Shown: positions 1 through 64,000 of the stretch, one piece after another
Position numbering within the stretch: position 1 is the stretch's first letter
Layout of the letters: each line of letters begins with the position of its first letter
Origin: a virus
Reading direction: 5' to 3' (one strand)
Virus record (IMG/VR): IMGVR_UViG_3300027857_000012
Coordinates: 1 to 64,000 of that record
DNA: 64,000 bases
Translations under genes and position numbers: made by a program
The notes under the pieces: generated by a model
The model's input: only the letters and a program-made list of their open reading frames with translations
What the model was told of the DNA's origin: nothing
Database searches by the model: none

Positions 1-44
1 TGACTGAAGTCCTGTAACACCACTTTCAACAATAGAGGATTCTG

Positions 45-251
45 ATGCAGCATGAAGAAGAGGCTGATCTCGAAGAGACAGCATTAACATTTATTCCGAT
101 TCTCCCATCACCATATCCTGTCTGTATTCAGAAGGATCGTGATTATGATGATCCTGAACCAGGACTCACTGTGTCAAAACTGCAATTTATTACATTGTGC
201 GTTATCGGTGTCGTTCTTATTGTTTGTTTTTTACTCGCACTTCGAGCATAA
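45..251 (+). CDS. Small single-span membrane protein, unknown function
   Basis: 68 residues. The first half is acidic and proline-containing, and the last ~22 residues are a strong hydrophobic segment (ITLCVIGVVLIVCFLLALRA), so a C-terminal tail anchor with the N-terminus in the cytoplasm is likely. An AGAGGA ribosome site lies about 7 nt before the ATG. No family was recognised. It precedes the terminase small subunit-like gene but is separated from it by a promoter and leader, so it probably belongs to the transcription unit on its left. A holin accessory role is conceivable but unsupported. Confidence 0.65.
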   Translation: MQHEEEADLEETALTFIPILPSPYPVCIQKDRDYDDPEPGLTVSKLQFITLCVIGVVLIVCFLLALRA

Positions 252-270
252 TATACTGAATGCGACATAT

Positions 271-299
271 TGTACATTTCAATGGTTGCATGATATAAT
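271..299 (+). promoter_or_regulatory. Array-class promoter before the terminase small subunit gene
   Basis: TGTACA (271-276), 17-nt spacer, TATAAT (294-299) with a TGA extended -10. This is the same design as the promoters of the small-gene array. A leader of about 70 nt follows. Confidence 0.75.
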
Positions 300-374
300 A
301 CATAAGAGGCTGCTATTTTCTTTTGGCACCCACGCTCCAAAGAGAATGCATCATCAGCCTCTCTGAGAAAAAAT
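300..374 (+). promoter_or_regulatory. Leader with wide hairpin before the TerS-like gene
   Basis: AGAGGCTG (305-312) pairs perfectly with CAGCCTCT (355-362), closing a 42-nt loop just before the GAGAAAA ribosome site of the gene at 375. It could affect translation initiation. Function is inferred only from position. Confidence 0.35.
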
Positions 375-1175
375 ATGCCACGTCGAGCAACGCTTCAACC
401 GAATATTGCACATAATGGAACAGTCACGACAGTAATGCCGATCGAAGAGAAGAAAACATATCGATCAGGCCCATTGCGTGGTGCGGCAAAAAGAAACAAG
501 GATCTGCGAGAACAAAAAGCCGAACAAAGTGATACCATTGATGCTGAAATGACTTCGGCTTTCAACGATCAAGAACCTCGGATCCTCGAAAAATATCAGC
601 CATCGTGGTATCCATGGGCCGCGATCGAAAAATTCTTTGTGCAGGGCGCACCTGATACAAGCGGCACGATCCATTACCCGACACTGAATGAAATTGCCGA
701 ACATTTCGGGATTTCGTATAGTTCTGTTCGAAGAAAGCTTGTTGAGCGAGATTGGGTGCAAAAACGAGAAGCATGGCAACTCGAATTGCACCGACAGATT
801 CAAGCGTCTGCAATGACTGATCTGATTGCGGCTGCGAATAAGTTTGACGCTGCATGTCTTGAAACAGCTCAACGCGCACTTGATGAAATTTTGAGCCATT
901 TGCTTGAAGCAAAAGCCGCTGGTGAAGCTGTCTCAAAACTTGATCTTGATCGACTCGGTCGATCTGCTGTCAATTGGCAACGCGTTGGTCGACTCTCACT
1001 TGGTTTGAGCACAGAGAACCAAGCTGCTCGACTCGAAATGCAGTCAGGTGAACAAGCTGCGTCGATCGATCTCAGCCGAATGACTGACGACGAATTAGCA
1101 CAACTCAAACTGCTCGCATCACAAGTCGAAGCTCGAACACGTCCACCAATCACAATCACAGAGGAGACACCATGA
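375..1175 (+). CDS. Terminase small subunit-like helix-turn-helix protein
   Basis: 266 residues. A helix-turn-helix lies near residues 100-130 (core LNEIAEHFGISYSSVRRKL), followed by a tryptophan-rich linker and a long helical region, as in small terminases (Nu1/TerS type) that recognise the packaging site and load TerL. The N-terminal ~60 residues are basic and probably disordered; the C-terminal tail is acidic. The ATG is preceded by GAGAAAA. The next gene overlaps its stop as ATGA. Unusually, TerL lies more than 20 kb away at 21834, but both genes have the same promoter type. An alternative is a DNA-binding regulator. Confidence 0.6.
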   Translation: MPRRATLQPNIAHNGTVTTVMPIEEKKTYRSGPLRGAAKRNKDLREQKAEQSDTIDAEMTSAFNDQEPRILEKYQPSWYPWAAIEKFFVQGAPDTSGTIHYPTLNEIAEHFGISYSSVRRKLVERDWVQKREAWQLELHRQIQASAMTDLIAAANKFDAACLETAQRALDEILSHLLEAKAAGEAVSKLDLDRLGRSAVNWQRVGRLSLGLSTENQAARLEMQSGEQAASIDLSRMTDDELAQLKLLASQVEARTRPPITITEETP

Positions 1176-1360
1176 TTGCATTTTTTCTTCGATGCCTCCA
1201 ACCACACGCGATTGAAATGCTCTTTATTTCAGCGATCTGTATTTGCGGTTTCGTCTACCCTGCATGGCCTGTAAAACCATCATCTATTATCGTCATGCTC
1301 CTCTTTCTTGTTATTGCTGTTCTCGCTTTTATTGCCTTCCTCTTGCTTGTCTCTGGATAG
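1172..1360 (+). CDS. Small two-span membrane protein
   Basis: 62 residues with two hydrophobic segments (about residues 16-33 and 38-60) separated by a short polar turn. The start overlaps the stop of the previous gene (ATGA) and has a strong GAGGAG site, so translation is coupled. The size and topology would suit a holin-like protein, but there is no endolysin nearby and no recognised family, so the role is open. Confidence 0.65.
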   Translation: MIAFFLRCLQPHAIEMLFISAICICGFVYPAWPVKPSSIIVMLLFLVIAVLAFIAFLLLVSG

Positions 1361-1430
1361 TTCTCACCACATCCTGAACACCTTTTTGGTGCCTCAGTTC
1401 AATTCAATGTAGATATTCTCATCTTCCTCT

Positions 1431-1470
1431 TCAGTTCACATCAGTTCATCTGAGTTCACATCAGTTCACA
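1431..1470 (+). repeat. Four tandem 10-bp repeats (TCAGTTCACA type)
   Basis: Consecutive units are TCAGTTCACA, TCAGTTCATC, TGAGTTCACA and TCAGTTCACA, one per helical turn of DNA. Two related copies occur at 13036-13055. This arrangement suits a protein-binding iteron, possibly a packaging or replication site. Function is inferred. Confidence 0.8.
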
Positions 1471-1901
1471 TGGTCGTTTCCTGATCACGTTGTCTTTCCT
1501 GCATTCTCTGGAGTTCTCTCAAATCTCTGTCGTTGTCAGACTTCAGCAGATCGCACGATCTTCATCTCATCACTTTCTCAATCGATACATTGCGCTCTGT
1601 AGTCTTCTTTCTCTCTCTTCTGCATCTTGATAGACACTAAACTCATTTCATTCTTATCAGAGAAGAAGAGAGCGTTCTTCGTAGACACTTCGATATGATC
1701 GTTTGTCTCTCTCTCAGAACTCGAATAATCGAGTATTGTTTTGACTGAGCACGCTGTTGCACACATTCACCGAGTTTCTCGAGAACTCCGGACAGAGCCG
1801 TGTATCAGAACACACCTGCGCTGCGTGACGAACACTGAAAATGCATATGCATTCGACGAATCATTCTGTGATTCGTCGACATCAGTTGCTCTGGTCGATC
1901 T

Positions 1902-1946
1902 GGCCCAGGACCGAGGACACACCCCGCTAGCGCGTTTTTCGACACA
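1902..1946 (+). other. GC-rich convergent-junction element, copy 1
   Basis: GGCCCAGGACCGAGGACAC is followed by CACCCCGCTAGCGCG. Both halves recur in altered form near 2095-2120 and 2201-2218, and the first half recurs at 13563 and 13624. The segment is clearly more GC-rich than its surroundings. Confidence 0.5.
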
Positions 1947-2094
1947 TCCTAACACTCAAAATGTGTCTGTGCATTGCAGCATTTGAATAGTTCATATGAT
2001 GTGCATACAGCATGTACGAACAACACGATGCAAAATGCCTTCAATGGATGAGTGTGTGTGTTTTGTGAACGCTCGCGGTGCTGGAATGTGTCGT

Positions 2095-2120
2095 CCGGGC
2101 CGGGACCGAGGATGTGCACG
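2095..2120 (+). other. GC-rich convergent-junction element, copy 2
   Basis: The core GGGACCGAGGATGTGCACG matches copy 1. A CACCCCACTAGCGTG half follows about 80 nt later (2203-2217), so the two halves are spread apart compared with copy 1. Confidence 0.5.
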
Positions 2121-2290
2121 CAGATATATGTTTCGAGTGAGACAAATGCAAGTATGCCTCCAAGTGCATAGAAGCACAAGCATATGCATGCCCTCTATGT
2201 GCACCCCACTAGCGTGAAAAATGCCTTAAAGCATTTTTAGAAGAGCAGTGCGAAAGGCATAGAGGATGTGGTGAAATAAAAGTGTGCATA

Positions 2291-2322
2291 AAAAAGGCCG
2301 GTGCGTTCGATACTGCACCGGC
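2291..2322 (-). terminator. Intrinsic terminator of the leftmost minus-strand operon
   Basis: GCCGGTGC (2297-2304) pairs with GCACCGGC (2315-2322). Read on the minus strand, the 8-bp GC-rich stem is followed by CCTTTTTT, a textbook rho-independent terminator downstream of the gene ending at 2356. Confidence 0.85.
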
Positions 2323-2355
2323 GCTGAATGTGATGTGAGAATTAATATGCGTCTG

Positions 2356-2643
2356 TCAATGTTCTAGTGTGTCAGAATACCACGTTGGTATTTTTGGATC
2401 TGGCGTGGTGAAGAATGTCTCATTCACCAAGAGCAGATAGACAGTATCATCATCTGTTTCGACTTCGACGAATTGAACAGACGATGCACTAACAGCATCA
2501 TTGAGTTTGGCGATCGTTGTATCATCCATCGCATGCGCTTCAAACGTTTGCCATCCCACAACGCCAGGGAGTGACGTGGCATCACGGAGATCACGAAGGT
2601 GGCTTGGATCAAATGTGGCATGTGCTTGTCCTGTTGTTTCCAC
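2356..2643 (-). CDS. Small protein of unknown function
   Basis: 95 residues, acidic. The start is GTG: a stop lies in frame just upstream, and GAAAGGA stands 9 nt before it. The C-terminal half looks like beta strands (core VQFVEVETDDDTVYLLLV). It is second in a minus-strand pair with the gene at 2671-3054, 27 nt apart, and is followed by a strong terminator. No family recognised. Confidence 0.7.
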   Translation of the reverse strand: METTGQAHATFDPSHLRDLRDATSLPGVVGWQTFEAHAMDDTTIAKLNDAVSASSVQFVEVETDDDTVYLLLVNETFFTTPDPKIPTWYSDTLEH

Positions 2644-2670
2644 GGATCAATGTCCTTTCAGTGTGCTATT

Positions 2671-3054
2671 TTAACTATGATCAATTTCATGATCGATCGG
2701 CTCGAACATCGTCAGGCGTGTGCGCAGAATACCGACGTACTCATCGAGAAACGCTACAGATACCTCAAACTCGTACATGTCTGCAGATGGAATCAGAATG
2801 CACTGCATCGTGGCGACGCCGGATGATGATTCGTGGTCGGCAGAAACACCAATAAAGAAATCACCAGGTGTGTAGTAGAGGCCAAAAACGCATACATTTG
2901 TTGGGTGCGTTTCCTCATCCACATAATCGCCTCGACGCTCCAGTTCGCACTGGAGTGCTTTGATTTCATCGAGTGTCTGTTCGACATGAGGAAGGAGATC
3001 TGGTTGTCCAGTGTACTCATATGAGAGGATTCGTCCATCGGTAAGTATTGCCAT
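2671..3054 (-). CDS. Small protein of unknown function
   Basis: 127 residues. The ATG at 3054 is chosen because GAAAGGA lies upstream at the array's usual spacing; a longer frame would begin upstream of the transcription start. A helix (about residues 20-45) is followed by a strand-rich part with the motif FGLYYTPGDF. A similar helix plus YGLTYTPRHF occurs in the gene at 17646, suggesting distant paralogy. First gene after the promoter at 3094-3122. Confidence 0.75.
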   Translation of the reverse strand: MAILTDGRILSYEYTGQPDLLPHVEQTLDEIKALQCELERRGDYVDEETHPTNVCVFGLYYTPGDFFIGVSADHESSSGVATMQCILIPSADMYEFEVSVAFLDEYVGILRTRLTMFEPIDHEIDHS

Positions 3055-3093
3055 AGTGTGTGTTCCTTTCGTGTAGTTGTATTTTCTATTCTT

Positions 3094-3122
3094 ATTATAA
3101 CTTGTTTTCGTGTGAATGTATA
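3094..3122 (-). promoter_or_regulatory. Array promoter, minus strand (genes 3054-2356)
   Basis: On the minus strand: TATACA (3122-3117), 17-nt spacer, TATAAT (3099-3094). Just upstream is a perfect 14-bp inverted repeat, 3134-3147 with 3157-3170 (arm CGAATATGCATGAA). Confidence 0.85.
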
Positions 3123-3178
3123 TAGTTTTATCACGAATATGCATGAAATCGAATTATTCATGCATATTCGTCGAGTCT

Positions 3179-3544
3179 TTATGGAAGTGGATTTGACATC
3201 CACGTGAACAATTCGATAAGGAATGGCCCAAACTCTTCACCACGGAGTTCGAGAACATGCTCATACTGTGCACCAGGGCCCTCATCAGATGCTTCTTCGT
3301 ATGCTAGTTCTTCTTCAGTCAAAATGTATGTTCCGCTGTAGAGAGGCATCTCAGATTCACGAATAACACGAATCGTTAGTTTTGTTTCATATGCTTGTTC
3401 ACCGACACGTTTCAGGTAATATCGCGTATTTCGAAATGTGATAAGAGGATAATATTCGGGGCACGTGCCAGAATCAGAAACTTCATCAATGACCTCGTTG
3501 ATGCTTCGAATGAGTTTTTCAGTGTCTTGTGGCGTGATAAACAT
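3179..3544 (-). CDS. Small acidic protein of unknown function
   Basis: 121 residues. It has an N-terminal helix, then strands (LITFRNTRYYLKRV; TKLTIRVI), an acidic stretch (EEELAYEEASDEG), and a C-terminal helix (FGPFLIELFTWM). This helix-strand-helix outline recurs in several array proteins. CGAAAGGAATCACACG precedes the ATG. It is second in a unit with the gene at 3601-3882. No family recognised. Confidence 0.75.
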   Translation of the reverse strand: MFITPQDTEKLIRSINEVIDEVSDSGTCPEYYPLITFRNTRYYLKRVGEQAYETKLTIRVIRESEMPLYSGTYILTEEELAYEEASDEGPGAQYEHVLELRGEEFGPFLIELFTWMSNPLP

Positions 3545-3600
3545 CGTGTGATTCCTTTCGGGCCGATTTTTGAGTGAGAATCGGCAAGCTCATTTGTGTG

Positions 3601-3882
3601 CTATTGAGTGAGCTGTTGTACAATTTTTTCAATGAATGGATTTGTGCGCTCGAAATGCATGTGAAGTGTGCCTACAGGATACTCTGTGCCATCTGGCGAC
3701 ATTTCAAATTCTGTTTCACCTTGTGGGCACAAATCGATGTCGACACTTATTTCATCCTCTGCATTCCACAGTGATAATATAGTGTATCGTTTTGGCAGAC
3801 CGCATACTTGTTCAATGTCGACAAATGCTTGCTTGAATTCGAGATTCGCGTTTGCGTGTGCAATTTTGAGTGGTGAAATCAT
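3601..3882 (-). CDS. Small protein of unknown function
   Basis: 93 residues. An N-terminal helix is followed by strands (RYTILSLWNAEDEISVDI) and a C-terminal helix (NPFIEKIVQQLTQ). GAAAGGATCACACA precedes the ATG. First gene of a minus-strand unit driven from 3931-3959. No family recognised. Confidence 0.75.
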   Translation of the reverse strand: MISPLKIAHANANLEFKQAFVDIEQVCGLPKRYTILSLWNAEDEISVDIDLCPQGETEFEMSPDGTEYPVGTLHMHFERTNPFIEKIVQQLTQ

Positions 3883-3930
3883 TGTGTGATCCTTTCAAAT
3901 TTTTGAAATTACTTTTGAATTTCTATTAAT

Positions 3931-3959
3931 ATTATAACACAAAACGAGTCAAAAGTACA
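3931..3959 (-). promoter_or_regulatory. Array promoter, minus strand (genes 3882-3179)
   Basis: On the minus strand: TGTACT (3959-3954), 17-nt spacer, TATAAT (3936-3931) with a TGT extended -10. It is divergent from the plus promoter at 4187; the 227 bp between them hold no convincing gene. Confidence 0.85.
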
Positions 3960-4186
3960 TAGTTTTTACACGAGTTTTCAAGTTCGTGAAGAAATTCGTT
4001 GTTTCTGCATCATTTAAGTGAAATACGTATACTGCACACCAGAACAGCATGCATCCACGAAATGTAAGATTATATGTCCACTTTTCCAGCGCATTCCAAT
4101 ATGTGTTCAGAGGGCACACATTTCGATGTGAAATGAACGAATTTTTATTCATTTTTATATTTTCATCAAAATTCGTGCAAAAAGTA

Positions 4187-4215
4187 TGTACTTTTCCATG
4201 AAAACAAGTTATAAT
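4187..4215 (+). promoter_or_regulatory. Array promoter (gene 4285)
   Basis: TGTACT (4187-4192), 17-nt spacer, TATAAT (4210-4215). The -35 is embedded in a perfect palindrome, AAAAGTATGTACTTTT (4181-4196). Confidence 0.85.
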
Positions 4216-4284
4216 AAGTATAGAAATTGAATATACGAATTGAGAACATACTTCCTCAATTCGAAGAAAGAAAAGGAAATAAAA

Positions 4285-4995
4285 ATGACTACTCAGAACA
4301 CGACAACCACACCACGGACAAAGCTCACGACACCTGAGATGAATGCAGTACGCATTATGATGTCAGATCACTATTCAACCATTCACCAGTACGACGACTC
4401 GACGATGCAGATCTTTTATGCAAAACTCGGACATCTCACAGCGATGCTCGATGGCCAGATCCCATTCGAGGGCACTCCGTCTTACACACCACTGCCACAA
4501 CTCGAGGATGTGCCTGGGGAGCGTCTCTTCACACACAAATTTTATGCGAGACGTGATGATATGAGAGCACTCAAGATGGCTTTGCTCGACAACATGTGCC
4601 TCTTGCACATGCCACACACTATGACCACAACAGACCCTGCCATCATCTACTCGAGTGTCCGCAGTTCTGCTGCTGCCGCACTTCGCAGCTATGAAGCGAA
4701 TGCTTCGTTCATGCTGGGATTTAGCCGTCGCGAAGGCAAAGAGGAAGTTTTCCTCGTCAATCCATATCGCAGCACGACATCTGTCGAGACACAAGAGGAG
4801 GAGGCAGAAATGCCTTCCCTCGAAGAGACCATCGACGAAACATCAGACGAAATCGTTGAGCCAGAGACATTCGGAGATGTGCTTGAGAAAGATGACACAG
4901 AGGAGGAAGAGAGCGAAGACGAGTCATCTGTGCAGGAAATCGCACCACTCTACGAAGAAGAGCATGAAGACGATTCAGACCTGAGCGACGTCTAA
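4285..4995 (+). CDS. Array protein with highly acidic C-terminal tail; paralogue of 14555-15148
   Basis: 236 residues. The central part (about residues 45-110) contains FYAKLGHLTAMLDGQIPFEG, closely matching FYAKLGRLVAMMSGNIPFEG in the minus-strand gene at 14555-15148. The last ~70 residues are overwhelmingly Glu/Asp/Ser and probably disordered. The ATG at 4285 follows AAAAGGA and lies downstream of the predicted transcription start. Acidic tails of this kind occur in DNA-mimic and histone-like-protein-binding proteins, but that is only an analogy. A strong terminator follows. Confidence 0.8.
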   Translation: MTTQNTTTTPRTKLTTPEMNAVRIMMSDHYSTIHQYDDSTMQIFYAKLGHLTAMLDGQIPFEGTPSYTPLPQLEDVPGERLFTHKFYARRDDMRALKMALLDNMCLLHMPHTMTTTDPAIIYSSVRSSAAAALRSYEANASFMLGFSRREGKEEVFLVNPYRSTTSVETQEEEAEMPSLEETIDETSDEIVEPETFGDVLEKDDTEEEESEDESSVQEIAPLYEEEHEDDSDLSDV

Positions 4996-5008
4996 GACAC
5001 ATCCAAGA

Positions 5009-5043
5009 GAATCGACCAGTCGAAAGGCTGGTCGATTCTTCTT
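5009..5043 (+). terminator. Intrinsic terminator after gene 4285-4995
   Basis: GAATCGACCAG (5009-5019) pairs with CTGGTCGATTC (5028-5038), an 11-bp perfect stem with an 8-nt loop, followed by TTCTTT. Confidence 0.85.
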
Positions 5044-5093
5044 TGCGGGAATCAACGAGTTTTCTTCTTTATTTCAAATTCGTGTTAAAAGTA

Positions 5094-5122
5094 TGTACGT
5101 TCGATGCAAAACAGTGTATAAT
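5094..5122 (+). promoter_or_regulatory. Array promoter (genes 5169 and 5468)
   Basis: TGTACG (5094-5099), 17-nt spacer, TATAAT (5117-5122). Confidence 0.85.
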
Positions 5123-5168
5123 CTATTTAGAAGATAATTCAAATGCATCGTTGAAAGGATCACACATC

Positions 5169-5447
5169 ATGACACAAGAAAAAATCGGTCAAGCAGCCCT
5201 TATTCTCGAGCATCTCGCACTGAAGCGAAAAGCACCCCAGTTTCGCGGACTCCCAATCGTCGGGATCAAAGTGAAAGAAGGCACTCAGGATATTCCACAA
5301 GTGTTGCTCGTGTTGTACCATTTATCGTATCTCACCATGCCACCACTTGATCTTGGTGTCTGCTCAACATGGATTAAATTGCACGAAGATGGATGGTTCT
5401 GCATCACCGAATCTGAGCTTCGAAACTTGTACGATCAATTATCATAA
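5169..5447 (+). CDS. Small protein, tandem paralogue of the next gene
   Basis: 92 residues. The ATG at 5169 follows GAAAGGATCACACATC. It aligns over its whole length with the next gene: shared starts (MTQEKIGQAAL against MTRNDIRKAAL), a central I-K-V segment, TCTV/CSTW-like strands and a C-terminal E-L-LYDQLS / DLDSLFCQLP. Tandem duplication is the simplest reading. No known family. Confidence 0.8.
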   Translation: MTQEKIGQAALILEHLALKRKAPQFRGLPIVGIKVKEGTQDIPQVLLVLYHLSYLTMPPLDLGVCSTWIKLHEDGWFCITESELRNLYDQLS

Positions 5448-5467
5448 ACTTGAAAGGATCTCAGTAC

Positions 5468-5779
5468 ATGACACGAAACGATATTCGAAAAGCTGCTCTT
5501 ATTCAGAAACATCTTTTATCGAACACGATTCCATCACTCATCTATCGTCGTTCGTCGATTCACGAAATAAAAGTGATGCAAGGACACAGAGACATAGAAT
5601 CAGCGTTTCTCGCATGGTGTTATCAAGAAGCGCTGTTTCTCGACAAACTTGATCTAACGAAGTGTACAGTGTGGGTCAGATATCCAAATTATGAAGAAGA
5701 GAAGCATGATTGGATGCTGCTCACACAAGAAGATCTTGACTCTCTTTTCTGTCAACTGCCACATGTGTTCGCAGCATAG
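5468..5779 (+). CDS. Small protein, tandem paralogue of the previous gene
   Basis: 103 residues. The start at 5468 is chosen over an in-frame ATG 18 nt upstream because GAAAGGATCTCAGTAC precedes it. It is an N-terminal helix followed by strand-rich sequence and is the homologue of 5169-5447. It shares that gene's promoter; the gap of 20 nt holds only the ribosome site. Confidence 0.8.
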   Translation: MTRNDIRKAALIQKHLLSNTIPSLIYRRSSIHEIKVMQGHRDIESAFLAWCYQEALFLDKLDLTKCTVWVRYPNYEEEKHDWMLLTQEDLDSLFCQLPHVFAA

Positions 5780-5823
5780 ACTCAACGAATATTCTTGTTC
5801 GATGCGAATTCATCATAAAACAA

Positions 5824-5852
5824 TGTACATTCGCATCGAACTGTGATATAAT
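5824..5852 (+). promoter_or_regulatory. Array promoter with overlapping inverted repeat (genes 5897 and 6092)
   Basis: TGTACA (5824-5829), 17-nt spacer, TATAAT (5847-5852), extended -10 TGA. A perfect 13-bp inverted repeat (5797-5809 with 5829-5841, arm GTTCGATGCGAAT) places its right arm inside the spacer. Confidence 0.9.
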
Positions 5853-5896
5853 ATATTTAGATAAAGAAAATGACCATTCGAAAGGAATCACACACT

Positions 5897-6082
5897 ATGG
5901 CAAAACAGAAAAGTCTTTTAAAAACGAAAATGATCGCGCAGACAAAGACACACTACTTTTTGAAAACCGTCCTTATGATTTTCGTGATGCTTTTCGCAGT
6001 TGGGCACATTGTGTTTCAAACGATTGCGAAGGTTCTCGAGACACTGCATGACATCACGAAATCATACTATATGTCACTGTAG
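5897..6082 (+). CDS. Small membrane protein
   Basis: 61 residues: a basic N-terminus (MAKQKSLLKTKM), one hydrophobic segment (about residues 22-42, core TVLMIFVMLFAVGHIVF) and an amphipathic C-terminal helix. GAAAGGAATCACACACT precedes the ATG. It is 9 nt upstream of the next gene. No family recognised. Confidence 0.75.
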   Translation: MAKQKSLLKTKMIAQTKTHYFLKTVLMIFVMLFAVGHIVFQTIAKVLETLHDITKSYYMSL

Positions 6083-6091
6083 GAGGATGAT

Positions 6092-6445
6092 ATGTCTGTC
6101 TCAACAACAAAAATTTCATCAATGCCATATCGGAAACTCGCCAATGATCTTTGGGATGCTCGACTTGAATCTGGCAATCCATTGATCCCACTGACCATCG
6201 GAGAGACACAATTCGCTATTGTGTCTGTGTCTCTCGTCATCGTTGGACAAGAAGTCATGCCAGACGCATACGAAACAGATTGGCAACTTTATTATCCGAA
6301 TTCACTGTGTTGGAGAGTGACGTACCTTCCACTCGATGATTGGCAAAGTGATGATGTGCCATCGTATGCGAATCTCGGAATTCTCACATTGCCACATGCA
6401 TCGAAGATTCCATCTTTGTTGCTTGCGTACGTACACGCACAGTAG
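6092..6445 (+). CDS. Small protein of unknown function
   Basis: 117 residues, with alternating strands (TQFAIVSVSLVIVGQEV) and a tryptophan/tyrosine-rich middle (WQLYYPNSLCWRVTYLPL). AGGAGGATGAT precedes the ATG. Second gene of the unit with 5897-6082. No family recognised. Confidence 0.75.
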   Translation: MSVSTTKISSMPYRKLANDLWDARLESGNPLIPLTIGETQFAIVSVSLVIVGQEVMPDAYETDWQLYYPNSLCWRVTYLPLDDWQSDDVPSYANLGILTLPHASKIPSLLLAYVHAQ

Positions 6446-6499
6446 AGTCAACGAATATTGCTTTACTGTGCAAATAAAGCAATATTCGTGCTAAAACAA

Positions 6500-6528
6500 T
6501 GTACATCTACACGAATACGTGATATAAT
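6500..6528 (+). promoter_or_regulatory. Array promoter with upstream hairpin (genes 6567-7660)
   Basis: TGTACA (6500-6505), 17-nt spacer, TATAAT (6523-6528), extended -10 TGA. A perfect 14-bp stem (6452-6465 with 6475-6488, arm CGAATATTGCTTTA, 9-nt loop) ends 11 nt before the -35. Confidence 0.9.
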
Positions 6529-6566
6529 AGAACTAGAAAATACAAATTCGAATAGAGGAGCACACA

Positions 6567-6860
6567 ATGAAAACTGTCAAATCACCACAATTTGAAACCA
6601 TCGAGGATTTCAAGGCACTTGAGGGTGTCATCGCAATCGAGACACATCTCTACAGGATTGGCCCAATCTCATATCCTGCCTTTCTGAAAGCAAAAGAGCA
6701 ACTTGATACTGCTGTCAATGCGCTCAATGCTTGTTTTCTAACGAACAAGCATTTCGAAGCACTCTGCATGGAGTTTCCTTCCTACATGGTTCTCTGCGTC
6801 CGAGATACACGTAAGAATGTCTCGTACTTCGAGAAACTTGAGGAGGTGCCAAATGCCTAA
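6567..6860 (+). CDS. Small protein of unknown function
   Basis: 97 residues, mainly helical, with a Phe/Tyr-rich C-terminus. GAGGAGCACACA precedes the ATG. Its stop overlaps the next gene's start by 8 nt (ATGCCTAA), so the three genes of this unit are translationally coupled. No family recognised. Confidence 0.75.
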   Translation: MKTVKSPQFETIEDFKALEGVIAIETHLYRIGPISYPAFLKAKEQLDTAVNALNACFLTNKHFEALCMEFPSYMVLCVRDTRKNVSYFEKLEEVPNA

Positions 6861-7371
6861 CATCCGAAAACAGCGATACGAGCAGATACTTGCAAATAAT
6901 CGCCTCACGTGGAAGACGCTCCGTGGCATTGTGAGTAGCTTGAATCATCGAACAGATGACTTCTTTGATGACGAGACAGCAAAAGAAACGTGGCGAGGTG
7001 AAGACCCATATGTGTTCATGGAGAAGCGAATCATGTGCGCGCTTCGTCGACTGCACCTGTTACGTGTTCCTCTGCACTATGATATCAATCATCGTGCCTA
7101 TGTTGTTCGTGAAGAGTGCTATCATGTGCTCTTTGACGATATGCTTGAAGATGGCATCGAGAAAGTCAATGCGTTATACGATACGTGGGTCAATATGCGC
7201 AAAAGTGTTGCAAAAGAAACTGCTGAAAGCACCTATCTGAAAGCGCTCGAGCGTCTCGTCAGCGCATATCGAGACCAGATCTTCTTTTCAGAAGTTTTGC
7301 AACAATGGCAGATCCTCGAGAACGATGACGGCACGTGGCTCTCAGAACTTGACGAGGTGTTGCATGCCTAA
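6853..7371 (+). CDS. Helical protein of unknown function, coupled start
   Basis: 172 residues, almost entirely helical by composition, with many Trp and Arg residues. The start at 6853 follows GAGGAGGTGCCAA inside the end of the upstream gene; a longer frame upstream would overlap that gene far more. Its own stop overlaps the next gene in the same ATGCCTAA manner. No family recognised. Confidence 0.75.
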   Translation: MPNIRKQRYEQILANNRLTWKTLRGIVSSLNHRTDDFFDDETAKETWRGEDPYVFMEKRIMCALRRLHLLRVPLHYDINHRAYVVREECYHVLFDDMLEDGIEKVNALYDTWVNMRKSVAKETAESTYLKALERLVSAYRDQIFFSEVLQQWQILENDDGTWLSELDEVLHA

Positions 7372-7660
7372 TCGAGTCGTCCTTACTCGTCAACAATCCG
7401 TAATTCGGTTCGGGAATCCCTACGGGGATTCCATGAACATGTTTCTTCGAGTCCTCAATGGGCTTTGGCGTGCCAGAAAAGTGATCTGTGCAGAGCGCTA
7501 TCCAGAGGAAACACAAGAACTTGATCGGTGCATTAAAGCGGGCGTCGCATATCTCAGAGAACACGAGATCGCGAGACCATGGGAATTCAATAGTTTCACT
7601 GGATACTCGTTCAAAGATCTCAGTGAGTCAATGTGGGAGGGACACTGGTCGAACTTTTAA
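7364..7660 (+). CDS. Small basic protein of unknown function, coupled start
   Basis: 98 residues. The start at 7364 follows GACGAGGTG and overlaps the upstream stop by 8 nt. The N-terminus is basic (MPNRVVLTRQQSVIRFG) and the middle helical. It is the last gene of the unit; the next promoter begins about 55 nt later. No family recognised. Confidence 0.7.
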   Translation: MPNRVVLTRQQSVIRFGNPYGDSMNMFLRVLNGLWRARKVICAERYPEETQELDRCIKAGVAYLREHEIARPWEFNSFTGYSFKDLSESMWEGHWSNF

Positions 7661-7714
7661 AATTACCAATCAAAATGAATTTTCATAAAAGTACATATAT
7701 TCGTGCCAGAAGTA

Positions 7715-7743
7715 TGTACTTTTATACGAAAACATGATATAAT
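7715..7743 (+). promoter_or_regulatory. Array promoter with -35 inside an inverted repeat (genes 7783 and 8339)
   Basis: TGTACT (7715-7720), 17-nt spacer, TATAAT (7738-7743), extended -10 TGA. A perfect 13-bp inverted repeat (7685-7697 with 7713-7725, arm ATAAAAGTACATA, 15-nt loop) contains the -35 in its right arm. Confidence 0.9.
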
Positions 7744-7782
7744 ATATTTGTAAAGTTCAAATAAATTGAAAGGAAAATCCAA

Positions 7783-8289
7783 ATGATTCAAAACCGAAAA
7801 GAACAACTTCACAAGAAATTGCATCAAATTTACGAAAATGGCGCTGGAAGAACAGAAGGTATCATTGATAGTCTGCTGCAAGAATCATTTCTTGGCCACA
7901 TCTACTTTATTCATGGCATAGGTGAAACAATAGAATATCCACCTTGTGAAGAGTGGGATACGAATGATAAAGACTACACTCTTGTCAAATTTGGACTCTA
8001 TCAAGAAGGTAATGGTTGCATTGAAATATTCTCTGTCCCAGTCTCGACAAAAGTGCTCAATGACATTGCCACTCGTATCGACGCAGCGTACTATCACTGG
8101 ATGCAGCGAGAGCCACAAAGCGTAAAACGGGACAATCCGTTCGACTATTATCGAACACTGTTCAATGTCACGATTGAATGCACGTATGATATGAATGAGC
8201 GTGAATTCGGTCGACTCTCTCCACAATCTCAACAGGCAGTGATCGAAGACGCTGAGCGATTCGCGTTTCTGCCACCAAAAGACGTGTAG
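7783..8289 (+). CDS. Unknown protein of the small-gene array
   Basis: 168 residues. A helical N-terminus is followed by strands, then a helix ending in a WMQREP segment and a Tyr-rich DYYRTLFNV region. GAAAGGAAAATCCAA precedes the ATG. First gene of its unit. No family recognised. Confidence 0.8.
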   Translation: MIQNRKEQLHKKLHQIYENGAGRTEGIIDSLLQESFLGHIYFIHGIGETIEYPPCEEWDTNDKDYTLVKFGLYQEGNGCIEIFSVPVSTKVLNDIATRIDAAYYHWMQREPQSVKRDNPFDYYRTLFNVTIECTYDMNEREFGRLSPQSQQAVIEDAERFAFLPPKDV

Positions 8290-8304
8290 TTTTTCGAAAG
8301 GCTT

Positions 8305-8329
8305 TGAGCATGTGCCTTAAACATGCTCA
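8305..8329 (+). promoter_or_regulatory. Hairpin between two genes of one unit
   Basis: TGAGCATGT (8305-8313) pairs with ACATGCTCA (8321-8329), a perfect 9-bp stem with a 7-nt loop. It touches the AGGAG ribosome site of the gene at 8339 and has no T-run, so translational control or mRNA stabilisation is more likely than termination. Confidence 0.55.
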
Positions 8330-8338
8330 GGAGCAATC

Positions 8339-8827
8339 ATGGCGAAATTTACAAAAGAACAAATCGATTTGATTACTGCACATATTGACGAAGCACATAA
8401 AAACAATCAACGGGTTTGTCTTGGTCTCTCGATGAATAACCTGTATGGTATGGAAGAAGGCACTGAATACTGTTACATTGATAAACCGAACGAGAATGAA
8501 CCCAATTCCATCACTGTGTATCCTGTTGATTGGTACATGGAAGGGAACATCCGAGAACTGCTCTATGATGATAGTCTGTCATTCGGATTAGAACATATGA
8601 CGCAAGATGAGATCAATGTGTTTGTACGCGAGACCATCGATCCGATTCATCTTCTTGACGTACAACTTGTTGTTAAGTGTATGTATGATGGTGAAACGCC
8701 AGAAACGGCTGATTACATGCAGGTTTCTATTCGGGCAAAGAGAGAAGCACTCCCTCGTCAATATGTCGCTATTCTTGCATTCGATCAAACAAAAAATGCG
8801 TATGTTACTGTCGCTTCACATGCATAG
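8339..8827 (+). CDS. Unknown acidic protein of the small-gene array
   Basis: 162 residues, acidic. The N-terminal helix (FTKEQIDLITAHIDEAHK) resembles those of other array proteins, and the C-terminal part is strand-like (YVAILAFDQTKNAYVTV). CAGGAGCAATC precedes the ATG, just after a hairpin. No family recognised. Confidence 0.8.
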   Translation: MAKFTKEQIDLITAHIDEAHKNNQRVCLGLSMNNLYGMEEGTEYCYIDKPNENEPNSITVYPVDWYMEGNIRELLYDDSLSFGLEHMTQDEINVFVRETIDPIHLLDVQLVVKCMYDGETPETADYMQVSIRAKREALPRQYVAILAFDQTKNAYVTVASHA

Positions 8828-8872
8828 GAGTCAATGAACGTATCGAATGTACATATATTCGTGTTAAAAGTA

Positions 8873-8901
8873 TGTACATTCGATACAAAACAATATATAA
8901 T
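8873..8901 (+). promoter_or_regulatory. Array promoter with -35 inside a 16-bp inverted repeat (gene 8942)
   Basis: TGTACA (8873-8878), 17-nt spacer, TATAAT (8896-8901). A perfect 16-bp inverted repeat (8840-8855 with 8871-8886, arm GTATCGAATGTACATA) has a 15-nt loop, the same length as at 7715. Confidence 0.9.
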
Positions 8902-8941
8902 TTATTTAGAAGAACAAATACAAATTTGAAAGGACCATTCC

Positions 8942-9589
8942 ATGACAGATTACATTACACCAGAACGCTTTGAAGTTGCTCAAAAAGAATTGAGGCAATT
9001 GTACGAGGAGAAACGCCCACTGCCCATTGTTTACTTCAATCAGCAAAAGCTCCAGTTGCTTAGTTTTTGGCAAAACCCGAGTGAAGATGGGCGGCATGTT
9101 TGGATTTTCGCAACAGCGCCAGAGAGTCCGCTCGTGTTTCAAAGTCCATTGCACGACCGACCTATTGGATACACCGAACATGATCTCACAATGCCGCAAG
9201 ACTACTCGGTACTCGACTGGATTCTGAGTGCCATCTCATATGCGCTCCGTGGCCCAGATCTTGATCTTGTCTGGATCATCGAACAGTACGAAAACATCAA
9301 TGCCGTCTCACTCGAAGGAGAGAACTGGCTTGATCAGATTCAAGACAAGGAGAAAGTTGCAAAGGTTCGTGACATCCTCGCGCACCGAGACCTCTATTCA
9401 ATCGGCAACGTCAGTGATCGAATAATCAAATCTGCAACTGGCCGAGTCGTTCGAAAACACGGAACAATCACTGACGTGATTCGAGCACATGGCGTAACAT
9501 TTGGCTACTTCCAAAGTCATGTCGGAGCCCCAAAACGACTTGCGAAACTTGCTGATGACGATGGATGTTGGTACATCACGATCGAATAG
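8942..9589 (+). CDS. Unknown protein of the small-gene array
   Basis: 215 residues, one of the longest in the array. The N-terminal half has helix-strand alternation (LQLLSFWQNP; HVWIFATAPES). The C-terminal half is basic and ends with a possible DNA-binding-like segment (SATGRVVRKHGTITDVIRAH), though no defined fold was recognised. GAAAGGACCATTCC precedes the ATG. It is the only gene of its unit. Confidence 0.8.
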   Translation: MTDYITPERFEVAQKELRQLYEEKRPLPIVYFNQQKLQLLSFWQNPSEDGRHVWIFATAPESPLVFQSPLHDRPIGYTEHDLTMPQDYSVLDWILSAISYALRGPDLDLVWIIEQYENINAVSLEGENWLDQIQDKEKVAKVRDILAHRDLYSIGNVSDRIIKSATGRVVRKHGTITDVIRAHGVTFGYFQSHVGAPKRLAKLADDDGCWYITIE

Positions 9590-9634
9590 AGTCAACGAAT
9601 AATCTGAAATCCATTGAATTCGTCATGAAAACTA

Positions 9635-9663
9635 TGTACATTCAATGGATTTCATGATATAAT
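9635..9663 (+). promoter_or_regulatory. Array promoter with inverted repeat across the -35 (genes 9702-10400)
   Basis: TGTACA (9635-9640), 17-nt spacer, TATAAT (9658-9663), extended -10 TGA. Perfect 15-bp inverted repeat 9605-9619 with 9640-9654 (arm TGAAATCCATTGAAT); its right arm fills most of the spacer. Confidence 0.9.
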
Positions 9664-9701
9664 ATATTTAGAAAATACAAATTCGAAAGGAAATACCACA
9701 C

Positions 9702-10070
9702 ATGCATCCAACAACCGTTCTTGAAAGTCTCAATACGATTATCACTGAACTCTCCGATGGAGGCATTGAATTCGAACGATTGCCAAAATTCTTTTATCGA
9801 GGCGGTGGATCAGCATTCATTTTCCAGGTTCTTGCCATCGACGAAAAAGAAGTGACATTCATGATCGTTTCGAGTTGGGACAGATACAGATCACGTCTTG
9901 TCTCTGCACGAAAATGTCTTTATGACACGATGACAGTGCAAGAATATCAAGATATTGTATGCACCATTTCTGGCACGATGTCAATCACGATCGAAACCTG
10001 GAATACCGTCATGCTTCCACAATTCATCGCTCTTGCGGTGAATCACATGCAACGTCGAACGGAGCGATGA
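9702..10070 (+). CDS. Small protein of unknown function
   Basis: 122 residues. It follows the recurring array outline: N-terminal helix (ESLNTIITELSDGG), strands (FFYRGGGSAFIFQVLAI; VTFMIVSSWD), then a C-terminal helix. GAAAGGAAATACCACAC precedes the ATG. First of three genes. No family recognised. Confidence 0.8.
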   Translation: MHPTTVLESLNTIITELSDGGIEFERLPKFFYRGGGSAFIFQVLAIDEKEVTFMIVSSWDRYRSRLVSARKCLYDTMTVQEYQDIVCTISGTMSITIETWNTVMLPQFIALAVNHMQRRTER

Positions 10071-10074
10071 ATTA

Positions 10075-10302
10075 ATGTCGAACATACTATCACCATTCGA
10101 GCAGGAGCTCCTCGACCAGCGAAAAGAGAAACTGCTGCACTGGGCGAATAGTCTTCTCGGAACGAGGATTCGAATGCGAGGACGCCCCGACGGCGCAAAG
10201 ATTATTCAATATGAGCTTGGAACACACCTTAATGGCATCTGGGTCGCATTCGAAAATGAAGCATATACTCGATACTTAAAATACAAAGGAGAACAAGAAT
10301 GA
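10075..10302 (+). CDS. Small protein of unknown function
   Basis: 75 residues: a basic helical N-terminal half (FEQELLDQRKEKLLHWANSL) and a short strand-rich C-terminal half. CGGAG lies about 10 nt before the ATG, only 4 nt after the previous stop. It overlaps the next small gene by 4 nt (ATGA). Confidence 0.7.
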   Translation: MSNILSPFEQELLDQRKEKLLHWANSLLGTRIRMRGRPDGAKIIQYELGTHLNGIWVAFENEAYTRYLKYKGEQE

Positions 10303-10400
10303 CTCGTGAACAATCAATTGCCCATTTCGGCCACCCATTCGAATACACTCGGGTATTGTTATACCAACATGGAACTCTATGGCGGTTGGAAAGACCTTGA
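10299..10400 (+). CDS. 33-residue microprotein, coupled start
   Basis: A 33-codon frame whose ATG overlaps the previous stop as ATGA and is preceded by AAAGGAGAACAAG. It is aromatic and basic (YTRVLLYQHGTLWRLERP at the C-terminus). The coupling and the strong ribosome site support translation; conservation would be needed for proof. A terminator follows 25 nt later. Confidence 0.5.
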   Translation: MTREQSIAHFGHPFEYTRVLLYQHGTLWRLERP

Positions 10401-10424
10401 GTATAAGTAGAATCATCTTCATGA

Positions 10425-10460
10425 AATCGATAGCATGCAATGTGCTATCGATTGTTGTTT
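10425..10460 (+). terminator. Terminator after the 9702-10400 unit
   Basis: AATCGATAGCA (10425-10435) pairs with TGCTATCGATT (10443-10453), an 11-bp perfect stem with a 7-nt loop followed by GTTGTTT. Confidence 0.75.
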
Positions 10461-10501
10461 CTACGAATATTTCACAATGCGCCAAATTCACATCAAAATG
10501 A

Positions 10502-10530
10502 TGTACTTTTCCTTCTTTTTATGTTATAAT
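10502..10530 (+). promoter_or_regulatory. Array promoter whose spacer pairs with the ribosome site (genes 10568 and 10810)
   Basis: TGTACT (10502-10507), 17-nt spacer, TATAAT (10525-10530), extended -10 TGT. A perfect 17-bp inverted repeat joins 10506-10522 (spacer) to 10548-10564, which contains the AAGAAGGAAAAG ribosome site of gene 10568. Confidence 0.9.
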
Positions 10531-10567
10531 TATCTTAGATAATTCAAATAAAAAGAAGGAAAAGTTG

Positions 10568-10798
10568 ATGAATGCTCGAATCACAACAGCACTGCTCGAA
10601 AGTCCAGATCCGATGACCACACAGGTCGTTACCAGTATTTTAGAAGAGCCTCTCTTTGCAGAAGGATCACTCGAACGCACAGACTTCTGTCAACAAATTG
10701 AGTGCATGCTCGATTATGGCTATGACATCACCACAGATTTGATCATGCGTATCTACCAAGTCGTCGCGATTACGTGGCAACAGCCACAGGCATTCTAA
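10568..10798 (+). CDS. Small acidic protein of unknown function
   Basis: 76 residues, helical. The ATG at 10568 is preferred over the in-frame TTG one codon upstream, given AAGGAAAAG at normal spacing. The ribosome site lies in the right arm of the inverted repeat described for the promoter. No family recognised. Confidence 0.7.
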   Translation: MNARITTALLESPDPMTTQVVTSILEEPLFAEGSLERTDFCQQIECMLDYGYDITTDLIMRIYQVVAITWQQPQAF

Positions 10799-10809
10799 GG
10801 AGGAAAATA

Positions 10810-11085
10810 ATGCCAAAATACATTCGTCCATTTCCTGCATGCGCAAAAGTCGGAAAAGTTGCAAGAGGGAAACACCAAGGCAAATATGAACAATGGAGCA
10901 TGTGTGGAAGTAAGAATTCACTAAAACGATTCGCCGGCATTCCATTCTACATTATTAAACGAACTGCTGAAGATACGGCTGGCTACGCTTATACAACTCG
11001 GGAAGAAGCAGAAAATGATCTTGCATTTTGGCACTGCACAATTATCGAGGAATTGACACTCACGGCTGATCAAATCGTTCGATAA
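10810..11085 (+). CDS. Small basic protein of unknown function
   Basis: 91 residues, with a basic N-terminal third (YIRPFPACAKVGKVARGKHQ) and a helical, acidic C-terminal end. AAGGAGGAAAATA precedes the ATG, 11 nt after the upstream stop. A YTTREEAENDLAFW segment resembles the strand-helix end of small phage proteins that carry residue-modifying or WGR-like folds, but this is not enough for a call. Confidence 0.75.
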   Translation: MPKYIRPFPACAKVGKVARGKHQGKYEQWSMCGSKNSLKRFAGIPFYIIKRTAEDTAGYAYTTREEAENDLAFWHCTIIEELTLTADQIVR

Positions 11086-11132
11086 AAGAATCAACGAATA
11101 ATGATGAAAGTATAATATTCACATCAAAACTA

Positions 11133-11161
11133 TGTATTTTCATCATTATTCGTGATATAAT
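11133..11161 (+). promoter_or_regulatory. Array promoter with inverted repeat filling the spacer (genes 11203-12202)
   Basis: TGTATT (11133-11138), 17-nt spacer, TATAAT (11156-11161), extended -10 TGA. Perfect 15-bp inverted repeat 11095-11109 with 11138-11152 (arm CGAATAATGATGAAA). Confidence 0.9.
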
Positions 11162-11202
11162 CTATTTAGAAATACAAATTCAATACACAAAGGAAAACAC
11201 GT

Positions 11203-11616
11203 ATGCTACTTCAACAAACGACTGCATTTCAAAAAGTTCAAGAAATTTACATTCGTCAAGAGTCGCAACAGCCTGGTGGAAATACACTCGGAGAAAACAT
11301 TCTTCCATTCATGTATGATGGTAAGAAATATACACTCTGGAGCATTAATCTTACCACCGAGACAAATGACAATCCGCTCGCTATCGACCCCGACGAATTT
11401 GATTTCGATCCTCTCTTTAATTGTGAAGACGAAGATGAGGATTTCAACCCAGACGTGCAAGAATCAGATCTTCATCTTGTCATCTGCCCAGCAAATGCAG
11501 AGAGGGATGGAGATGCGCATAAGCGGTTCATCCTGCCAATTGACGATCCTCTACTCGATCAACTGCTCGACACTGCCAGAGTACAATGGCCGAATCTCGA
11601 CGACCTCACACAATAA
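11203..11616 (+). CDS. Small acidic protein of unknown function
   Basis: 137 residues: an N-terminal helix, a strand pair around FMYDGKKYTLWSINL, then a very acidic middle (FNCEDEDEDFNPDVQESD) and a C-terminal helix. AAAGGAAAACACGT precedes the ATG. First of a possible three-gene unit. No family recognised. Confidence 0.8.
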   Translation: MLLQQTTAFQKVQEIYIRQESQQPGGNTLGENILPFMYDGKKYTLWSINLTTETNDNPLAIDPDEFDFDPLFNCEDEDEDFNPDVQESDLHLVICPANAERDGDAHKRFILPIDDPLLDQLLDTARVQWPNLDDLTQ

Positions 11617-11661
11617 GAAATCGAGTTGCAGGATCTCGCCAAAACCTGCAAAGGAATAGAA

Positions 11662-12039
11662 ATGCTCACACATGAACTTTTGAAACAACTCGAAACAAAA
11701 CATGATGATACGTATGATCACCATACTGTGATTCCTGTCATCTACAAAAATGCGCTCTACTACATTTTCGACGCTGACCCTGTCTCGTTTGCCATCACAT
11801 CTGCTGCTGCGACTCTCTATGGTGATGATGAAGAACAACTCTACGAGGATGATGATATTCTCTCATATGAACTTGCCGATGTCTCGACAGATATCTCGCA
11901 TAAAGACGCAGAACGAATTGTCAACCAAGCGTTGTTGAGTACACCTCGCCCATGTAGAACGTTCAAACTGTTTCAGGAGCATGAGCTCAACTATTATATC
12001 GTGTCGATTATCGAGGTTGATGTCCCTGATGTTCGATGA
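11662..12039 (+). CDS. Small acidic protein of unknown function
   Basis: 125 residues. The start at 11662 follows AAAGGAATAGAA; the longer frame from 11626 has no ribosome site. Like the preceding gene it has an N-terminal helix, a strand (VIYKNALYYIFDA) and an acidic loop (YGDDEEQLYEDDDILSYE), so distant paralogy is possible. Confidence 0.75.
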   Translation: MLTHELLKQLETKHDDTYDHHTVIPVIYKNALYYIFDADPVSFAITSAAATLYGDDEEQLYEDDDILSYELADVSTDISHKDAERIVNQALLSTPRPCRTFKLFQEHELNYYIVSIIEVDVPDVR

Positions 12040-12202
12040 TTCGTCCACTCCTTCAAGGCTTGATGAAGATGTTCTCAAGCCTATTTTTATGCCCTCTGAA
12101 CACATATTCGAGGACCAAATGAACATGGATGATAGAATATATGTCCATGGCCAGATGATGTCGTTCCAGTTTCAATGCATTTCTTCTTTTGTTCGAAAAT
12201 AA
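12029..12202 (+). CDS. Possible small gene overlapping the previous stop
   Basis: 57 residues. The ATG at 12029 lies inside the end of the previous gene, with GAGG about 12 nt upstream, and the frame ends exactly where the next promoter's -35 begins. The product is methionine-rich. Supporting signals are weak; it could be an unused frame. Confidence 0.4.
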   Translation: MFDDSSTPSRLDEDVLKPIFMPSEHIFEDQMNMDDRIYVHGQMMSFQFQCISSFVRK

Positions 12203-12231
12203 TATACTTTTATCAACAATTATGATATAAT
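12203..12231 (+). promoter_or_regulatory. Array promoter, divergent -35 (genes 12284 and 12472)
   Basis: TATACT (12203-12208), 17-nt spacer, TATAAT (12226-12231), extended -10 TGA. No long inverted repeat seen here. Confidence 0.75.
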
Positions 12232-12283
12232 TATGTTACGAAATGCAAAATAAATTTCATGTAAATTCAGAAAGGATTATCAA

Positions 12284-12463
12284 ATGCTTCCGCATCTTGG
12301 CCAATTTCTCAATTCGACATTTGGATTTCTCCTTTTAGGAGTGATCATCGTACTTGGATGTTTGTCGTTCATCTTTAGCGTTCGTTCACGTGTTGGCGTC
12401 GGGATCGTCCTGATCCTCGTTCTCGTTGGCATCGGCGGATCGATGTGGCTCTTCGGCCGATAG
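12284..12463 (+). CDS. 59-residue two-span membrane protein
   Basis: Two hydrophobic segments (about residues 13-33 and 38-59) joined by a short basic SVRSRVGV loop, giving a hairpin topology. AGAAAGGATTATCAA precedes the ATG. It is immediately followed by a second small two-span protein whose TAGGAGACGAC ribosome site overlaps this stop, so the two are probably made together. A holin/antiholin or membrane-stress role is possible but unsupported. Confidence 0.75.
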   Translation: MLPHLGQFLNSTFGFLLLGVIIVLGCLSFIFSVRSRVGVGIVLILVLVGIGGSMWLFGR

Positions 12464-12471
12464 GAGACGAC

Positions 12472-12642
12472 ATGCTGCTTCTGACACCACTGCTCATCTC
12501 ACAAATGCTTATGGGTCTTGGCGCGATCATTTTTGGTGCACTTGTTGCCGCCATGATGTATGCCTTGTCGAAATCGGCGCATCTCGCGCTCGTGACAGGG
12601 ATTGTTCTTGGAGCACTCGTGCTCTTCATCGTCATCTCATAG
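12472..12642 (+). CDS. 56-residue two-span membrane protein
   Basis: Two hydrophobic segments with a KSAH turn between them, and essentially no soluble domain. TAGGAG precedes the ATG, and the gene is 8 nt after its companion at 12284. The longer in-frame ATG at 12445 would overlap the companion and lacks a ribosome site. No family recognised. Confidence 0.75.
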   Translation: MLLLTPLLISQMLMGLGAIIFGALVAAMMYALSKSAHLALVTGIVLGALVLFIVIS

Positions 12643-12686
12643 ATTCAATGAATATCACGTTCTCACATATATTCGTGCTAAAACAA

Positions 12687-12715
12687 TGTACATTTGTGTG
12701 AGAACGTGATATAAT
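12687..12715 (+). promoter_or_regulatory. Array promoter with 16-bp inverted repeat reaching into the -10 (gene 12757)
   Basis: TGTACA (12687-12692), 17-nt spacer, TATAAT (12710-12715), extended -10 TGA. A perfect 16-bp inverted repeat (12652-12667 with 12697-12712, arm ATATCACGTTCTCACA) covers most of the spacer and the first half of the -10. Confidence 0.9.
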
Positions 12716-12756
12716 ACAACTAGATCGAATAAATACAACATGAAAGAAGAAGATAA

Positions 12757-13011
12757 ATGACCACTCAACAAATCGCCGATTACAATGCATATCTCGCAAC
12801 ACTCACTCCGGGTGAATTGCAAGGACTAATCGATGAACTCACAGAATACGCAAAAGGAAATGCCGAAATGTCCGAATCTGCACGCAACAACGAATCGCAC
12901 GCATGGTATTATGCATCTGCTACCGACTACGACCATGAAGAGCAACTCGCACTTGAACGTGCAGCACTTGCTCGTGCAGAACTGATTCGACCGAAAACAG
13001 CGAACGCATAA
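12757..13011 (+). CDS. Small helical acidic protein of unknown function
   Basis: 84 residues, rich in Ala, Glu and Tyr, and predicted nearly all helical (TPGELQGLIDELTEYAKG; HEEQLALERAALARAEL). GAAAGAAGAAGATAA precedes the ATG. No family recognised. Confidence 0.75.
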   Translation: MTTQQIADYNAYLATLTPGELQGLIDELTEYAKGNAEMSESARNNESHAWYYASATDYDHEEQLALERAALARAELIRPKTANA

Positions 13012-13035
13012 AACCAGATCATGCTGTTGAGTCCA

Positions 13036-13055
13036 TGTCAGTTCATGTCAGTTCA
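13036..13055 (+). repeat. Two tandem 10-bp repeats (TGTCAGTTCA)
   Basis: Two exact copies of TGTCAGTTCA, sharing the CAGTTCA core of the four-unit array at 1431-1470. They lie in the 148-bp gap before the gene at 13160, which has no array promoter, so an alternative regulatory site is possible. Confidence 0.65.
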
Positions 13056-13159
13056 CTTTATATCCGGGTCAGCATGTTCCGTACAATGTGAGCAATCACC
13101 GCATCAAGAGGGCATTTCTGCCCCGGAAGATTCAGAAAAATAGCAGAAAGGACATACCA

Positions 13160-13483
13160 ATGAAAATTCAACATCTCTCAAACGAACATCTTCTCGTTCG
13201 ATTCCTTGCTCGATATGTAAAACTCTTTGAATCAACAGACACTGGAACAATCGTCACATTTAACGTTCTCTTCGATCAACAAGAGTTGTTTTTCATCGAA
13301 ACGAAGATACGTGCATGTGCAGAAATACTTTTGGCACCACTCGCAACAGCGCAGACAATGACGCAAGAAAACATTATAACGATTTCTGAAACACATCCTG
13401 CATACGGCAATGTTCTTGCACAACTCTGCTCTGCGAAACCTCTCTTTATTCCTCGAATGATCGTACAAACGGCAACCCCGTAA
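13160..13483 (+). CDS. Small protein of unknown function
   Basis: 107 residues. The ATG at 13160 follows GAAAGGACATACCA. Helix-strand-helix outline: N-terminal helix (HLLVRFLARYVKLFES), strands (GTIVTFNVLFDQQELFFIE), and a C-terminal Pro-containing segment. It lies before a terminator and a convergent junction. Confidence 0.75.
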   Translation: MKIQHLSNEHLLVRFLARYVKLFESTDTGTIVTFNVLFDQQELFFIETKIRACAEILLAPLATAQTMTQENIITISETHPAYGNVLAQLCSAKPLFIPRMIVQTATP

Positions 13484-13503
13484 CCAGATCTCTGGACTCC
13501 GTG

Positions 13504-13537
13504 AAGGACGATGCCGAGTGTGTCGTCCTTTCTTTTC
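13504..13537 (+). terminator. Terminator after gene 13160-13483
   Basis: AAGGACGA (13504-13511) pairs with TCGTCCTT (13523-13530), followed by TCTTTTC. The 11-nt loop contains GCCGAG, the core of the GC-rich junction elements. Confidence 0.75.
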
Positions 13538-13562
13538 GTGATTGCCAAGAAGTGTGTACGCA

Positions 13563-13645
13563 GCCCAGGACCGAGCACACATCACAAAACAGTTCCTTCA
13601 CTCGATGCGTCACTTCGCCGCCTGCCAGGGCCGAGGATGCACATG
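13563..13645 (+). other. GC-rich convergent-junction elements, copies 3 and 4
   Basis: GCCCAGGACCGAGCACAC (13563-13580) and GCCAGGGCCGAGGATGCAC (13624-13642) repeat the core of the elements near 1902 and 2095. Confidence 0.5.
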
Positions 13646-13775
13646 TAAAAGAGGCATAGACACATTGGGGTGAGCATGCATACGTTGAACACAGCACACA
13701 TGTGCGAGACTCAAGCATATGCAAAATGCACTTTCATGCTCATGCATATATGCATTTTAAACACATTTTGGACAT

Positions 13776-13811
13776 CAAAAATGCTTTGACATATATTTCA
13801 ATGTCAAAGCA
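13776..13811 (-). terminator. Terminator of the minus-strand unit 14380-13843
   Basis: TGCTTTGACAT (13782-13792) pairs with ATGTCAAAGCA (13801-13811), an 11-bp perfect stem. On the minus strand it is followed by TTTTTGATG. Confidence 0.8.
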
Positions 13812-13842
13812 GAAGATAGACGAGAACGCATTTGAGGATGTG

Positions 13843-14058
13843 CTACGACACTTGCTGTACTCGTGCTTGGAGTGTCGCGAGAAGGACCTGAAACACATCT
13901 TCGTGGAGTTGGTAAAATTTGCTTGTGTCGAAACAGTACTCACCACCGCCGCCCTCGTAGCATCCACATCCACAATGATACTCGCCAAATTCATCAATCC
14001 AGTCGTCATAATCTCTCGACTCATAGTCTGTGTAATCGAGTGTGTATATGTTTAACAT
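13843..14058 (-). CDS. Cysteine- and tyrosine-rich acidic microprotein
   Basis: 71 residues. The start at 14058 follows AGAAAGGAATCACACCG; an upstream in-frame ATG has no ribosome site. The middle is Asp/Tyr-rich and contains a tight cysteine cluster (HCGCGCYEGGGGEYC), which could bind a metal. Second gene of its unit. No family recognised. Confidence 0.7.
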   Translation of the reverse strand: MLNIYTLDYTDYESRDYDDWIDEFGEYHCGCGCYEGGGGEYCFDTSKFYQLHEDVFQVLLATLQARVQQVS

Positions 14059-14074
14059 CGGTGTGATTCCTTTC

Positions 14075-14380
14075 TTACTTGTCATATCGACCCATATAAG
14101 CACTCAGTGTCATGTGGTTGAGTGCTGCCTCAACGACCTCAGATGTGTAATTTTTTCGACCGTGGTATTTCGTCCCGACCCAATATGGAACGGCTGCGTC
14201 CTGGTTTTCATCCAGGTATGCAAAGGCGATAGTGTTATATTCATCATACGTGATGACCTGGGTGAGATAGGCACGATATGCTTCGAACACGTGCTTACTA
14301 TTCGATTTAATTCGAATGCGTTTTCCGTTCACGTCGAGTGTGAAGAACGTTGGTTGTGTGACTGTGGTGAGTTTCTTCAT
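14075..14380 (-). CDS. Small basic protein of unknown function
   Basis: 101 residues: strands at the N-terminus (FFTLDVNGKRIRIKS), then helices. GAAGGAGAAACCACA precedes the ATG. First gene after the promoter at 14423-14451, 16 nt from the next gene. No family recognised. Confidence 0.75.
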   Translation of the reverse strand: MKKLTTVTQPTFFTLDVNGKRIRIKSNSKHVFEAYRAYLTQVITYDEYNTIAFAYLDENQDAAVPYWVGTKYHGRKNYTSEVVEAALNHMTLSAYMGRYDK

Positions 14381-14422
14381 TGTGGTTTCTCCTTCATATA
14401 TTTTTATTTAACTCTTATTTAT

Positions 14423-14451
14423 ATTATATATTGTTTTGTGTGAAATGTACA
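14423..14451 (-). promoter_or_regulatory. Array promoter, minus strand (genes 14380-13843)
   Basis: On the minus strand: TGTACA (14451-14446), 17-nt spacer, TATAAT (14428-14423). Upstream is a 9-bp inverted repeat, 14463-14471 with 14481-14489 (CGAATATTT). Confidence 0.85.
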
Positions 14452-14521
14452 TAGTTTCAACACGAATATTTATGATTTCGAAATATTCGTTGAAATTCGT
14501 GCACACATCCTCAACACACAC

Positions 14522-14547
14522 ATCGAGGAGGATTGCTCCTCCTCGAT
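14522..14547 (-). terminator. Hairpin after gene 15148-14555
   Basis: ATCGAGGAGGA (14522-14532) and TCCTCCTCGAT (14537-14547) form an 11-bp GC-rich stem with a TTGC loop, 8 nt downstream of the minus-strand stop. On the minus strand there is no T-run, so it may be an atypical terminator. Confidence 0.6.
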
Positions 14548-14554
14548 CGTTTTA

Positions 14555-15148
14555 TTATTCGATTTCTGATGTTTCTGATGTGATTTCGGGTGCTTGCTCC
14601 TCCACATCCTCGGAGGACACTTGCGTGTCCTCTTCCACTGTTCCAAAATTCACAATTTCAGGATTTTTTCCACGAGACTTCACGATGGTGAGTGCCGTGA
14701 ATATATCACGATTGTTCTCGAAACACCTCAGAGCGGCAGTTTCGGTCAAGTGATTAACGGAAAACCGAAGTGTTGTTTCGGAAAAATGCATTCCGTGTGC
14801 ATCGTGGATCAATTGCAAATTTTGCCTCAGTGCACCCTTAGCATGTCGCAGATGCTCATTTTTCGCGAAGAAAAAGCAGAGGTATTCTTTCGCGCCGACC
14901 TTCTCTTTTAACGGAGGAAGTGTCTGGTATGCAGGCTTGCCCTCAAATGGAATGTTCCCAGACATCATTGCGACGAGACGACCAAGTTTTGCATAGAATT
15001 GATCAAGTGTCTCTGGTGTGTATCCAGAAAATGTCATCCAGTGATCACTGATCATGATTTCGAGCCATCGTTTTGTTTGTGCTGTCACGACATGTTTTGG
15101 TGCTTGCTCTTCGGTAGTGACTTCTGATGTGTTTTCGATGTTTTCCAT
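14555..15148 (-). CDS. Array protein with acidic tail; paralogue of 4285-4995
   Basis: 197 residues. The core (about residues 30-115) matches the plus-strand gene at 4285: FYAKLGRLVAMMSGNIPFEG here, with a shared P-AYQTLPPL / P-SYTPLPQL segment and a following helical part. The C-terminal ~35 residues are again Glu/Ser-rich. GAAAGAAGAATCACACA precedes the ATG. The two copies sit in opposite orientations about 10 kb apart. The family is unknown to me. Confidence 0.8.
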   Translation of the reverse strand: MENIENTSEVTTEEQAPKHVVTAQTKRWLEIMISDHWMTFSGYTPETLDQFYAKLGRLVAMMSGNIPFEGKPAYQTLPPLKEKVGAKEYLCFFFAKNEHLRHAKGALRQNLQLIHDAHGMHFSETTLRFSVNHLTETAALRCFENNRDIFTALTIVKSRGKNPEIVNFGTVEEDTQVSSEDVEEQAPEITSETSEIE

Positions 15149-15220
15149 TGTGTGATTCTTCTTTCTTTGTTTGATTTTCGTTTTTTGTTTTTGAAGTTTT
15201 GTTATTCAACTTCTAAGTAT

Positions 15221-15249
15221 ATTATAACATGTTTTATGTGGAAAGTACA
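15221..15249 (-). promoter_or_regulatory. Array promoter, minus strand (gene 15148-14555)
   Basis: On the minus strand: TGTACT (15249-15244), 17-nt spacer, TATAAT (15226-15221), extended -10 TGT. Confidence 0.85.
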
Positions 15250-15346
15250 TACTTTTTACACGAATTTCGATGAATTTGGAAATATGTGGAAAACTCGTCT
15301 TTCACACATAAAAATCATTTTTCACCACAATAAAACTTTTTCTTCA

Positions 15347-15380
15347 CATAAAAGAAGCATCCACACGAATATGGATGCTT
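15347..15380 (-). terminator. Terminator after gene 15565-15398
   Basis: AAGCATCCA (15355-15363) pairs with TGGATGCTT (15372-15380); on the minus strand the stem is followed by CTTTTATG. Confidence 0.7.
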
Positions 15381-15397
15381 GTGTAGTGAAATGTGAA

Positions 15398-15565
15398 CTA
15401 GCATACAAAGTAATATGCTAATAGAAGTGATTTCCGTGTGTGCGAGAGGGTCCAGGGGTGAATGCGTCTTCCAGTTTTCAAGAAGTACAATTGTGCTAAT
15501 TGTGGTTTCGTGTACTCCAGAAGCATTTTTCGAATTTCGGAACGTGTAAACAGTTGAAAGTTCAT
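15398..15565 (-). CDS. 55-residue basic protein of unknown function
   Basis: The start at 15565 follows GAAGGAGAATCACACA; the longer frame begins before the predicted transcript start. Helical and basic (LFTRSEIRKMLLEY; RRIHPWTLSHTRKSLLLAYY). Only gene of its unit. Confidence 0.65.
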   Translation of the reverse strand: MNFQLFTRSEIRKMLLEYTKPQLAQLYFLKTGRRIHPWTLSHTRKSLLLAYYFVC

Positions 15566-15612
15566 TGTGTGATTCTCCTTCGTGGAAATTTGTATTTTCA
15601 ATTTCTAAGTAT

Positions 15613-15641
15613 ATTATATATTGTTTCTCATCGAAAGTACA
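15613..15641 (-). promoter_or_regulatory. Array promoter, minus strand (gene 15565-15398)
   Basis: On the minus strand: TGTACT (15641-15636), 17-nt spacer, TATAAT (15618-15613). Confidence 0.85.
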
Positions 15642-16386
15642 TACTTTTTATGTGAATTTTAATGAATTTGAAATATTCACAGAAACTCGTCGTTCACATG
15701 TAAAAGTGATTTTTTAACATGATGAAACATTTTCTTATATGTGTGATGAACATCGTTTCCATAGTGAAAAATAAAACATATAATTTCGTGAAGAAAACAT
15801 TCTTCACCACACATATAAATAATTTTTATACACGTGTCCATTGTCACACATACATATGAAATTATTTCTTTCACATGATAAACACGTTTTTCAATGTGTT
15901 AATGAGAATGTTTTACACATATAAAATCTTCATTTCGTATATATGAAGAAAACATTCCATACATATGAATAAATCATTTTACAACATGAAATTGATGAAA
16001 CACACATATTTCACACACACATGAGAAGGCATTTCTGGCACGTGTGTGCTTTTGTGAAAAATCGATGTGAGCGTTTTCATGTCATTCTCGTGTACGAATG
16101 GTGTGCTCGATGTGAAAATGTGACCTGTGTCGCTGGAGGAAAAGATGTATAATCTATCATCTCACACATTCCACATTCGATCGTGTGTGTCGTATGTGAA
16201 GAGAATATATGTGTGTACACGTGTGTGATGAACATAAAAATCGATGTGACATCTCACATGAAATAAAATTTCATTTTCATATGTGTAAAAGATTCGTTTA
16301 TCATGTGTGTAAGTACATCATTCACACACGTATATAAAGGTATAAAAACGAATTTCTTCACATACGAAATATTCGTGAAAAAACTA
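15642..16386. other. 745-bp AT-rich divergent intergenic region
   Basis: This lies between divergent array promoters. It is dense in ACACAT/ATGTGT words and short palindromes (for example TACACGTGT near 15832 and GTGTACACGTGTGT near 16212). No frame has convincing coding character; a 27-codon frame at 16145 with GGAGGAAAAG upstream is the best candidate. A replication origin or regulator-binding region is possible. Confidence 0.6.
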
Positions 16387-16415
16387 TGTACATTCCACAC
16401 GTTTCATGTTATAAT
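16387..16415 (+). promoter_or_regulatory. Array promoter (gene 16467)
   Basis: TGTACA (16387-16392), 17-nt spacer, TATAAT (16410-16415), extended -10 TGT. Confidence 0.85.
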
Positions 16416-16466
16416 AGATATAGAAGTTCAATACAAATGATTCACATGAAAAGGAGAATATCACAC

Positions 16467-16682
16467 ATGCAAAATCGAGATTCAAAACGTTCAAAAATCC
16501 CACAAGCATACAAAGACATATGTAACGAAATTAATCGCATTGAGCACATTCTCGATCACTCTTGTGGTGAGTTTCGTTTGTATGCTATTAACAAGCAATT
16601 GAAAGCATCTATCCCCAGTGCATACAAACTCATATTACGAGGTTCATACCATCATGGTCATTACAAACTCGAGTATGCATAA
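16467..16682 (+). CDS. Small basic protein of unknown function
   Basis: 71 residues. The ATG at 16467 follows AAAAGGAGAATATCACAC; upstream ATGs in frame lie too close to the transcription start or lack a ribosome site. Basic and helical, rich in His and Tyr at the C-terminus. A very strong terminator follows. Confidence 0.7.
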   Translation: MQNRDSKRSKIPQAYKDICNEINRIEHILDHSCGEFRLYAINKQLKASIPSAYKLILRGSYHHGHYKLEYA

Positions 16683-16690
16683 GCATACAT

Positions 16691-16732
16691 CATAAAAATG
16701 CATTAGTATTTTCGTACTAATGCATTTTTATG
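16691..16732 (+). terminator. 18-bp perfect terminator hairpin after gene 16467-16682
   Basis: 16691-16708 pairs perfectly with 16715-16732 around a TTTTCG loop. The right arm ends in CATTTTTATG, so the T-run is part of the stem and it may work in both directions. Confidence 0.8.
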
Positions 16733-16786
16733 TAAAAACGAATTTTACGAATATTTGAGAATTAATGAAAATTCACATAAAAAGTA

Positions 16787-16815
16787 TGTACTTTCTCATC
16801 GAAACAGTATATAAT
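16787..16815 (+). promoter_or_regulatory. Array promoter (gene 16873)
   Basis: TGTACT (16787-16792), 17-nt spacer, TATAAT (16810-16815). Confidence 0.85.
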
Positions 16816-16872
16816 ATATTTAGAAATTAAAAATTAATTTCACAAAACAAAAACGAAAGTGAGAATCACACA

Positions 16873-17064
16873 ATGTCACAAACAACCATCGTTGAAACAC
16901 TCATTCAATTGAAAACAACCATTCATTATCGTAACACACACAAGAATGATATGGATGTTACACCATTCGAACAGTGCATTTTTCAAATCGTGATGGTCTT
17001 GAATGCCTGGGGAGTGTACGTGTACATCACATGTGGTGCATCCTGGAATGTGGTCGAAGCATAA
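16873..17064 (+). CDS. 63-residue protein of unknown function
   Basis: N-terminal helix (TTIVETLIQLKTTIHYR) and a hydrophobic C-terminal third (QIVMVLNAWGVYVYIT) that may be a strand pair or a short membrane segment. GAAAGTGAGAATCACACA precedes the ATG. Only gene of its unit. Confidence 0.65.
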   Translation: MSQTTIVETLIQLKTTIHYRNTHKNDMDVTPFEQCIFQIVMVLNAWGVYVYITCGASWNVVEA

Positions 17065-17073
17065 ACGAAAATA

Positions 17074-17095
17074 GTGGAGAGGTTTCCCTCTCCAC
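17074..17095 (+). terminator. Hairpin after gene 16873-17064
   Basis: GTGGAGAGG (17074-17082) pairs with CCTCTCCAC (17087-17095) around a TTTC loop. GC-rich, 9 bp, without a T-run. Confidence 0.55.
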
Positions 17096-17202
17096 ACACG
17101 AGAGGGCATTTGAGATGTTTCTCATTCAGCGCATAAGCAAGCATCATGCACATACGAATTTTACGAATATTTCAGAATACATGAAAATTCGTGAAGAAAC
17201 TA

Positions 17203-17231
17203 TGTACATTTGATGAAAAACATGTTATAAT
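17203..17231 (+). promoter_or_regulatory. Array promoter (gene 17290)
   Basis: TGTACA (17203-17208), 17-nt spacer, TATAAT (17226-17231), extended -10 TGT. Confidence 0.85.
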
Positions 17232-17289
17232 ATATTTAGAAGTTCAATAAGAAACTTCAAAAAACAAAATCACACAAGGAGAAATGACA

Positions 17290-17466
17290 ATGATTTTCAC
17301 GTACACACCCTCAGCACTGAAGAAAATGAACAAAACAGAACTATGCACCATTCTTCGAAGTCGTCTTTTCGCATCAGGGTACACACCAAAAGTACGATTG
17401 TTCAAACTCTCTGACATCACACCTGCCAACTTCACGAAAACGGAATTGCTCGATTTTCTTTCATAG
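17290..17466 (+). CDS. 58-residue helical protein
   Basis: The second of two close ATGs (17290) is chosen because AAGGAG ends 8 nt before it but only 2 nt before the ATG at 17284. Two similar helices (KKMNKTELCTILRSRL and ANFTKTELLDFLS) bracket a short loop, faintly like a SAP-type helix-extended-helix, but this is not a firm assignment. Confidence 0.65.
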   Translation: MIFTYTPSALKKMNKTELCTILRSRLFASGYTPKVRLFKLSDITPANFTKTELLDFLS

Positions 17467-17479
17467 CACCAGCACATTC

Positions 17480-17509
17480 TGGAATGTGGAGAATGCCATC
17501 CACATTCCA
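17480..17509 (+). terminator. Hairpin after gene 17290-17466
   Basis: TGGAATGTGGA (17480-17490) pairs with TCCACATTCCA (17499-17509), 11 bp with an 8-nt loop and no T-run. Confidence 0.55.
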
Positions 17510-17571
17510 ATACACGAATACACAAGTTTCAACGAATATTTTCAAATTCGTGCAAATTCACACAAAAACTA

Positions 17572-17600
17572 TGTACATTTCACACGAAACAGTGTATAAT
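17572..17600 (+). promoter_or_regulatory. Array promoter (gene 17646)
   Basis: TGTACA (17572-17577), 17-nt spacer, TATAAT (17595-17600). Confidence 0.85.
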
Positions 17601-17645
17601 AGTCTTAGAAGTTAAATATCAAATGCAAATCGAAAGGAATCACAC

Positions 17646-17990
17646 ATGAACCACAAACACGTTTTCCGCATCACCACAACCGAACTCGTACATGAATTGA
17701 ATGCACTCTTGAAAGAAGTGAAGCAAGCATCTCAACAGCGTCCAGACATCACTCTGACACACGAGGATTTGTCATTCAAACTCTATGGTCTCACATATAC
17801 CCCACGCCATTTCACACAGAGTGCACTTGACGATGATCTTGTCTGCTTTGAAGTGCAACAATCGCGGACACGCACCATTCACACATTCGACATTCTCGAG
17901 CAACATGAAGACGGTGAAACGACATCCTTCGCTCGTTCATACCTGCTCACACTGAGAATGTTCTGTCAAGAGCATGCAACAAATCAATAA
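17646..17990 (+). CDS. Small protein of unknown function
   Basis: 114 residues: an N-terminal helix (ELVHELNALLKEVKQAS), a strand region with YGLTYTPRHF, a second strand pair, and a C-terminal helix. The helix plus YGLTYTP element resembles the gene at 2671-3054. CGAAAGGAATCACAC precedes the ATG. Confidence 0.75.
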   Translation: MNHKHVFRITTTELVHELNALLKEVKQASQQRPDITLTHEDLSFKLYGLTYTPRHFTQSALDDDLVCFEVQQSRTRTIHTFDILEQHEDGETTSFARSYLLTLRMFCQEHATNQ

Positions 17991-18012
17991 GCAAGCACAT
18001 CATTCATTCATC

Positions 18013-18042
18013 GAAACGAAGCATTCGTGCTTCGTTTCTTCG
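18013..18042 (+). terminator. Terminator with TTCG tetraloop after gene 17646-17990
   Basis: GAAACGAAGCA (18013-18023) pairs with TGCTTCGTTTC (18028-18038) around a TTCG loop, followed by TTCG. Confidence 0.7.
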
Positions 18043-18098
18043 TGTGTATACGAGTTTTTCATATATGTGCAAATTCACATAAATTCACATCAAAACTA

Positions 18099-18127
18099 TG
18101 TACATTTGCATAAAAACGTGATATAAT
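18099..18127 (+). promoter_or_regulatory. Array promoter (genes 18171 and 18488)
   Basis: TGTACA (18099-18104), 17-nt spacer, TATAAT (18122-18127), extended -10 TGA. Confidence 0.85.
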
Positions 18128-18170
18128 ATATTTAAGAAAATAAAAATTCAAACATAAAGGAAAATCCAAA

Positions 18171-18431
18171 ATGCAAGCATACATCGATCACCAAAAAATC
18201 TACACCAAAAAGCCAAGCAACAAATTATTTTCCCATCTCATCGTCCGGGGCACACTCAATGACCTTCACGCATTTGCAGCAAAAATTCATGTAGGCAAGC
18301 ATTTCTTTCATGCAACACCCTACCCACACTATGACATTAGCAGCACACATTTCCAAAATGCACTCAATGCATCTGCAACACTTATCACCACGCGCCAACT
18401 CATTCTTATTGCAAAAGCCAATGTGCAATAA
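18171..18431 (+). CDS. DUF4031-family protein
   Basis: 86 residues, close to the family's usual length. Recognisable DUF4031 features in order: an H-L-I strand (SHLIVRGTLNDLHAFAAKI), a histidine/aromatic loop (FHATPYPHYDISS), and a C-terminal helix with an Ala-rich turn and TTRQLILIA. The DUF4031 biochemical role is not established to my knowledge; members occur in bacteria and phages. AAAGGAAAATCCAAA precedes the ATG. It is the only array protein I can place in a family. Confidence 0.7.
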   Translation: MQAYIDHQKIYTKKPSNKLFSHLIVRGTLNDLHAFAAKIHVGKHFFHATPYPHYDISSTHFQNALNASATLITTRQLILIAKANVQ

Positions 18432-18487
18432 CACAACACTGCAGCGCACACTCAAATGCGCTGCACATATCAAAAGGAGAATCACAC

Positions 18488-18778
18488 ATGAGCACACCGA
18501 AAGCAAGCATCATCACGACACTCGTTTTTCTCGTCCTCTTATTCGCAAGCATGCTGAATTCGATACGTCAGCAAGCGTATTCAATCGATGCATGGAAACA
18601 GGTTGTACACTTTCACGGTGATGTCTGTGTCGTCGCTGTGAATGCGCATAATATGCCCTATTGCAGCAATGGTGTTCGATACACTCTTAATGCTGTTAAG
18701 GCGCAAGAAGCATACCTGATTTGGGATGCATGCGAAGAATATGACGACGCGGCCATCTGCACGTTACAATACGATTAA
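18488..18778 (+). CDS. Secreted or membrane-anchored small protein
   Basis: 96 residues. An N-terminal hydrophobic segment (residues 8-23, core IITTLVFLVLLFASML) is followed by a soluble domain with five cysteines, compatible with an extracytoplasmic, disulfide-containing domain. AAAAGGAGAATCACAC precedes the ATG. Second gene of the DUF4031 unit. Superinfection exclusion is one possible role (inference). Confidence 0.7.
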   Translation: MSTPKASIITTLVFLVLLFASMLNSIRQQAYSIDAWKQVVHFHGDVCVVAVNAHNMPYCSNGVRYTLNAVKAQEAYLIWDACEEYDDAAICTLQYD

Positions 18779-18839
18779 TGCTTACCTCAACGAATATTCA
18801 CGAATTCGTATAAACTCGTGAATATTCGTGTAAAAACAA

Positions 18840-18868
18840 TGTACTTTCACACAAAAACAGTATATAAT
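18840..18868 (+). promoter_or_regulatory. Array promoter with upstream hairpin (genes 18910 and 19243)
   Basis: TGTACT (18840-18845), 17-nt spacer, TATAAT (18863-18868). Perfect 13-bp inverted repeat 18791-18803 with 18816-18828 (arm CGAATATTCACGA) just upstream. Confidence 0.9.
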
Positions 18869-18909
18869 TATCTTAGAAATTGAAAATACAAATTCGAAAG
18901 GAACACACA

Positions 18910-19185
18910 ATGCTCAAACAATTGCAAAAACTCGCAACACTTGAACGCACATTCAACATCACCATGGATACGTGGAGCAAAGCACATCTTTCGCCTGATG
19001 GATTTCCTCAAACACCCACTCTTGACATTGCAGGCATCACTTATGGTTGCTCAACGCTCGTCTGCTCTTCTCGAGCGACCAATACATACACGCTTATCCT
19101 TTTCAATGAGGACACTGGAAAGTGGATCGAGGTTCCAACAACCGAGGCATATGCTATTGCATTCATGCAACAACACACACTCTAA
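18910..19185 (+). CDS. Small protein of unknown function
   Basis: 91 residues: N-terminal helix (LKQLQKLATLERTFNITMD), strands (DIAGITYGCSTLVCSS; TYTLILFNEDTG) and a C-terminal helix, again the recurring array outline. CGAAAGGAACACACA precedes the ATG at 18910. Confidence 0.75.
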   Translation: MLKQLQKLATLERTFNITMDTWSKAHLSPDGFPQTPTLDIAGITYGCSTLVCSSRATNTYTLILFNEDTGKWIEVPTTEAYAIAFMQQHTL

Positions 19186-19195
19186 TACATTCTCA

Positions 19196-19219
19196 GGGGT
19201 GAATAGCATTATTCACCCC
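19196..19219 (+). promoter_or_regulatory. Intra-unit hairpin before gene 19243
   Basis: GGGGTGAATA (19196-19205) pairs with TATTCACCCC (19210-19219) around a 4-nt loop, ending about 9 nt before the GAAAGGA ribosome site. Confidence 0.5.
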
Positions 19220-19242
19220 ATATCTCGAAAGGAATCACACAC

Positions 19243-19578
19243 ATGCCAACATTCAATCTCTACTACACAACACCCTCTGGCGTCCACGTCTACAATCGTC
19301 GCTCGTTCTCGTCACTCGAGGATGCGCAGCACCTCATTCGAGCACTGTGCCGCTTAAAGAACGTCTGGTCTATTGCCCTTCTCAACCCCTTCACAGGCGA
19401 GGTCTGCCTCACATGGACACTCTACCTCACAGACGACATCGAGGAGGTGACCAACGAAATTTTGATGTCGAGTGAGCCTGCTAATATCGTCTACATGGAA
19501 CAGGCCTCTGAATGCACACCCGAAACTGGCCGATGGCAAGCACAGTGCTGTCCACACTTTGCGCCTCCACTCTTCTAA
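19243..19578 (+). CDS. Small protein of unknown function
   Basis: 111 residues: strands at the start (FNLYYTTPSGVHVYNRRSF), a helix, a second strand-helix unit and a cysteine-containing C-terminus. CGAAAGGAATCACACAC precedes the ATG. Last plus-strand gene of the array; its terminator is an extended hairpin. Confidence 0.75.
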   Translation: MPTFNLYYTTPSGVHVYNRRSFSSLEDAQHLIRALCRLKNVWSIALLNPFTGEVCLTWTLYLTDDIEEVTNEILMSSEPANIVYMEQASECTPETGRWQAQCCPHFAPPLF

Positions 19579-19927
19579 CGAGCGTCAATGAAGCACACAC
19601 TCGGTACGTCTCGTTCGAGTGTGTGCTTCATGTGTGTGACCATTTTACCGTCGCCATCCATTTCCGGGGATGGACGTGCGCATGCTTGTCGATGACTCAA
19701 GCGAATGCACGGGATCCGGCGCGTGATTCGAGATGCGTCGTGCGGGCCCGGTCGTTGACCTGCCCTCAATCGTGTCCCCGCCAGAGCAATCTGAGACAAA
19801 GTAACACAGAAACACCTAACAACACGCGTACATCTACAGTCGACTCATTTGTTTACAGGGCAATTCGATATGAATATGCATGATCAAGTCAAATTTCTGC
19901 ACCCCAGAATTTTCCGGAGAATGATCA
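19579..19927. other. Convergent intergenic region
   Basis: It holds a 16-bp perfect hairpin and then a GC-rich stretch (about 19650-19795, including CGGGCCCGG at 19743-19751). No convincing gene. It matches the other convergent junctions in being GC-rich between AT-rich units. Confidence 0.65.
19588..19631. terminator. 16-bp perfect hairpin between convergent genes
   Basis: ATGAAGCACACACTCG (19588-19603) pairs perfectly with 19616-19631 around a 12-nt loop. There is no T-run, but its position suits a bidirectional terminator. Confidence 0.7.
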
Positions 19928-20257
19928 TCACAACGCAAATGTATAGATGGCTGAATCATGAAATGATCGAAATCGAGAAGTGCATTCGCACACAGGAATC
20001 AAAAATGTGTTATAGGATATGCCCCGTTCAATGACTCGAACAGAGACAAGTTCATTTGTATTCGGATATGGCCACGAAAACGAAAATGGTGGTTCACCTG
20101 GCATCTGCATGAGCCAAATCACTTCAACAATAAACACCTCAATCCATGCAGACGGATCAATTCGACGTGCGGGGTCGGTCAAAAACAAGCACACTGACTT
20201 ATTGACGCCAGCATGCACAAGATCGTTTGCTGATAAGTACGTATACTCAATATCCAT
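19928..20257 (-). CDS. Unknown protein, paralogue of 20281-20571
   Basis: 109 residues. The N-terminal half matches the upstream gene: MDIEY...GVNKSVCLFLTD here against MDVRY...SQNGSVCLFCCN there, followed by a W-strand region (SAWIEVFIVEVIWL against SWVHVRIHDVA). AAGGAG lies about 13 nt before the ATG, so initiation may be weak or reinitiated. Last gene of the minus-strand group. Confidence 0.7.
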   Translation of the reverse strand: MDIEYTYLSANDLVHAGVNKSVCLFLTDPARRIDPSAWIEVFIVEVIWLMQMPGEPPFSFSWPYPNTNELVSVRVIERGISYNTFLIPVCECTSRFRSFHDSAIYTFAL

Positions 20258-20280
20258 TATGGAGTCACTGCTCCTTCATC

Positions 20281-20571
20281 TTAATATGCAAACACACATT
20301 CGACAACGTGTCGAAACGATCGTTCGACAGCAATATTTGAAAGCACAAGCACGTATTCGATGTCAGGTGAAACCGTGCTGCATCGAACAATGACTTCTTG
20401 AAAATGCAACAATGGCCCAAACGAAGATGGTGCAACATCATGAATACGAACATGCACCCATGATGTTGCACAGGTAGGGTCATTCAAATTACAGCAAAAC
20501 AAACACACTGAGCCATTTTGAGATGCGGTGAGAAGATCAGTGAGTGTCATGGTGTCATAGCGAACATCCAT
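20281..20571 (-). CDS. Unknown protein, paralogue of 19928-20257
   Basis: 96 residues. The ATG at 20571 follows TTAGGAGACACTCT; the longer frame overlaps the upstream gene. It aligns with the next gene on the strand, so a tandem duplication is likely. Cysteine-containing (SVCLFCCNLNDPTC). Confidence 0.75.
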   Translation of the reverse strand: MDVRYDTMTLTDLLTASQNGSVCLFCCNLNDPTCATSWVHVRIHDVAPSSFGPLLHFQEVIVRCSTVSPDIEYVLVLSNIAVERSFRHVVECVFAY

Positions 20572-20581
20572 AGAGTGTCTC

Positions 20582-21097
20582 CTAACAGACAACTCGACGA
20601 CCAACGGCGCGAAGTGTCGCGACACAGATCGCATGCATCACTGTAATATGCCATCCACTCTGCGCAACGAGTGTCGTTGCATCATAACACTCAACACACC
20701 ATGCATTCGATGTATTCGACAGCACTGTCACACGAAGACCACATGTTTGTAAAAACAGGACGAGGCGCCACGCGTCGATGATACTTTCGAGCGGATAAAA
20801 CACACGAAACACGTATCGTGACCCATTCACACGATACACAGAGCCGTGCCCTTGAACCCAATCAACCGTATCAAACACATCTGGCTCATGAGAAACAAAC
20901 ACCCAATGGATACCGCTCCAATAGGCAAGTGGATGTGTTTTTGCGCGCTGCGAAAGTGCAATCGTATCAAGTGTGCGTGATAGACGAAGAATGCGCACAT
21001 TGAGCACGTCACGGAGCAGTGCATGCACTTTTTGTTGTGCGTCTGCTGTTGTCCATGAAAACACTTTCTTTCGTGCATTTCGATCAATATACATCAT
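20582..21097 (-). CDS. Unknown protein, coupled start
   Basis: 171 residues, mixed helix and strand, basic N-terminus, Trp-rich middle (LAYWSGIHWVFVSHEPDVF). Its ATG overlaps the upstream stop as ATGA and has no strong ribosome site of its own, so it depends on coupling. No family recognised. Confidence 0.7.
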   Translation of the reverse strand: MMYIDRNARKKVFSWTTADAQQKVHALLRDVLNVRILRLSRTLDTIALSQRAKTHPLAYWSGIHWVFVSHEPDVFDTVDWVQGHGSVYRVNGSRYVFRVFYPLESIIDAWRLVLFLQTCGLRVTVLSNTSNAWCVECYDATTLVAQSGWHITVMHAICVATLRAVGRRVVC

Positions 21098-21480
21098 GCT
21101 GTCTGCCGTTCAGCGGCAAGAGAAACACGCCTTGCATATCGAGGTTCTGGTGGCCATGCTGCATTTGTTGTTCGAAGTGACAGTGCACATGTCAAACGAG
21201 GTACAGAAGGTGGTGGGCCAAGCAGCAATTCCTTCGGCCCACCTCGCCACGGAAGGAGTGGCGAGTTCCGACGTGACAACGGTTGTTTTCGCATCCATTG
21301 TGTTGGGTGTACAGCCGGCGACACTCGACTCACAGAATGTGTTCGTGTTCGGATTGGACGTAAAGAACTGTGCATGAGCGCCAAGCCTCGTGCAAGAAAA
21401 TGTGCTCCAATCCATGCACGGAATCGAAACAGATGCGTCCGTTCCCATGGATACAATGATGAAGATGTGTGATAGGACAT
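21094..21480 (-). CDS. Arg/Pro-rich basic protein in GC-rich DNA
   Basis: 128 residues. The ATG at 21480 is preceded directly by GGAGGAGCAT, and the stop overlaps the next start as ATGA, which are good translation signals. The product is strongly basic with many Pro and Ser and looks low in ordered structure. Its DNA contains two GC-rich hairpins (21212-21243 and 21243-21265). An overlapping frame (21110-21529) is the alternative but lacks a ribosome site. Confidence 0.55.
   Translation of the reverse strand: MSYHTSSSLYPWERTHLFRFRAWIGAHFLARGLALMHSSLRPIRTRTHSVSRVSPAVHPTQWMRKQPLSRRNSPLLPWRGGPKELLLGPPPSVPRLTCALSLRTTNAAWPPEPRYARRVSLAAERQTA
21212..21265. other. Pair of adjoining GC-rich hairpins
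   Basis: GGTGGGCC (21212-21219) pairs with GGCCCACC (21236-21243); CTCGCCAC (21243-21250) pairs with GTGGCGAG (21258-21265). They lie about 0.5 kb before TerL, inside a minus-strand frame. A packaging-site or RNA-structure role is possible. Confidence 0.45.
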
Positions 21481-21769
21481 ATGCTCCTCCAAACAAGAAC
21501 GAAACAAACACTCGTTTGTTTCGATGCATTGAAATCGAATAACAACATTATATACCAAAAATGCACACATGAAATTGTGCAGAAAAAGTAAGAAAACACG
21601 TTCGTATATCATAAAAAGAAGAAACTCTATCGAACCGTGTCGACCGAAACGGAAAAAGAAAGAGAAAAGCACAAACTTTTGGCCTTCTTTTCCGTATCTT
21701 TTTCTTCCATTTTTAGTAATGCTTCATGCATGTGTTCCTTTCAAATACATGTGCACGTCGATGAATCAA
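21481..21769. other. Non-coding gap between the minus-strand group and TerL
   Basis: The minus-strand group must start here. The only -10 candidate is TATAAT on the minus strand (21552-21547), without the usual -35 17 nt upstream (ATTTCA there). The rest is AT-rich, with no gene seen. Confidence 0.5.
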
Positions 21770-21798
21770 TGTACTTTACTGGATGCTTGTGTTACAAT
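21770..21798 (+). promoter_or_regulatory. Array-class promoter of the TerL structural block
   Basis: TGTACT (21770-21775), 17-nt spacer, TACAAT (21793-21798) with a TGT extended -10. It sets the TerL start at 21834, because the longer frame starts upstream of the transcript. Confidence 0.75.
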
Positions 21799-21833
21799 AC
21801 GATAGACAACCAAGCATTCGTAAAAGAAAAAAG

Positions 21834-23468
21834 ATGGCAAATCGAACTCGTGCTCTCCAAAAAACAGCATCAGCAGTAGATGCGTCAGGGGCAACACTTC
21901 TGCAATCACTGACGCATCCCGAAGCATTGTTGGCACAAATCGATGCGGAAACATGCCGTCGATCACTGAAAGCATTTGCAAAAGCAGTTTGGCCCATCAT
22001 TGAACCAACGCCATTCATTGATGGCATTCCCATTGACGCAATGGTTGAACACCTTGAAGCCGTTGCTCGAGGTGATATTCGAAAACTCCTCATTAATATC
22101 CCACCTCGACATACGAAAAGTACCCTCATTTCTGTCATTTGGCCAGTCTGGATTTGGCTCCAAGCACCCGTTGAGCGATTTCTCTGTGCATCCTATAGTC
22201 TTGAACTGTCAACACGCGATAATCTTCGGAAACGACGCATTATTGAAGATCCATGGTTTCAAACACGATTCAAAATGCTGTTTCAATTGTCTGGTGATCA
22301 GAACGCAAAACGATATTTTGAAAACAGTCGACAAGGATACCAAATGTCGATTTCCGTTGATGGTGGGACGACAGGGCAAGGCGGTTCATATCTCATCCTC
22401 GATGATGCGCATAATGTGAGTGAAGCACACTCAGACATTGAACGAAAAGCAGCAATTATTTGGTTTCGAGAAGTCTGGACAAATCGACTGAATGACCAAC
22501 GAAAAGATAAAATGGTCGTCGTTGGTCAGCGCATTCATGATGAAGATGTCTGCGGGTATATTCTTCGTGAACGACCTGATTGGGTACATCTGAATCTTCC
22601 TGCCCTCTTTGAACCAGAGCGTCGATGTCGAACACCGATTTGGTCTGATCCTCGCACAACTGAGGGTCAACTCCTATGGCCTGAACGATTTAATATGACA
22701 GCACTCAATGGGTTGAAACGAGACTTGGGGAGTATGGGGTTTGCTGCACAATATCAACAGCGACCAGTCCCTGCAGGCGGAGGACAATTTAAGCAAAAAT
22801 GGTTTCGCTATCATACACAAGATGAGGCGGCATTCACACTCCTCGTTCCTGAAGGGCAAAAACGCATTCTTCGATCAGTGTGCTCAATCATCATCACAGT
22901 CGACCTCGCGATTAGTCAAAAACAACAAGCTGACTTTACCGTGTTTGCAATCTGGGCAATTACACCTGACCGAGAATTGTTACTCATCGACCGAGTTCGT
23001 GAACACTTTGATAACCCAACACAACAACAACAATTGCAATTGTTGTATCAGCAATATAAGCCAAAATTTATTCATATTGAGCAAGTGGCATATCAACTTG
23101 CACTCATTCAACAATTACTCAAACTCGGTATTCCAGCACAAGGGTATAAACCAGTCAAGGATAAAGTCTCTCGTGCAAGCACCGCTGCTGTGTTTTATGA
23201 AGCCGGAAAAATTTATCATCCACTCAGTGCACTCTGGCTCCGTGAATGGGAAGACGAACTCCTTGTCTTTCCGATGGGTGCACATGATGACCAAGTTGAT
23301 GCACTGAGCATTGCATGTGATTCGCTCAGTAGTCCAGCAATGACAGCAGATGAACACATTGCTGCGATGCAGAAACGCCTCGCACTTGCAACACATCGTG
23401 GCCTTGCTCTTGTTCCGAACCAACCAGTTGATGATCACCCAATTGAAATGAGAGAAGAAAGCGCATGA
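21834..23468 (+). CDS. terL: Terminase large subunit
   Basis: 544 residues, a usual TerL length. The ATPase half has a Walker A-like LLINIPPRHTKSTLIS (about residues 82-97) and a Walker B-like YLILDDAH. The nuclease half shows IITVDLAIS near residue 355 and the typical C-terminal GAHDDQVDALS, an RNase H-fold metal site. It is the motor that drives DNA into the prohead and cuts genome ends, working with the TerS-like protein (375-1175) and portal (24004). The start is weakly signalled (AAAGAAAAAAG). It overlaps the next gene as ATGA. Confidence 0.95.
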   Translation: MANRTRALQKTASAVDASGATLLQSLTHPEALLAQIDAETCRRSLKAFAKAVWPIIEPTPFIDGIPIDAMVEHLEAVARGDIRKLLINIPPRHTKSTLISVIWPVWIWLQAPVERFLCASYSLELSTRDNLRKRRIIEDPWFQTRFKMLFQLSGDQNAKRYFENSRQGYQMSISVDGGTTGQGGSYLILDDAHNVSEAHSDIERKAAIIWFREVWTNRLNDQRKDKMVVVGQRIHDEDVCGYILRERPDWVHLNLPALFEPERRCRTPIWSDPRTTEGQLLWPERFNMTALNGLKRDLGSMGFAAQYQQRPVPAGGGQFKQKWFRYHTQDEAAFTLLVPEGQKRILRSVCSIIITVDLAISQKQQADFTVFAIWAITPDRELLLIDRVREHFDNPTQQQQLQLLYQQYKPKFIHIEQVAYQLALIQQLLKLGIPAQGYKPVKDKVSRASTAAVFYEAGKIYHPLSALWLREWEDELLVFPMGAHDDQVDALSIACDSLSSPAMTADEHIAAMQKRLALATHRGLALVPNQPVDDHPIEMREESA

Positions 23469-24007
23469 CAGAACAAGAATCATTTGTACAAAACGTCATT
23501 TATTGGCACCCACATCATCCACACCAACCAACAGATGTGAATGCACTCCATCGTGCAACACTGAAAGGTATCAACGAGCAAGTTGCTGTGTTTCTGACAC
23601 GAACAGTCGGATCAATGTGGATGGCGTACGCATTTGTGCTCATTGCGATTATTGGTCTCTTTTCAATTCTCGGCGTGTTATCACCCACCATTGCGCTTCT
23701 TGTCGCATGGGCGTCTCAGACATTCATTCAACTCGTCCTCTTGCCAGTGATTATGGTTGGGCAGAATGTTCTTTCAAGACATGCAGAACTGCAATCAGAT
23801 GAAACATTTGCCACAACGCAAAAAAGCTTCGCCGATATCGAGCACATTATCGAACATCTCTCTGCGCAAGACACAGAACTCTTAAAACAAACACAAATGT
23901 TGCAAACAGCACTTGATCAAATTGCGCAACGGTGCGACGCGCAAGACCAAACACTGTCTGAAATTCTTACACGCCTGCCAGGGACACGTCGAGGAAATAG
24001 AGCATGA
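23465..24007 (+). CDS. DUF1003-like membrane protein
   Basis: 180 residues. Two hydrophobic segments (about residues 54-75 and 78-100) are followed by a coiled-coil tail. The pattern of a second segment ending in LPVIMVGQNV, then a polar helix carrying a conserved-looking SDETFATTQKSFADIEHI stretch, resembles DUF1003-like bacterial membrane proteins. Function unknown. It sits between TerL and portal with ATGA overlaps at both ends, an unexpected place for such a gene. Capture from a host is possible. Confidence 0.65.
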   Translation: MTEQESFVQNVIYWHPHHPHQPTDVNALHRATLKGINEQVAVFLTRTVGSMWMAYAFVLIAIIGLFSILGVLSPTIALLVAWASQTFIQLVLLPVIMVGQNVLSRHAELQSDETFATTQKSFADIEHIIEHLSAQDTELLKQTQMLQTALDQIAQRCDAQDQTLSEILTRLPGTRRGNRA

Positions 24008-27000
24008 CACGACGAAAGAAACAATCAACACGACAACTGCATCGAGCAACGCCTGGTGGAGGAACACTCTATATTCCACCTGGGTATGCGCAATCAGCAT
24101 ATGGATCGACGTTCTATGGAGGAAAATCGACTCTTCCGACAGGGACCACAGCACTCTTTTCACCTGGACTTCCACTTCCAACACAGCCAAATGTGAATGT
24201 TGGCGGGTACCCTGTCCAATGGAAATTCCCCATCGCATGGAATACATTTCCACCTGATCGAACAATGGGGAATGCTGATACACCATCATTTCAACAACTC
24301 CGAAGTCTTGCAAAACTCTATTCAGGCGTGACAATATGTGAACGCGCGTGGATGGATATGGTTCCTCGAATGAAACTGAAAATTTCATTGAAACCAGAGT
24401 ATATTGCTGCCGGTGCGAATGAAAAAGATTATCAAGCAGATATTGCGTATTTTCTGACATGGTTTGAATCACCTGATAAAATTCGTGATCAACATTCATG
24501 GATTCGAATGGCACTTCGAGAACAAACACAGGTCGATGAATTATACATTTATAAACGTCGAAAGCGCAATGGCGACCTCTACTCAATTGAGATTCATGCA
24601 GGTGATCAATTCAAACCACTTCTTGATGATTGGGGACGGACGCCACAACCACCTGCATTTGCGTATCAACAATATCCTTGGGGTGTTCCTGGTGCACAAT
24701 TTCGTTCAGATGAATTGATTCATTATCAAGAAAGCCCAGCTGCCGATAGTCCATATGGGCAAAGTCGTATTGAACGCATTATTTTGCTTGTGAACCAAGC
24801 ACTTCGAAAACAAAAGAAAGATCTGAGTCACTTCACTGAGGGTAATATTCCACAAGGCATGATGCGCGTTCCTGAAAATTCAACATGGACACCGGATCAA
24901 ATTGATGCCTTCGAACAGGCATGGAATGCACTCCTTGCTGGCAATGCGCCACAGCAAGTTCGAATGCGATTCACACAACCAGGCATGGAGTATCAACCAT
25001 TCGAACAATATGCGTTGGACCCGGCATTTGACAAATTTATCCTAAATATTGCTGTATCTGCGTACGGCATGTCAATGCAAGACCTTGCATTCACTGAAGA
25101 TATTCATAAATCGAATAGTGACAGTCAACAGAATGTCACCTATCGACGAACCATTGATCCTCTAGCAACAATCTATGCTGGTTTCTTCACGTACATTATG
25201 AATACTGATTTCCCAGAAGAACTGCATGGTGATCTCTTTCAAGCAACATTTACTGGGTATGATGAAGAAGAAGATATTGCATCAATGGCGACAGCATACA
25301 GCGCATTGACAAGTGCTGGCATTCTCGGCATTACTGCTGCTGGTCGACTCCTCAAACTGCCTGATGATCCAAATGCACCGTACATAGGGCGTGTCCTTGT
25401 GACAAAAGATGGTCCCGTGTTTCTTGATGATATTGCATCTGATAAAATGCGTGCTGCGTCACTTCAAGCACAACTCAAAGGATTCGAGATGGTGAGTATG
25501 CAGCAGTCAGCACAAGATGCATCGAATGCACAACAAACACCAGCACCTCCAAAAGCGGCGGGCATGCCACCACCTCTAATGCAGCAACGACACCAAGTTG
25601 CTCCACTTGAACAACCTCCAATACCAACAGGGCATGCTGCGATTGAGACGACACCAGAATCAGATGCAGAAACTGCACCAGAAGACGACGATGAAGAGTT
25701 GGATGATCTTCTCGATGACGAAGAAGACGATGCGTGGAAAGAAGGCGAAGATACAGACATTGCGCCAGAACTCTATGACGCACCACATGTTTTGCAGACA
25801 CCAGAAGACATTCAAAAAGAGCATGAAATTTCTGGTTTGTTAGATGAAGACCAATCACATCCTTTCACAGAATTAGAACGACATCGTCCTGGCGGATATG
25901 GACATGATCAAAAAACACATGGTGATTGGGATCACCCTGCCTATGGTGCAGCAAACAATAAAAACCCCGATGCACGACAAGATATGGCGTCAAAAGCGAA
26001 GATCCAAGCAGCGACGATCAAAGTGAAGGAAGCGCAAATTGATGTCAAAACTGGCGTCGCTGGTGCACGTGCAAAACTTGCTGCAGCACAACAGACACTG
26101 AAACAAGTCAAGGGTGCTGCCGAAAAAGCACAAATTCAAGTAAACACAGAACCACTCCCTGGACAACATGGAGGTGAGCACTCAGCAGTGCCGCAAAAAC
26201 AGACAACGGATACAACAGAAGATCAACAAGAACAGCGTCCATCACGACAACCAAAAGAACAAAAACCTACTGATGAAGACGAGCAGCAAGCGCCTCCTCC
26301 GTTAACACCAGAAGAAAAGGCAGAAGCGAAACGACAAACATCTGAATCAAAAGCACAAATGAAATTAGATGCGCAATCAACTCGACTTCGACTTCGAGCT
26401 GAGAAGCATAAAGCGCATTTGCACAAACTTGCTGGAGCCGCAAAGGCAAAATCAGGTCGAATGGTGTTACATGCACAACACCATTCACAACGAACAGCAA
26501 CGACTGCTGCAAAAGCCGCTGCTCAACAAACACGAACATCTGCAAAAGCACAATTACGAGCAGCAAAGCAACAACAACATGCTGCAGTAACACTTCATTC
26601 ACTTGTCAAAATCATAGGAACAAAAAGTGCCCTCTATAATGCGCTTGCTGGTCGAAAGTTGTCAAAAACGTGGAATGCACAAGACGCAGAAGATGCACAC
26701 ATGATTGCACTCGACCTAAAACAATTACTCGAACTCGTGATTCGACACGGCAACGAACATGATGCGACAACGTTGCTCAATGATCTTCGATTATCCATGT
26801 CGGCACTCCAAGGACGACACGGTATTTCTGCAGCAAGAATGTCGACACTTGAGCATCTTGCTGCGCATATTGAACAAGAACTTGCACTCAATCGAGCACT
26901 TGATGGTGATAACGTATCTGAACAAGATGTATTTCAGCAAGAAACATTCGAAACGCACTACGATATTGAGAAACTACTTGCATTTTTGCAAGAACAACTG

Positions 27001-27357
27001 CAAATGAAAACAAATTCTTCAGAGATTCAACACGCTTCTGAAGAACAATCAGTCATTCGGAACACATCATCAAATGATCCATCAAAAGAATATCGTCGAT
27101 GGCGAGAACGAGCACTTGAAGATGTGAAAAGTGGACGAACGCAGCGAGCATTTACAACACCATTCATTCCAGATCCGATCCATTTCTGGATTTCGACACA
27201 GTTGACAGAATGCACAACATCTGATGCTGTCAAGCAAGTGTTTATTGACGCGAAACAACTAGAAATCTTCCGTGACTGGGAAAAGTACGATCTCAAAACA
27301 GGACGAGCATTAGCGACAATTCGTATTCAGCAATTACAAGAAGAAGGAGTTGAGTAA
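24004..27357 (+). CDS. Portal protein with long C-terminal extension
   Basis: 1117 residues, about twice a normal portal. Residues ~60-480 look like a portal: the FQQLRSLAKLYSGVTICERA entry helix, WGVPGAQFRSDELIHYQ, SPYGQSRIERIILLVNQAL, and the NIAVSAYGMSMQDLAF region. This would be the 12-subunit ring for DNA entry. The extension has Pro/Gln-rich and Asp/Glu-rich segments (550-590), a GGYGHDQKTHGDW motif (about 630-642) often seen in phage head proteins, Lys/Ala/Gln-rich coiled coil (about 660-880), and a folded helical end. It may act as scaffold, head-morphogenesis or minor capsid domain. Confidence 0.85.
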   Translation: MTRRKKQSTRQLHRATPGGGTLYIPPGYAQSAYGSTFYGGKSTLPTGTTALFSPGLPLPTQPNVNVGGYPVQWKFPIAWNTFPPDRTMGNADTPSFQQLRSLAKLYSGVTICERAWMDMVPRMKLKISLKPEYIAAGANEKDYQADIAYFLTWFESPDKIRDQHSWIRMALREQTQVDELYIYKRRKRNGDLYSIEIHAGDQFKPLLDDWGRTPQPPAFAYQQYPWGVPGAQFRSDELIHYQESPAADSPYGQSRIERIILLVNQALRKQKKDLSHFTEGNIPQGMMRVPENSTWTPDQIDAFEQAWNALLAGNAPQQVRMRFTQPGMEYQPFEQYALDPAFDKFILNIAVSAYGMSMQDLAFTEDIHKSNSDSQQNVTYRRTIDPLATIYAGFFTYIMNTDFPEELHGDLFQATFTGYDEEEDIASMATAYSALTSAGILGITAAGRLLKLPDDPNAPYIGRVLVTKDGPVFLDDIASDKMRAASLQAQLKGFEMVSMQQSAQDASNAQQTPAPPKAAGMPPPLMQQRHQVAPLEQPPIPTGHAAIETTPESDAETAPEDDDEELDDLLDDEEDDAWKEGEDTDIAPELYDAPHVLQTPEDIQKEHEISGLLDEDQSHPFTELERHRPGGYGHDQKTHGDWDHPAYGAANNKNPDARQDMASKAKIQAATIKVKEAQIDVKTGVAGARAKLAAAQQTLKQVKGAAEKAQIQVNTEPLPGQHGGEHSAVPQKQTTDTTEDQQEQRPSRQPKEQKPTDEDEQQAPPPLTPEEKAEAKRQTSESKAQMKLDAQSTRLRLRAEKHKAHLHKLAGAAKAKSGRMVLHAQHHSQRTATTAAKAAAQQTRTSAKAQLRAAKQQQHAAVTLHSLVKIIGTKSALYNALAGRKLSKTWNAQDAEDAHMIALDLKQLLELVIRHGNEHDATTLLNDLRLSMSALQGRHGISAARMSTLEHLAAHIEQELALNRALDGDNVSEQDVFQQETFETHYDIEKLLAFLQEQLQMKTNSSEIQHASEEQSVIRNTSSNDPSKEYRRWRERALEDVKSGRTQRAFTTPFIPDPIHFWISTQLTECTTSDAVKQVFIDAKQLEIFRDWEKYDLKTGRALATIRIQQLQEEGVE

Positions 27358-27360
27358 TCA

Positions 27361-27570
27361 ATGACCGTGCAGAATCATATTCAGACTCCGTCAACACAAA
27401 CTGCTATTCGGTGTAAATCAACAGGTCGATTATCATTTCGAGCCGATGCACAGGGCATTTGGGTATTTTGTCGACAACATAATACGCAACACCTGATGAC
27501 ATGGGGAGAACTGGAAGTGTTAAAATTACAAATTCAAGCGGACACTGTTTCAGGTGTTGTGTATATATGA
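27361..27570 (+). CDS. Small CxxC-less zinc-ribbon-like protein
   Basis: 69 residues. IRCKSTGRLSFRADAQG followed by IWVFCRQHNTQHLMTW recalls the spacing of short phage zinc-ribbon (Com-like) proteins, but the paired cysteines are reduced to single ones, with His as a possible replacement. GAAGGAGTTGAGTAATCA precedes the ATG, 3 nt after the portal gene. Function unknown. Confidence 0.6.
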   Translation: MTVQNHIQTPSTQTAIRCKSTGRLSFRADAQGIWVFCRQHNTQHLMTWGELEVLKLQIQADTVSGVVYI

Positions 27571-27739
27571 ACACCCCAGATGTGCCTTGTGACATTGCAT
27601 TTTTCAGACATAAGTATTATCATCTTTTAAGTTTGAGGGCCTCTACGGGCCTTGGGAATGATCCTGGTTTTCCTTAAAGGTGTCGTGTAAATACAATTGT
27701 ACACTTGAAACATGACAACTGCCAAGAAAGATGCATAAC
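27571..27739 (+). other. Short non-coding gap with a possible hairpin
   Basis: An AGGGCC/GGGCCTT hairpin (27636-27653) in this 169-nt gap could be a weak terminator. A GTGTA...TACAC inverted repeat lies at 27685-27704. No gene seen. Confidence 0.35.
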
Positions 27740-28105
27740 ATGGCAACACTCCCACCGCAAGATATCACAATGCTCTCATATCGAATAGAAGGCATAGAAA
27801 AAGAAGTACAACGCTTGAGCACACAACTCGGAAACTACGTGCCACAACGAGAAAACGATCTCAAGTTGCAAAGCATCCAGGATACGACAAAACGAATTGA
27901 AGGTGAAGTTGCAGATGCGAAAAAACAATTGATTGAAATGAATGCAAAGTTGATTGCACAAGCAACAGATGTTCAAAAACGAGATGCTGAGCAAAAAGAA
28001 AGTCAATCACAACTACAAATTAAAGTACTTGTGGCAATTGTGTCATCTGTGCTCATTGTCGTCACTGGAGTGTTGATTGGGTATATCACCCATTTTTTTC
28101 ATTGA
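27740..28105 (+). CDS. Coiled-coil protein with C-terminal membrane anchor
   Basis: 121 residues. The second of two nearby ATGs (27740) is preferred for AAGAAAG spacing. The first ~90 residues form a heptad-patterned coiled coil rich in Lys, Glu and Gln; the last ~25 are one membrane span (VLVAIVSSVLIVVTGVLIGY). The topology matches haemolysin XhlA-type phage lysis accessories, but the sequence alone does not prove it. Confidence 0.7.
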   Translation: MATLPPQDITMLSYRIEGIEKEVQRLSTQLGNYVPQRENDLKLQSIQDTTKRIEGEVADAKKQLIEMNAKLIAQATDVQKRDAEQKESQSQLQIKVLVAIVSSVLIVVTGVLIGYITHFFH

Positions 28106-28118
28106 AAGAGAGAGCACA

Positions 28119-28787
28119 ATGAAAGCGAAAACACAACGAGCCATTGTGTCAATGGTTGTTGCTTCGATCACATTTCTGTTGTTAACGCTGATTGGATTTG
28201 ATATTTATCCATTAACAACAGGGAATGATGCACTTATTGTGGAGCAACAAGCATGGCTTCAAGTTGTTCGTGATGAATATCTTGCAAAGAGTGTTCTCAT
28301 ACTCGCATATAGACCGGTGTCTTCACACTCACAAGCAATTAGCAATTTGCAAGTGATTCTTCCAGGATTTCAGCAAACACAAAGCGGACTTCTGAATGGT
28401 GATACACTCCTCGGATTGCCGAGCAATCCGAGTGATGATGTGAAACGAATACTACAACAGGCGCAAAGTGATTATGTGCCACTTGTTGCAGCGCTCAAGG
28501 TCATTCTTGCACATCCTGATGGGCCAGTTGATCCAACAGAAGTTGACATTGTGTTGTTGCATGATTATCCATACAGTATTACGATGGCTGGATTGGCAAC
28601 ACTCCTTCAACAACAAGCAGAAGCAGTCAATCTTCATTTAATCATCATCAAGTTGATACTCAAAACGAGTTTGATTGCCATCATTGTAGGGTATCACTTT
28701 TTGTCAGGGAGACGCATGTTTGACAAACTCGTTGAAATAGAAATGACAGAGGAACAAGCAGAAAGACATCAAAAAACTATATCTTAA
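28119..28787 (+). CDS. Two-span membrane protein with large external loop
   Basis: 222 residues. The ATG at 28119 follows GAAAGAGAGAGCACA. A membrane span near residues 9-28 and another near 185-205 enclose ~150 residues of helical, probably extracytoplasmic sequence (EYLAKSVLILAYRPVSSHS; PGFQQTQSGLLNGD). That outline resembles the sensor half of bacterial membrane receptors without a signalling domain. A decoy or superinfection role is speculative. Confidence 0.65.
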   Translation: MKAKTQRAIVSMVVASITFLLLTLIGFDIYPLTTGNDALIVEQQAWLQVVRDEYLAKSVLILAYRPVSSHSQAISNLQVILPGFQQTQSGLLNGDTLLGLPSNPSDDVKRILQQAQSDYVPLVAALKVILAHPDGPVDPTEVDIVLLHDYPYSITMAGLATLLQQQAEAVNLHLIIIKLILKTSLIAIIVGYHFLSGRRMFDKLVEIEMTEEQAERHQKTIS

Positions 28788-28802
28788 GAAAGCAAACTGT
28801 GT

Positions 28803-28808
28803 TATAAT
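28803..28808 (+). promoter_or_regulatory. Possible extended -10 promoter before the protease gene
   Basis: TGTTATAAT (28800-28808) is an extended -10; the sequence 17 nt further up (TATCTT, 28780-28785) is a poor -35. A leader of ~80 nt ending in a terminator-like hairpin follows. Confidence 0.45.
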
Positions 28809-28860
28809 AGAAATAATAACCCAGCGTACCAACATTCGAGCCATAGAGGAACACTAACAT

Positions 28861-28890
28861 AGGCCATTCTCAAAAAGGATGGCCTCTTTT
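28861..28890 (+). terminator. Attenuator-like terminator touching the protease start codon
   Basis: AGGCCAT (28861-28867) pairs with ATGGCCT (28879-28885), followed by CTTTT and then T plus the ATG at 28892. AAAAAGGA, the only ribosome-site candidate, lies in its loop, so the hairpin could control both transcription and translation. Confidence 0.65.
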
Positions 28891-28891
28891 T

Positions 28892-30697
28892 ATGGCTGAA
28901 GATACACTGACTTCGCCTCCGAGCACAACGACACATAATGTGAGCGCAACAATTACAAACCTCACAGTCACACCAGCATCAGAAGTCAGTGTGACTGTTG
29001 GAGGCATGACAACGAGCACTGAAGTGCTTGATCGACGAGATTTCCCTCAAGCTGAACGAGACGCCATGGATTCTGAAGATTTTGGCGGTCCACACGAATC
29101 ATTCCCCATTAAATCACAAGAAGATGTACATAATGCCGCAAAACTCATTGGACATGCTGATGATCCAGACGCTGTCAAAGCGAAAATCAAACGAATTGCA
29201 AAACGAAAGGGGTTTTCGTTGCCAAAAAGTTGGGAAGATGATACAGCATCTGAAGGTAAAGATCGAGCAGCACAACCTGGCGATCATCCTCCATTCAGTG
29301 GAGCGCATACACACAAACATCTTACATTTAGTGCAGGTGATGATGGAGATATGCACGCACATGATCATGAGCACGATGACGATTCGAATCACAAACATTC
29401 ACATGCAAACATGTCGAAACAAGAAACACCCCCAGAAAAAGAACGAGCAGTTGCGTATACACCTGATCGATTCTCTGTCTATCTCCCTATTACACGCGTT
29501 GACGGAACATCTCGAATGGTCACTGGACAGGCCACGGTGGAGAAACCAGATGCCTATGGCACCATTTTCGGGTATTATCCAGAGGCATGGCTCAAGTGGC
29601 GAGGCAACATGCGAGAACAGCATGACCCGAAGAAAGCGGTTGGGAAAGCGATTGAGGTTGTGCCAGATGAACAAGAGCGAGCCATTTATGTAACATCAAA
29701 AGTCAGTCGAGGCGCTCAGGATACGTGGCTCAAAATTGAAGATGGTGTGTTAACTGGGTATAGTGCATCAATCATTCCAGACCCTGAATTCGGAAATGAT
29801 CCTCGCAAGTGGCCCAAAAAAGAATACAACGGGAAAGACTATCCATATCTCCCTCGTTACACTGTTGCTGAAACCTCCTATGTCGATAATCCTGCCACGC
29901 CAGGATGCAACATTTCACTCATTCGAGCAGATGGATTCCTCACTGAAATCGTTGATGTGTCTGAACCAGATCAACCAGTATCGCAAGAACGTGCTGGTGC
30001 GCGTGTGTCTGGATCAACGAAAAGTAAAATGCACGAATCAATCGGGCATACGCTTCACGCTGCTGTTTCTCAAATGAAAAACTGCAATTGCCCTGCGTGC
30101 GAAGAAACGATGCGGGTCATTGATCCTGACGGAGATGGAGACATCGACCTCGGAGGCTATGACGACCCAGATCATTCATCTGATGCACCAAAACCATCTG
30201 CGACTGAAGATATGGAACGAGTCGTTACTGGGCTGATTGAACGATCATTACAACCCGTCTATCTTCGATTGCAGAGTATTGCAGGAACACTCGCGAAAAC
30301 GCCATCATCAGTGCCACAAACACATCAAGATATTGATGCACTGTTTTCTGGTGCACTCACTCGAGCACTTGAAACGCTCGATGCAAAATTCGCGCTGCTC
30401 GCAACACAAGCAAGCTTCGACGAAGTACGCGCTGAATTGTCAGCGGTAAAAGGTCAAGTTGACAAAATTGCTGAACAGCCACTTCCTGGTGGTCCTGTTG
30501 CAAATGCTGGGTCTCTGCCGCACCCCGCAGAGAAAACGCTTCCAACAGATGCACCTGTTGCATATGGTCGACAGAGTTATGGCTCTGTCTACGACGCCAT
30601 TGCACACTTGTCGAAACACGGACAACTCGATACACAAGATAAACAAGTAGACGCTATGACCGCTGGTCTAATTGCACAGCGGCAAGCGAGGAGATAA
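28892..30697 (+). CDS. Prohead protease (XkdF-like) fused to extra and scaffold-like domains
   Basis: 601 residues. Parts in order: an N-terminal ~40 residues; a short helical domain (FPIKSQEDVHNAAKLIGHA, about 70-110) of the kind found beside phage proteases; a His/Asp-rich stretch (GAHTHKHLTF through HAHDHEHDDDSNHKHSH); then the protease core (about 185-330), with MREQHDPKKAVGKAI near residue 244 and VLTGYSASI near 291 as probable His and Ser. The rest contains NCNCPACEE, an EF-hand-like loop DPDGDGDIDLGG, and a helical scaffold-like tail. It would mature the capsid made by the next gene. Confidence 0.75.
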   Translation: MAEDTLTSPPSTTTHNVSATITNLTVTPASEVSVTVGGMTTSTEVLDRRDFPQAERDAMDSEDFGGPHESFPIKSQEDVHNAAKLIGHADDPDAVKAKIKRIAKRKGFSLPKSWEDDTASEGKDRAAQPGDHPPFSGAHTHKHLTFSAGDDGDMHAHDHEHDDDSNHKHSHANMSKQETPPEKERAVAYTPDRFSVYLPITRVDGTSRMVTGQATVEKPDAYGTIFGYYPEAWLKWRGNMREQHDPKKAVGKAIEVVPDEQERAIYVTSKVSRGAQDTWLKIEDGVLTGYSASIIPDPEFGNDPRKWPKKEYNGKDYPYLPRYTVAETSYVDNPATPGCNISLIRADGFLTEIVDVSEPDQPVSQERAGARVSGSTKSKMHESIGHTLHAAVSQMKNCNCPACEETMRVIDPDGDGDIDLGGYDDPDHSSDAPKPSATEDMERVVTGLIERSLQPVYLRLQSIAGTLAKTPSSVPQTHQDIDALFSGALTRALETLDAKFALLATQASFDEVRAELSAVKGQVDKIAEQPLPGGPVANAGSLPHPAEKTLPTDAPVAYGRQSYGSVYDAIAHLSKHGQLDTQDKQVDAMTAGLIAQRQARR

Positions 30698-30698
30698 A

Positions 30699-32453
30699 AT
30701 GACAAGTTTTGATGCACTCGTAAAAGAACAACTGCCACCAGGTGCGCAGAAGAGTGGCGATGCAAAACCGACTGGCGTCATTGACGAAAGTCTCTATACA
30801 GAAACAGACGTCCTCGCCAATCAGGCTCGGGCAATGGCTCGTGCTCGAAATGGTGTTGTCTATGAAAATGGTGATCAATTTGGTGATCGATTCATTCAGC
30901 AAATTCGAGCACTGAATGTGCCGAAGCAGTATGTCCATCAACGCCTGAGCGAAGAAACACTGAATAGCATCATGGAAGGTGCTCAGCAACGTGACCAACA
31001 ATACATTGGTAACAATGCTGATTGGACGGGGTATTATCTCGAACCGCTTGCGAAATTCGTCGTACCATTCGACACACCATTCCGCAATATGCTCCCTCGA
31101 ACACCCTCTGTCGGTATCGATGTTGAAAACTGGCGTGCGATCACTGATGTTTTTGGTGGTTCTGGTCCATCTGTCGGATCATTTATTCTTGCACAACAAA
31201 CGGCGCCGCAAAAAGCGTCATACACGTGGGTCAATAAATCGAATATTCTTCGACAAATTGCCTTCAGTGATGTTGTGACAATCGAATCAGAACTCTACGG
31301 TCGAATGTTCGAACCAGATGTTCGAGCAAAGGTCGCCAGCAAACTCGCGCCATCGTTGATGCTTGGACAAGAAGTCTGGTATCTGAACGGTGCACAAAAT
31401 CTCTGGGCTCCACCTCCTCCAAATACACCAACAACGGCGACATCTGGTGGAACGATTGCAGCCGCAACAAACTGGATCATTGTGACAGCAGTGAATGCGC
31501 AAGGAGAAACACTCGCATTTGGTGGTTCAACACCTACTGCACTCTCACAGGTTACGTCCGGATCAACAAGCACCGTCTCATTCAATATCATGCGTGTGCC
31601 AAATGCCGTCTCATACAATGTCTATGTCGGAACTGGATCAACACAACCTGCGAATTCAGCCATGTGGAAGCAATCTGCAACAACACAATTTGGTGGTGCA
31701 TCAGCGTTGAATGATCCGGGCGGTCTCGCTTCTGGATACTTCAATGTGACTGCCACTGCTGCATGGGCAACATCAGGAACAGCCTACAGCACGACAGTCA
31801 GTGCTGGAAACACTGCCGTCGCATTCACATCTGGTGGTGGTGGGACGCCCGCAAACCAACCACTTGTTTTCGACGGTATCCAAAGTTTGATCTACAACAA
31901 CGCAGGTACACTCTCGACTGTTGGTGTTGGTGGCGAAACAGCGGCAGTTCGTCGTGTTGCCGATACTGGCGGGGCACTTGCAAAATCAGACATCGACGGA
32001 TGGCTCGAATCGATGTATCTGAACGCTCGTGCGAACCCAGAAGCGCTCCTTGTCAGTGTCAAAGACCATAAAGCATTCACAAATATTATCACAACGAGCA
32101 CAAACTTCCGTGTGAATGTGCAACCAACACAAGCAACATTGTCTGATATGGTTGGTGGAGGACGAGCGACAAAATGGTTGAATCAAACAACTGGTCGCCT
32201 GATCGATATTATCATGGTTCCGTACCTGATGCAAGGAACAGTCATTGCTGCGTCGCTCACACTGCCATTCCAAGTTGCTGAAATTGACAAACCACCGCTA
32301 CGCGTTAGCACAAACAGAGAAATGTGGGCGCTCGAATACCCACCTGATCAAAGTCACCCAACACAGTGGATGTATGGGGCGTATTCGAGTGAAACAGTCG
32401 TGTGTCAATACCTTGGCGGGCAAGGCATTCTCACGGGTATTGTCACAGCATAA
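30699..32453 (+). CDS. Major capsid protein with Ig-like insertion
   Basis: 584 residues. The ATG at 30699 follows CGAGGAGATAAA; the longer frame overlaps the protease. HK97-fold features: N-terminal arm and helices, TPFRNMLPRTPS, a long helical spine around TIESELYGRMFEPDVRAKVA, and a C-terminal ALEYPPDQSHPTQWMYGAYS segment. Between about residues 237 and 345 lies a Thr/Ser-rich fibronectin/Ig-like domain (NWIIVTAVNAQGETLAFGG; SYNVYVGTGSTQP), probably exposed on the capsid surface. A terminator follows. Confidence 0.85.
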   Translation: MTSFDALVKEQLPPGAQKSGDAKPTGVIDESLYTETDVLANQARAMARARNGVVYENGDQFGDRFIQQIRALNVPKQYVHQRLSEETLNSIMEGAQQRDQQYIGNNADWTGYYLEPLAKFVVPFDTPFRNMLPRTPSVGIDVENWRAITDVFGGSGPSVGSFILAQQTAPQKASYTWVNKSNILRQIAFSDVVTIESELYGRMFEPDVRAKVASKLAPSLMLGQEVWYLNGAQNLWAPPPPNTPTTATSGGTIAAATNWIIVTAVNAQGETLAFGGSTPTALSQVTSGSTSTVSFNIMRVPNAVSYNVYVGTGSTQPANSAMWKQSATTQFGGASALNDPGGLASGYFNVTATAAWATSGTAYSTTVSAGNTAVAFTSGGGGTPANQPLVFDGIQSLIYNNAGTLSTVGVGGETAAVRRVADTGGALAKSDIDGWLESMYLNARANPEALLVSVKDHKAFTNIITTSTNFRVNVQPTQATLSDMVGGGRATKWLNQTTGRLIDIIMVPYLMQGTVIAASLTLPFQVAEIDKPPLRVSTNREMWALEYPPDQSHPTQWMYGAYSSETVVCQYLGGQGILTGIVTA

Positions 32454-32496
32454 GCGAAGTCACGCATTTCATCCTTGGTCGACTCAGAGGTCACTG

Positions 32497-32540
32497 AACC
32501 CTAGAGCAGATGCATCGTCATTCTAGGGTTTTTCTTTTAT
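32497..32540 (+). terminator. Terminator after the major capsid gene
   Basis: AACCCTAGA (32497-32505) pairs with TCTAGGGTT (32522-32530), followed by TTTCTTTTATT. It should reduce, but probably not stop, transcription of downstream genes. Confidence 0.8.
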
Positions 32541-32559
32541 TCAAAAGAAGGAGACCTGT

Positions 32560-32868
32560 GTGGATAATCCAAATATTGCATCCGGATCGAGTTCAACGCC
32601 AAACGCGCTTGATCGTGTTGGATCGAAGGCAACATTCCCTGTAGGACCGTCGATTGATGCACCACAATCAAAAGCTGTTGGCACATCATACCAACTCTCA
32701 AATGCGAACACTGTTAGTAGATCACCAACACAGGTAAGTGGGACTGGTACAAATGTTGCAGGACAAGCATCAATGTCAGTCCCTTCTACGAAAATGTCAT
32801 TTGACAAAGTACAACCAAAAATGATGCCAACAACACCAGGCCCTATGGGCACTGATCACAAACCATAG
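32560..32868 (+). CDS. Low-complexity virion-region protein
   Basis: 102 residues. The start is GTG at 32560, with AAGGAG 7 nt before it. The product is rich in Ser, Thr, Pro, Gly and Met, with no clear fold, and probably disordered. It lies between the capsid and decoration-like genes, which suggests a linker or cement role (inference). Confidence 0.65.
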   Translation: MDNPNIASGSSSTPNALDRVGSKATFPVGPSIDAPQSKAVGTSYQLSNANTVSRSPTQVSGTGTNVAGQASMSVPSTKMSFDKVQPKMMPTTPGPMGTDHKP

Positions 32869-32877
32869 GAGAAATAC

Positions 32878-33477
32878 ATGCCAAATCCAGCGACAGACGG
32901 ATCAGTGCCACAAGATACGCGTGGCGTCCCTGCAAATAGCGTATATGTACCAGGTACTGGAACAATTGCGCAGCAAGGTGGAACACTATCTGTCGACAGT
33001 ACTGGCACACCGTCAGCACCAAGTAGTGATAACATAGCGCAGGTGGCAGGGGCAGTTGTGCCTGTCGCCACTGATAATCTTGCATTTGCAGGGCAATTTC
33101 CTGCCATTCAAATGGGACAAACTGGTACAGGCGTTGTTTCTGTTGAACGTGTGCCAAATAAAATTTTGAATGTGCCTGGCACAGCGGTCACGGCTGGAAC
33201 AGCGGTCTCCATCTGGACACCAACGTCAGGAAAGAAATTTCGCTTAATGGGGTATCACCTTTCGAGCACTGTTGCGTCTTCACTCATTTTCAAAGATGGA
33301 ACAAGTAGCGGCAGTGCTGTCGAATTTTTACGAACGCCAATTCAAGCAGTGAATACTGGCACACCGAGTCCTCCTTTAGGCAATGGGTTTCTTTCAGCAG
33401 CGGCAAACAATCAATTGTGGCTTGATGTCACAGCAAGTGGAACTGTACATGGATTCGCAATCGGCATCGAAGAATAG
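32878..33477 (+). CDS. Beta-rich virion (decoration-like) protein
   Basis: 199 residues. The N-terminal strand motif VYVPGTGTIAQQGGTLSVDS matches TYVPGTAGG...LQGGPISTD in the gene at 35220. The C-terminal ~90 residues form a separate beta domain (KFRLMGYHLSSTVASSLIFK) similar in plan to the ends of 35220 and 35678. AGGAGAAATAC precedes the ATG. Likely a capsid decoration or head-fibre protein. Confidence 0.65.
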   Translation: MPNPATDGSVPQDTRGVPANSVYVPGTGTIAQQGGTLSVDSTGTPSAPSSDNIAQVAGAVVPVATDNLAFAGQFPAIQMGQTGTGVVSVERVPNKILNVPGTAVTAGTAVSIWTPTSGKKFRLMGYHLSSTVASSLIFKDGTSSGSAVEFLRTPIQAVNTGTPSPPLGNGFLSAAANNQLWLDVTASGTVHGFAIGIEE

Positions 33478-33485
33478 AGGTACAC

Positions 33486-33701
33486 ATGCAGACACCAGGT
33501 GATCCACTCAATGTTCAGAATTTACCTTGTGCACAGGGCATCGTGCCAAATGTTCTCTATGTACCAACGTATCACACAGTAGCCAGCGGTGCATACGTTG
33601 GGGGGTACCAATGGATTGTCCCAACAACGGTCCCAGTCACAACACTGACATATCAAACAATTTCAATGTTGCCACTCACACCTGAACAAAAATCATCATA
33701 A
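33486..33701 (+). CDS. Small protein of unknown function
   Basis: 71 residues, Pro/Thr/Val-rich, beta-like. AGAGGTACAC precedes the ATG. It contains LYVPTYHTVASG, again recalling the YVPGT motif of its neighbours. No family recognised. Confidence 0.6.
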   Translation: MQTPGDPLNVQNLPCAQGIVPNVLYVPTYHTVASGAYVGGYQWIVPTTVPVTTLTYQTISMLPLTPEQKSS

Positions 33702-33711
33702 TGGAGTGCAA

Positions 33712-34602
33712 GTGGATACGTACATCAGTTGGTTTGATTGGAGTCAAGAGACAACAGGTCTCGAATGGGCATCACTCGTCGGAAATACTGGGCGCCTTGG
33801 AACAATCACAATGGGTGCAACGACGCTCCCAATTGTTCCAGCACTGACTGCAACACAAATCAACCAATATGATGTTATTACGATTTTTGATGGATCGTCA
33901 TCTGAAACAGTCACAGCAACTGCGCCAATTTCGATTGGTGCAACAGCACTCACGACAACGGCAACGACATTCGCACATGCTGCCGGAACGTGTTATTGCA
34001 CTGATGGAGCACTAGGGAGTCTTGCAAAACAGATCATCAAAGCGAGTCAATGGCTCGAAACAATTTGTCGTCAATCGCTTTTTGCGACAACATACACAAA
34101 CGAAGAATTAGGCATGCCGACAATGCGTGCATCGATTGACAATCACTCAACATTGCATTTTCGACCAAGACATTGGCCGATTAATTCGTTGACAGCACTT
34201 TCAATCGTGACAATTGTCGGCAGTTCGATTACACTTGACCCGACACAGGTCATCATTGATTCAGATAAACAAATTTGTAGTTTACCTAATTTTCAAACAC
34301 TTTCGATTGGAGGAGGCACAGTTGCTTATCCTCCGTGGAATATTGTCAGTCGGTACCAAGAAGCACAACTTATTTTGACATATACAGCTGGGTACGCGAC
34401 ACTTCCAGCAGATATCACCGAAGCAGTTGTTCTTTTAACAAGTGATATTCTTGCGAAACGGCAAAATCCTGTCGGAGCAACAGAAATTGATAGTGGTGTT
34501 CGACGAAACATTGCTGTACTGCGAGGTGATAACACAGGTGAAAGTTTGCTTTTTAAACGGGCAAAACGAATTCTTGACAATTACACAATGCAGTCATTCT
34601 AG
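33712..34602 (+). CDS. Head-tail connector (adaptor) protein
   Basis: 296 residues. The start is GTG at 33712 (TGGAG 5 nt upstream), preferred over the GTG at 33706. The N-terminal ~90 residues are a beta domain. The rest matches head-tail connectors of the gp6/gp15 type: helix (QIIKASQWLETICRQSLFAT), strands with HFRPRHWPINSLTALSIV, and C-terminal helices (PADITEAVVLLTSDILAKR; LFKRAKRILDNY). It should bind the portal and extend the DNA channel. Confidence 0.75.
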   Translation: MDTYISWFDWSQETTGLEWASLVGNTGRLGTITMGATTLPIVPALTATQINQYDVITIFDGSSSETVTATAPISIGATALTTTATTFAHAAGTCYCTDGALGSLAKQIIKASQWLETICRQSLFATTYTNEELGMPTMRASIDNHSTLHFRPRHWPINSLTALSIVTIVGSSITLDPTQVIIDSDKQICSLPNFQTLSIGGGTVAYPPWNIVSRYQEAQLILTYTAGYATLPADITEAVVLLTSDILAKRQNPVGATEIDSGVRRNIAVLRGDNTGESLLFKRAKRILDNYTMQSF

Positions 34603-34610
34603 GAGTCCAC

Positions 34611-34931
34611 ATGTCAGAAGATGTTCGAGGGAACATTGTGCGAGGAACACAATCCGTCATTTCGAACATTGTTGTGCAATTAGACAAATTGAACCCATTG
34701 GAAGCATCTGCGTATCAGGGCGCTGACCCGCATTTTACATATCGAGCAATTACGATCATGGTTCCGCTCGCTGATACACAATTCATTCGATTTCGTGACC
34801 ATCTTATTGATCAAAATGTCATCGATACAGTTACGAATGTACAACGAATTTATTTGATTGTGAGCGATCCTGAAATGCACACCATCGATGGACATTGGCA
34901 GTGGGTGTGCACGAGAATGAGAGGAAAATAG
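34611..34931 (+). CDS. Probable head-closure (stopper) protein
   Basis: 106 residues, beta-rich, with YRAITIMVPLADTQ and a DPEMHTIDGHWQWVC ending, similar in size and position to stopper proteins that follow the adaptor. AGGAGTCCAC precedes the ATG. Assignment rests mainly on gene order. Confidence 0.55.
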   Translation: MSEDVRGNIVRGTQSVISNIVVQLDKLNPLEASAYQGADPHFTYRAITIMVPLADTQFIRFRDHLIDQNVIDTVTNVQRIYLIVSDPEMHTIDGHWQWVCTRMRGK

Positions 34932-34933
34932 CA

Positions 34934-35200
34934 ATGCGAACACGACAAGCAAAAAGTGCACATATCAGCGAAGTGCCCGATCCAGTCGGGCTTCCGTCCA
35001 TAGCGCCACTCACAATGCCAGAACCATCACTTGAAGAACGTTTTCTCGCGCTCGAACAACGTCTTGAGAGTCTCGAGCGGCAGGCGCACACAGAACATAC
35101 GATTGGGCAGGAAACGCTTGATTCAATTGCAGCGCACGTTGTTCGTCGTTTAAACGAGCACCTCCGACAAATGTCAGGAGGCGTCCCACAAGAACCGTAG
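34934..35200 (+). CDS. Coiled-coil protein
   Basis: 88 residues. The ATG at 34934 follows GAGGAAAATAGCA and comes 2 nt after the previous stop. The first third is Pro-rich; the rest is a heptad-patterned helix (LEERFLALEQRLESLERQ) suited to trimer or dimer assembly, as in fibre or scaffold proteins. Role unknown. Confidence 0.65.
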   Translation: MRTRQAKSAHISEVPDPVGLPSIAPLTMPEPSLEERFLALEQRLESLERQAHTEHTIGQETLDSIAAHVVRRLNEHLRQMSGGVPQEP

Positions 35201-35219
35201 GGAGCCACGAGGCAGATGC

Positions 35220-35666
35220 ATGGTCAACTTTGGATCGACGCCGACAAGTACGACGCCACTTGGAACGAATCAGTTTCCTGTCAGCGCAACATATGTTCCA
35301 GGAACAGCTGGAGGCAATCTCACAGCACTTCAAGGTGGACCAATCTCAACCGACGGATTGGGCAACGTATCAGCACCTGTCGTTGTTGTTTTCGGAGGCA
35401 CTGCAACATTTCCAGTGCCAGGTAATTCTGGTGTAACCGTCGTTCGAAATAGTCCCGGTCGTTTAGCAAGCGTGATCGTAACAACGAGCGGATCAGCACA
35501 ACTCAATATTTATGATAATGCAACGCAAGCATCTGGAACGATTATTGGTGCAGTTCCAGCCAATGCAGCAGTTGGTTCTGTGTATGCATTCAATAGCCCT
35601 GCTGCACTTGGAATTGTTGTGAATTCAGTTGCATTTAGTTGTTCTGTGACAATTTGCTATTATTAG
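35220..35666 (+). CDS. Beta-rich virion protein sharing domains with 32878 and 35678
   Basis: 148 residues in two parts. The N-terminal strand repeat matches 32878-33477. The C-terminal domain (SVIVTTSGSAQLNIYDNAT...VPANAAVGSVYAFNS) matches the end of the gene at 35678 (RVMITTSGTAALTFYDNAT...IPANAAAGSVYDFQF). An ATG in another frame lies 4 nt upstream. Likely a head or tail surface protein. Confidence 0.7.
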   Translation: MVNFGSTPTSTTPLGTNQFPVSATYVPGTAGGNLTALQGGPISTDGLGNVSAPVVVVFGGTATFPVPGNSGVTVVRNSPGRLASVIVTTSGSAQLNIYDNATQASGTIIGAVPANAAVGSVYAFNSPAALGIVVNSVAFSCSVTICYY

Positions 35667-35677
35667 CGGAGTAAGCT

Positions 35678-36928
35678 ATGTCAACAGTCAATGTAGGGAA
35701 CTCAACGAGTAATCCCGTTCCAGTGAACGTGAATGCGGCACTCCCAGCTGGCGGTAACACCATTGGCAATGTCAACATTCAAGCAAGTGGTTCTGCTGTC
35801 TCGCTTGGACAAGCGGTCATGGCTTCCTCGCTTCCAGTCGTTATCGCGAGCAACCAAAGTAATCTACCCACGAACTTTGTTCAAGTCGCTGGATCCGCGA
35901 TTGCAACAGCTGCCACCGGCATCATCAAAGTTGGATTAACTGATGGCACAGGCAATGCCATTACAAGTACCTCTAGCGCGATTGATGTCAACATCAAAAG
36001 TGGAGGAGGCTCTGGTTTCAGTGTTGTCGATGAAGTGGCATGGACAGCAGGCACGTCTGCACTCGTACCAACAGGCGGCGTCTTCAATGATTCTGCTGCG
36101 GCACTCACATCTGGGCAAGAAGGCACGATTCGACTCACGAACAATCGTGCTATTCACGTCAACCTTCGTGACGCAAGTGCGAATCAATTGCTAGGATCAA
36201 AGACAAGTGCCAACTCTTTGCCAGTTGTCATTGCGTCTGATCAAGCCGGGCCACTTCCTGTTGCGGGCATGGTTGCATCTGGATCAGCGAATGCCAATAA
36301 TCCTGTGAAGATTGGTGGTGCCTTTAACACAACGCAACCGACTGTCACGAATGGGCAGGCAGTTGATGCGCAGTATTCTGCTCGTGGTGCAGCCATCGTC
36401 ACGACGGGTGTCGATACATTCAATGTCACGATCAATGCAGCTATTCCAGCAGGCGGCAATACGATTGGTGCCGTCACACAAGCATCTGGTCCATGGACAT
36501 CGAATATTACACAAGTCGGCGGATCATCACTTGCGCTCGGACAGACCACAATGTCTGCAAGTGTCCCTGTTGCCTTTGCAAGTAACCAAAGCTCGTTAGG
36601 TGTCACACTTCCTGCAAATAACACGACGATGATTGGTGTTGTCAGTCCAGGAGGTATTTCGACATCAGCAATTGCAGCGGCAGCCACGAACACTGTTGTC
36701 AAGAGTGGTGCAGGTCGACTCTGTCGCGTTATGATCACGACATCTGGCACTGCTGCGCTAACATTTTACGACAATGCAACGGGCGGATCAACGACTGGCA
36801 ACATTCTTGGAGTCATCCCTGCAAATGCTGCTGCCGGGTCTGTCTACGATTTCCAATTTATCGCATCAACAGGTATTCAGGCACCGGGAGGTGCAAGTAC
36901 ACCTGCAGTAACTGTTGGGTATATCTAA
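35678..36928 (+). CDS. Repetitive beta-rich virion protein
   Basis: 416 residues. It contains repeated LPVVIASNQS / LPVVIASDQA / VPVAFASNQS segments, about 100-160 residues apart, and IGAVTQASGPW, phrases common in phage fibre and baseplate-wedge proteins. It ends with the YDNAT/PANAA domain shared with 35220. GCGGAGTAAGCT precedes the ATG. Presumed surface fibre or decoration protein. Confidence 0.7.
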   Translation: MSTVNVGNSTSNPVPVNVNAALPAGGNTIGNVNIQASGSAVSLGQAVMASSLPVVIASNQSNLPTNFVQVAGSAIATAATGIIKVGLTDGTGNAITSTSSAIDVNIKSGGGSGFSVVDEVAWTAGTSALVPTGGVFNDSAAALTSGQEGTIRLTNNRAIHVNLRDASANQLLGSKTSANSLPVVIASDQAGPLPVAGMVASGSANANNPVKIGGAFNTTQPTVTNGQAVDAQYSARGAAIVTTGVDTFNVTINAAIPAGGNTIGAVTQASGPWTSNITQVGGSSLALGQTTMSASVPVAFASNQSSLGVTLPANNTTMIGVVSPGGISTSAIAAAATNTVVKSGAGRLCRVMITTSGTAALTFYDNATGGSTTGNILGVIPANAAAGSVYDFQFIASTGIQAPGGASTPAVTVGYI

Positions 36929-36937
36929 AGGCATACA

Positions 36938-39253
36938 ATGTCAACTGTCAATATCGGATCGTCACTCCCAGCTGGGAGCAACATCCTTGGACAAGTGAAA
37001 CTCGTCGATACTGGTGGCGTCAATCAACTTGCGATTGACGCGAATAACAACGCGCACGTGACGCTGTACAATGCCGCAAATGCGATGGCAATTGATAGTT
37101 CGAATAACGCACATGTGGGCGTGTGGAACGGTGCAAATCAACTTGCTGTGAATGCATCTGGAAATGCTGCTATAAATCTACTTCAAGTGGGTTCCGCAAC
37201 AGTCACTCTTGGCTCAAAAACGAGTGCAAATAGTTTCCCAGTCGTTATCGCTTCAGATCAGGGATCTGTAAAAATCAACATAGACCAAACGACCATTGGC
37301 ACGACAAATGGTATGGTCATTGTCAACAACAATACGGGTAGCACGATTTCAGCGGAAATCGCAGCGACGAAACGCCTGCGTGTCCAAATGGACAGCACAC
37401 AGGTATTTTATGAAGCGTGGGATTCTGGCACTGTAGAAACGACCTATAACTGGAATGCTGCCATCACTGGTGGAAATGGTTCTTCAACACCTTCTGCAGG
37501 TCAGGAAATACTAAGCAGTGGAACAACAGCAAATGGGTACGCCTATCTAACAAGTAAAAACAAATTTCAGCCAGTATCACCTGGATATCTCCAGTTTGAT
37601 CATCAAATACAATTTACATTTGCACTTCCAGCACATACTTATGCCTATTGGGGCGCAGGAACAGTGCCTGCGACACCTACTTCTGCTGCACCACTGACAG
37701 ATGCAGTCGCATTTGAACTTGCCACAAACGGAAAAATGTCGGCAGTTTGTTACGCGGGTGGTACGCGCAATTCAATTCAAGATTTATCATCATCGACTGG
37801 AAATAGTACGCAACCAGCTGACGCAAACGTGCACAAGTATGAAATTTATATACGCGGCGACAATATGTACTGGCTTATTGATAATCAATCTGTCGCTTCT
37901 ATTTCGACTGGTGCTCTTGGACCAAATACAAATCTCTTGCCAATAATGTTGCTTTCTGGTGTCGATGCAACAGGCGCGTCAAGTGCACAACAATTAACAA
38001 GTGCCGCTGTGTATGTCGGAGATACATCAAAAGCATTTTTCCATATTTCTGATCCGACACATCCGCAATATGCTGTTACTGTCAAACCGGGGTCAACTGC
38101 TATCGCTGCTACTGATCCATCACTTGCCATAGGATTTTCGCCAAACTCGCCACTTCCTACAGGCAGTAATACAATCGGAGCTGTCACACAGGCTTCCGGT
38201 CCTTGGTCTGAAAATCTTACTCAAATAGCAGGATCTAGTATCGCGACAGCAGCGACTGGTGTACAAAAAATAGGTATTGTTGGTAGTGGTGGAGCGACGA
38301 TTGATAGCACGATAGGAGCTGGCACTGCTCCAACAAATGCTATCATTGCTGGATCTACATATAATTCTTCTGCGCCCGCACCCACCACAGGACAGGCAAT
38401 GGCTTTGCAGGCAGATCAAGCTGGAAATCTGCGTGTATTTCCTGGAATCGCACTTACTACACTTGCTGCATGGACAACGAGCACAACAGTCAATACAACA
38501 CAGACTATTTTCACCAACAGTGGCGCACCTGCAGTACTCATTCAATTAAACCAAACAACAACAATCACTGTTGGCGCTATCACGTTTGAAGTCACATTTG
38601 ATGGAACAAACTGGGTAACAGCAACGGCTAATTGTATCATTGACCCAACATCAGCAACATATGCACAAATAGCGCTTCCGTACACATTACAAGCGAGCAC
38701 GAATAAAGCATTTATTATCGATAACAATGGTTGGCAAGGACTACGAATTAAACTTTCAACTGCTATCACTGGAACTGGAAGCGTGACACCATTCTATGCG
38801 CTGCTTCCTTATGATCCAGTGGATTCAGCAGTTGTCTATTCTCCTACAGCGGCAAACTTCAATGTTACTGCTGTGCAATCTGGCACATGGCTTGTCCAAT
38901 CACAAGCTGGCACAACTGGCGGTTCAACAGCTTCACACACTATTAGCGCTGCCTCGACGAATGCAACATCGACGAAAGCATCAGCAGGCCTCCTCTATGG
39001 GTTTTGTGTCTCGAACACAAATGCCGCTGCACGGTTCGTCAAGTTTTACAATAAAGCCTCTGCACCGACAGTTGGTACCGATACACCTGTTCTCACAGTA
39101 CAAGTGCCTCCTAACAGTACGGTCATTCGAGCATACCCAGAAGGATTAACATTTAGCACTGGTATTGCGTGGGCAGCGACAGGCGCTATTACTGATGCAG
39201 ATACAACAGCTATTGGATTAAGTGATTTATCAGTTGATTTGAACTACAAATAG
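36938..39253 (+). CDS. Long beta-rich virion protein with 19-residue repeats
   Basis: 771 residues. Three 19-residue repeats (residues 29-85) are followed by a FPVVIASDQGS module shared with 35678, a lectin-like domain (about 150-370), another IGAVTQASGPW module (near 413), an FN3-like domain, and a C-terminal beta domain (GFCVSNTNAAARFVKFYNKA) related in plan to the decoration domains. A receptor-binding or head-fibre role is likely but unproven. Confidence 0.7.
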   Translation: MSTVNIGSSLPAGSNILGQVKLVDTGGVNQLAIDANNNAHVTLYNAANAMAIDSSNNAHVGVWNGANQLAVNASGNAAINLLQVGSATVTLGSKTSANSFPVVIASDQGSVKINIDQTTIGTTNGMVIVNNNTGSTISAEIAATKRLRVQMDSTQVFYEAWDSGTVETTYNWNAAITGGNGSSTPSAGQEILSSGTTANGYAYLTSKNKFQPVSPGYLQFDHQIQFTFALPAHTYAYWGAGTVPATPTSAAPLTDAVAFELATNGKMSAVCYAGGTRNSIQDLSSSTGNSTQPADANVHKYEIYIRGDNMYWLIDNQSVASISTGALGPNTNLLPIMLLSGVDATGASSAQQLTSAAVYVGDTSKAFFHISDPTHPQYAVTVKPGSTAIAATDPSLAIGFSPNSPLPTGSNTIGAVTQASGPWSENLTQIAGSSIATAATGVQKIGIVGSGGATIDSTIGAGTAPTNAIIAGSTYNSSAPAPTTGQAMALQADQAGNLRVFPGIALTTLAAWTTSTTVNTTQTIFTNSGAPAVLIQLNQTTTITVGAITFEVTFDGTNWVTATANCIIDPTSATYAQIALPYTLQASTNKAFIIDNNGWQGLRIKLSTAITGTGSVTPFYALLPYDPVDSAVVYSPTAANFNVTAVQSGTWLVQSQAGTTGGSTASHTISAASTNATSTKASAGLLYGFCVSNTNAAARFVKFYNKASAPTVGTDTPVLTVQVPPNSTVIRAYPEGLTFSTGIAWAATGAITDADTTAIGLSDLSVDLNYK
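37022..37192 (+). repeat. Three 19-residue coding repeats in gene 36938
   Basis: Units NQLAIDANNNAHVTLYNAA, NAMAIDSSNNAHVGVWNGA and NQLAVNASGNAAINLLQVG are consecutive and in register. Confidence 0.75.
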
Positions 39254-39268
39254 AAAGGAGGCGACACT

Positions 39269-39931
39269 GTGGCATTTCCAACGTTTGACTCAGTTTTTAA
39301 CATTACACCGAATACGACAGCAACATGGTCACATACTGTCACCTCCTCACAGAGTAACAGGATCATTCTCGTTGCAGTCAATTGTGTGACAACAACAGGT
39401 GCTACAACGACAGCAGTATCCTACAATAGTTTGGCGCTCACAAAAATTATCGCAAAAGTGTATAACGGAACTAGCTCAAACGAGATTACATTGTGGTATC
39501 GTGTTGCACCATCGACAGGCTCCAATACAGTTTCTGTGACCATCACTGGAACAGGATCACTTACTGGTGATTCAGTGTCCTATTATAACGTTTCTCAAAC
39601 CAGTCCTATCGCGACATCTGCGAGTTTTAGTGGAACGACACTCAATCCAAGCAATTCACTTTCTAGCACAGATACAACAATGCTCGTCGTAGATGCACTC
39701 GCCAATCGAGGGAATGCGTCGTTCGGAGCAGCAGGATCAGGACAAACATCCCGGTATGCAGGAGCACCATCGTCTGGCCTTGCCGGTTCTGAAAAAACAG
39801 GGACATCAAGCAGCACCACAATGTCGAGAACGATGGCTGCTGATAATTGGGGGCAAATTATCGCAGCGCTCAACTCGTTTACTGCATCACACCGTATTGT
39901 GAGTGATGGATTTGGAGGAACGTTCTCATGA
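39269..39931 (+). CDS. Beta-sandwich virion protein
   Basis: 220 residues. The start is GTG at 39269, with the strong site AAAGGAGGCGACACT. Strand-rich throughout, with a jelly-roll-like pattern (RIILVAVNCVTTTGATTT; TLWYRVAPSTGSNTVSVT). Similar repeated Ser/Thr-rich sandwiches are common in phage fibres. It overlaps the RDG-repeat gene as ATGA. Confidence 0.7.
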   Translation: MAFPTFDSVFNITPNTTATWSHTVTSSQSNRIILVAVNCVTTTGATTTAVSYNSLALTKIIAKVYNGTSSNEITLWYRVAPSTGSNTVSVTITGTGSLTGDSVSYYNVSQTSPIATSASFSGTTLNPSNSLSSTDTTMLVVDALANRGNASFGAAGSGQTSRYAGAPSSGLAGSEKTGTSSSTTMSRTMAADNWGQIIAALNSFTASHRIVSDGFGGTFS

Positions 39932-40170
39932 CAGTGATTACGATTCCTCGAACCTTTGGAGGAACGCTTTTTCTTAATTTGACCGTTGCGACGTCTCCAG
40001 TCCCAGGGCTCTCTGTCACAGCGCTTTTTCGAGATGGTGATGTACTTGCAACAGCACGTGATGGCGCCACAGGAGCCCATTTTCGAGATGGTTTGCTGCA
40101 CACACTATCACGAGATGGTGATATAACAACGCACTCTCGAGATGGTATTCTCCAGATGGGAGGGCGATAA
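39928..40170 (+). CDS. RDG-repeat small protein
   Basis: 80 residues. A beta-like N-terminal ~33 residues is followed by five RDG triplets exactly nine residues apart, ending near the C-terminus. GGAGGAACGTTCTC precedes the ATG, which overlaps the upstream stop. The strict period suggests a beta-solenoid or stacked-turn stalk, perhaps binding ions or bridging to the BppU-like protein that follows. Family unknown to me. Confidence 0.7.
   Translation: MTVITIPRTFGGTLFLNLTVATSPVPGLSVTALFRDGDVLATARDGATGAHFRDGLLHTLSRDGDITTHSRDGILQMGGR
40030..40164 (+). repeat. Five 27-bp coding repeats (RDG, 9-residue period)
   Basis: Each unit begins CGAGATGGT or CGTGATGGC (Arg-Asp-Gly) and is followed by six variable residues. 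Nucleotide as well as protein similarity is visible, so expansion may be recent. Confidence 0.8.
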
Positions 40171-40171
40171 G

Positions 40172-40492
40172 ATGCCAATTAGTCCATGGACACTTGGTCA
40201 ACTTTCTCCGATTTGGACAATTGTTCTTGCTCGAGACAGTAAACCAATGGATCTGACTGGTGTCACGGTCAATCAATTAAGTTTGTTACTCTACAACGGT
40301 AATCATGCCCAAACAGGGACAGGTGCAGGGACATTTACCATCATTGATACAAATCCAGGCGTTATTACATACCAACTTGTTACTGCTGACGTCCCTGTGG
40401 TCACCGGCACTTATTATGTACGAGTCAAAATTAATTTCAATAATGTCGCACCTGATATGTCAGATTATGTGACGTGGACAATTCAAGCATGA
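40172..40492 (+). CDS. BppU N-terminal-like baseplate protein
   Basis: 106 residues. The ATG at 40172 is chosen after GGAGGGCGATAAG. The pattern IVLARDSKPMDLTGVTVNQL, then a Gly/Thr hinge and TGTYYVRVKI, is that of BppU-type N-terminal domains, which attach receptor-binding proteins to the tail tip. Here the domain stands alone among head-tail genes, which is unusual. Confidence 0.6.
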   Translation: MPISPWTLGQLSPIWTIVLARDSKPMDLTGVTVNQLSLLLYNGNHAQTGTGAGTFTIIDTNPGVITYQLVTADVPVVTGTYYVRVKINFNNVAPDMSDYVTWTIQA

Positions 40493-40504
40493 AGTGAGAA
40501 ACAT

Positions 40505-40930
40505 ATGGCAGAACCACTCTTTAATGTCACATGGGATTCAGCATCACTCGGTGCGATTGCCAATTTGAATAATTTTAGTAGTTTTTTGGACCCAGAAATG
40601 GTTGTTGCGCTGACTGAAATTGGTGATTTGATTGTACAAGCAGCCATTTCGAATACATGGTCTGTATTTTCGAGTCCAAGCGGGCAACTTGCAAGTGCGA
40701 TTACTTCGTCACTCACTGGCCCACTCGAGGTGATTGTTGAAGTCGGTGTTCCATATGCATGGAGAATGGAAGAGGGTTTTTTTGGAACAGATAGTCTCGG
40801 TCGAACATACAACCAGGAACCAAAACCCTATATTTTGCCAGCAATACAAGATAATGAAGATCAAATTATGGTCTTAATGAATCTCGCAGCAGCAAATGCT
40901 ATTGCAAAAATTGCACCAGGAGGCATTTAA
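40505..40930 (+). CDS. HK97 gp10-like tail completion protein
   Basis: 141 residues. N-terminal helix (DPEMVVALTEIGDLIVQAA), a beta middle with YAWRMEEGFFG, and a C-terminal PKPYILPAIQDNEDQIM helix match the gp10-like/tail-completion family that joins head and tail. It ends directly at the next start (40931). Confidence 0.7.
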   Translation: MAEPLFNVTWDSASLGAIANLNNFSSFLDPEMVVALTEIGDLIVQAAISNTWSVFSSPSGQLASAITSSLTGPLEVIVEVGVPYAWRMEEGFFGTDSLGRTYNQEPKPYILPAIQDNEDQIMVLMNLAAANAIAKIAPGGI

Positions 40931-41425
40931 ATGCCAAGTACAACTACACCGGATACGCTCTCTGTTGCACAAGCCATTGTCTCGTATGGGCAAGGCCTTG
41001 TCGATAACAATAATATTCAAATTTATGCACAAGTGCAAATGGGCGAAATCCGAGATGTCACGAACGTTCTCCTTGCTGGGAATGCATGCTTAGAAATCTA
41101 TGCGAATCAGGACGATAGTCAACATTTCGCATTTGGGGGTAAAATTCGAGATGAGCAAACGTGGTTTCTCCTTTCACTCGTGAGTCTCGATGATGCACAA
41201 GCAGCAGAAATACATATTTATCAAATTCGTGATGCATTAGTTCGACCATTCCAAATTCATGCAACACTTGGTGCAATCGGGAGTGTTTATCATGCCCAGA
41301 TTAAAGCAAATTCTGGTAAGTTCATTAAGATTTTTCGAAATGGGCAATGGTTTCGAGCACATTTGATTGAAGTGATGACTCGACAAGAGTGGTATGTCCC
41401 AACACCTCCAGGTGTCATTGCATAA
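40931..41425 (+). CDS. Tail terminator-like protein
   Basis: 164 residues; GGAGGCATTTAA precedes the ATG. An N-terminal helix, strands (NACLEIYANQDDSQHFAFGG) and a C-terminal strand region follow the gp10-like gene, the usual place of the tail terminator that caps the tube. The match rests on order and general pattern. Confidence 0.55.
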   Translation: MPSTTTPDTLSVAQAIVSYGQGLVDNNNIQIYAQVQMGEIRDVTNVLLAGNACLEIYANQDDSQHFAFGGKIRDEQTWFLLSLVSLDDAQAAEIHIYQIRDALVRPFQIHATLGAIGSVYHAQIKANSGKFIKIFRNGQWFRAHLIEVMTRQEWYVPTPPGVIA

Positions 41426-41437
41426 AGGAGAAATAGT

Positions 41438-41740
41438 ATGGCAACACAAACATATGCAGCGTATGGATCCAGTTGTGTGATTCCTGGAGTGCCTGGTATT
41501 GTCCTGAACGCTGGACAATGGATCACGATTGATACGACAACATTTCAAATCACTGCACAAGGATTTCTCCCTCCTGTTGTGCCAATTGTCAACAGTGACA
41601 TTGTTGATATTACTGTCGAATACGGAGAAGCTGGTGTCATTCCAGACGCAGCAGGCCAAACGATTGATGCTGGACACGTTGAAACAGTTGATGTGACGAC
41701 AGATACTGTCACGCATGACGGATTTCTGCCATCATCCTAA
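41438..41740 (+). CDS. Small tail-region protein with internal duplication
   Basis: 100 residues made of two similar halves: YGSSCVIPGVPG...TTTFQITAQGFLPP (about residues 9-47) and YGEAGVIPDAAG...TTDTVTHDGFLPS (about 62-99). Each is beta-like. AAAGGAGAAATAGT precedes the ATG. Possibly a small tail decoration; role unknown. Confidence 0.7.
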   Translation: MATQTYAAYGSSCVIPGVPGIVLNAGQWITIDTTTFQITAQGFLPPVVPIVNSDIVDITVEYGEAGVIPDAAGQTIDAGHVETVDVTTDTVTHDGFLPSS

Positions 41741-41767
41741 GAAATTTCCATATGAAGGGATACAGCT

Positions 41768-43369
41768 ATGCCAATCACTGCGACAGCGGCCAAGGGTGTT
41801 GTTGATATCATGCTCGAAGCAGCGAATGGTGAGCAGCTGCTTCTCGCAACAACACCAGTTATTGCAACACTGACCGGAATCACTGCTCCAACAGGCAGCA
41901 CCGGTATGCGATTGCATATTAAAATCACCAACTGGACAACAAGTGGAACAGTAACGATTACTGGCACAGGTATTCCTGGAAATACAGAAACATATAACAT
42001 CGCGAGCCCAACACCACAACAGACACAAAGCGCTCAGCTCGCTAGCAATGAATATGTTTCTGTGAATGGCTACTCAGCTATTACCAATATTACGACCACA
42101 GGACTAGCAAACGCATTGATCACCGTGTGGGGCATTTATGCTGGCAAATTCACAGCACCATCAATCATGACATCGAACCGCGTCATGAAAGTCTATAGTC
42201 CAAATGAACATAACGCATTCATTGAACGAGACAAAAAAATCCTTCACCTTGTCAACAATACGAGTGTTGACCTAAAACAAGATGTGTATGCAGACCTTAG
42301 TCTTTGGTGGCCATACATGATGATGGGTGCACCAACAATTACGACATACCCATCTTCACCAACATCACTCTTAGCAGTGACGCCTCTTACATCAACCATG
42401 TCGCTGACAACACAACCAACAGCACCTGGAATGAAACTTATCATTGTTGTCACGTCGTTTACAGTTGCTGGAACGTTATCAATTGCTGGAACATCATATG
42501 GTGTTGCGACAACAGAATCCATTTCAATTACTGGCGCTGGAACGTATTATTCAAGCAATGTCTACTCAGCAGTGAATGCATCTGGCATTACGAATGTAAC
42601 AACAGCGGCGTCAATTGCTATCACCGGCGTCTTTGGATGGGCGCTAACGTTTTTGTCCGGTGGCAACCTTTATTCTGCAGCAATCGAGTGGTTTGATGGT
42701 ACTGGATCATGGACACACCCGTTCAGTTTTGCCACTGAAGGTGATTTTGATATCAAAGTACTGACCGAAGCGACACTCACGCTCAAAGGGAAGGCACAAG
42801 ATAAGCTGCCGATTGGTGATCGCACAACGACACCACTTACTGGCGTGAATCGTATTGCAAGCATTGGAGCTAATCTCAACGATGAACCAATTGTCGGGTG
42901 GCAGAGCGTTGTTTACATTGATGCAATTACCGGCACCCCACTCACAACAGCATATACAAACTGTCAAGAATTGAAAGTTGCACTTAAAACACCGCAAGAA
43001 GATCATTGGACCTTCACGAACACGCAGAATTACAATCGTGCGTACGCAGTGAAACGAGAATGCACATGTGAAGCGATGATTGATTTTACTGATATGCTTC
43101 AGTGGGAACAATTTCGCCAGAACTTGAAACAGTACTTGGCATTTCAATTCATTGGACAGTATATCGGCACGACTGGCGGTTCAGCAATTTACAAAAGTTG
43201 GACCTGGACACTCCCAATTCGCAGTGATGGCCAATTTGATGTTACATCAGATCCATCAAAAGGACAAGTAAGTGGAAAAGTTGTTTGGCGCACAGAATAT
43301 GATTCTGGTATTGGTGGATCATATAAACTGGTCGTCGTGACACAAATTCCACCAACATATCCTGCCTAG
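41768..43369 (+). CDS. Major tail (tube) protein with two Ig-like insertions
   Basis: 533 residues. The C-terminal part has the ending typical of tail tube proteins (TSDPSKGQVSGKVVWRT) and the central QEDHWTFTNTQNYNRAY region. Two similar Ser/Thr-rich sandwiches lie near residues 25-125 and 190-295 (GMRLHIKITNWTTSGTVTI against GMKLIIVVTSFTVAGTLSI), probably displayed on the tail surface. It precedes the G/GT chaperone and tape measure, the standard order. Confidence 0.75.
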   Translation: MPITATAAKGVVDIMLEAANGEQLLLATTPVIATLTGITAPTGSTGMRLHIKITNWTTSGTVTITGTGIPGNTETYNIASPTPQQTQSAQLASNEYVSVNGYSAITNITTTGLANALITVWGIYAGKFTAPSIMTSNRVMKVYSPNEHNAFIERDKKILHLVNNTSVDLKQDVYADLSLWWPYMMMGAPTITTYPSSPTSLLAVTPLTSTMSLTTQPTAPGMKLIIVVTSFTVAGTLSIAGTSYGVATTESISITGAGTYYSSNVYSAVNASGITNVTTAASIAITGVFGWALTFLSGGNLYSAAIEWFDGTGSWTHPFSFATEGDFDIKVLTEATLTLKGKAQDKLPIGDRTTTPLTGVNRIASIGANLNDEPIVGWQSVVYIDAITGTPLTTAYTNCQELKVALKTPQEDHWTFTNTQNYNRAYAVKRECTCEAMIDFTDMLQWEQFRQNLKQYLAFQFIGQYIGTTGGSAIYKSWTWTLPIRSDGQFDVTSDPSKGQVSGKVVWRTEYDSGIGGSYKLVVVTQIPPTYPA

Positions 43370-43402
43370 TTGAAACGTATTCAATACAGAAAGAAACATA
43401 TC

Positions 43403-43855
43403 ATGGGTGCATTTGATGATGTCGCAAATATCCTTCTTCCAGATCCATCTGATCCTGATGCAGCAGTTGCATTTCGGAAAAAATGGGGATGGGATGCGCA
43501 TGAACAGGTTATTATCCGAGGAGCATTTACAGCTGGTGACCAAGAGGTTGTCACTAACGCATCGGTAAATACGACAAAAAAGGGCGAAACGATCTTTCAA
43601 GCTGGCACAGCGCGACTGAAACTCATGGATCGAATGATTCTTGATTGGACATTTGCTCGAAACGGAGTGAAGATTCCAAAAACGCTTGATGCAATTAAAC
43701 GATTGCCAGCGTCATACTCAACACCAATTTTGGAAATTTGTGATCAACTCTCAAGTTCAATGACAGAAACAGAGCAAGAAGATTTTTTCGACTCTGCGAA
43801 CGGGCATTCCTCGGATCCCTCAAAGGAGATGAGTCTGTTCCAGACGCAGTCTTAA
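43403..43855 (+). CDS. Tail assembly chaperone, unshifted (G-like) product
   Basis: 150 residues. The ATG at 43403 follows GAAAGAAACATATC. N-terminal helix/strand mix with Asp/Pro (LLPDPSDPDAAVAF), a middle strand region and a C-terminal helical part. Translation continues past the slippery site in frame 0 to the stop at 43855. It would coat the tape measure protein and recruit tube subunits. Confidence 0.75.
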   Translation: MGAFDDVANILLPDPSDPDAAVAFRKKWGWDAHEQVIIRGAFTAGDQEVVTNASVNTTKKGETIFQAGTARLKLMDRMILDWTFARNGVKIPKTLDAIKRLPASYSTPILEICDQLSSSMTETEQEDFFDSANGHSSDPSKEMSLFQTQS

Positions 43856-43998
43856 AAGCAGAACTCTACCCTCTTTTTGGAGGGTATTGGGAGTATCACT
43901 CTGCACCGATGCGTGAAATCGTTGAACAACGACTCGTGCTCGCTGCTCGAAAGTCAGCAGAAACGATTCTGAATGATCGAGCACGGAAAGAACTGTAA
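43403..43998 (+). CDS. Tail assembly chaperone, -1 frameshifted (G-T-like) product
   Basis: The slippery heptamer T TTT TTC (43783-43789) sits in the correct phase of the G-like gene. A -1 shift there gives 129 + 69 = about 198 residues. The shifted part is open to 43998 and helical (EIVEQRLVLAARKSAETIL), its stop overlapping the tape measure ATG by one base. This reproduces the classic lambda G/GT arrangement directly upstream of a tape measure gene. Confidence 0.8.
43783..43789 (+). promoter_or_regulatory. -1 ribosomal frameshift site
   Basis: TTTTTTC, read as T TTT TTC in the G-like frame, is a canonical X XXY YYZ heptamer. Confidence 0.8.
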
Positions 43999-46900
43999 TG
44001 GCAGGTGGAGTTGCAGGATCTATTGCGCTTGATTTGATTATCTCAGCGCAGAATAATACGCAAGCTGTATTCATGGAAGTGGGAACAGCCATTGCGCAAT
44101 TAGCCAGCGGAAATGTTCTTGGAGCATTAACTGCTGGTCTTGCTGCTGTATCCACCGCATTTGTTGGCGCCGCCAAAGATGCTGGCGATTTTCAACAACA
44201 AATGGAACTCACAGTGACAGGCGCTGGTGCTGATCAACGACAACTTGCAGCAATGAGTGCAGCCGTCCTTCAGATGTCCGTCGATACAGGCACATCAGCG
44301 AAACAACTCGCTGAAGGCCTGTATATGATCAACGCTGCGGGGTATCAAGGCGCAGCAGGATTACAAGTACTCAAAGCGTCAGCTGAAGGAGCAAAAGCTG
44401 AAAATGCTGACCTTGGCATTGTCGCAAAAGATGTCACTGGTATTTTGCATGACTATCATCTCCCTGCCGAAGATGCAGTGGCAGCAACAAATGGACTTGT
44501 TGCTGCCGTGAGTGTTGGCAAGATGCACATGCAAGATTTTGCTCTCTCGATTGGAACTGTGCTTCCGAAAGCCGCAGAACTTGGTGTCAAATTCCCAGAA
44601 GTCGCTGCCGCTGTTGCGATGATGACCAATTCAAACACAACAGCTCGACAGGCAGCACAGAATCTTGCATTTGCGCTCAAATCGCTCGGTGCGCCGAGTG
44701 GCATTGCAATTAAAGCGATGGAGTCAATTGGTTTATCAGCGCAGCAAGTCAAAGATATGTTAGGAACACAAGGACTTGCTGCGACACTCCAAATGATTGA
44801 ACAACATATCGGCAAAACATTTCCAGCGAACAGTTATCAAGCAACAGAAGCATTGAAAGAAATTACAGGTGGCGCAGCGGGGTGGAATGTCGCGCTTGAA
44901 CTCGGTGGCTCGAACATGAAAGATTTTGAAAAACAAATAAAATTTGTCACTGATGCTATGATGAAGGGCGGAAATGCAGTCGAGAATTGGGATATCATTC
45001 AGGGCGAGTTTAATTTCAAAGTGTCACAAGCCCAAGATGCCCTTCAAGCCATGATGATCACTGTTGGAAATCAGTTGCTTCCTATACTTGGAAAAATGGT
45101 CGATTGGGTGACACAGGCTGTGATTCATTTTACAGCATGGGAAGCGCAAACGCACTTTGTCGAAAATGGCCTCAACGCCATCGTCACTGCAATTACGTGG
45201 CTTACAAATGGTATCGGCACAGTCATTGATGTCATTACACAACTCTGGACGTTGATTCAACCAGCATTTGACGGTATGACCAAATCGGCCTGGACGTGGG
45301 GCCATAACATGATGGTTGGGTTTGGCAATGGCATTGTTTCAGTGATCAATGATATCATCGCTATCGTTCAAAATGTTGCACAAGAAATTGCGAATTATCT
45401 CGGATTTGCATCGCCTGCAAAGAAAGGTCCAGGCGCAGAACTTGCCAGTTGGGGCCCAGGTCTCGTTGGAGGATTTGTTGAGGGCGTTGCGAATAGTCTT
45501 CCACTTGTTGCAAATGCTGTCGCGCAAATTGCAGGACAGTTTAGCGCACTTGGATCAATCTCAACACTCCCAACTGGGACACCACAAGTCTCAACAATGA
45601 TCGATCAACTCACTGGTGACACTCGAAAAACGACCGTCACACCCAATATGACAAGATTGTCAACAGTTATGTCATCAACAGCCGCCGCTGGATCAACAAT
45701 GACGAGCAGTATTTCAAATGGTGTTGCTGGAGGTGCTGGAAAAGTAGCGACAGCAACAACAGCACTTAGCAAATCATTGACTGATATTTGTCCAAAAGCA
45801 ACATCGGCGAGTAAATGTGCAGCTGATGCAATGACGAGTGGCCTTGCTTCAAAAATCAAATCACAATCACCAGCAGCGCAAGCGGCAGCAGCGGCGCACG
45901 CAACTGCAGTTGCAGCAGCGGCAGCAAAATCACAAGATAGTGCCAATGCACGTGCTGCGCAATTAAATGCTGATTGGCAAAAAGCGATTTCAGAATCATC
46001 AACACAAGCCGTACAAGACCTCGTCAACAAAAGTCGTGCTGAATTTGCCAAAGGCAACATTGCCATGGCACAATTCTATGCTCGACAAGCACTCCAACTT
46101 GCAGCAGCACAACACGCTGAAGCGGTTAAAGCGGCTGCGGCGGCTGCAAAAGCTGGACCAGCACCCGTTGCCGGAGTAATGGGTGCGCCTGGACAGTATC
46201 CAGGCGCTGACGCACTTGCGCAAAATCCAGCACTTGCCGCTATTAATGATGCAAAAAAAGCTGTGACACAACTCAATCCAATCACGAGCCAAATTAAAAA
46301 TATTTGGGGTGATGTCCTAAAATTTTTCCAGCAAGTTGGCGTAGGAATGAGCAAAGTTGGAGCACAGATTCAAGCCGCATTTAAAGCAATGCTCCCTGGA
46401 CTCCAAGATATTTGGCGTGTCGTTCAAACACAACTTGTCCCGGCATTGAAAGAATTATGGACAGCAATTCAACCTGGTGTTGCACTTATAGGACAAATTG
46501 CAGGAGGGCTTGTCGTAGGGGGTGTCGCATTTGCGAAATGGGCAACATCGGCCAGTACACTCAAACCAATTTGGGATTTTTTGGTCGTCACAACCAAAAT
46601 CATTATTTCAATTCTTGCAACTTTGATTAGCACTATTGCTGACGCGCTTGCACCCGTGTTCAAACAGCTCTCAGATACGTTTAAAACACAATTGAAACCG
46701 GCGTGGGATGACATGATCAAGTCAATTCAACCCACGATCCCATTCTGGACAATGTTAGCACATGCTATTGGTGGATTGCTTGTGATCGCGATTGGCGTAC
46801 TCATAGCACTCATAGGTGGTCTCATTAAAGGACTCGGTGGTCTCCTTGCAGGCATTATTCAAGCCATTGGTGGAATTGTGCAAATTGTGAGCGGATTCAT

Positions 46901-48665
46901 TCAAATCATTAGCGGCATCATTGCGATGATTTATGACATTTTTACGGGCAATTGGAAACAACTTCAAAAAGATAATGACACAGTGTGGAATGGCATCATG
47001 ACCGTCATTAAAGGCATCTGGAATGTCATTGTTGGTATTCTCAAAGGAGCATGGGATCTCGTCATCGGAACAGCGTGGGGTTTCATTCAAACTATTATTA
47101 AGTTTTTCCAAAATCTGTCCGATACACTTGTTGGCCATTCAATTGTGCCAGAAATGATTTCAAAACTGATTGCTGTATTCAAAAATCTGTGGGATTCTAT
47201 CGTCTATATTATTGGACAAATTGTGAAATGGGTTGTCGATCAATTCATGTCATTCAGAGATAAAACGATTGCATATTGGAACGCTGTTCAAGCAGGCATT
47301 ACGCTTGTTCTCAAAATGATTCAAAGTATCATTCAAACAGATATTAATTTCATCCTCTCATGGCTTCAAAAACAGTGGACAGCGTTTCAAGCAGGTGTTC
47401 AAACGGCCTGGAATGCTGTCCAAACAATTATTCAAAAAGCTGGAGCTGCTATTTCCTCATGGTTGGGTACATGGATTGCTGGTATGATTGCAAGTGCGAT
47501 TCAATGGGGCACGAATCTCATGAAATCATTTGCGGATGCAATCACAAAAGGAATTGCCAATGTCACAACTGCTGTCACCGGTGTCGCAAACAAAATTAAA
47601 TCCTTCTTGGGTATAGCATCTCCAGCGCAAACAGGACCACTCTCCACATCTGATCAGTGGATGCCGAATTTTATGACAATGCTCGCAAATGGCATCAAGA
47701 TCAATACACCAAAAGTCACATTTGCAATCAATGGTGTCGCCAATCAATTCACACTCCTTACAACAAATGTCAATACATCTGTGAATAACATCAACGCAAA
47801 GATAGGAACGCTTGGCAATAATTTTGGAACAGTCAGTAACACGATTACATCACATATGACACTTCTTGATTCACAGGTCAATCTCTCTGCGAACAATATC
47901 AATCAATCAATGAACGGGATCGGCACGAATGTCATTCGTCTCGGAAAAACTGTTGGTGATGGATATGGATATATTGGGTGGATCGCAACTGTCACAAGTA
48001 CATCCGTCGGACAAACAAATATTGGATTTGCAAAACAACTCAAACACACTACAGATGATGTGATCACGACACAACAAGACTTAGTGACACAAATGCAAGA
48101 TGGATGGAACCAAATGAACGATGGCGGGAAAGCGTGGAATGATCAAATGAATCAATGGTGGGCTGGCGTGGAGAAAACACTCAACGAAAAAACAAAAGGG
48201 ATTCATGACGCGCTGTTCAAATTGGGGGATGATATTAAAACCATGTGGGGCAATCTTGGAACATGGTTGACAGATGCAGGAAGAAATTTCACAAACTGGA
48301 TGCAGGGCATGGTCCAGCAAGCGCAAACAGCGAGTCAACAGGTTGCAATGGCTGTGTCATCTGTGCTCGGCCATAGTAAGCCAAAAATTGGTCCATTGAA
48401 AGATGATGATCTTTGGGGCAAACACATGATGGATAACATTATCTCTGGTATGAAATCACGAATTCCGGAGTTGACATCTGTTGCGAATCAGGCTGCTGGC
48501 ATCGTCTCTGATCGATTTTCTCCATCATTTGCACTCTCAACGGGCTCAACACCAACGAGGCCGATGACGATTTATATGACCATTGATGGTAAAACAGTCG
48601 GAAAAGTCGTCACGAAATATCAAGAAGGTGAACTTCGAGTTCAGGGTGTCATTCGAAGTACCTAG
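43998..48665 (+). CDS. Tape measure protein
   Basis: 1555 residues; at roughly 1.5 angstrom per residue this would predict a tail near 230 nm. The N-terminal ~350 residues match TP901-type tape measure proteins (SAKQLAEGLYMINAAGYQGA; ASEGAKAENADL; TARQAAQNLAFALKSLG). Hydrophobic segments lie near residues 905-980. A motif FLG-ASPA-KGPG...WGP occurs three times, near nt 45410, 47610 and 48370. It has many Trp and amphipathic repeats. It sets tail length and is probably released into the host membrane. Confidence 0.95.
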   Translation: MAGGVAGSIALDLIISAQNNTQAVFMEVGTAIAQLASGNVLGALTAGLAAVSTAFVGAAKDAGDFQQQMELTVTGAGADQRQLAAMSAAVLQMSVDTGTSAKQLAEGLYMINAAGYQGAAGLQVLKASAEGAKAENADLGIVAKDVTGILHDYHLPAEDAVAATNGLVAAVSVGKMHMQDFALSIGTVLPKAAELGVKFPEVAAAVAMMTNSNTTARQAAQNLAFALKSLGAPSGIAIKAMESIGLSAQQVKDMLGTQGLAATLQMIEQHIGKTFPANSYQATEALKEITGGAAGWNVALELGGSNMKDFEKQIKFVTDAMMKGGNAVENWDIIQGEFNFKVSQAQDALQAMMITVGNQLLPILGKMVDWVTQAVIHFTAWEAQTHFVENGLNAIVTAITWLTNGIGTVIDVITQLWTLIQPAFDGMTKSAWTWGHNMMVGFGNGIVSVINDIIAIVQNVAQEIANYLGFASPAKKGPGAELASWGPGLVGGFVEGVANSLPLVANAVAQIAGQFSALGSISTLPTGTPQVSTMIDQLTGDTRKTTVTPNMTRLSTVMSSTAAAGSTMTSSISNGVAGGAGKVATATTALSKSLTDICPKATSASKCAADAMTSGLASKIKSQSPAAQAAAAAHATAVAAAAAKSQDSANARAAQLNADWQKAISESSTQAVQDLVNKSRAEFAKGNIAMAQFYARQALQLAAAQHAEAVKAAAAAAKAGPAPVAGVMGAPGQYPGADALAQNPALAAINDAKKAVTQLNPITSQIKNIWGDVLKFFQQVGVGMSKVGAQIQAAFKAMLPGLQDIWRVVQTQLVPALKELWTAIQPGVALIGQIAGGLVVGGVAFAKWATSASTLKPIWDFLVVTTKIIISILATLISTIADALAPVFKQLSDTFKTQLKPAWDDMIKSIQPTIPFWTMLAHAIGGLLVIAIGVLIALIGGLIKGLGGLLAGIIQAIGGIVQIVSGFIQIISGIIAMIYDIFTGNWKQLQKDNDTVWNGIMTVIKGIWNVIVGILKGAWDLVIGTAWGFIQTIIKFFQNLSDTLVGHSIVPEMISKLIAVFKNLWDSIVYIIGQIVKWVVDQFMSFRDKTIAYWNAVQAGITLVLKMIQSIIQTDINFILSWLQKQWTAFQAGVQTAWNAVQTIIQKAGAAISSWLGTWIAGMIASAIQWGTNLMKSFADAITKGIANVTTAVTGVANKIKSFLGIASPAQTGPLSTSDQWMPNFMTMLANGIKINTPKVTFAINGVANQFTLLTTNVNTSVNNINAKIGTLGNNFGTVSNTITSHMTLLDSQVNLSANNINQSMNGIGTNVIRLGKTVGDGYGYIGWIATVTSTSVGQTNIGFAKQLKHTTDDVITTQQDLVTQMQDGWNQMNDGGKAWNDQMNQWWAGVEKTLNEKTKGIHDALFKLGDDIKTMWGNLGTWLTDAGRNFTNWMQGMVQQAQTASQQVAMAVSSVLGHSKPKIGPLKDDDLWGKHMMDNIISGMKSRIPELTSVANQAAGIVSDRFSPSFALSTGSTPTRPMTIYMTIDGKTVGKVVTKYQEGELRVQGVIRST

Positions 48666-48677
48666 AAAGGAGGAACA

Positions 48678-51600
48678 ATGTCAGCGATTTGCACCATTGG
48701 TGGTGTCGTGTACACGATGATCGAGGATCAACATGATCTCACAAACTCTGTCAATGAACGACAGAGATTTAAGTGTGACATTATTGATTATACAGGCCTT
48801 GCGCATTTTGTCAAAGGTGAACAGATTACGATTACTGATCCTGGCCTTGGTATGGTGTTCAATGGCTTCATTAACTCTGATAAAGAAACGCCACAATATC
48901 CGAGCGGCGCGATTTTGCATGAAATCGATTGTATTGATCAACATTATTTAGCAGACAAACGCACCTATACGCAAACATACGAAACGCCGACACTTGCTGG
49001 AAAAATTGCCGTCGATATGCTCAGCAATGTCTTGCTTGCAGAAGGCATCACACAAAACTTTGCTGTGCAAGATGCTACGACGATGACTGATTGGAATACT
49101 GGGACAAATACTGGCACGATGGGGGCACTCAATGTTGGTGATGGCAATCTTGAACTGCTCACTGCTGGATCGACTGTCACGATCGTTGAAGGAACAACAG
49201 CCCAATTTGCGACAGGCACATTGACCAATATGCAAGCAACAGCAAATCTGCTTGTGCCAACAACAACAAATGCACTTCGACTACAATCAACACTTTCATT
49301 TGCGTATGGCATTGAGTTTGCACAAAGTCTTATTGGTGTCACCGGAACAGCCTCTGGAAATGTGAGTGGGACAGCTTCTGGCACTGTGAGTGGTAATCCT
49401 TCAGGTACAGCCAGCGGATCAATTAGTGTCAGTGGAGGATTGACTCCGTCTGGGACTGTGAGTATTTCCGGAGGTGCACCTGGCGAGTCTGCGTCATTTA
49501 GTGGCTTCTTCGCTGGCATTACATCGACAGGATCAGCATTTCTCTCGACAAGTGAATCATTCAGCACATCGGCAAATTTGGGATTTTCAACATCAGCAAC
49601 ATTTCCAATGACGACAAGTGTCACTGGGCAACCATACCAACCAAAAACAAAAAGTAAAGCAAAAATTGTTGATACCCATTATCATGTTGTCACTGTCGAT
49701 AAAGCTGTTGCTGATAACCGAACCGATGCTATTATTTGGACAGGCAGTCAAGTCATTGGGAGTAACGACACGTTATTTTATGATATTTGGATTGCGTCCA
49801 CCTCGCCGTCAGAAGAAGGCGGTGTCGATCTCTATTTTAGTGATGGAACTACGCTCACTCAATACCTTGGCACACTCCAAAACAATTTTGATGTAGGCGT
49901 GTGGGATCAAAATCTCCTCTCTGTATCACCAATCCAAGATCTCTCAAATGATGCAAAAGATGCATGGTATACACGCCAAATTAATTTGAGCGCTTTATCT
50001 GGCAAAACAGTCACAAGTGTTTCGGTCTTCAATGCAGCCAATATTGCTGGCACATTTGATATTTATGTAAAAAATTGCTACTTAGGAAGTCATTCCGGAT
50101 CACCATTTTTTGGTCCGTCACAAACAGCACCAACACTCAATCCGCCAGTCACAACATCCATTGGAGCCTATATCGTTGCTGCGACGATTGTCACTGTTGT
50201 CGCTGTCTATAATCCGACAATCAGCTCTCGCGTCTCACCCGCGTACAACATCGATCCTGTGAAATTGGTTAAAAATTCGAATATCACGTGGATTTCGTCA
50301 TTGCCAGCAGCTGGGCCTGCATTCGTAACGGGATCTCAAGGATTTCCAACAGTACCTGGCATCTCAAATGTTTTTGTGAGTTACGATGCCACCACATGGC
50401 TTCCTTGTGTCAATAATCAAGCACTTCCTGGCCTCCCCACAGGTGCAAATGTTGCTGGCATGTCACTCTATTTACTTGAAACATTTTCTGGCGGACAAGA
50501 TCCGAGCGCACTTCCAGCGCTCGTCAATGTGACTATTACCATTAATTCAGCGCCAAAAGCGACAACAACAGATATCACAAGCGTGTATGGAACAACATCA
50601 GCATGGAATACGGGTGTTGAATTTGGTGCAGCGCCCAATAGTAATGGTGATCTTGCGCTTGGTATGACATCCTATAATTGGCCGAACTTGACAGGTATGT
50701 CCTTCACACCAGGTAGTGATGTTTCTGGGCACAATCCGACACAAGGAACATCTGGTGGTGTCTATACTGTGTCATCTCCTGGGTATTCTGGTGGTGCATC
50801 GTGGTCCACGTCAAGGTTCAACTTTATTGCGGCAGTACAAGATTTTACCGCTGAAGCTGATTTCGCACTCAATTCTTCAAGTGAAATTCAAAATGAAGTT
50901 GGCTTTCTCTATCGACAAACATACTGGGGATCTCCCAATAACAGTTTCGCATATTACATTCGTGTGATGCGAAACCCAGGAGGAGGTGCAGGTGGTACTG
51001 GCGTCACATTTGGCTATGGCACAAATAACCCTCCATCAAATCCTGGTGGCGGCCCTTCATCTGGCCCATTTACACCTGTAGTTGTGACAAATCAAACAAT
51101 TAACAATGGCACAACATATCACATTAAACTTGTCGTAGGGCAAAATAGACACACTGTGTACTGGAATCATGGATCTTCACCTATTATCGACGTACTCGAT
51201 AACACGTATACAGCACCTGGAAATATTGGTCTCAGGACGTATCACTACAGTACTAATTCTGGTTCTGGGAAAATCTCGAATTTCACTGTGACAAATACAT
51301 TTGCTGGCGTGTGGACATCACCATCCATTAATCTTAATAGCCTCGGGACATGCGGTGCAACCCAGGTTTCATGGTCAGAAGTGAACCTCGTTGGGACACA
51401 GCAAGCTACAGCGATTGCGATGGCGTCACTCGACGGTGGATCAACATGGCAACAGTGTACAAATGGATCTGTCGTTCCAGCAGCGATTATTCCTGGTCTT
51501 CAAGTTGGCACAAACGTTGTCGGCAAATCACTCAAAATTCAATTGATTCTTGCGGCGACATCGCTGTTGACAAGTCCGATCATTCAAGGCCTCTATGTTC

Positions 51601-52157
51601 GTGTCTGTGGTGCGTATCCTGGTGCATCAGGTAATCGAAGCACAGCGCCGCTCGGGAATGATCTCATGATTCGAGCAAATCAATCAGGATGGGGCACTGC
51701 CTTCGATGGACAAACATGGGTCAAGGTGGGCACTGGTACTGATGCGATCGTAAGTAATGAAGGCTCGATCGCTAATACAACAGGTGATGTGCATGAAGTG
51801 CTTGGTAGTCGCACATGGACTGATCTTGATGGCACGGTTCGTTTTCAACTTTCAGCGGCAACGATCTCAGCTGGCATCGAGTTGCGCTACACTGATGCGA
51901 ACAACTTTTATCGATTACAGGTTTCAACGACAACTGTAACCATTCTCAAGAAAGAAGTCGGTGTCACAACAACACTCGCCACTGTTCCAATCACTGTCAC
52001 AACGGGTGTGTGGTGGCGTATGCGGTTTCGCGTTTTTGGAACAGCGCAACCAATTTTACAAGGCAATGTGTGGCTTGATGGCACACTTGAACCAACAATT
52101 CATCCGACAACTGGGTTTTGGGATAACACACTCTGGACAATTGTCACGGCTGACTAA
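48678..52157 (+). CDS. Giant tail protein with N-terminal half of a tail hub
   Basis: 1159 residues; AAAGGAGGAACA precedes the ATG. Residues 1-130 resemble the start of tail hub/baseplate proteins (FKCDIIDYTGLAHFVKGEQI, FINSDKETPQYPSGAILHEI, HYLADKRTYTQTY). Then follow a Gly/Ser/Thr low-complexity linker (about 219-275), a domain near 370-465, a lectin-like domain (about 690-880), a short SLDGGSTWQQC module, and a second lectin-like domain that ends abruptly. The hub C-terminal half is missing here but present in 54001-57501. Confidence 0.7.
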   Translation: MSAICTIGGVVYTMIEDQHDLTNSVNERQRFKCDIIDYTGLAHFVKGEQITITDPGLGMVFNGFINSDKETPQYPSGAILHEIDCIDQHYLADKRTYTQTYETPTLAGKIAVDMLSNVLLAEGITQNFAVQDATTMTDWNTGTNTGTMGALNVGDGNLELLTAGSTVTIVEGTTAQFATGTLTNMQATANLLVPTTTNALRLQSTLSFAYGIEFAQSLIGVTGTASGNVSGTASGTVSGNPSGTASGSISVSGGLTPSGTVSISGGAPGESASFSGFFAGITSTGSAFLSTSESFSTSANLGFSTSATFPMTTSVTGQPYQPKTKSKAKIVDTHYHVVTVDKAVADNRTDAIIWTGSQVIGSNDTLFYDIWIASTSPSEEGGVDLYFSDGTTLTQYLGTLQNNFDVGVWDQNLLSVSPIQDLSNDAKDAWYTRQINLSALSGKTVTSVSVFNAANIAGTFDIYVKNCYLGSHSGSPFFGPSQTAPTLNPPVTTSIGAYIVAATIVTVVAVYNPTISSRVSPAYNIDPVKLVKNSNITWISSLPAAGPAFVTGSQGFPTVPGISNVFVSYDATTWLPCVNNQALPGLPTGANVAGMSLYLLETFSGGQDPSALPALVNVTITINSAPKATTTDITSVYGTTSAWNTGVEFGAAPNSNGDLALGMTSYNWPNLTGMSFTPGSDVSGHNPTQGTSGGVYTVSSPGYSGGASWSTSRFNFIAAVQDFTAEADFALNSSSEIQNEVGFLYRQTYWGSPNNSFAYYIRVMRNPGGGAGGTGVTFGYGTNNPPSNPGGGPSSGPFTPVVVTNQTINNGTTYHIKLVVGQNRHTVYWNHGSSPIIDVLDNTYTAPGNIGLRTYHYSTNSGSGKISNFTVTNTFAGVWTSPSINLNSLGTCGATQVSWSEVNLVGTQQATAIAMASLDGGSTWQQCTNGSVVPAAIIPGLQVGTNVVGKSLKIQLILAATSLLTSPIIQGLYVRVCGAYPGASGNRSTAPLGNDLMIRANQSGWGTAFDGQTWVKVGTGTDAIVSNEGSIANTTGDVHEVLGSRTWTDLDGTVRFQLSAATISAGIELRYTDANNFYRLQVSTTTVTILKKEVGVTTTLATVPITVTTGVWWRMRFRVFGTAQPILQGNVWLDGTLEPTIHPTTGFWDNTLWTIVTAD

Positions 52158-52267
52158 CAAAAACAAACAATGTGTTGTTAAGAATTAGCAACTTTTTCAG
52201 TAATAATTGACAAAATTTTCTGCAAGATTTGCTAATCATCAACAATGATTTTAACAAGGAGATAGAA

Positions 52268-53026
52268 ATGGCTGACTACACGACTATTAATATGCAATAC
52301 AATACCGGAACAGATGCCTCGCCAACATGGACTGGAACTGCGATTGCACTTAGTGGTAGCGCAGGCGCAAACGAACTCCGTATGGCGATTACAGGTGGAG
52401 GAACATCCATTGCATCTGCGTCATGGCCGTTTATGGCCAAACCAGTATCAGGCACGACCGCGGTCACATCACTCTATGCATATACAGCAGACACAACGGG
52501 GTCGCAGGTTGCAACCTATACTGGCGACAATACGAAAGCGAGAGTGCTCCGCTGGAACTTCGACAATACTGGAAACCCAGTGACAGTCATGCAGGTCGGG
52601 TTTTTCGCGAATAACACACACACCGCGCCAAGCGCAGGGACACAACCTCCTGGCACAAACAATGATGCATTTACGAATGGTCAGTCGAGTGACACATCAA
52701 GTACGAGTTATATCAAATTCAATTTGTATGGTTCTGGACTGACTGCTGGTGGGTCACAAGAAACGCCTGCAGCTGGCACTGTTGGGACCGCTCCAACAGC
52801 CACAACAGGCACAGCTGGAAGCGTCACAACAACAGCTGGCAACTGGTTAAACGCTAATGCTGCATGGCAATCAGGGCAGGGGTTCACACAATATATCACA
52901 GGAGTTGCGATTCCACAAACGGCCACGGCATTCAACTGGTATATGACATGGGTCATTTTTATTGGTGCGAATATCACGGCTGGGACATGGACACCCGTAT
53001 GCACACTCCAATATTCATATTCATAG
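52268..53026 (+). CDS. Beta-rich tail or fibre protein
   Basis: 252 residues. The ATG at 52268 follows CAAGGAGATAGAA; the longer frame begins in the non-coding gap. Strand-rich, with Thr/Gly repeats in the last third (GTVGTAPTATTGTAGSVTTT) and a Trp-rich end. Lies between the two giant tail proteins. No family recognised. Confidence 0.7.
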   Translation: MADYTTINMQYNTGTDASPTWTGTAIALSGSAGANELRMAITGGGTSIASASWPFMAKPVSGTTAVTSLYAYTADTTGSQVATYTGDNTKARVLRWNFDNTGNPVTVMQVGFFANNTHTAPSAGTQPPGTNNDAFTNGQSSDTSSTSYIKFNLYGSGLTAGGSQETPAAGTVGTAPTATTGTAGSVTTTAGNWLNANAAWQSGQGFTQYITGVAIPQTATAFNWYMTWVIFIGANITAGTWTPVCTLQYSYS

Positions 53027-53037
53027 AATGAGGCACT

Positions 53038-53622
53038 ATGGGACTTATTGAAGACTTACTTGGGTGTCCGCTTTATGATATTACTCGCCCATATTGGGCT
53101 GTCAAACTATCAACAGGAGAATGGATTTGTGAAGCAAGGTTAAAAACAGATGTGTATCGAGGCACAGAACGGCCGTTTGATTGGTCAAATGACCTTGTCG
53201 CAAATGATGATGTGCTCAAAATCATACAACTATGGTTACTCTGCCCAGCAAGTCCTCGATCACCATTTGGAAATACAGCACGATTAACCATCGAAGAACC
53301 AGGTACAGCATTCCAATTCAAAGTCGGATCAGTTGAAAGCGCTATCGTGACATCAACGAAAACATTTCAGGCACAAATTATCGGAAAAGTAACAAACAAA
53401 GAGACTGGTGATTGTGATGTGTTCATTTGGGATGAAATACAACGAGGACTCATTACGCCAACAACATACATATATGATTCAAAAACTCGAAGTGCAAAAC
53501 GTGATGCGAATGGAACATTAATTCGAGCTGGACAGACAAACGTGTATAACTTTCACTCATGGAGAGAAGGTATTGCACCTCTTGGTCAACTCGAATTAAA
53601 AACAGTCGGAATTCACATTTAG
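53038..53622 (+). CDS. Tail-region protein of unknown function
   Basis: 194 residues, mixed strands and helices with many Trp (RPYWAVKLSTGEWICEARLK). The C-terminal ~70 residues look like an Arg/Thr-rich domain. GAATGAGGCACT precedes the ATG. Similar short proteins with a GEWICEARL-like start accompany baseplate genes in some phages (impression only). Confidence 0.6.
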   Translation: MGLIEDLLGCPLYDITRPYWAVKLSTGEWICEARLKTDVYRGTERPFDWSNDLVANDDVLKIIQLWLLCPASPRSPFGNTARLTIEEPGTAFQFKVGSVESAIVTSTKTFQAQIIGKVTNKETGDCDVFIWDEIQRGLITPTTYIYDSKTRSAKRDANGTLIRAGQTNVYNFHSWREGIAPLGQLELKTVGIHI

Positions 53623-53635
53623 AAAGGCGTAACAT

Positions 53636-53980
53636 ATGACAACAACATGCAGTACAGTGCTCAGTCAAACGTTTAACAATTCTTCAACATGGTCATCAGG
53701 GCATCTCACTGTTGGTACATTTTTCGAATTAACACTTGATATCACATTTTCCAGTTTCACGCAAAATGTATTTATTACAGTCAGTCGTGTTGATATAGCC
53801 GGCAATTTGATTCAAATTTGGGGGACAGAAGAAGTACCACCTGGCCCTATTCAAGAATCACCTGATTTTGGACCAAGTTTTGCCTATGCATGTACAAGAA
53901 CGTGGGGCAATACACTCCAAATTGATATCACGACAACTGGCACATTTACTGGATCCTTAAGCCTTCAAGGCAAAGGATAA
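53636..53980 (+). CDS. Small beta-sandwich tail protein
   Basis: 114 residues of strand-rich, Thr/Ser/Phe-rich sequence (LTLDITFSSFTQNVFITVSR), with a final Thr/Gly-rich strand pair. GAAAGGCGTAACAT precedes the ATG. It could be an add-on domain of the adjacent giant tail protein. Confidence 0.6.
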   Translation: MTTTCSTVLSQTFNNSSTWSSGHLTVGTFFELTLDITFSSFTQNVFITVSRVDIAGNLIQIWGTEEVPPGPIQESPDFGPSFAYACTRTWGNTLQIDITTTGTFTGSLSLQGKG

Positions 53981-54000
53981 ATCATCAAAGGTAATATCTT

Positions 54001-57000
54001 ATGAGTACAGCACTTACAGTCTACATGCAGGAAGTCAATGCTTCCTCGACACTCAGTACTGCAAATGCGCTCATCGAAAATGGAACAACTGGCGCCTCAA
54101 ATACCAATAAAAACTCGACTATTGCAAGTGGCACGACTGGGTGGGGAGAAATCTTTGCTCAAGGCACGTCAAACGCGTGGGGCGCTGGTGGTTCTGCTCC
54201 AAGTCCTAGCGGTAATGGGTGGCTCGATGATGGGACCACTCTTGTTGGAAATCATTTTGACACTGGCACGTGGACCGCGACCGTCAAAATGAATATGGGG
54301 TCTGGCTCAGTCACTGCCGACATTCATGTAAGAGCATATCAACGAAGCAGTGGCGGTGTCTACACACTCATTGCTGATATGCTTGCAAGCGCACAATCAA
54401 TCACTACATCATCGAGTGTTTTTACATGCACTGCATCGAGTGTTGCTGCATCAAACGCATTTGTCACAGGTGATAAACTCTATGTTGACGTTCTCCTCAA
54501 TATCACAGCTTCATCATCCGGCACAACAATTAAAATACAAGAATCAAGTAGTGGAACACAAGGATATACGAATGCGCAGGTCGTATCACCTGGTTATTTA
54601 GCGAGTACACAGATTGACAAAGATGTTGTTCTTCGTGCTCGAATTCAAGCGCTCGTTAACAAAGATGTTCGACTCCGCGGACGACTCCAACAACTTGTCA
54701 CCAAAGACATTCAACTCCGCGGAAATGTTGGATTTGCTGCAAAAAAAGATGTTACACTTCGTGGCCGCATTCAACAACTGACCACCAAAGATATTCAACT
54801 TCGTGGTCGTCTGCAACAACTGACCACCAAAGATATTCAACTTCGTGGTCGTATTGATATTCTCAGCACAAGAGACATTCGTACTCGAGGTATCGTTGCT
54901 GCCTCAAGTGTCAGAGATGTTCAAATGCGCGGACGTATTCGAGTCCTTGTCAATAAAGATCTTGGACTTCGAGGCCGCCCAGTCACCACTGTTCCAAAAG
55001 ATATCGCACTTCGAGCGAACGTGACATCACAACCACTTGCAAGTGGCGGATTTACTATTTTTGCGAATGGCACTGGCACAGCGCTTTATGATAGTGTTCG
55101 CATTACACAATATCCTGATCCATCATTGAGTCTCTCGCCCATTGTGCCTCGTCTTGGCACAACCAATGTCACGTGGAATGAAACAATTTCACTCAATACC
55201 ACATTTGGAATTGACGTTTCACTTGATGGTGTCAACTGGACAGATGTAACAGCCACGAATGGTGCAAGCATTCCAGGACTCTATTCTCAAACTGATCCAG
55301 TCATTGATGGATTCGATATTGATTCAAGTGCGAACTACTTGGCAACATCTGGATTCATTGGACAAGATAGCTTTGTTGGACGTACTGTCTCGAATGGATT
55401 TGGCACGAGCATTGATGGAAATACGTGGACCATTCTCGGCGGCACGGCATCTGGACTGTCTGTGAGTGGAGGAAATGCGATTGTCGCACAAGGTGCTGGG
55501 AATAGTACGCTGAAATTCGGCACACTCACAGCAAGTGACACACAAACAACACTTTTCTGCACATTTGGGTCTTCAACAGACATTGTGGGTCTTGATATTC
55601 GAGCAACAAACTATGGAGCCAATACACTATACCGACTCAAAGTTACACCAACAACATTCACAATTGAACGACATAACGCTGGTGTCGTCACAACACTAAC
55701 AACAATTTCAGTGAGTCTCTCTACAAGTGTTGAATATGGGCTTCGTTTTCAAGTGCTTGGAAGCCTCCTCTCAGCTCGATATTGGCTTGAAAATACTCCA
55801 GAGCCAACAACATGGCAAATTAATGTAACAGATCCATCTCCACTTGTTGGTGCTGGAAACGTGGGTGTCTTTGCACTTGCAAATTCTGCGACGAGTATTC
55901 TCCTTGATACGTATGGCGTCATTGATTTGTCACGCAACGCAACATGGACATATGACACTGCAAACAGTCGTCTTATTGCGACAGGAGGTACAGAAGGCCT
56001 CTATATCTATACACTCATCTCACGCCCAGATGTCGATTTTTTCATTGATCTTGACCGAGCAGATGCTGGTGGAGCAGTATGGAGATATGCTGATCAAGGA
56101 AATTATTATTATCTTTTGATCACTGATAGTCTTTCAAGCACAGGATTCCGAAACACAGTAACAATTTATCGTGTTGCTAATAATGTTCAGACACAACTTG
56201 CAACTGCAGCAATCACATACACTGTTGGTTCTGCAAGTAGTTCGTATACAGCAACATTCACTCGAGGGACATTCCACCGTTTCCGAGTGACAATGCTCCT
56301 CAATGTCATCACTGTTTATATTGATGGAAATATACTCATCACATATACTGACACAACACCACTTAGCACTGGCATGATGGGTCTTTACACAAATGGTGGC
56401 TTGATTGGAAGCCGTTTCTACATGCTTTGGATGCAACCAGATGGAGATCTTGTCACTGGTACACCCAATTACGATATTGTGACTGGAAAATTCGTCTATA
56501 CACGTGTCCGTCTCACAACAACAGATCCTGGTCAAACACCACAAACACAAGATCTTACAGTGTTAGCGACGACAGCAAGTATTCAAGCAGGAGCACTTAT
56601 TCCAAGTGTCACATACACAGCAACATCTGTCGCGAAAAATTTTGATGATCTTGCGAAACAGAGTAACTATTCATGGTTCATCGATCAAAATAAAGTCTTT
56701 AATTTTCGATCACGCGCAGCATTTGCGTCACCATGGATTTTGCAATCGTCACCATACGGACTTGTGCCAGTGAATGACATTGAAGTCACGTCGAATTTCG
56801 AACTCGATGTTGGTAATGATCTCTATCGAAATCGACAAACGATTCTAGGAGCGCTTGACACACAACTTTTCACTGAAACAAATGTCGGTGATGGAAGTAC
56901 ACGAACATTCCCACTTGGATACGAAGTTGGGGCGCAACCTACTGTCTTTGTAAATGGTGTTCCGCAAACGGTAGGTGTAAAAGGATCAGCAGGATTCAAT

Positions 57001-57501
57001 TTTTATTATGCAATTGGCGATCCTCATCTTGTGCAAGATGTAAGTGGACAACTTCTCCAGAGTTCAGATCAAATTCAAGTGACATACCTTGGTCTGTTCC
57101 CTGTCACTGTCGTTGTCGATGATCTGACACAGCAAGCACTTCAACAAGCAATTGAAGGAGGATCTGGTATTGTTGAAAGTGTCCAAGATGTGACTGGGCA
57201 AGGTATCAATAAAGCATCAGCCATTGCACTTGCCAATCAATTATTATCACGATATGGCATTGCTGGACGAACACTCATCTTTGATACAACACGAAATGGA
57301 TTGCAAATTGGCCAAATGCTGACCATTTTCTTGCCAGAACATGGCATTCTTGAGGGGCAATTTTTCATCACACAAGCAGAAATTTCACTCATGAAAGGTA
57401 ACGCCGATACACAAGTATGGTGGTACAAAGTAACAGCATCAGAATTGCCTAAAAAAGCAAGTTGGGCAAAGTTGCTTGCTAGTGGTCTAGGGTTACAATA
57501 A
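54001..57501 (+). CDS. Giant tail protein with 14-residue repeats and C-terminal half of a tail hub
   Basis: 1166 residues. Parts: an N-terminal ~200-residue beta domain; ten 14-residue repeats of KDIQLRGRLQQLTT type (residues 207-346); an SLDGVNWTDV module and a lectin-like domain (about 440-640), both related to those in 48678; a second lectin-like domain (about 650-815); then the second half of a tail hub (AKNFDDLAKQSNYSWFIDQN; VGDGSTRTFPLGYEV; FQVTYLG-like segment; GLQIGQMLTIFLPEHG). Hub halves on two genes are unusual. It ends the structural block. Confidence 0.7.
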   Translation: MSTALTVYMQEVNASSTLSTANALIENGTTGASNTNKNSTIASGTTGWGEIFAQGTSNAWGAGGSAPSPSGNGWLDDGTTLVGNHFDTGTWTATVKMNMGSGSVTADIHVRAYQRSSGGVYTLIADMLASAQSITTSSSVFTCTASSVAASNAFVTGDKLYVDVLLNITASSSGTTIKIQESSSGTQGYTNAQVVSPGYLASTQIDKDVVLRARIQALVNKDVRLRGRLQQLVTKDIQLRGNVGFAAKKDVTLRGRIQQLTTKDIQLRGRLQQLTTKDIQLRGRIDILSTRDIRTRGIVAASSVRDVQMRGRIRVLVNKDLGLRGRPVTTVPKDIALRANVTSQPLASGGFTIFANGTGTALYDSVRITQYPDPSLSLSPIVPRLGTTNVTWNETISLNTTFGIDVSLDGVNWTDVTATNGASIPGLYSQTDPVIDGFDIDSSANYLATSGFIGQDSFVGRTVSNGFGTSIDGNTWTILGGTASGLSVSGGNAIVAQGAGNSTLKFGTLTASDTQTTLFCTFGSSTDIVGLDIRATNYGANTLYRLKVTPTTFTIERHNAGVVTTLTTISVSLSTSVEYGLRFQVLGSLLSARYWLENTPEPTTWQINVTDPSPLVGAGNVGVFALANSATSILLDTYGVIDLSRNATWTYDTANSRLIATGGTEGLYIYTLISRPDVDFFIDLDRADAGGAVWRYADQGNYYYLLITDSLSSTGFRNTVTIYRVANNVQTQLATAAITYTVGSASSSYTATFTRGTFHRFRVTMLLNVITVYIDGNILITYTDTTPLSTGMMGLYTNGGLIGSRFYMLWMQPDGDLVTGTPNYDIVTGKFVYTRVRLTTTDPGQTPQTQDLTVLATTASIQAGALIPSVTYTATSVAKNFDDLAKQSNYSWFIDQNKVFNFRSRAAFASPWILQSSPYGLVPVNDIEVTSNFELDVGNDLYRNRQTILGALDTQLFTETNVGDGSTRTFPLGYEVGAQPTVFVNGVPQTVGVKGSAGFNFYYAIGDPHLVQDVSGQLLQSSDQIQVTYLGLFPVTVVVDDLTQQALQQAIEGGSGIVESVQDVTGQGINKASAIALANQLLSRYGIAGRTLIFDTTRNGLQIGQMLTIFLPEHGILEGQFFITQAEISLMKGNADTQVWWYKVTASELPKKASWAKLLASGLGLQ
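54619..55038 (+). repeat. Ten 14-residue coding repeats (KDIQLRGRLQQLTT type)
   Basis: Consecutive units begin [KR]D[IVL] and most continue xLRGR. Units 4 and 5 are nearly identical in DNA, pointing to recent duplication. The heptad-like period (14 residues) suits a coiled coil or solenoid. Confidence 0.85.
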
Positions 57502-57534
57502 TAGTCACCTAAATGGACTTTTGAGAGAGGGTTT

Positions 57535-57566
57535 TGATGTATCCTCAATGCATCCAGGATACATCA
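57535..57566 (+). terminator. Hairpin after the last structural gene
   Basis: TGATGTATCCT (57535-57545) pairs with AGGATACATCA (57556-57566), 11 bp with a 10-nt loop. No T-run. Confidence 0.6.
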
Positions 57567-57914
57567 GAAAGTTCATGAAAAGCAAAAGACAATGGAATAT
57601 ATATCTCACGAGAAAAATGTATCCTGGGCATACCTATTCATATGTGGATGCTTACAATAATACACTATTCCTTATATATGTGTATAAACTATGTGATTGA
57701 TGTATCTTACGCATAAAATCATAATAACATTGGTTGACTTCTCTTTATAACACTGCCTTGATGCTAAATTTTCGCATTGAAATGTATGATTTTTTGAACA
57801 TTTAAAATCAATATCAGTGAGAATGAAATCATCCCGATACGCGCGATAGATACTATATACTAGTCTATAGTAATATGCTTCTTTCTTCTTTTTCTTAAAT
57901 GAAAATAAAGAAAT

Positions 57915-58070
57915 CTCTTTGTTCGAATACAAAATTTTATTAATAAGATATTTGAATGAAAAGAAAAGCTTCTTTGTATTTAAATGAAGAAAATGCTTCT
58001 TTAGATGAAAGAAGAAAGAACTCTTTGTTTAGATATAAAATCTTATAGATAATATATTTGAATGAAAAAC
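57915..58070 (+). repeat. Imperfect direct repeat pair, about 50 bp each
   Basis: Copies start at 57915 and 58021. They share CTCTTTGTT, then diverged AAAAT-T-TTAT, then ATATTTGAATGAAAA. The 106-bp spacing leaves about 56 bp between them. Confidence 0.6.
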
Positions 58071-58253
58071 TTCTATTAAATGGTGGAAAAAGAAAAAATT
58101 TTTCTTTTAAATATGTATTGTTATGCTAGTCAAGTTGCGCTTGTATAATAGTCAATTGCTACTTGTATCTATGGTGAATTTTCGAAAAATGCTTGCTTTT
58201 TGACCAGAATTGGTGATTTTTTCGCAAAGTTTTGCAAATTCACTCAAAAAGTA

Positions 58254-58282
58254 TTTACTTTTTAGCACAAATATGTTATAAT
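58254..58282 (+). promoter_or_regulatory. Array-class promoter of the replication block
   Basis: TTTACT (58254-58259), 17-nt spacer, TATAAT (58277-58282), extended -10 TGT. Confidence 0.75.
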
Positions 58283-58333
58283 AAAAATGTGATCAAGAAA
58301 AGAATGAAAAACCGTCACGCAACGGAGGCAATT

Positions 58334-58570
58334 ATGAGGGATTTGCAGAAGGTCACGAGCCAGTCGACGCAAACGTTGAGGAAGTTCATCAGTCGAGCAT
58401 TTGCAACTGGAGGGATTACACGCACTTCACAGGAGGAATTGCTCGATCTAGTCGATTCACTTGAACAAAAGATTGATAGCGCGATTCAACCAGAATCTTC
58501 TGTTCCTGTTCAAGTGAATCGACAACCTCGTCACAGTCGTCGAACAAAGACAGAAGCACTTGCAAGCTAA
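58334..58570 (+). CDS. Small helical basic protein
   Basis: 78 residues. The ATG at 58334 follows ACGGAGGCAATT; the longer frames start at or before the transcript start. Helical first two-thirds (TQTLRKFISRAFATGG; QEELLDLVDSLEQKID) and a basic Arg/Gln tail suggest nucleic-acid contact or a regulator. No family recognised. Confidence 0.7.
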   Translation: MRDLQKVTSQSTQTLRKFISRAFATGGITRTSQEELLDLVDSLEQKIDSAIQPESSVPVQVNRQPRHSRRTKTEALAS

Positions 58571-58575
58571 CAGTA

Positions 58576-58625
58576 ATCGGGGGATGTGAGGCTCAATCAC
58601 TAGGGGACCCCCGATACTTCCCTTT
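58576..58625 (+). terminator. Terminator between gene 58334 and primase
   Basis: ATCGGGGG (58576-58583) pairs with CCCCCGAT (58608-58615), followed by ACTTCCCTTTT. The 24-nt loop is large. Confidence 0.65.
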
Positions 58626-58660
58626 TACATCTGAATAGTGTGTCTTCGAGGGGATCTTAA

Positions 58661-59584
58661 ATGTTTTTAGAAACGCTGGCTTGCTATGGCCTCTTTACAC
58701 CATCATCAGGGCACTTAGATGAGAATGTGCTTATTCAATGCCCTTTTCATCAAGATGATCGACCGTCATGTTCTATTAACATTCGTGCAGATGTCTTTTT
58801 CTGTCATGGGTGCCATGAACATGGTACTCTTCTTCGGTTTGTGTCACTCTTAGAGGCCAAGCGACTCCATCTTGACGAGCTCAATGAATGGCTTGGCCTC
58901 GTTGCGCTTGCGAAAATTAAACGACAAGCCCCCGTTGATCCATTACCCGAGTTTCTGGTTCCTCAGATTCGCCTCCAAAGGAAGGAAACAGAGCGCGCTG
59001 CTCGTATCAGAGCATATGATTTTTATACATCACTTCCTATTCCTCAATGGAATATGATTAAGTATCACTATTTGCAAGATCGAGGATTTTCAGATTCGAC
59101 GCTTAGGTTGTTTGGTATTCGATTGAATCCATCAAGTCATTATCAAATTGTCATTCCAGTATCACAGCAAAATCGATTTCGTGGGTACATTGCACGTCGA
59201 AATTGTGATGTTGAGAATAGTATTAAGTATGTCAATAATCCTGGATTTTCGAAATCAACAACAGTTGGTGGATCACTTCGAAAAGGACCCGTTCTCATTG
59301 TCGAGGGATGGTTCGATATGATGATGGCTCGTCAGAATGGCTTTCGAAATACAGCGTGCCTTTTCGGGTGGCACTGTAGTGATACACAAGCCGAGTTTCT
59401 TCGACTGTATGCAACAGAAATTATCTCTGGCCTTGATAATGATGCTCGAGGTCATGAAGGAACACGGCGATTACAAACATTATTTCCTCATCTTCCATTT
59501 CGGAGACTTCCATTTCCACACGATGTCAAAGATGTGTGTGAAATGGATCCAGCGCAATTTACCGCAAGCATTTATTTCACATAA
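58661..59584 (+). CDS. DNA primase (CHC2 zinc finger plus TOPRIM)
   Basis: 307 residues. An N-terminal zinc finger (CPFHQDDRPSCSI then FFCHGCHEHG, about residues 27-55) binds template DNA. The TOPRIM part shows GPVLIVEGWFDMM (about 209-220) and GLDNDARGHEGTRRLQ (about 260-275), the metal-binding E and DxD sites. No helicase domain, so it would need a partner helicase outside this window. GAGGGGATCTTAA precedes the ATG. Confidence 0.85.
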   Translation: MFLETLACYGLFTPSSGHLDENVLIQCPFHQDDRPSCSINIRADVFFCHGCHEHGTLLRFVSLLEAKRLHLDELNEWLGLVALAKIKRQAPVDPLPEFLVPQIRLQRKETERAARIRAYDFYTSLPIPQWNMIKYHYLQDRGFSDSTLRLFGIRLNPSSHYQIVIPVSQQNRFRGYIARRNCDVENSIKYVNNPGFSKSTTVGGSLRKGPVLIVEGWFDMMMARQNGFRNTACLFGWHCSDTQAEFLRLYATEIISGLDNDARGHEGTRRLQTLFPHLPFRRLPFPHDVKDVCEMDPAQFTASIYFT

Positions 59585-59611
59585 ATGCTACACAGAAAGA
59601 GAAAAACAAAA

Positions 59612-60283
59612 ATGTCATCAATCATGGACGAAATTCTGCAGGGTGCGGCAGAGAGATCAAAAGATTTTAGTGGCGTTCTTAAAATCAAGTCAGGTGAAAA
59701 AATTGTCATTCGATTTTTGATGGAGGGGTCGAATGGTCTCAAAATTATGGTACATGGTCGGTTTCTCCAGACAGATCAAAATGCTGGGTATACCGTCCCG
59801 TGTGCAAAACAATATGGCAAAGAATGTCCATATTGTGATCTTGTGTTCGAAACTGATGATGGTCGAAGCAATTTGAATCATTTCTGTTGGCTCGTGTGGA
59901 ATCATTCAATTGGAAAGTTGCAGGTGTTTTTCTTCAAAAATAATAAAGCAAGTCCTCTGCAACAATTAGCTGAATCATTCTCTGACAATGAAACTATCGT
60001 TTCACATGATTTTTCGCTCAAGCGTGAAGGTGAAGGTATGACAACAAAATACACACTATCACTCTTGACTCGAGCACCGCAACCACTTCCTGCAGAGGCA
60101 AAGGTACCAACAAAGGTGGAGCTGCAGCACAAAATGATCCGTGAGATGCTCGCAAAAGCATTTTGCCCCGATCTCTTAACGGATAAACCTATTACTGTGA
60201 AACAGCAAGTAAAGAGTGTTGATACAATGCTTGATCCATCATACGAAGATCCTGATGACGATTTACTTCCGGGAGGAAAATAA
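59612..60283 (+). CDS. Single-stranded DNA-binding-like protein
   Basis: 223 residues. The ATG at 59612 follows AAAGAGAAAAAC. A strand region (EKIVIRFLMEG), a cysteine cluster (VPCAKQYGKECPYCD, near residue 60), an aromatic core (HFCWLVWNHSIGKLQVFFFK) and an acidic tail ending in DPDDDLLPGG match the plan of gp32-type ssDNA-binding proteins with a zinc site and acidic C-terminus. Placed directly after primase. Confidence 0.6.
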   Translation: MSSIMDEILQGAAERSKDFSGVLKIKSGEKIVIRFLMEGSNGLKIMVHGRFLQTDQNAGYTVPCAKQYGKECPYCDLVFETDDGRSNLNHFCWLVWNHSIGKLQVFFFKNNKASPLQQLAESFSDNETIVSHDFSLKREGEGMTTKYTLSLLTRAPQPLPAEAKVPTKVELQHKMIREMLAKAFCPDLLTDKPITVKQQVKSVDTMLDPSYEDPDDDLLPGGK

Positions 60284-60652
60284 ATGCTCGAACATATTGA
60301 ATCACCCGAGTGTCTCGATGATCGATTGGCTGCAATTTACGCAGCAATTCATTCGCTGCAACGTCGCGTGTTTGGAGAAACGTGGCCTCGAGACATTGAC
60401 GAAATGATTTCAAAATACGTCAAATACATCCAGGTCGAGTGCGTTGAAGCACTCCAATGTACGAACTTTAAAGATCATAAGCGAAAGCAACAAATTGATC
60501 TTGAAAATCTTCGTGATGAAACAGTTGATATATTCATCTATGCCATTGCAATGGCAGGGTGTTCGTTCACATCTCTTGATGATTTCATGTCAACTGTCGA
60601 GCGAAAAGTCCAAAAAAACAATACTCGACAAGATTGGGATATTAATCGATGA
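60284..60652 (+). CDS. MazG/dUTPase-like nucleotide pyrophosphohydrolase
   Basis: 122 residues, all helical. KYIQVECVEALQCTNFKDH followed by LENLRDETVDIFIYAIAMA is the E..E ... E..D metal-binding pattern of all-alpha NTP pyrophosphohydrolases (MazG or dimeric dUTPase class), and NNTRQDW at the end is also typical. Likely removes dUTP or another NTP. Overlaps the kinase gene by 4 nt. Confidence 0.7.
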   Translation: MLEHIESPECLDDRLAAIYAAIHSLQRRVFGETWPRDIDEMISKYVKYIQVECVEALQCTNFKDHKRKQQIDLENLRDETVDIFIYAIAMAGCSFTSLDDFMSTVERKVQKNNTRQDWDINR

Positions 60653-61161
60653 TTGTCATTGTTGAAGGTCCGGACAATTCAGGCAAAACGACGCTCGCAC
60701 GAGCATTGTCTGCTCGAATTAATGTTCCATACTATAAATATCCGAAACGACCGTTTTCGGATATACAAGCATTCGATACAAAACTTGTCACTCGATATGT
60801 TGATCGATGGTTGGTCGATTTTCTTGCACATGTACCCCAATCACTCATTCTCGATCGGTCGTATCCTACAGAGTGGGTATATGGTCAAGTGTTTCAACGT
60901 GAAATTGATCTTGATGATTTGGTGTATGTTGACCAAGGATTTGCGCTCCTTGATGCGCATATCGTTCTTTGTACAAAACAATCGTATGTGTCGTATACAG
61001 ATGATCTTATTGCGTCAGAAGCACTCCCTGCACTTGTTGAGCAATACCACCAATTTCAAACATGGACGCGAGTTCAGCGCATTTTAGCACTCGATACAAC
61101 AAATGAAAATCTCGAAGAACAACTCGAAGCCATTTGTGCTTTCATAAAGGAGTATGCATGA
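60649..61161 (+). CDS. Deoxynucleotide (thymidylate-like) kinase
   Basis: 170 residues, somewhat short for a thymidylate kinase. P-loop VEGPDNSGKTTLARAL (residues 5-20) and LILDRSYPTEWVYG (about 66-79) in the DRY/DRS position. The N-terminal half is clear; the lid region is reduced. It would phosphorylate a (modified) dNMP. Overlaps the next gene as ATGA. Confidence 0.7.
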   Translation: MIVIVEGPDNSGKTTLARALSARINVPYYKYPKRPFSDIQAFDTKLVTRYVDRWLVDFLAHVPQSLILDRSYPTEWVYGQVFQREIDLDDLVYVDQGFALLDAHIVLCTKQSYVSYTDDLIASEALPALVEQYHQFQTWTRVQRILALDTTNENLEEQLEAICAFIKEYA

Positions 61162-61889
61162 ACAAAAAAGTCATCGGCCTCATCCCAGCAGCCGGGAAAG
61201 GGACTCGATTAGGATGGGCGACTGCGAAAGAATTGTGGCCGATTGAAATATGTGATGGACTCATTATGCCTGTGCTCCAAAGCACGATTGACAACATGGT
61301 CATGGCAGATGTCCAAGAGGCTGTCATTGTGACAACACCAGAAAAACCGGAGATTATGCGGTATCTGTCGACGATGCATACAATGAGAATTGCCTATGTG
61401 TGTCAAGCACATAATTATGGAAAAGGTAAATCATCTGGCCTCATTGAAGCGATTGAGAGTGCATATCATTTGACAAAAGAAACCATTGTGGTCTTCGGGA
61501 TGCCTGATACGTATGTTCGTCCAAATACATGCTATGACGGACTCATCGAAAAGGTACGTGATGATGGGTATGATGTTGCGTTCGGATTATTCCCAACAGA
61601 GACACCACATAAATTTGGCATAGTTGACTTTGATGGGAATATGGATGTCCGTTATGTGTTCGAAAAGCCACGCACGACAATGCTCCAGTACATGTGGGGT
61701 ATCCTTGTTTGGTCACCAACATTTACTGAATACATTCATACATCTGTGCAACAAGGCATTGTTGAATATGATATTATTCTCAATAATGCACTTCAACTTG
61801 GCATGCCCATGTGTGCGAAGATCGTGCAAGATGGACAGTATGCTGATCTTGGAACGCAAGCTGATATTCTTCGAGTGTGGCGTGAATGA
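61158..61889 (+). CDS. Sugar-phosphate nucleotidyltransferase
   Basis: 243 residues. The ATG at 61158 follows AAAGGAGTATGC. Signature LIPAAGKGTRLGWATAKEL (about residues 8-26), then GMPDT near 113 (metal-binding Asp), and FPTETPHKFGIVDFDG: the RmlA/GalU-type fold that makes dTDP- or UDP-sugars. In a phage next to a glycosyltransferase it could supply the donor for DNA or surface glycosylation. Confidence 0.8.
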   Translation: MNKKVIGLIPAAGKGTRLGWATAKELWPIEICDGLIMPVLQSTIDNMVMADVQEAVIVTTPEKPEIMRYLSTMHTMRIAYVCQAHNYGKGKSSGLIEAIESAYHLTKETIVVFGMPDTYVRPNTCYDGLIEKVRDDGYDVAFGLFPTETPHKFGIVDFDGNMDVRYVFEKPRTTMLQYMWGILVWSPTFTEYIHTSVQQGIVEYDIILNNALQLGMPMCAKIVQDGQYADLGTQADILRVWRE

Positions 61890-62040
61890 TGCACCACTCT
61901 TTTCGCCAAAGCGAATATGGAGAGCGATTCGTTTATGGATATGGTTCGTCGCTGTGTGTGATAAAGATGATTTAAGTTTCTGGGATTTTATTCGATATGA
62001 CGGACGGCCTCATGCAAGTGAAAAGGCAGGCAAATATTGA
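61882..62040 (+). CDS. Small Trp-rich protein, coupled GTG start
   Basis: 52 residues from a GTG inside the end of the previous gene. The frame is open further up, so the start is uncertain. The sequence looks coding (IWRAIRLWIWFVAVCDKDDL then SFWDFIRYDGRPH) and ends as TTGA overlapping the next gene's TTG. No family recognised. Confidence 0.5.
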   Translation: MNDAPLFSPKRIWRAIRLWIWFVAVCDKDDLSFWDFIRYDGRPHASEKAGKY

Positions 62041-62771
62041 ATCTAAATGATCAACAAGAATTGATTGAACTTGCACGAGAATGCACGTGGAAGACGCAAG
62101 ATCGTCTTCGACAAGAGGAACATGCGTTCATCGATAATGCATGCGTGTTCGTGCAATCAACATATACTGACGACTTCAAACGGTATCTTGCACTTGGATC
62201 CATTCCACATATTGTTGATATGGATCTTGATCTCGCTGAGCAAGAAGGTCGTGAAAAACTGCAAATTCTCTGGAAGCAGAGTGGCATGTTCGAATTATTG
62301 TATGATCGGTCACCATTGTTTGCAGGTCGACCAACACTTCCGATAGGAAATCTCCGGGCATCATTTTTGATTATCGGTGATGCACCAGGGCAAGGGAAAC
62401 TTGTTCCCATTCATAATGAGTTTGATCGAACGTTGGCCTACGGGCCGAGTAGTCATATGCTTCGAAAAGCGCTTCTCTCGAATGGGTTGTATTACGATTG
62501 TTGGTTTACAAATCTCTGTAAGTTGTCAATTCGAGAGAATGCTCCATCGAATGCAGAACAACGCGCATTGCATAAATCGATTCTTGATCAAGAATTAGCG
62601 CTGTTAGTACCTGAACGGATTATTACACTCGGAACCCATGTGCATGAGGCATTCATAGCAATGTATGATGCACGATATGTGTTTAAAGTACCGCACCCTG
62701 CATGGGCACATCGGACAAACATGACACCTCAAGCATATGGACAAATGATCAAGGAGCGATTGCATGCCTAA
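62037..62771 (+). CDS. Uracil-DNA glycosylase superfamily protein
   Basis: 244 residues. The start is TTG at 62037, overlapping the previous stop, with AAGGCAGG upstream. After ~110 helical residues the glycosylase part shows ASFLIIGDAPGQGK (near 110-122), YGPSSHMLRKALLSNGL, TNLCKLSI, LVPERIITLGTHVHEAF, and PHPAWAHR (near 219). These fit the superfamily's two active-site motifs. No iron-sulfur cysteine set was seen, unlike family 4. It may remove uracil or act on a modified base. Confidence 0.7.
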   Translation: MNLNDQQELIELARECTWKTQDRLRQEEHAFIDNACVFVQSTYTDDFKRYLALGSIPHIVDMDLDLAEQEGREKLQILWKQSGMFELLYDRSPLFAGRPTLPIGNLRASFLIIGDAPGQGKLVPIHNEFDRTLAYGPSSHMLRKALLSNGLYYDCWFTNLCKLSIRENAPSNAEQRALHKSILDQELALLVPERIITLGTHVHEAFIAMYDARYVFKVPHPAWAHRTNMTPQAYGQMIKERLHA

Positions 62772-63852
62772 GCGACGGATAGGGTACGCGTTTTGGGGAT
62801 TCATGGCAGATGTTCGAATGCAATATGGACGCCCATTTTCAGCACCAGATGGGAACTATTTGCATTCATGGGCAATTCTGCATGGGTTTCAAGATGCAGG
62901 GTGGGAAACAATTCGATTGTTTCCTGATCGAGACGCAGAGTATGTTCAATTGAATGGTGCAAATGCATTCAAAGCATTCTCACGAAATGACCGATGGCGA
63001 GCCTATGCTCGATCGATGCAAGCACATCATATCATCACGCCTAAAATGATACGCTGCGATTGGCCAGAGATTGATGTTGTACTACTCGAATGGCGTATGC
63101 CGACACCCAAAAATACACTACCACTTGAACATCCTGATTTTAATCCAGATCTTGTATTGCAACAACGACTTATTGAGCACTATACATCAAAAGGTGTGCC
63201 TATTCTCTGTCTCGATATGGACTGTTTGATGAATCCGGCGATCGATGATGCACTATTCCATCACGTATTTGAATTAGGATGGCGACGAGGTGCAGAGCAT
63301 CATATAGAAACACCATTTTATATGGATTCAATGAAACAATTTGCAATGGGAGCACATGCAAAAGAAATCGTCTATGTTGGTAATCGATATGATCGAGATC
63401 CATCATTTGAACAATTTTTTGGACATGGTGGACATGGATTTCAATATCATGTCTATGGTAACTGGCTCGAAGGTGGGAAAGATAGTCAAACTCGATGGCC
63501 ACATATTCAGTTTCATCCTCGAGCGCAACCATACGAGATTCGTGATGCGTATAAAATGGCTGCAGCTGTTCCATTGCTGATGAAGGATACATATGCACAA
63601 TATGGATTCATGACAGGTCGGTTACTCGAAGTGCTTTTATTTGGATCGATTCCATTTTTACCGATCACATTTCGTTCACCTCTGACATATGTGCCAGATG
63701 CATTTCGTATTTATGATGAAGCAGATATGTGCGCTCTTGCAGATTTCTTAGCATCTGAAACTGTTCGAGCATACATTCGAAATGAAATGATTGATGCACT
63801 TGAGTTTTGTGATATTGCACATTTTATTCGCAAGATCATGCACGTGTTATAA
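62764..63852 (+). CDS. CgeB-like glycosyltransferase
   Basis: 362 residues. The start overlaps the previous stop by 8 nt (ATGCCTAA). The C-terminal half shows EIVYVGNRYDRDPSFEQFF, FQYHVYGNWLEGG, EIRDAYKMAAAVPLLMKD and GRLLEVLLFGSIPFLPI, the nucleotide-sugar-binding half of GT-B transferases of the CgeB type. It is a good partner for the nucleotidyltransferase at 61158. Acceptor unknown: DNA base, virion protein or host surface. Confidence 0.7.
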   Translation: MPKRRIGYAFWGFMADVRMQYGRPFSAPDGNYLHSWAILHGFQDAGWETIRLFPDRDAEYVQLNGANAFKAFSRNDRWRAYARSMQAHHIITPKMIRCDWPEIDVVLLEWRMPTPKNTLPLEHPDFNPDLVLQQRLIEHYTSKGVPILCLDMDCLMNPAIDDALFHHVFELGWRRGAEHHIETPFYMDSMKQFAMGAHAKEIVYVGNRYDRDPSFEQFFGHGGHGFQYHVYGNWLEGGKDSQTRWPHIQFHPRAQPYEIRDAYKMAAAVPLLMKDTYAQYGFMTGRLLEVLLFGSIPFLPITFRSPLTYVPDAFRIYDEADMCALADFLASETVRAYIRNEMIDALEFCDIAHFIRKIMHVL

Positions 63853-63867
63853 TGGAGTGATAAAATA

Positions 63868-64000
63868 ATGGAAATTCATGTTGATACATTTGCTGAAGCA
63901 TATGAATGTTTACGACACCAACTATTGATGAATGGAAAAAATGAAACGCCTCGTGGACTCTTGACAAAAGAGCTACTTCATGTCACATTTGAATTGAGAA
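63868..64000 (+). CDS. Thymidylate synthase / dCMP-dUMP hydroxymethylase family, 5' part
   Basis: 44 residues before the window ends. AATGGAGTGATAAAATA precedes the ATG. ETPRGLLTKELLHVTFELR after an N-terminal FAEAYECLRHQLLMNG matches the beginning of the thymidylate synthase superfamily. Which member it is depends on active-site residues beyond the window. A hydroxymethylase would fit the neighbouring sugar genes. Confidence 0.65.
   Translation, partial: MEIHVDTFAEAYECLRHQLLMNGKNETPRGLLTKELLHVTFELR

What the first reader, a model, noticed from the sequence alone, without database searches (positions are those of the whole stretch)
5797..12712. Unit-specific perfect inverted repeats overlap the promoters
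In at least ten units, inverted repeats of 9-17 bp surround or precede the promoter. In six (5797, 7685, 8840, 9605, 11095, 12652) the right arm covers the -35, spacer or part of the -10. Arm sequences differ completely between units yet remain perfectly complementary, which implies selection on pairing. Possible roles: DNA cruciform control, a terminator for read-through RNA that ends exactly at the next promoter, or hairpin promoters like those of N4 virion polymerase.
Basis: partly seen in the sequence, partly recalled or inferred. Interest (0 to 1): 0.85.

Follow-up and report, generated by a model that had tools for sequence, protein, structure and literature searches.

The report
Terminator hairpins fused into phage promoters
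In an uncultivated bacterial virus, many small gene units start at promoters whose middle is also one arm of an RNA hairpin that most likely ends the preceding gene's message, a space-saving promoter-terminator fusion like one known in T4-type phages but folded around a different part of the promoter.

Summary
All six named inverted repeats are at the stated coordinates. Arms of 9 bp or more pair the -35/-10 spacer with upstream DNA in 9 of 44 promoters of this phage (0.98 expected from cross-unit pairings) and 9 of 31 in a related phage (0.67 expected; permutation p < 0.0002 each). Pairing is kept while sequence is not.

The hairpins track transcription arriving from upstream. In the gene arrays, 31 of 36 promoters behind a co-directional unit have a hairpin (embedded, just upstream, or a stand-alone terminator), against 2 of 10 divergent promoters (p = 0.0002). 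Embedded hairpins never coincide with a stand-alone terminator. The stop-codon-to-TATAAT distance rises with type: median 68, 80 and 121 nt.

N4-type hairpin promoters are not supported; DNA cruciforms are unlikely.

Closest known kind: PeSL promoter-terminator cassettes of T4-type phages. I found such hairpins inside promoters of phage RB49, but around the -10 or within the spacer; here they enclose the -35. Termination itself is inferred: only about half the right arms here meet a U-rich tract.

The parts
5797..5841 (+). Embedded hairpin: arms 5797-5809 and 5829-5841 (13 bp perfect); promoter ATGTAC 5823-5828, TGATATAAT 5844-5852
7685..7725 (+). Embedded hairpin: arms 7685-7697 and 7713-7725 (13 bp perfect); ATGTAC 7714-7719, TATAAT from 7738
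8840..8886 (+). Embedded hairpin: arms 8840-8855 and 8871-8886 (16 bp perfect); ATGTAC 8872-8877, TATAAT from 8896
9605..9654 (+). Embedded hairpin: arms 9605-9619 and 9640-9654 (15 bp perfect); ATGTAC 9634-9639, TATAAT from 9658
11094..11153 (+). Embedded hairpin: arms 11094-11112 and 11135-11153 (19 bp, one G.U); TATAAT from 11156
12652..12712 (+). Embedded hairpin: arms 12652-12672 and 12692-12712 (21 bp, 90%); right arm reaches into the -10 (TATAAT from 12710)
6451..6489 (+). Class A hairpin just upstream of promoter 6523: arms 6451-6465 and 6475-6489 (15 bp perfect)
3133..3171 (-). Class A hairpin upstream of minus-strand promoter 3099: 15-bp perfect arms
18790..18829 (+). Class A hairpin upstream of promoter 18863: 14-bp arms
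10505..10565 (+). Unit 10525: spacer pairs with the 5' UTR (18 bp perfect), right arm covers the ribosome-binding site, -10 lies in the loop (the RB49-like geometry)
5009..5038 (+). Stand-alone intrinsic terminator before promoter 5117 (no embedded hairpin there)
10425..10453 (+). Stand-alone intrinsic terminator before promoter 10525
12056..12082 (+). Stand-alone intrinsic terminator before promoter 12226 (no embedded hairpin there)

Best explanation
The inverted repeats are composite terminator-promoter modules. A small unit ends with its stop codon; typically 8-17 nt later, RNA that has read on folds a hairpin whose 3' arm is transcribed from the spacer between the -35-like ATGTAC box and the extended -10 of the next unit's promoter. 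The hairpin forms the 3' end of the upstream mRNA (by intrinsic or hairpin-assisted termination) at the point where the next promoter starts its own RNA. Stem sequence is free as long as it pairs, so arms differ between units; what is shared is the promoter core, part of which lies in the loop. Units with more room use a hairpin just upstream of the promoter or an ordinary terminator. Shown: pairing beyond chance in two phages, preferred geometry, dependence on upstream co-directional transcription, mutual exclusion with stand-alone terminators. Inferred: RNA 3' ends at these hairpins and the way they arise.
For: Pairing beyond chance in both phages; native read-through RNA folds more stably than cross-unit chimeras, 0 of 5000 permutations. 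Left arm mostly at about -53 to -39 from the -10 in both phages. No embedded-hairpin promoter has a stand-alone terminator (0/14) against 17/44 of the other co-directional promoters, p = 0.0055. Read-through hairpins are stronger at co-directional than divergent promoters (median -18.4 vs -13.3 kcal/mol, p = 0.0005; significant in this phage alone, not in G001 alone); in the arrays 31/36 vs 2/10 have any hairpin, p = 0.0002. Stop codon to TATAAT: median 68 nt embedded, 80 upstream hairpin, 121 stand-alone terminator; embedded vs stand-alone p = 0.007. In relative G001 several stems run into U-rich tails, e.g. TTTCAATGG+TTTTGTTG and TTTTAGCAC+TTTTATAG. In relative L086 strong terminators sit directly against the -35. 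T4-type phage RB49 builds hairpins inside its early promoters too.
Against: In this phage about half the embedded stems (5847, 7738, 8896, 12710) lack a clear U-rich tail, and most loops are 14-29 nt, long for intrinsic terminators. G.U versus A.C mismatches do not point to RNA once the proper null is used (32 of 46, expected 62%, p = 0.17). Two divergent promoters (123064; G001 36414) also carry one. Ten co-directional promoters at 83-131 kb have no hairpin of the three kinds. No transcript data; host unknown.
Confidence: 0.62

Rival explanations
1. RNA hairpins for processing or protection rather than termination: RNase III or another nuclease cuts read-through RNA at the hairpin, or the hairpin shields the 3' end of the upstream mRNA after trimming or Rho-dependent termination.
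For: Same RNA-level evidence; explains stems without a U tract such as 5847 and 12710. Structure-specific recognition tolerates any stem sequence.
Against: Stems of 9-21 bp are short for RNase III; in G001 and L086 U-rich tails point to termination; mutual exclusion with true terminators suggests the same job.
Confidence: 0.2
2. DNA-level role: cruciform or single-strand hairpin at the promoter, or a dyad bound by a protein, controls initiation.
For: The right arm lies inside the promoter; dyad axes cluster at -33, -28 and -23, in 5-bp steps.
Against: Mostly absent at divergent promoters with the same core; unit-specific arms exclude one common protein; the 5-bp steps are also seen weakly in cross-unit controls and follow the 10-bp phased A/T tracts; loops of about 20 nt disfavour cruciforms.
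Confidence: 0.1
3. Read-through RNA hairpins that control translation or mask signals, as unit 10525 suggests, so that genes are translated only from their own promoter.
For: 10525: an 18-bp stem hides the ribosome-binding site only in read-through RNA.
Against: In all embedded class B units neither arm reaches the ribosome-binding site; spacer-downstream pairing is not above chance in G001.
Confidence: 0.04
4. By-product of a mutational process (template switching that perfects quasi-palindromes) without function.
For: Could make perfect arms of arbitrary sequence.
Against: Does not predict dependence on upstream gene direction, exclusion with terminators, or the same position in two diverged phages.
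Confidence: 0.04

Closest known systems
PeSL cassettes (promoter-early stem-loops, composite promoter-terminator motifs) of T4-type phages RB49/phi1 (Arbiol et al. 2010, doi 10.1093/gbe/evq006; Comeau et al. 2014, doi 10.1093/gbe/evu129; papers not held, known here from citing papers and from memory)
   Same: Sigma70-like early promoters repeated ahead of small genes of unknown function, with hairpins built into promoter DNA and stem sequence differing between copies (RB49: GGGAGATTC.., GGGGATC.., GGGAGTAT.., TGCGGTTAT..). Unit 10525 here has an RB49-like geometry, with the -10 in the loop.
   Different: In the RB49 stretch examined, arms lie in the spacer and just after the -10, or both inside the spacer, and are G+C-rich. 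Here arms usually lie upstream of the -35 and in the spacer, so the -35-like box is in the loop, and stems are more A+T-rich. Terminase and portal are not T4-type. Promoter core TGTACA-N17-TATAAT instead of TTGACA-N16/17-TATAAT.
Ordinary intrinsic terminators next to promoters
   Same: Many units in the same arrays use them; relative L086 has them abutting the -35.
   Different: The embedded form shares its 3' arm with the promoter, has a long loop and often lacks the U tract.
Phage N4 virion RNA polymerase hairpin promoters (from memory)
   Same: Hairpin at a promoter.
   Different: No conserved stem, sigma70-type core, no hairpin at many promoters of the class.

Membership tests
PeSL-type composite promoter-terminator | Sigma70-like promoter repeated many times ahead of small, mostly unique genes | tested here: met
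   49 promoters in this genome, 31 in G001, none in reversed sequence; ten array proteins scanned, none with a convincing Pfam match
PeSL-type composite promoter-terminator | Stem-loop overlapping the promoter, pairing beyond chance | tested here: met
   RB49 as positive control, 8 of 24 promoters with stems of 7 bp or more vs 0.87 in shuffles
PeSL-type composite promoter-terminator | Stem-loop acts as a transcription terminator | not testable with these tools
   only indirect support
PeSL-type composite promoter-terminator | Same geometry as RB49 (hairpin around the -10 or inside the spacer) | tested here: not met
   Spacer-versus-downstream pairing only in 10525 and weakly in 87849; none above chance in G001
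PeSL-type composite promoter-terminator | Recombination between copies shuffles genes | tested here: inconclusive
   One pair of identical 57-bp upstream blocks at separate places in G001
PeSL-type composite promoter-terminator | Carried by a T4-type phage | tested here: not met
   Terminase and portal match other families; no near DNA match among phages
N4 virion RNA polymerase promoter | Conserved short stem and loop sequence | tested here: not met
   Stems share no sequence
N4 virion RNA polymerase promoter | Phage encodes a giant virion RNA polymerase | tested here: inconclusive
   Largest protein (1555 aa) is a tail protein, 1159-aa protein without match; PF00940 search empty, but its controls did not ring either
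Intrinsic terminator | Stem followed by a U-rich tract | tested here: inconclusive
   Mostly met in G001, in about half of the stems of this phage

The most novel reading that the evidence does not exclude
The fusion is a relay: RNA polymerase that ends transcription on the embedded hairpin stays on the DNA and restarts at the promoter it is standing on, so that one polymerase can work through a chain of separate short messages. Single-molecule work shows that RNA polymerase usually stays on DNA after termination and can restart nearby (PMC6978322, PMC11347151); overlapping the two signals would exploit this.
Probability: 0.12. Interest if true: 0.75.

Novelty: new variant of a known kind. Interest (0 to 1): 0.45.

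Why it matters
It suggests that merging a terminator into the next promoter is not peculiar to T4-type phages: an unrelated, uncultivated phage group has it with a different geometry (the -35 box rather than the -10 in the loop) and a different promoter core, which hints at independent origin. It yields a testable rule: a hairpin only where a co-directional unit lies upstream, and the closer the stop codon, the deeper the hairpin sits in the promoter. It also explains how arms can differ completely between units and still pair perfectly.

Tried and rejected
G.U versus A.C mismatches as an RNA-versus-DNA test: suggestive by eye, but gone against the cross-unit null. Five-bp steps of the dyad axes as evidence for a DNA-binding dimer: probably a consequence of the 10-bp phased A/T tracts. 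Rfam search of the window: nothing. Host: two genome-collection scans found nothing; terminase and DNA polymerase hits are all below 60% identity and spread over many hosts. Further relatives: G006 overlaps G001 with the same 11 promoter spacers and adds no new units; the 80-kb relative G017 lacks this promoter class, so compensatory changes between close relatives could not be followed. The loose promoter pattern in viral contigs mostly returned unrelated phages with a similar core. The original PeSL papers are not held. Sigma70 region 2 search of this phage: none.

Full report
WHERE IT IS. The window is bases 1-64000 of a 134,001-bp phage record; the rest was fetched. It has no near DNA match among sequenced phages. 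Terminase and portal families mark a tailed phage without close cultured relatives, with 18 tRNA genes. A position matrix built on both genomes finds 49 promoters here and 31 in a related 40.9-kb contig, IMGVR_UViG_3300033475_001489 (called G001), and none in reversed sequence. In the 63 promoters that seeded the matrix the distance from the start of ATGTAC to the start of TATAAT is always 24 bp. G001 shares the head genes (33-80% protein identity) but few of the small array genes.

THE OBSERVATION. Comparing each promoter's spacer with its own upstream DNA, with the upstream DNA of every other promoter as control, gives stems of 9 bp or more in 9/44 against 0.98 expected here and in 9/31 against 0.67 in G001; no permutation of 5000 reached the observed score in either genome. 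Read-through RNA from -72 to the -10 folds more stably than cross-unit chimeras. Sixteen promoters form the embedded class B (10 here, 6 in G001). A second class (A) pairs ACGAAT-type DNA with ATTCGT-type DNA just upstream of the promoter, extended by unit-specific bases: 15 bp at 3099 and 6523, 14 bp at 18863 (permutation p < 0.0002 here, 0.011 in G001). One unit, 10525, pairs its spacer with its own 5' UTR over 18 bp, including the ribosome-binding site.

WHAT IT TRACKS. If the hairpins served the promoter as DNA, they should be found at divergent promoters too. Mostly they are not. In the arrays (this genome below 20 kb, G001 above 17 kb) 31 of 36 promoters preceded by a co-directional promoter have an embedded hairpin, an upstream hairpin or a stand-alone terminator, against 2 of 10 divergent ones (p = 0.0002). 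Over all promoters it is 39/58 against 3/16 (p = 0.001). Embedded hairpins and stand-alone terminators exclude each other (0/14 against 17/44, p = 0.0055). Classes A and B compete for the same DNA, so their mutual exclusion carries no weight. The distance from the upstream stop codon to TATAAT is 68 nt (median) for embedded hairpins, 80 for upstream hairpins and 121 for stand-alone terminators. The hairpin thus follows the stop codon closely in all three kinds, and what varies is how far it overlaps the promoter. I read this as a hairpin that belongs to the end of the upstream message.

ORTHOLOGOUS PAIRS. The gene behind promoter 3099(-) matches the gene behind G001 27843(-) (32% identity, E 9e-6). 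The first has a 15-bp class A hairpin, the second a 13-position class B stem with one G.U pair, of unrelated sequence. The pair 16410 / G001 18591 is divergent in both phages and has no hairpin in either. This fits the rule but is only two cases.

MECHANISM. In G001 stems typically run into U-rich spacer DNA (TTTTGTTG, TTTTATAG), as intrinsic terminators do. In this phage this holds for 71846, 101092 and 116866 and more weakly for 9658 and 11156; 5847, 7738, 8896 and 12710 have no clear U tract. Termination is therefore inferred, and hairpin-guided processing or protection of the 3' end is the main rival. In relative L086 long stems with U runs sit directly against the -35, a possible intermediate. 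For 10525, RNA from its own promoter holds only the right arm and leaves the ribosome-binding site free, while read-through RNA hides it (inference from sequence).

COMPARISON. I examined 50 kb of T4-type phage RB49. Several early promoters have hairpins inside them, for example TTGACA-GGGGATCGGTGATCCCC-TATACT and AAGGGAGATTC-TCTATAAT-GGGAGTCTCCC-TTTTC: 8 of 24 promoters with stems of 7 bp or more, against 0.87 in shuffles. These are evidently the published PeSL cassettes. Citing papers name them promoter early stem loops, or composite promoter-terminator motifs, that mediate gene shuffling; that terminator activity was reported is from memory, as the originals are not held. The principle is shared; the geometry, promoter core and phage lineage differ. 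Hence a new variant of a known kind, not a member.

CAVEATS. Class thresholds were set after looking at the data. ORF ends and terminators are computed calls. No transcript data exist and the host is unknown. Phased A/T tracts complicate any reading of the 5-bp axis steps.

Noticed in passing
G000 120901-122091 (L013:16901-18091 +): Full-length nitric oxide synthase oxygenase domain (PF02898, E 5.7e-161; best PDB match 2flq) with the RCIG haem-cysteine region conserved. In the phage collection only two Staphylococcus records match, at about 46% identity. A phage-borne NOS would be notable.
   Followed up: partly
window 3000-19000 and G001: A/T tracts upstream of the promoters are phased at 10 bp (autocorrelation peaks at lags 10 and 20, troughs near 5 and 15), suggesting intrinsically curved DNA.
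   Followed up: partly
L013:5126-7474 + and L013:7477-8232 +: 782-aa protein with a Ser/Thr protein kinase domain (PF00069, E 1e-41), followed by a CAAX protease (Rce1-like) domain protein.
   Followed up: no
L011:9103-17330: 18 tRNA genes, one with a four-base anticodon call (ggga).
   Followed up: no
G001 23439(+) and 35250(-): Identical 57-bp promoter-upstream blocks at two separate places with different spacers, a sign of promoter duplication or shuffling.
   Followed up: partly
L012:16032-17024 +: Tyrosine integrase (PF00589, E 8e-20): the phage may be temperate.
   Followed up: no
L024, L025, L036, L064 and others: Viral contigs with no apparent relation use a TATGTAC-TATAAT promoter core of similar spacing several times per contig, hinting at a widespread -35 variant.
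   Followed up: no
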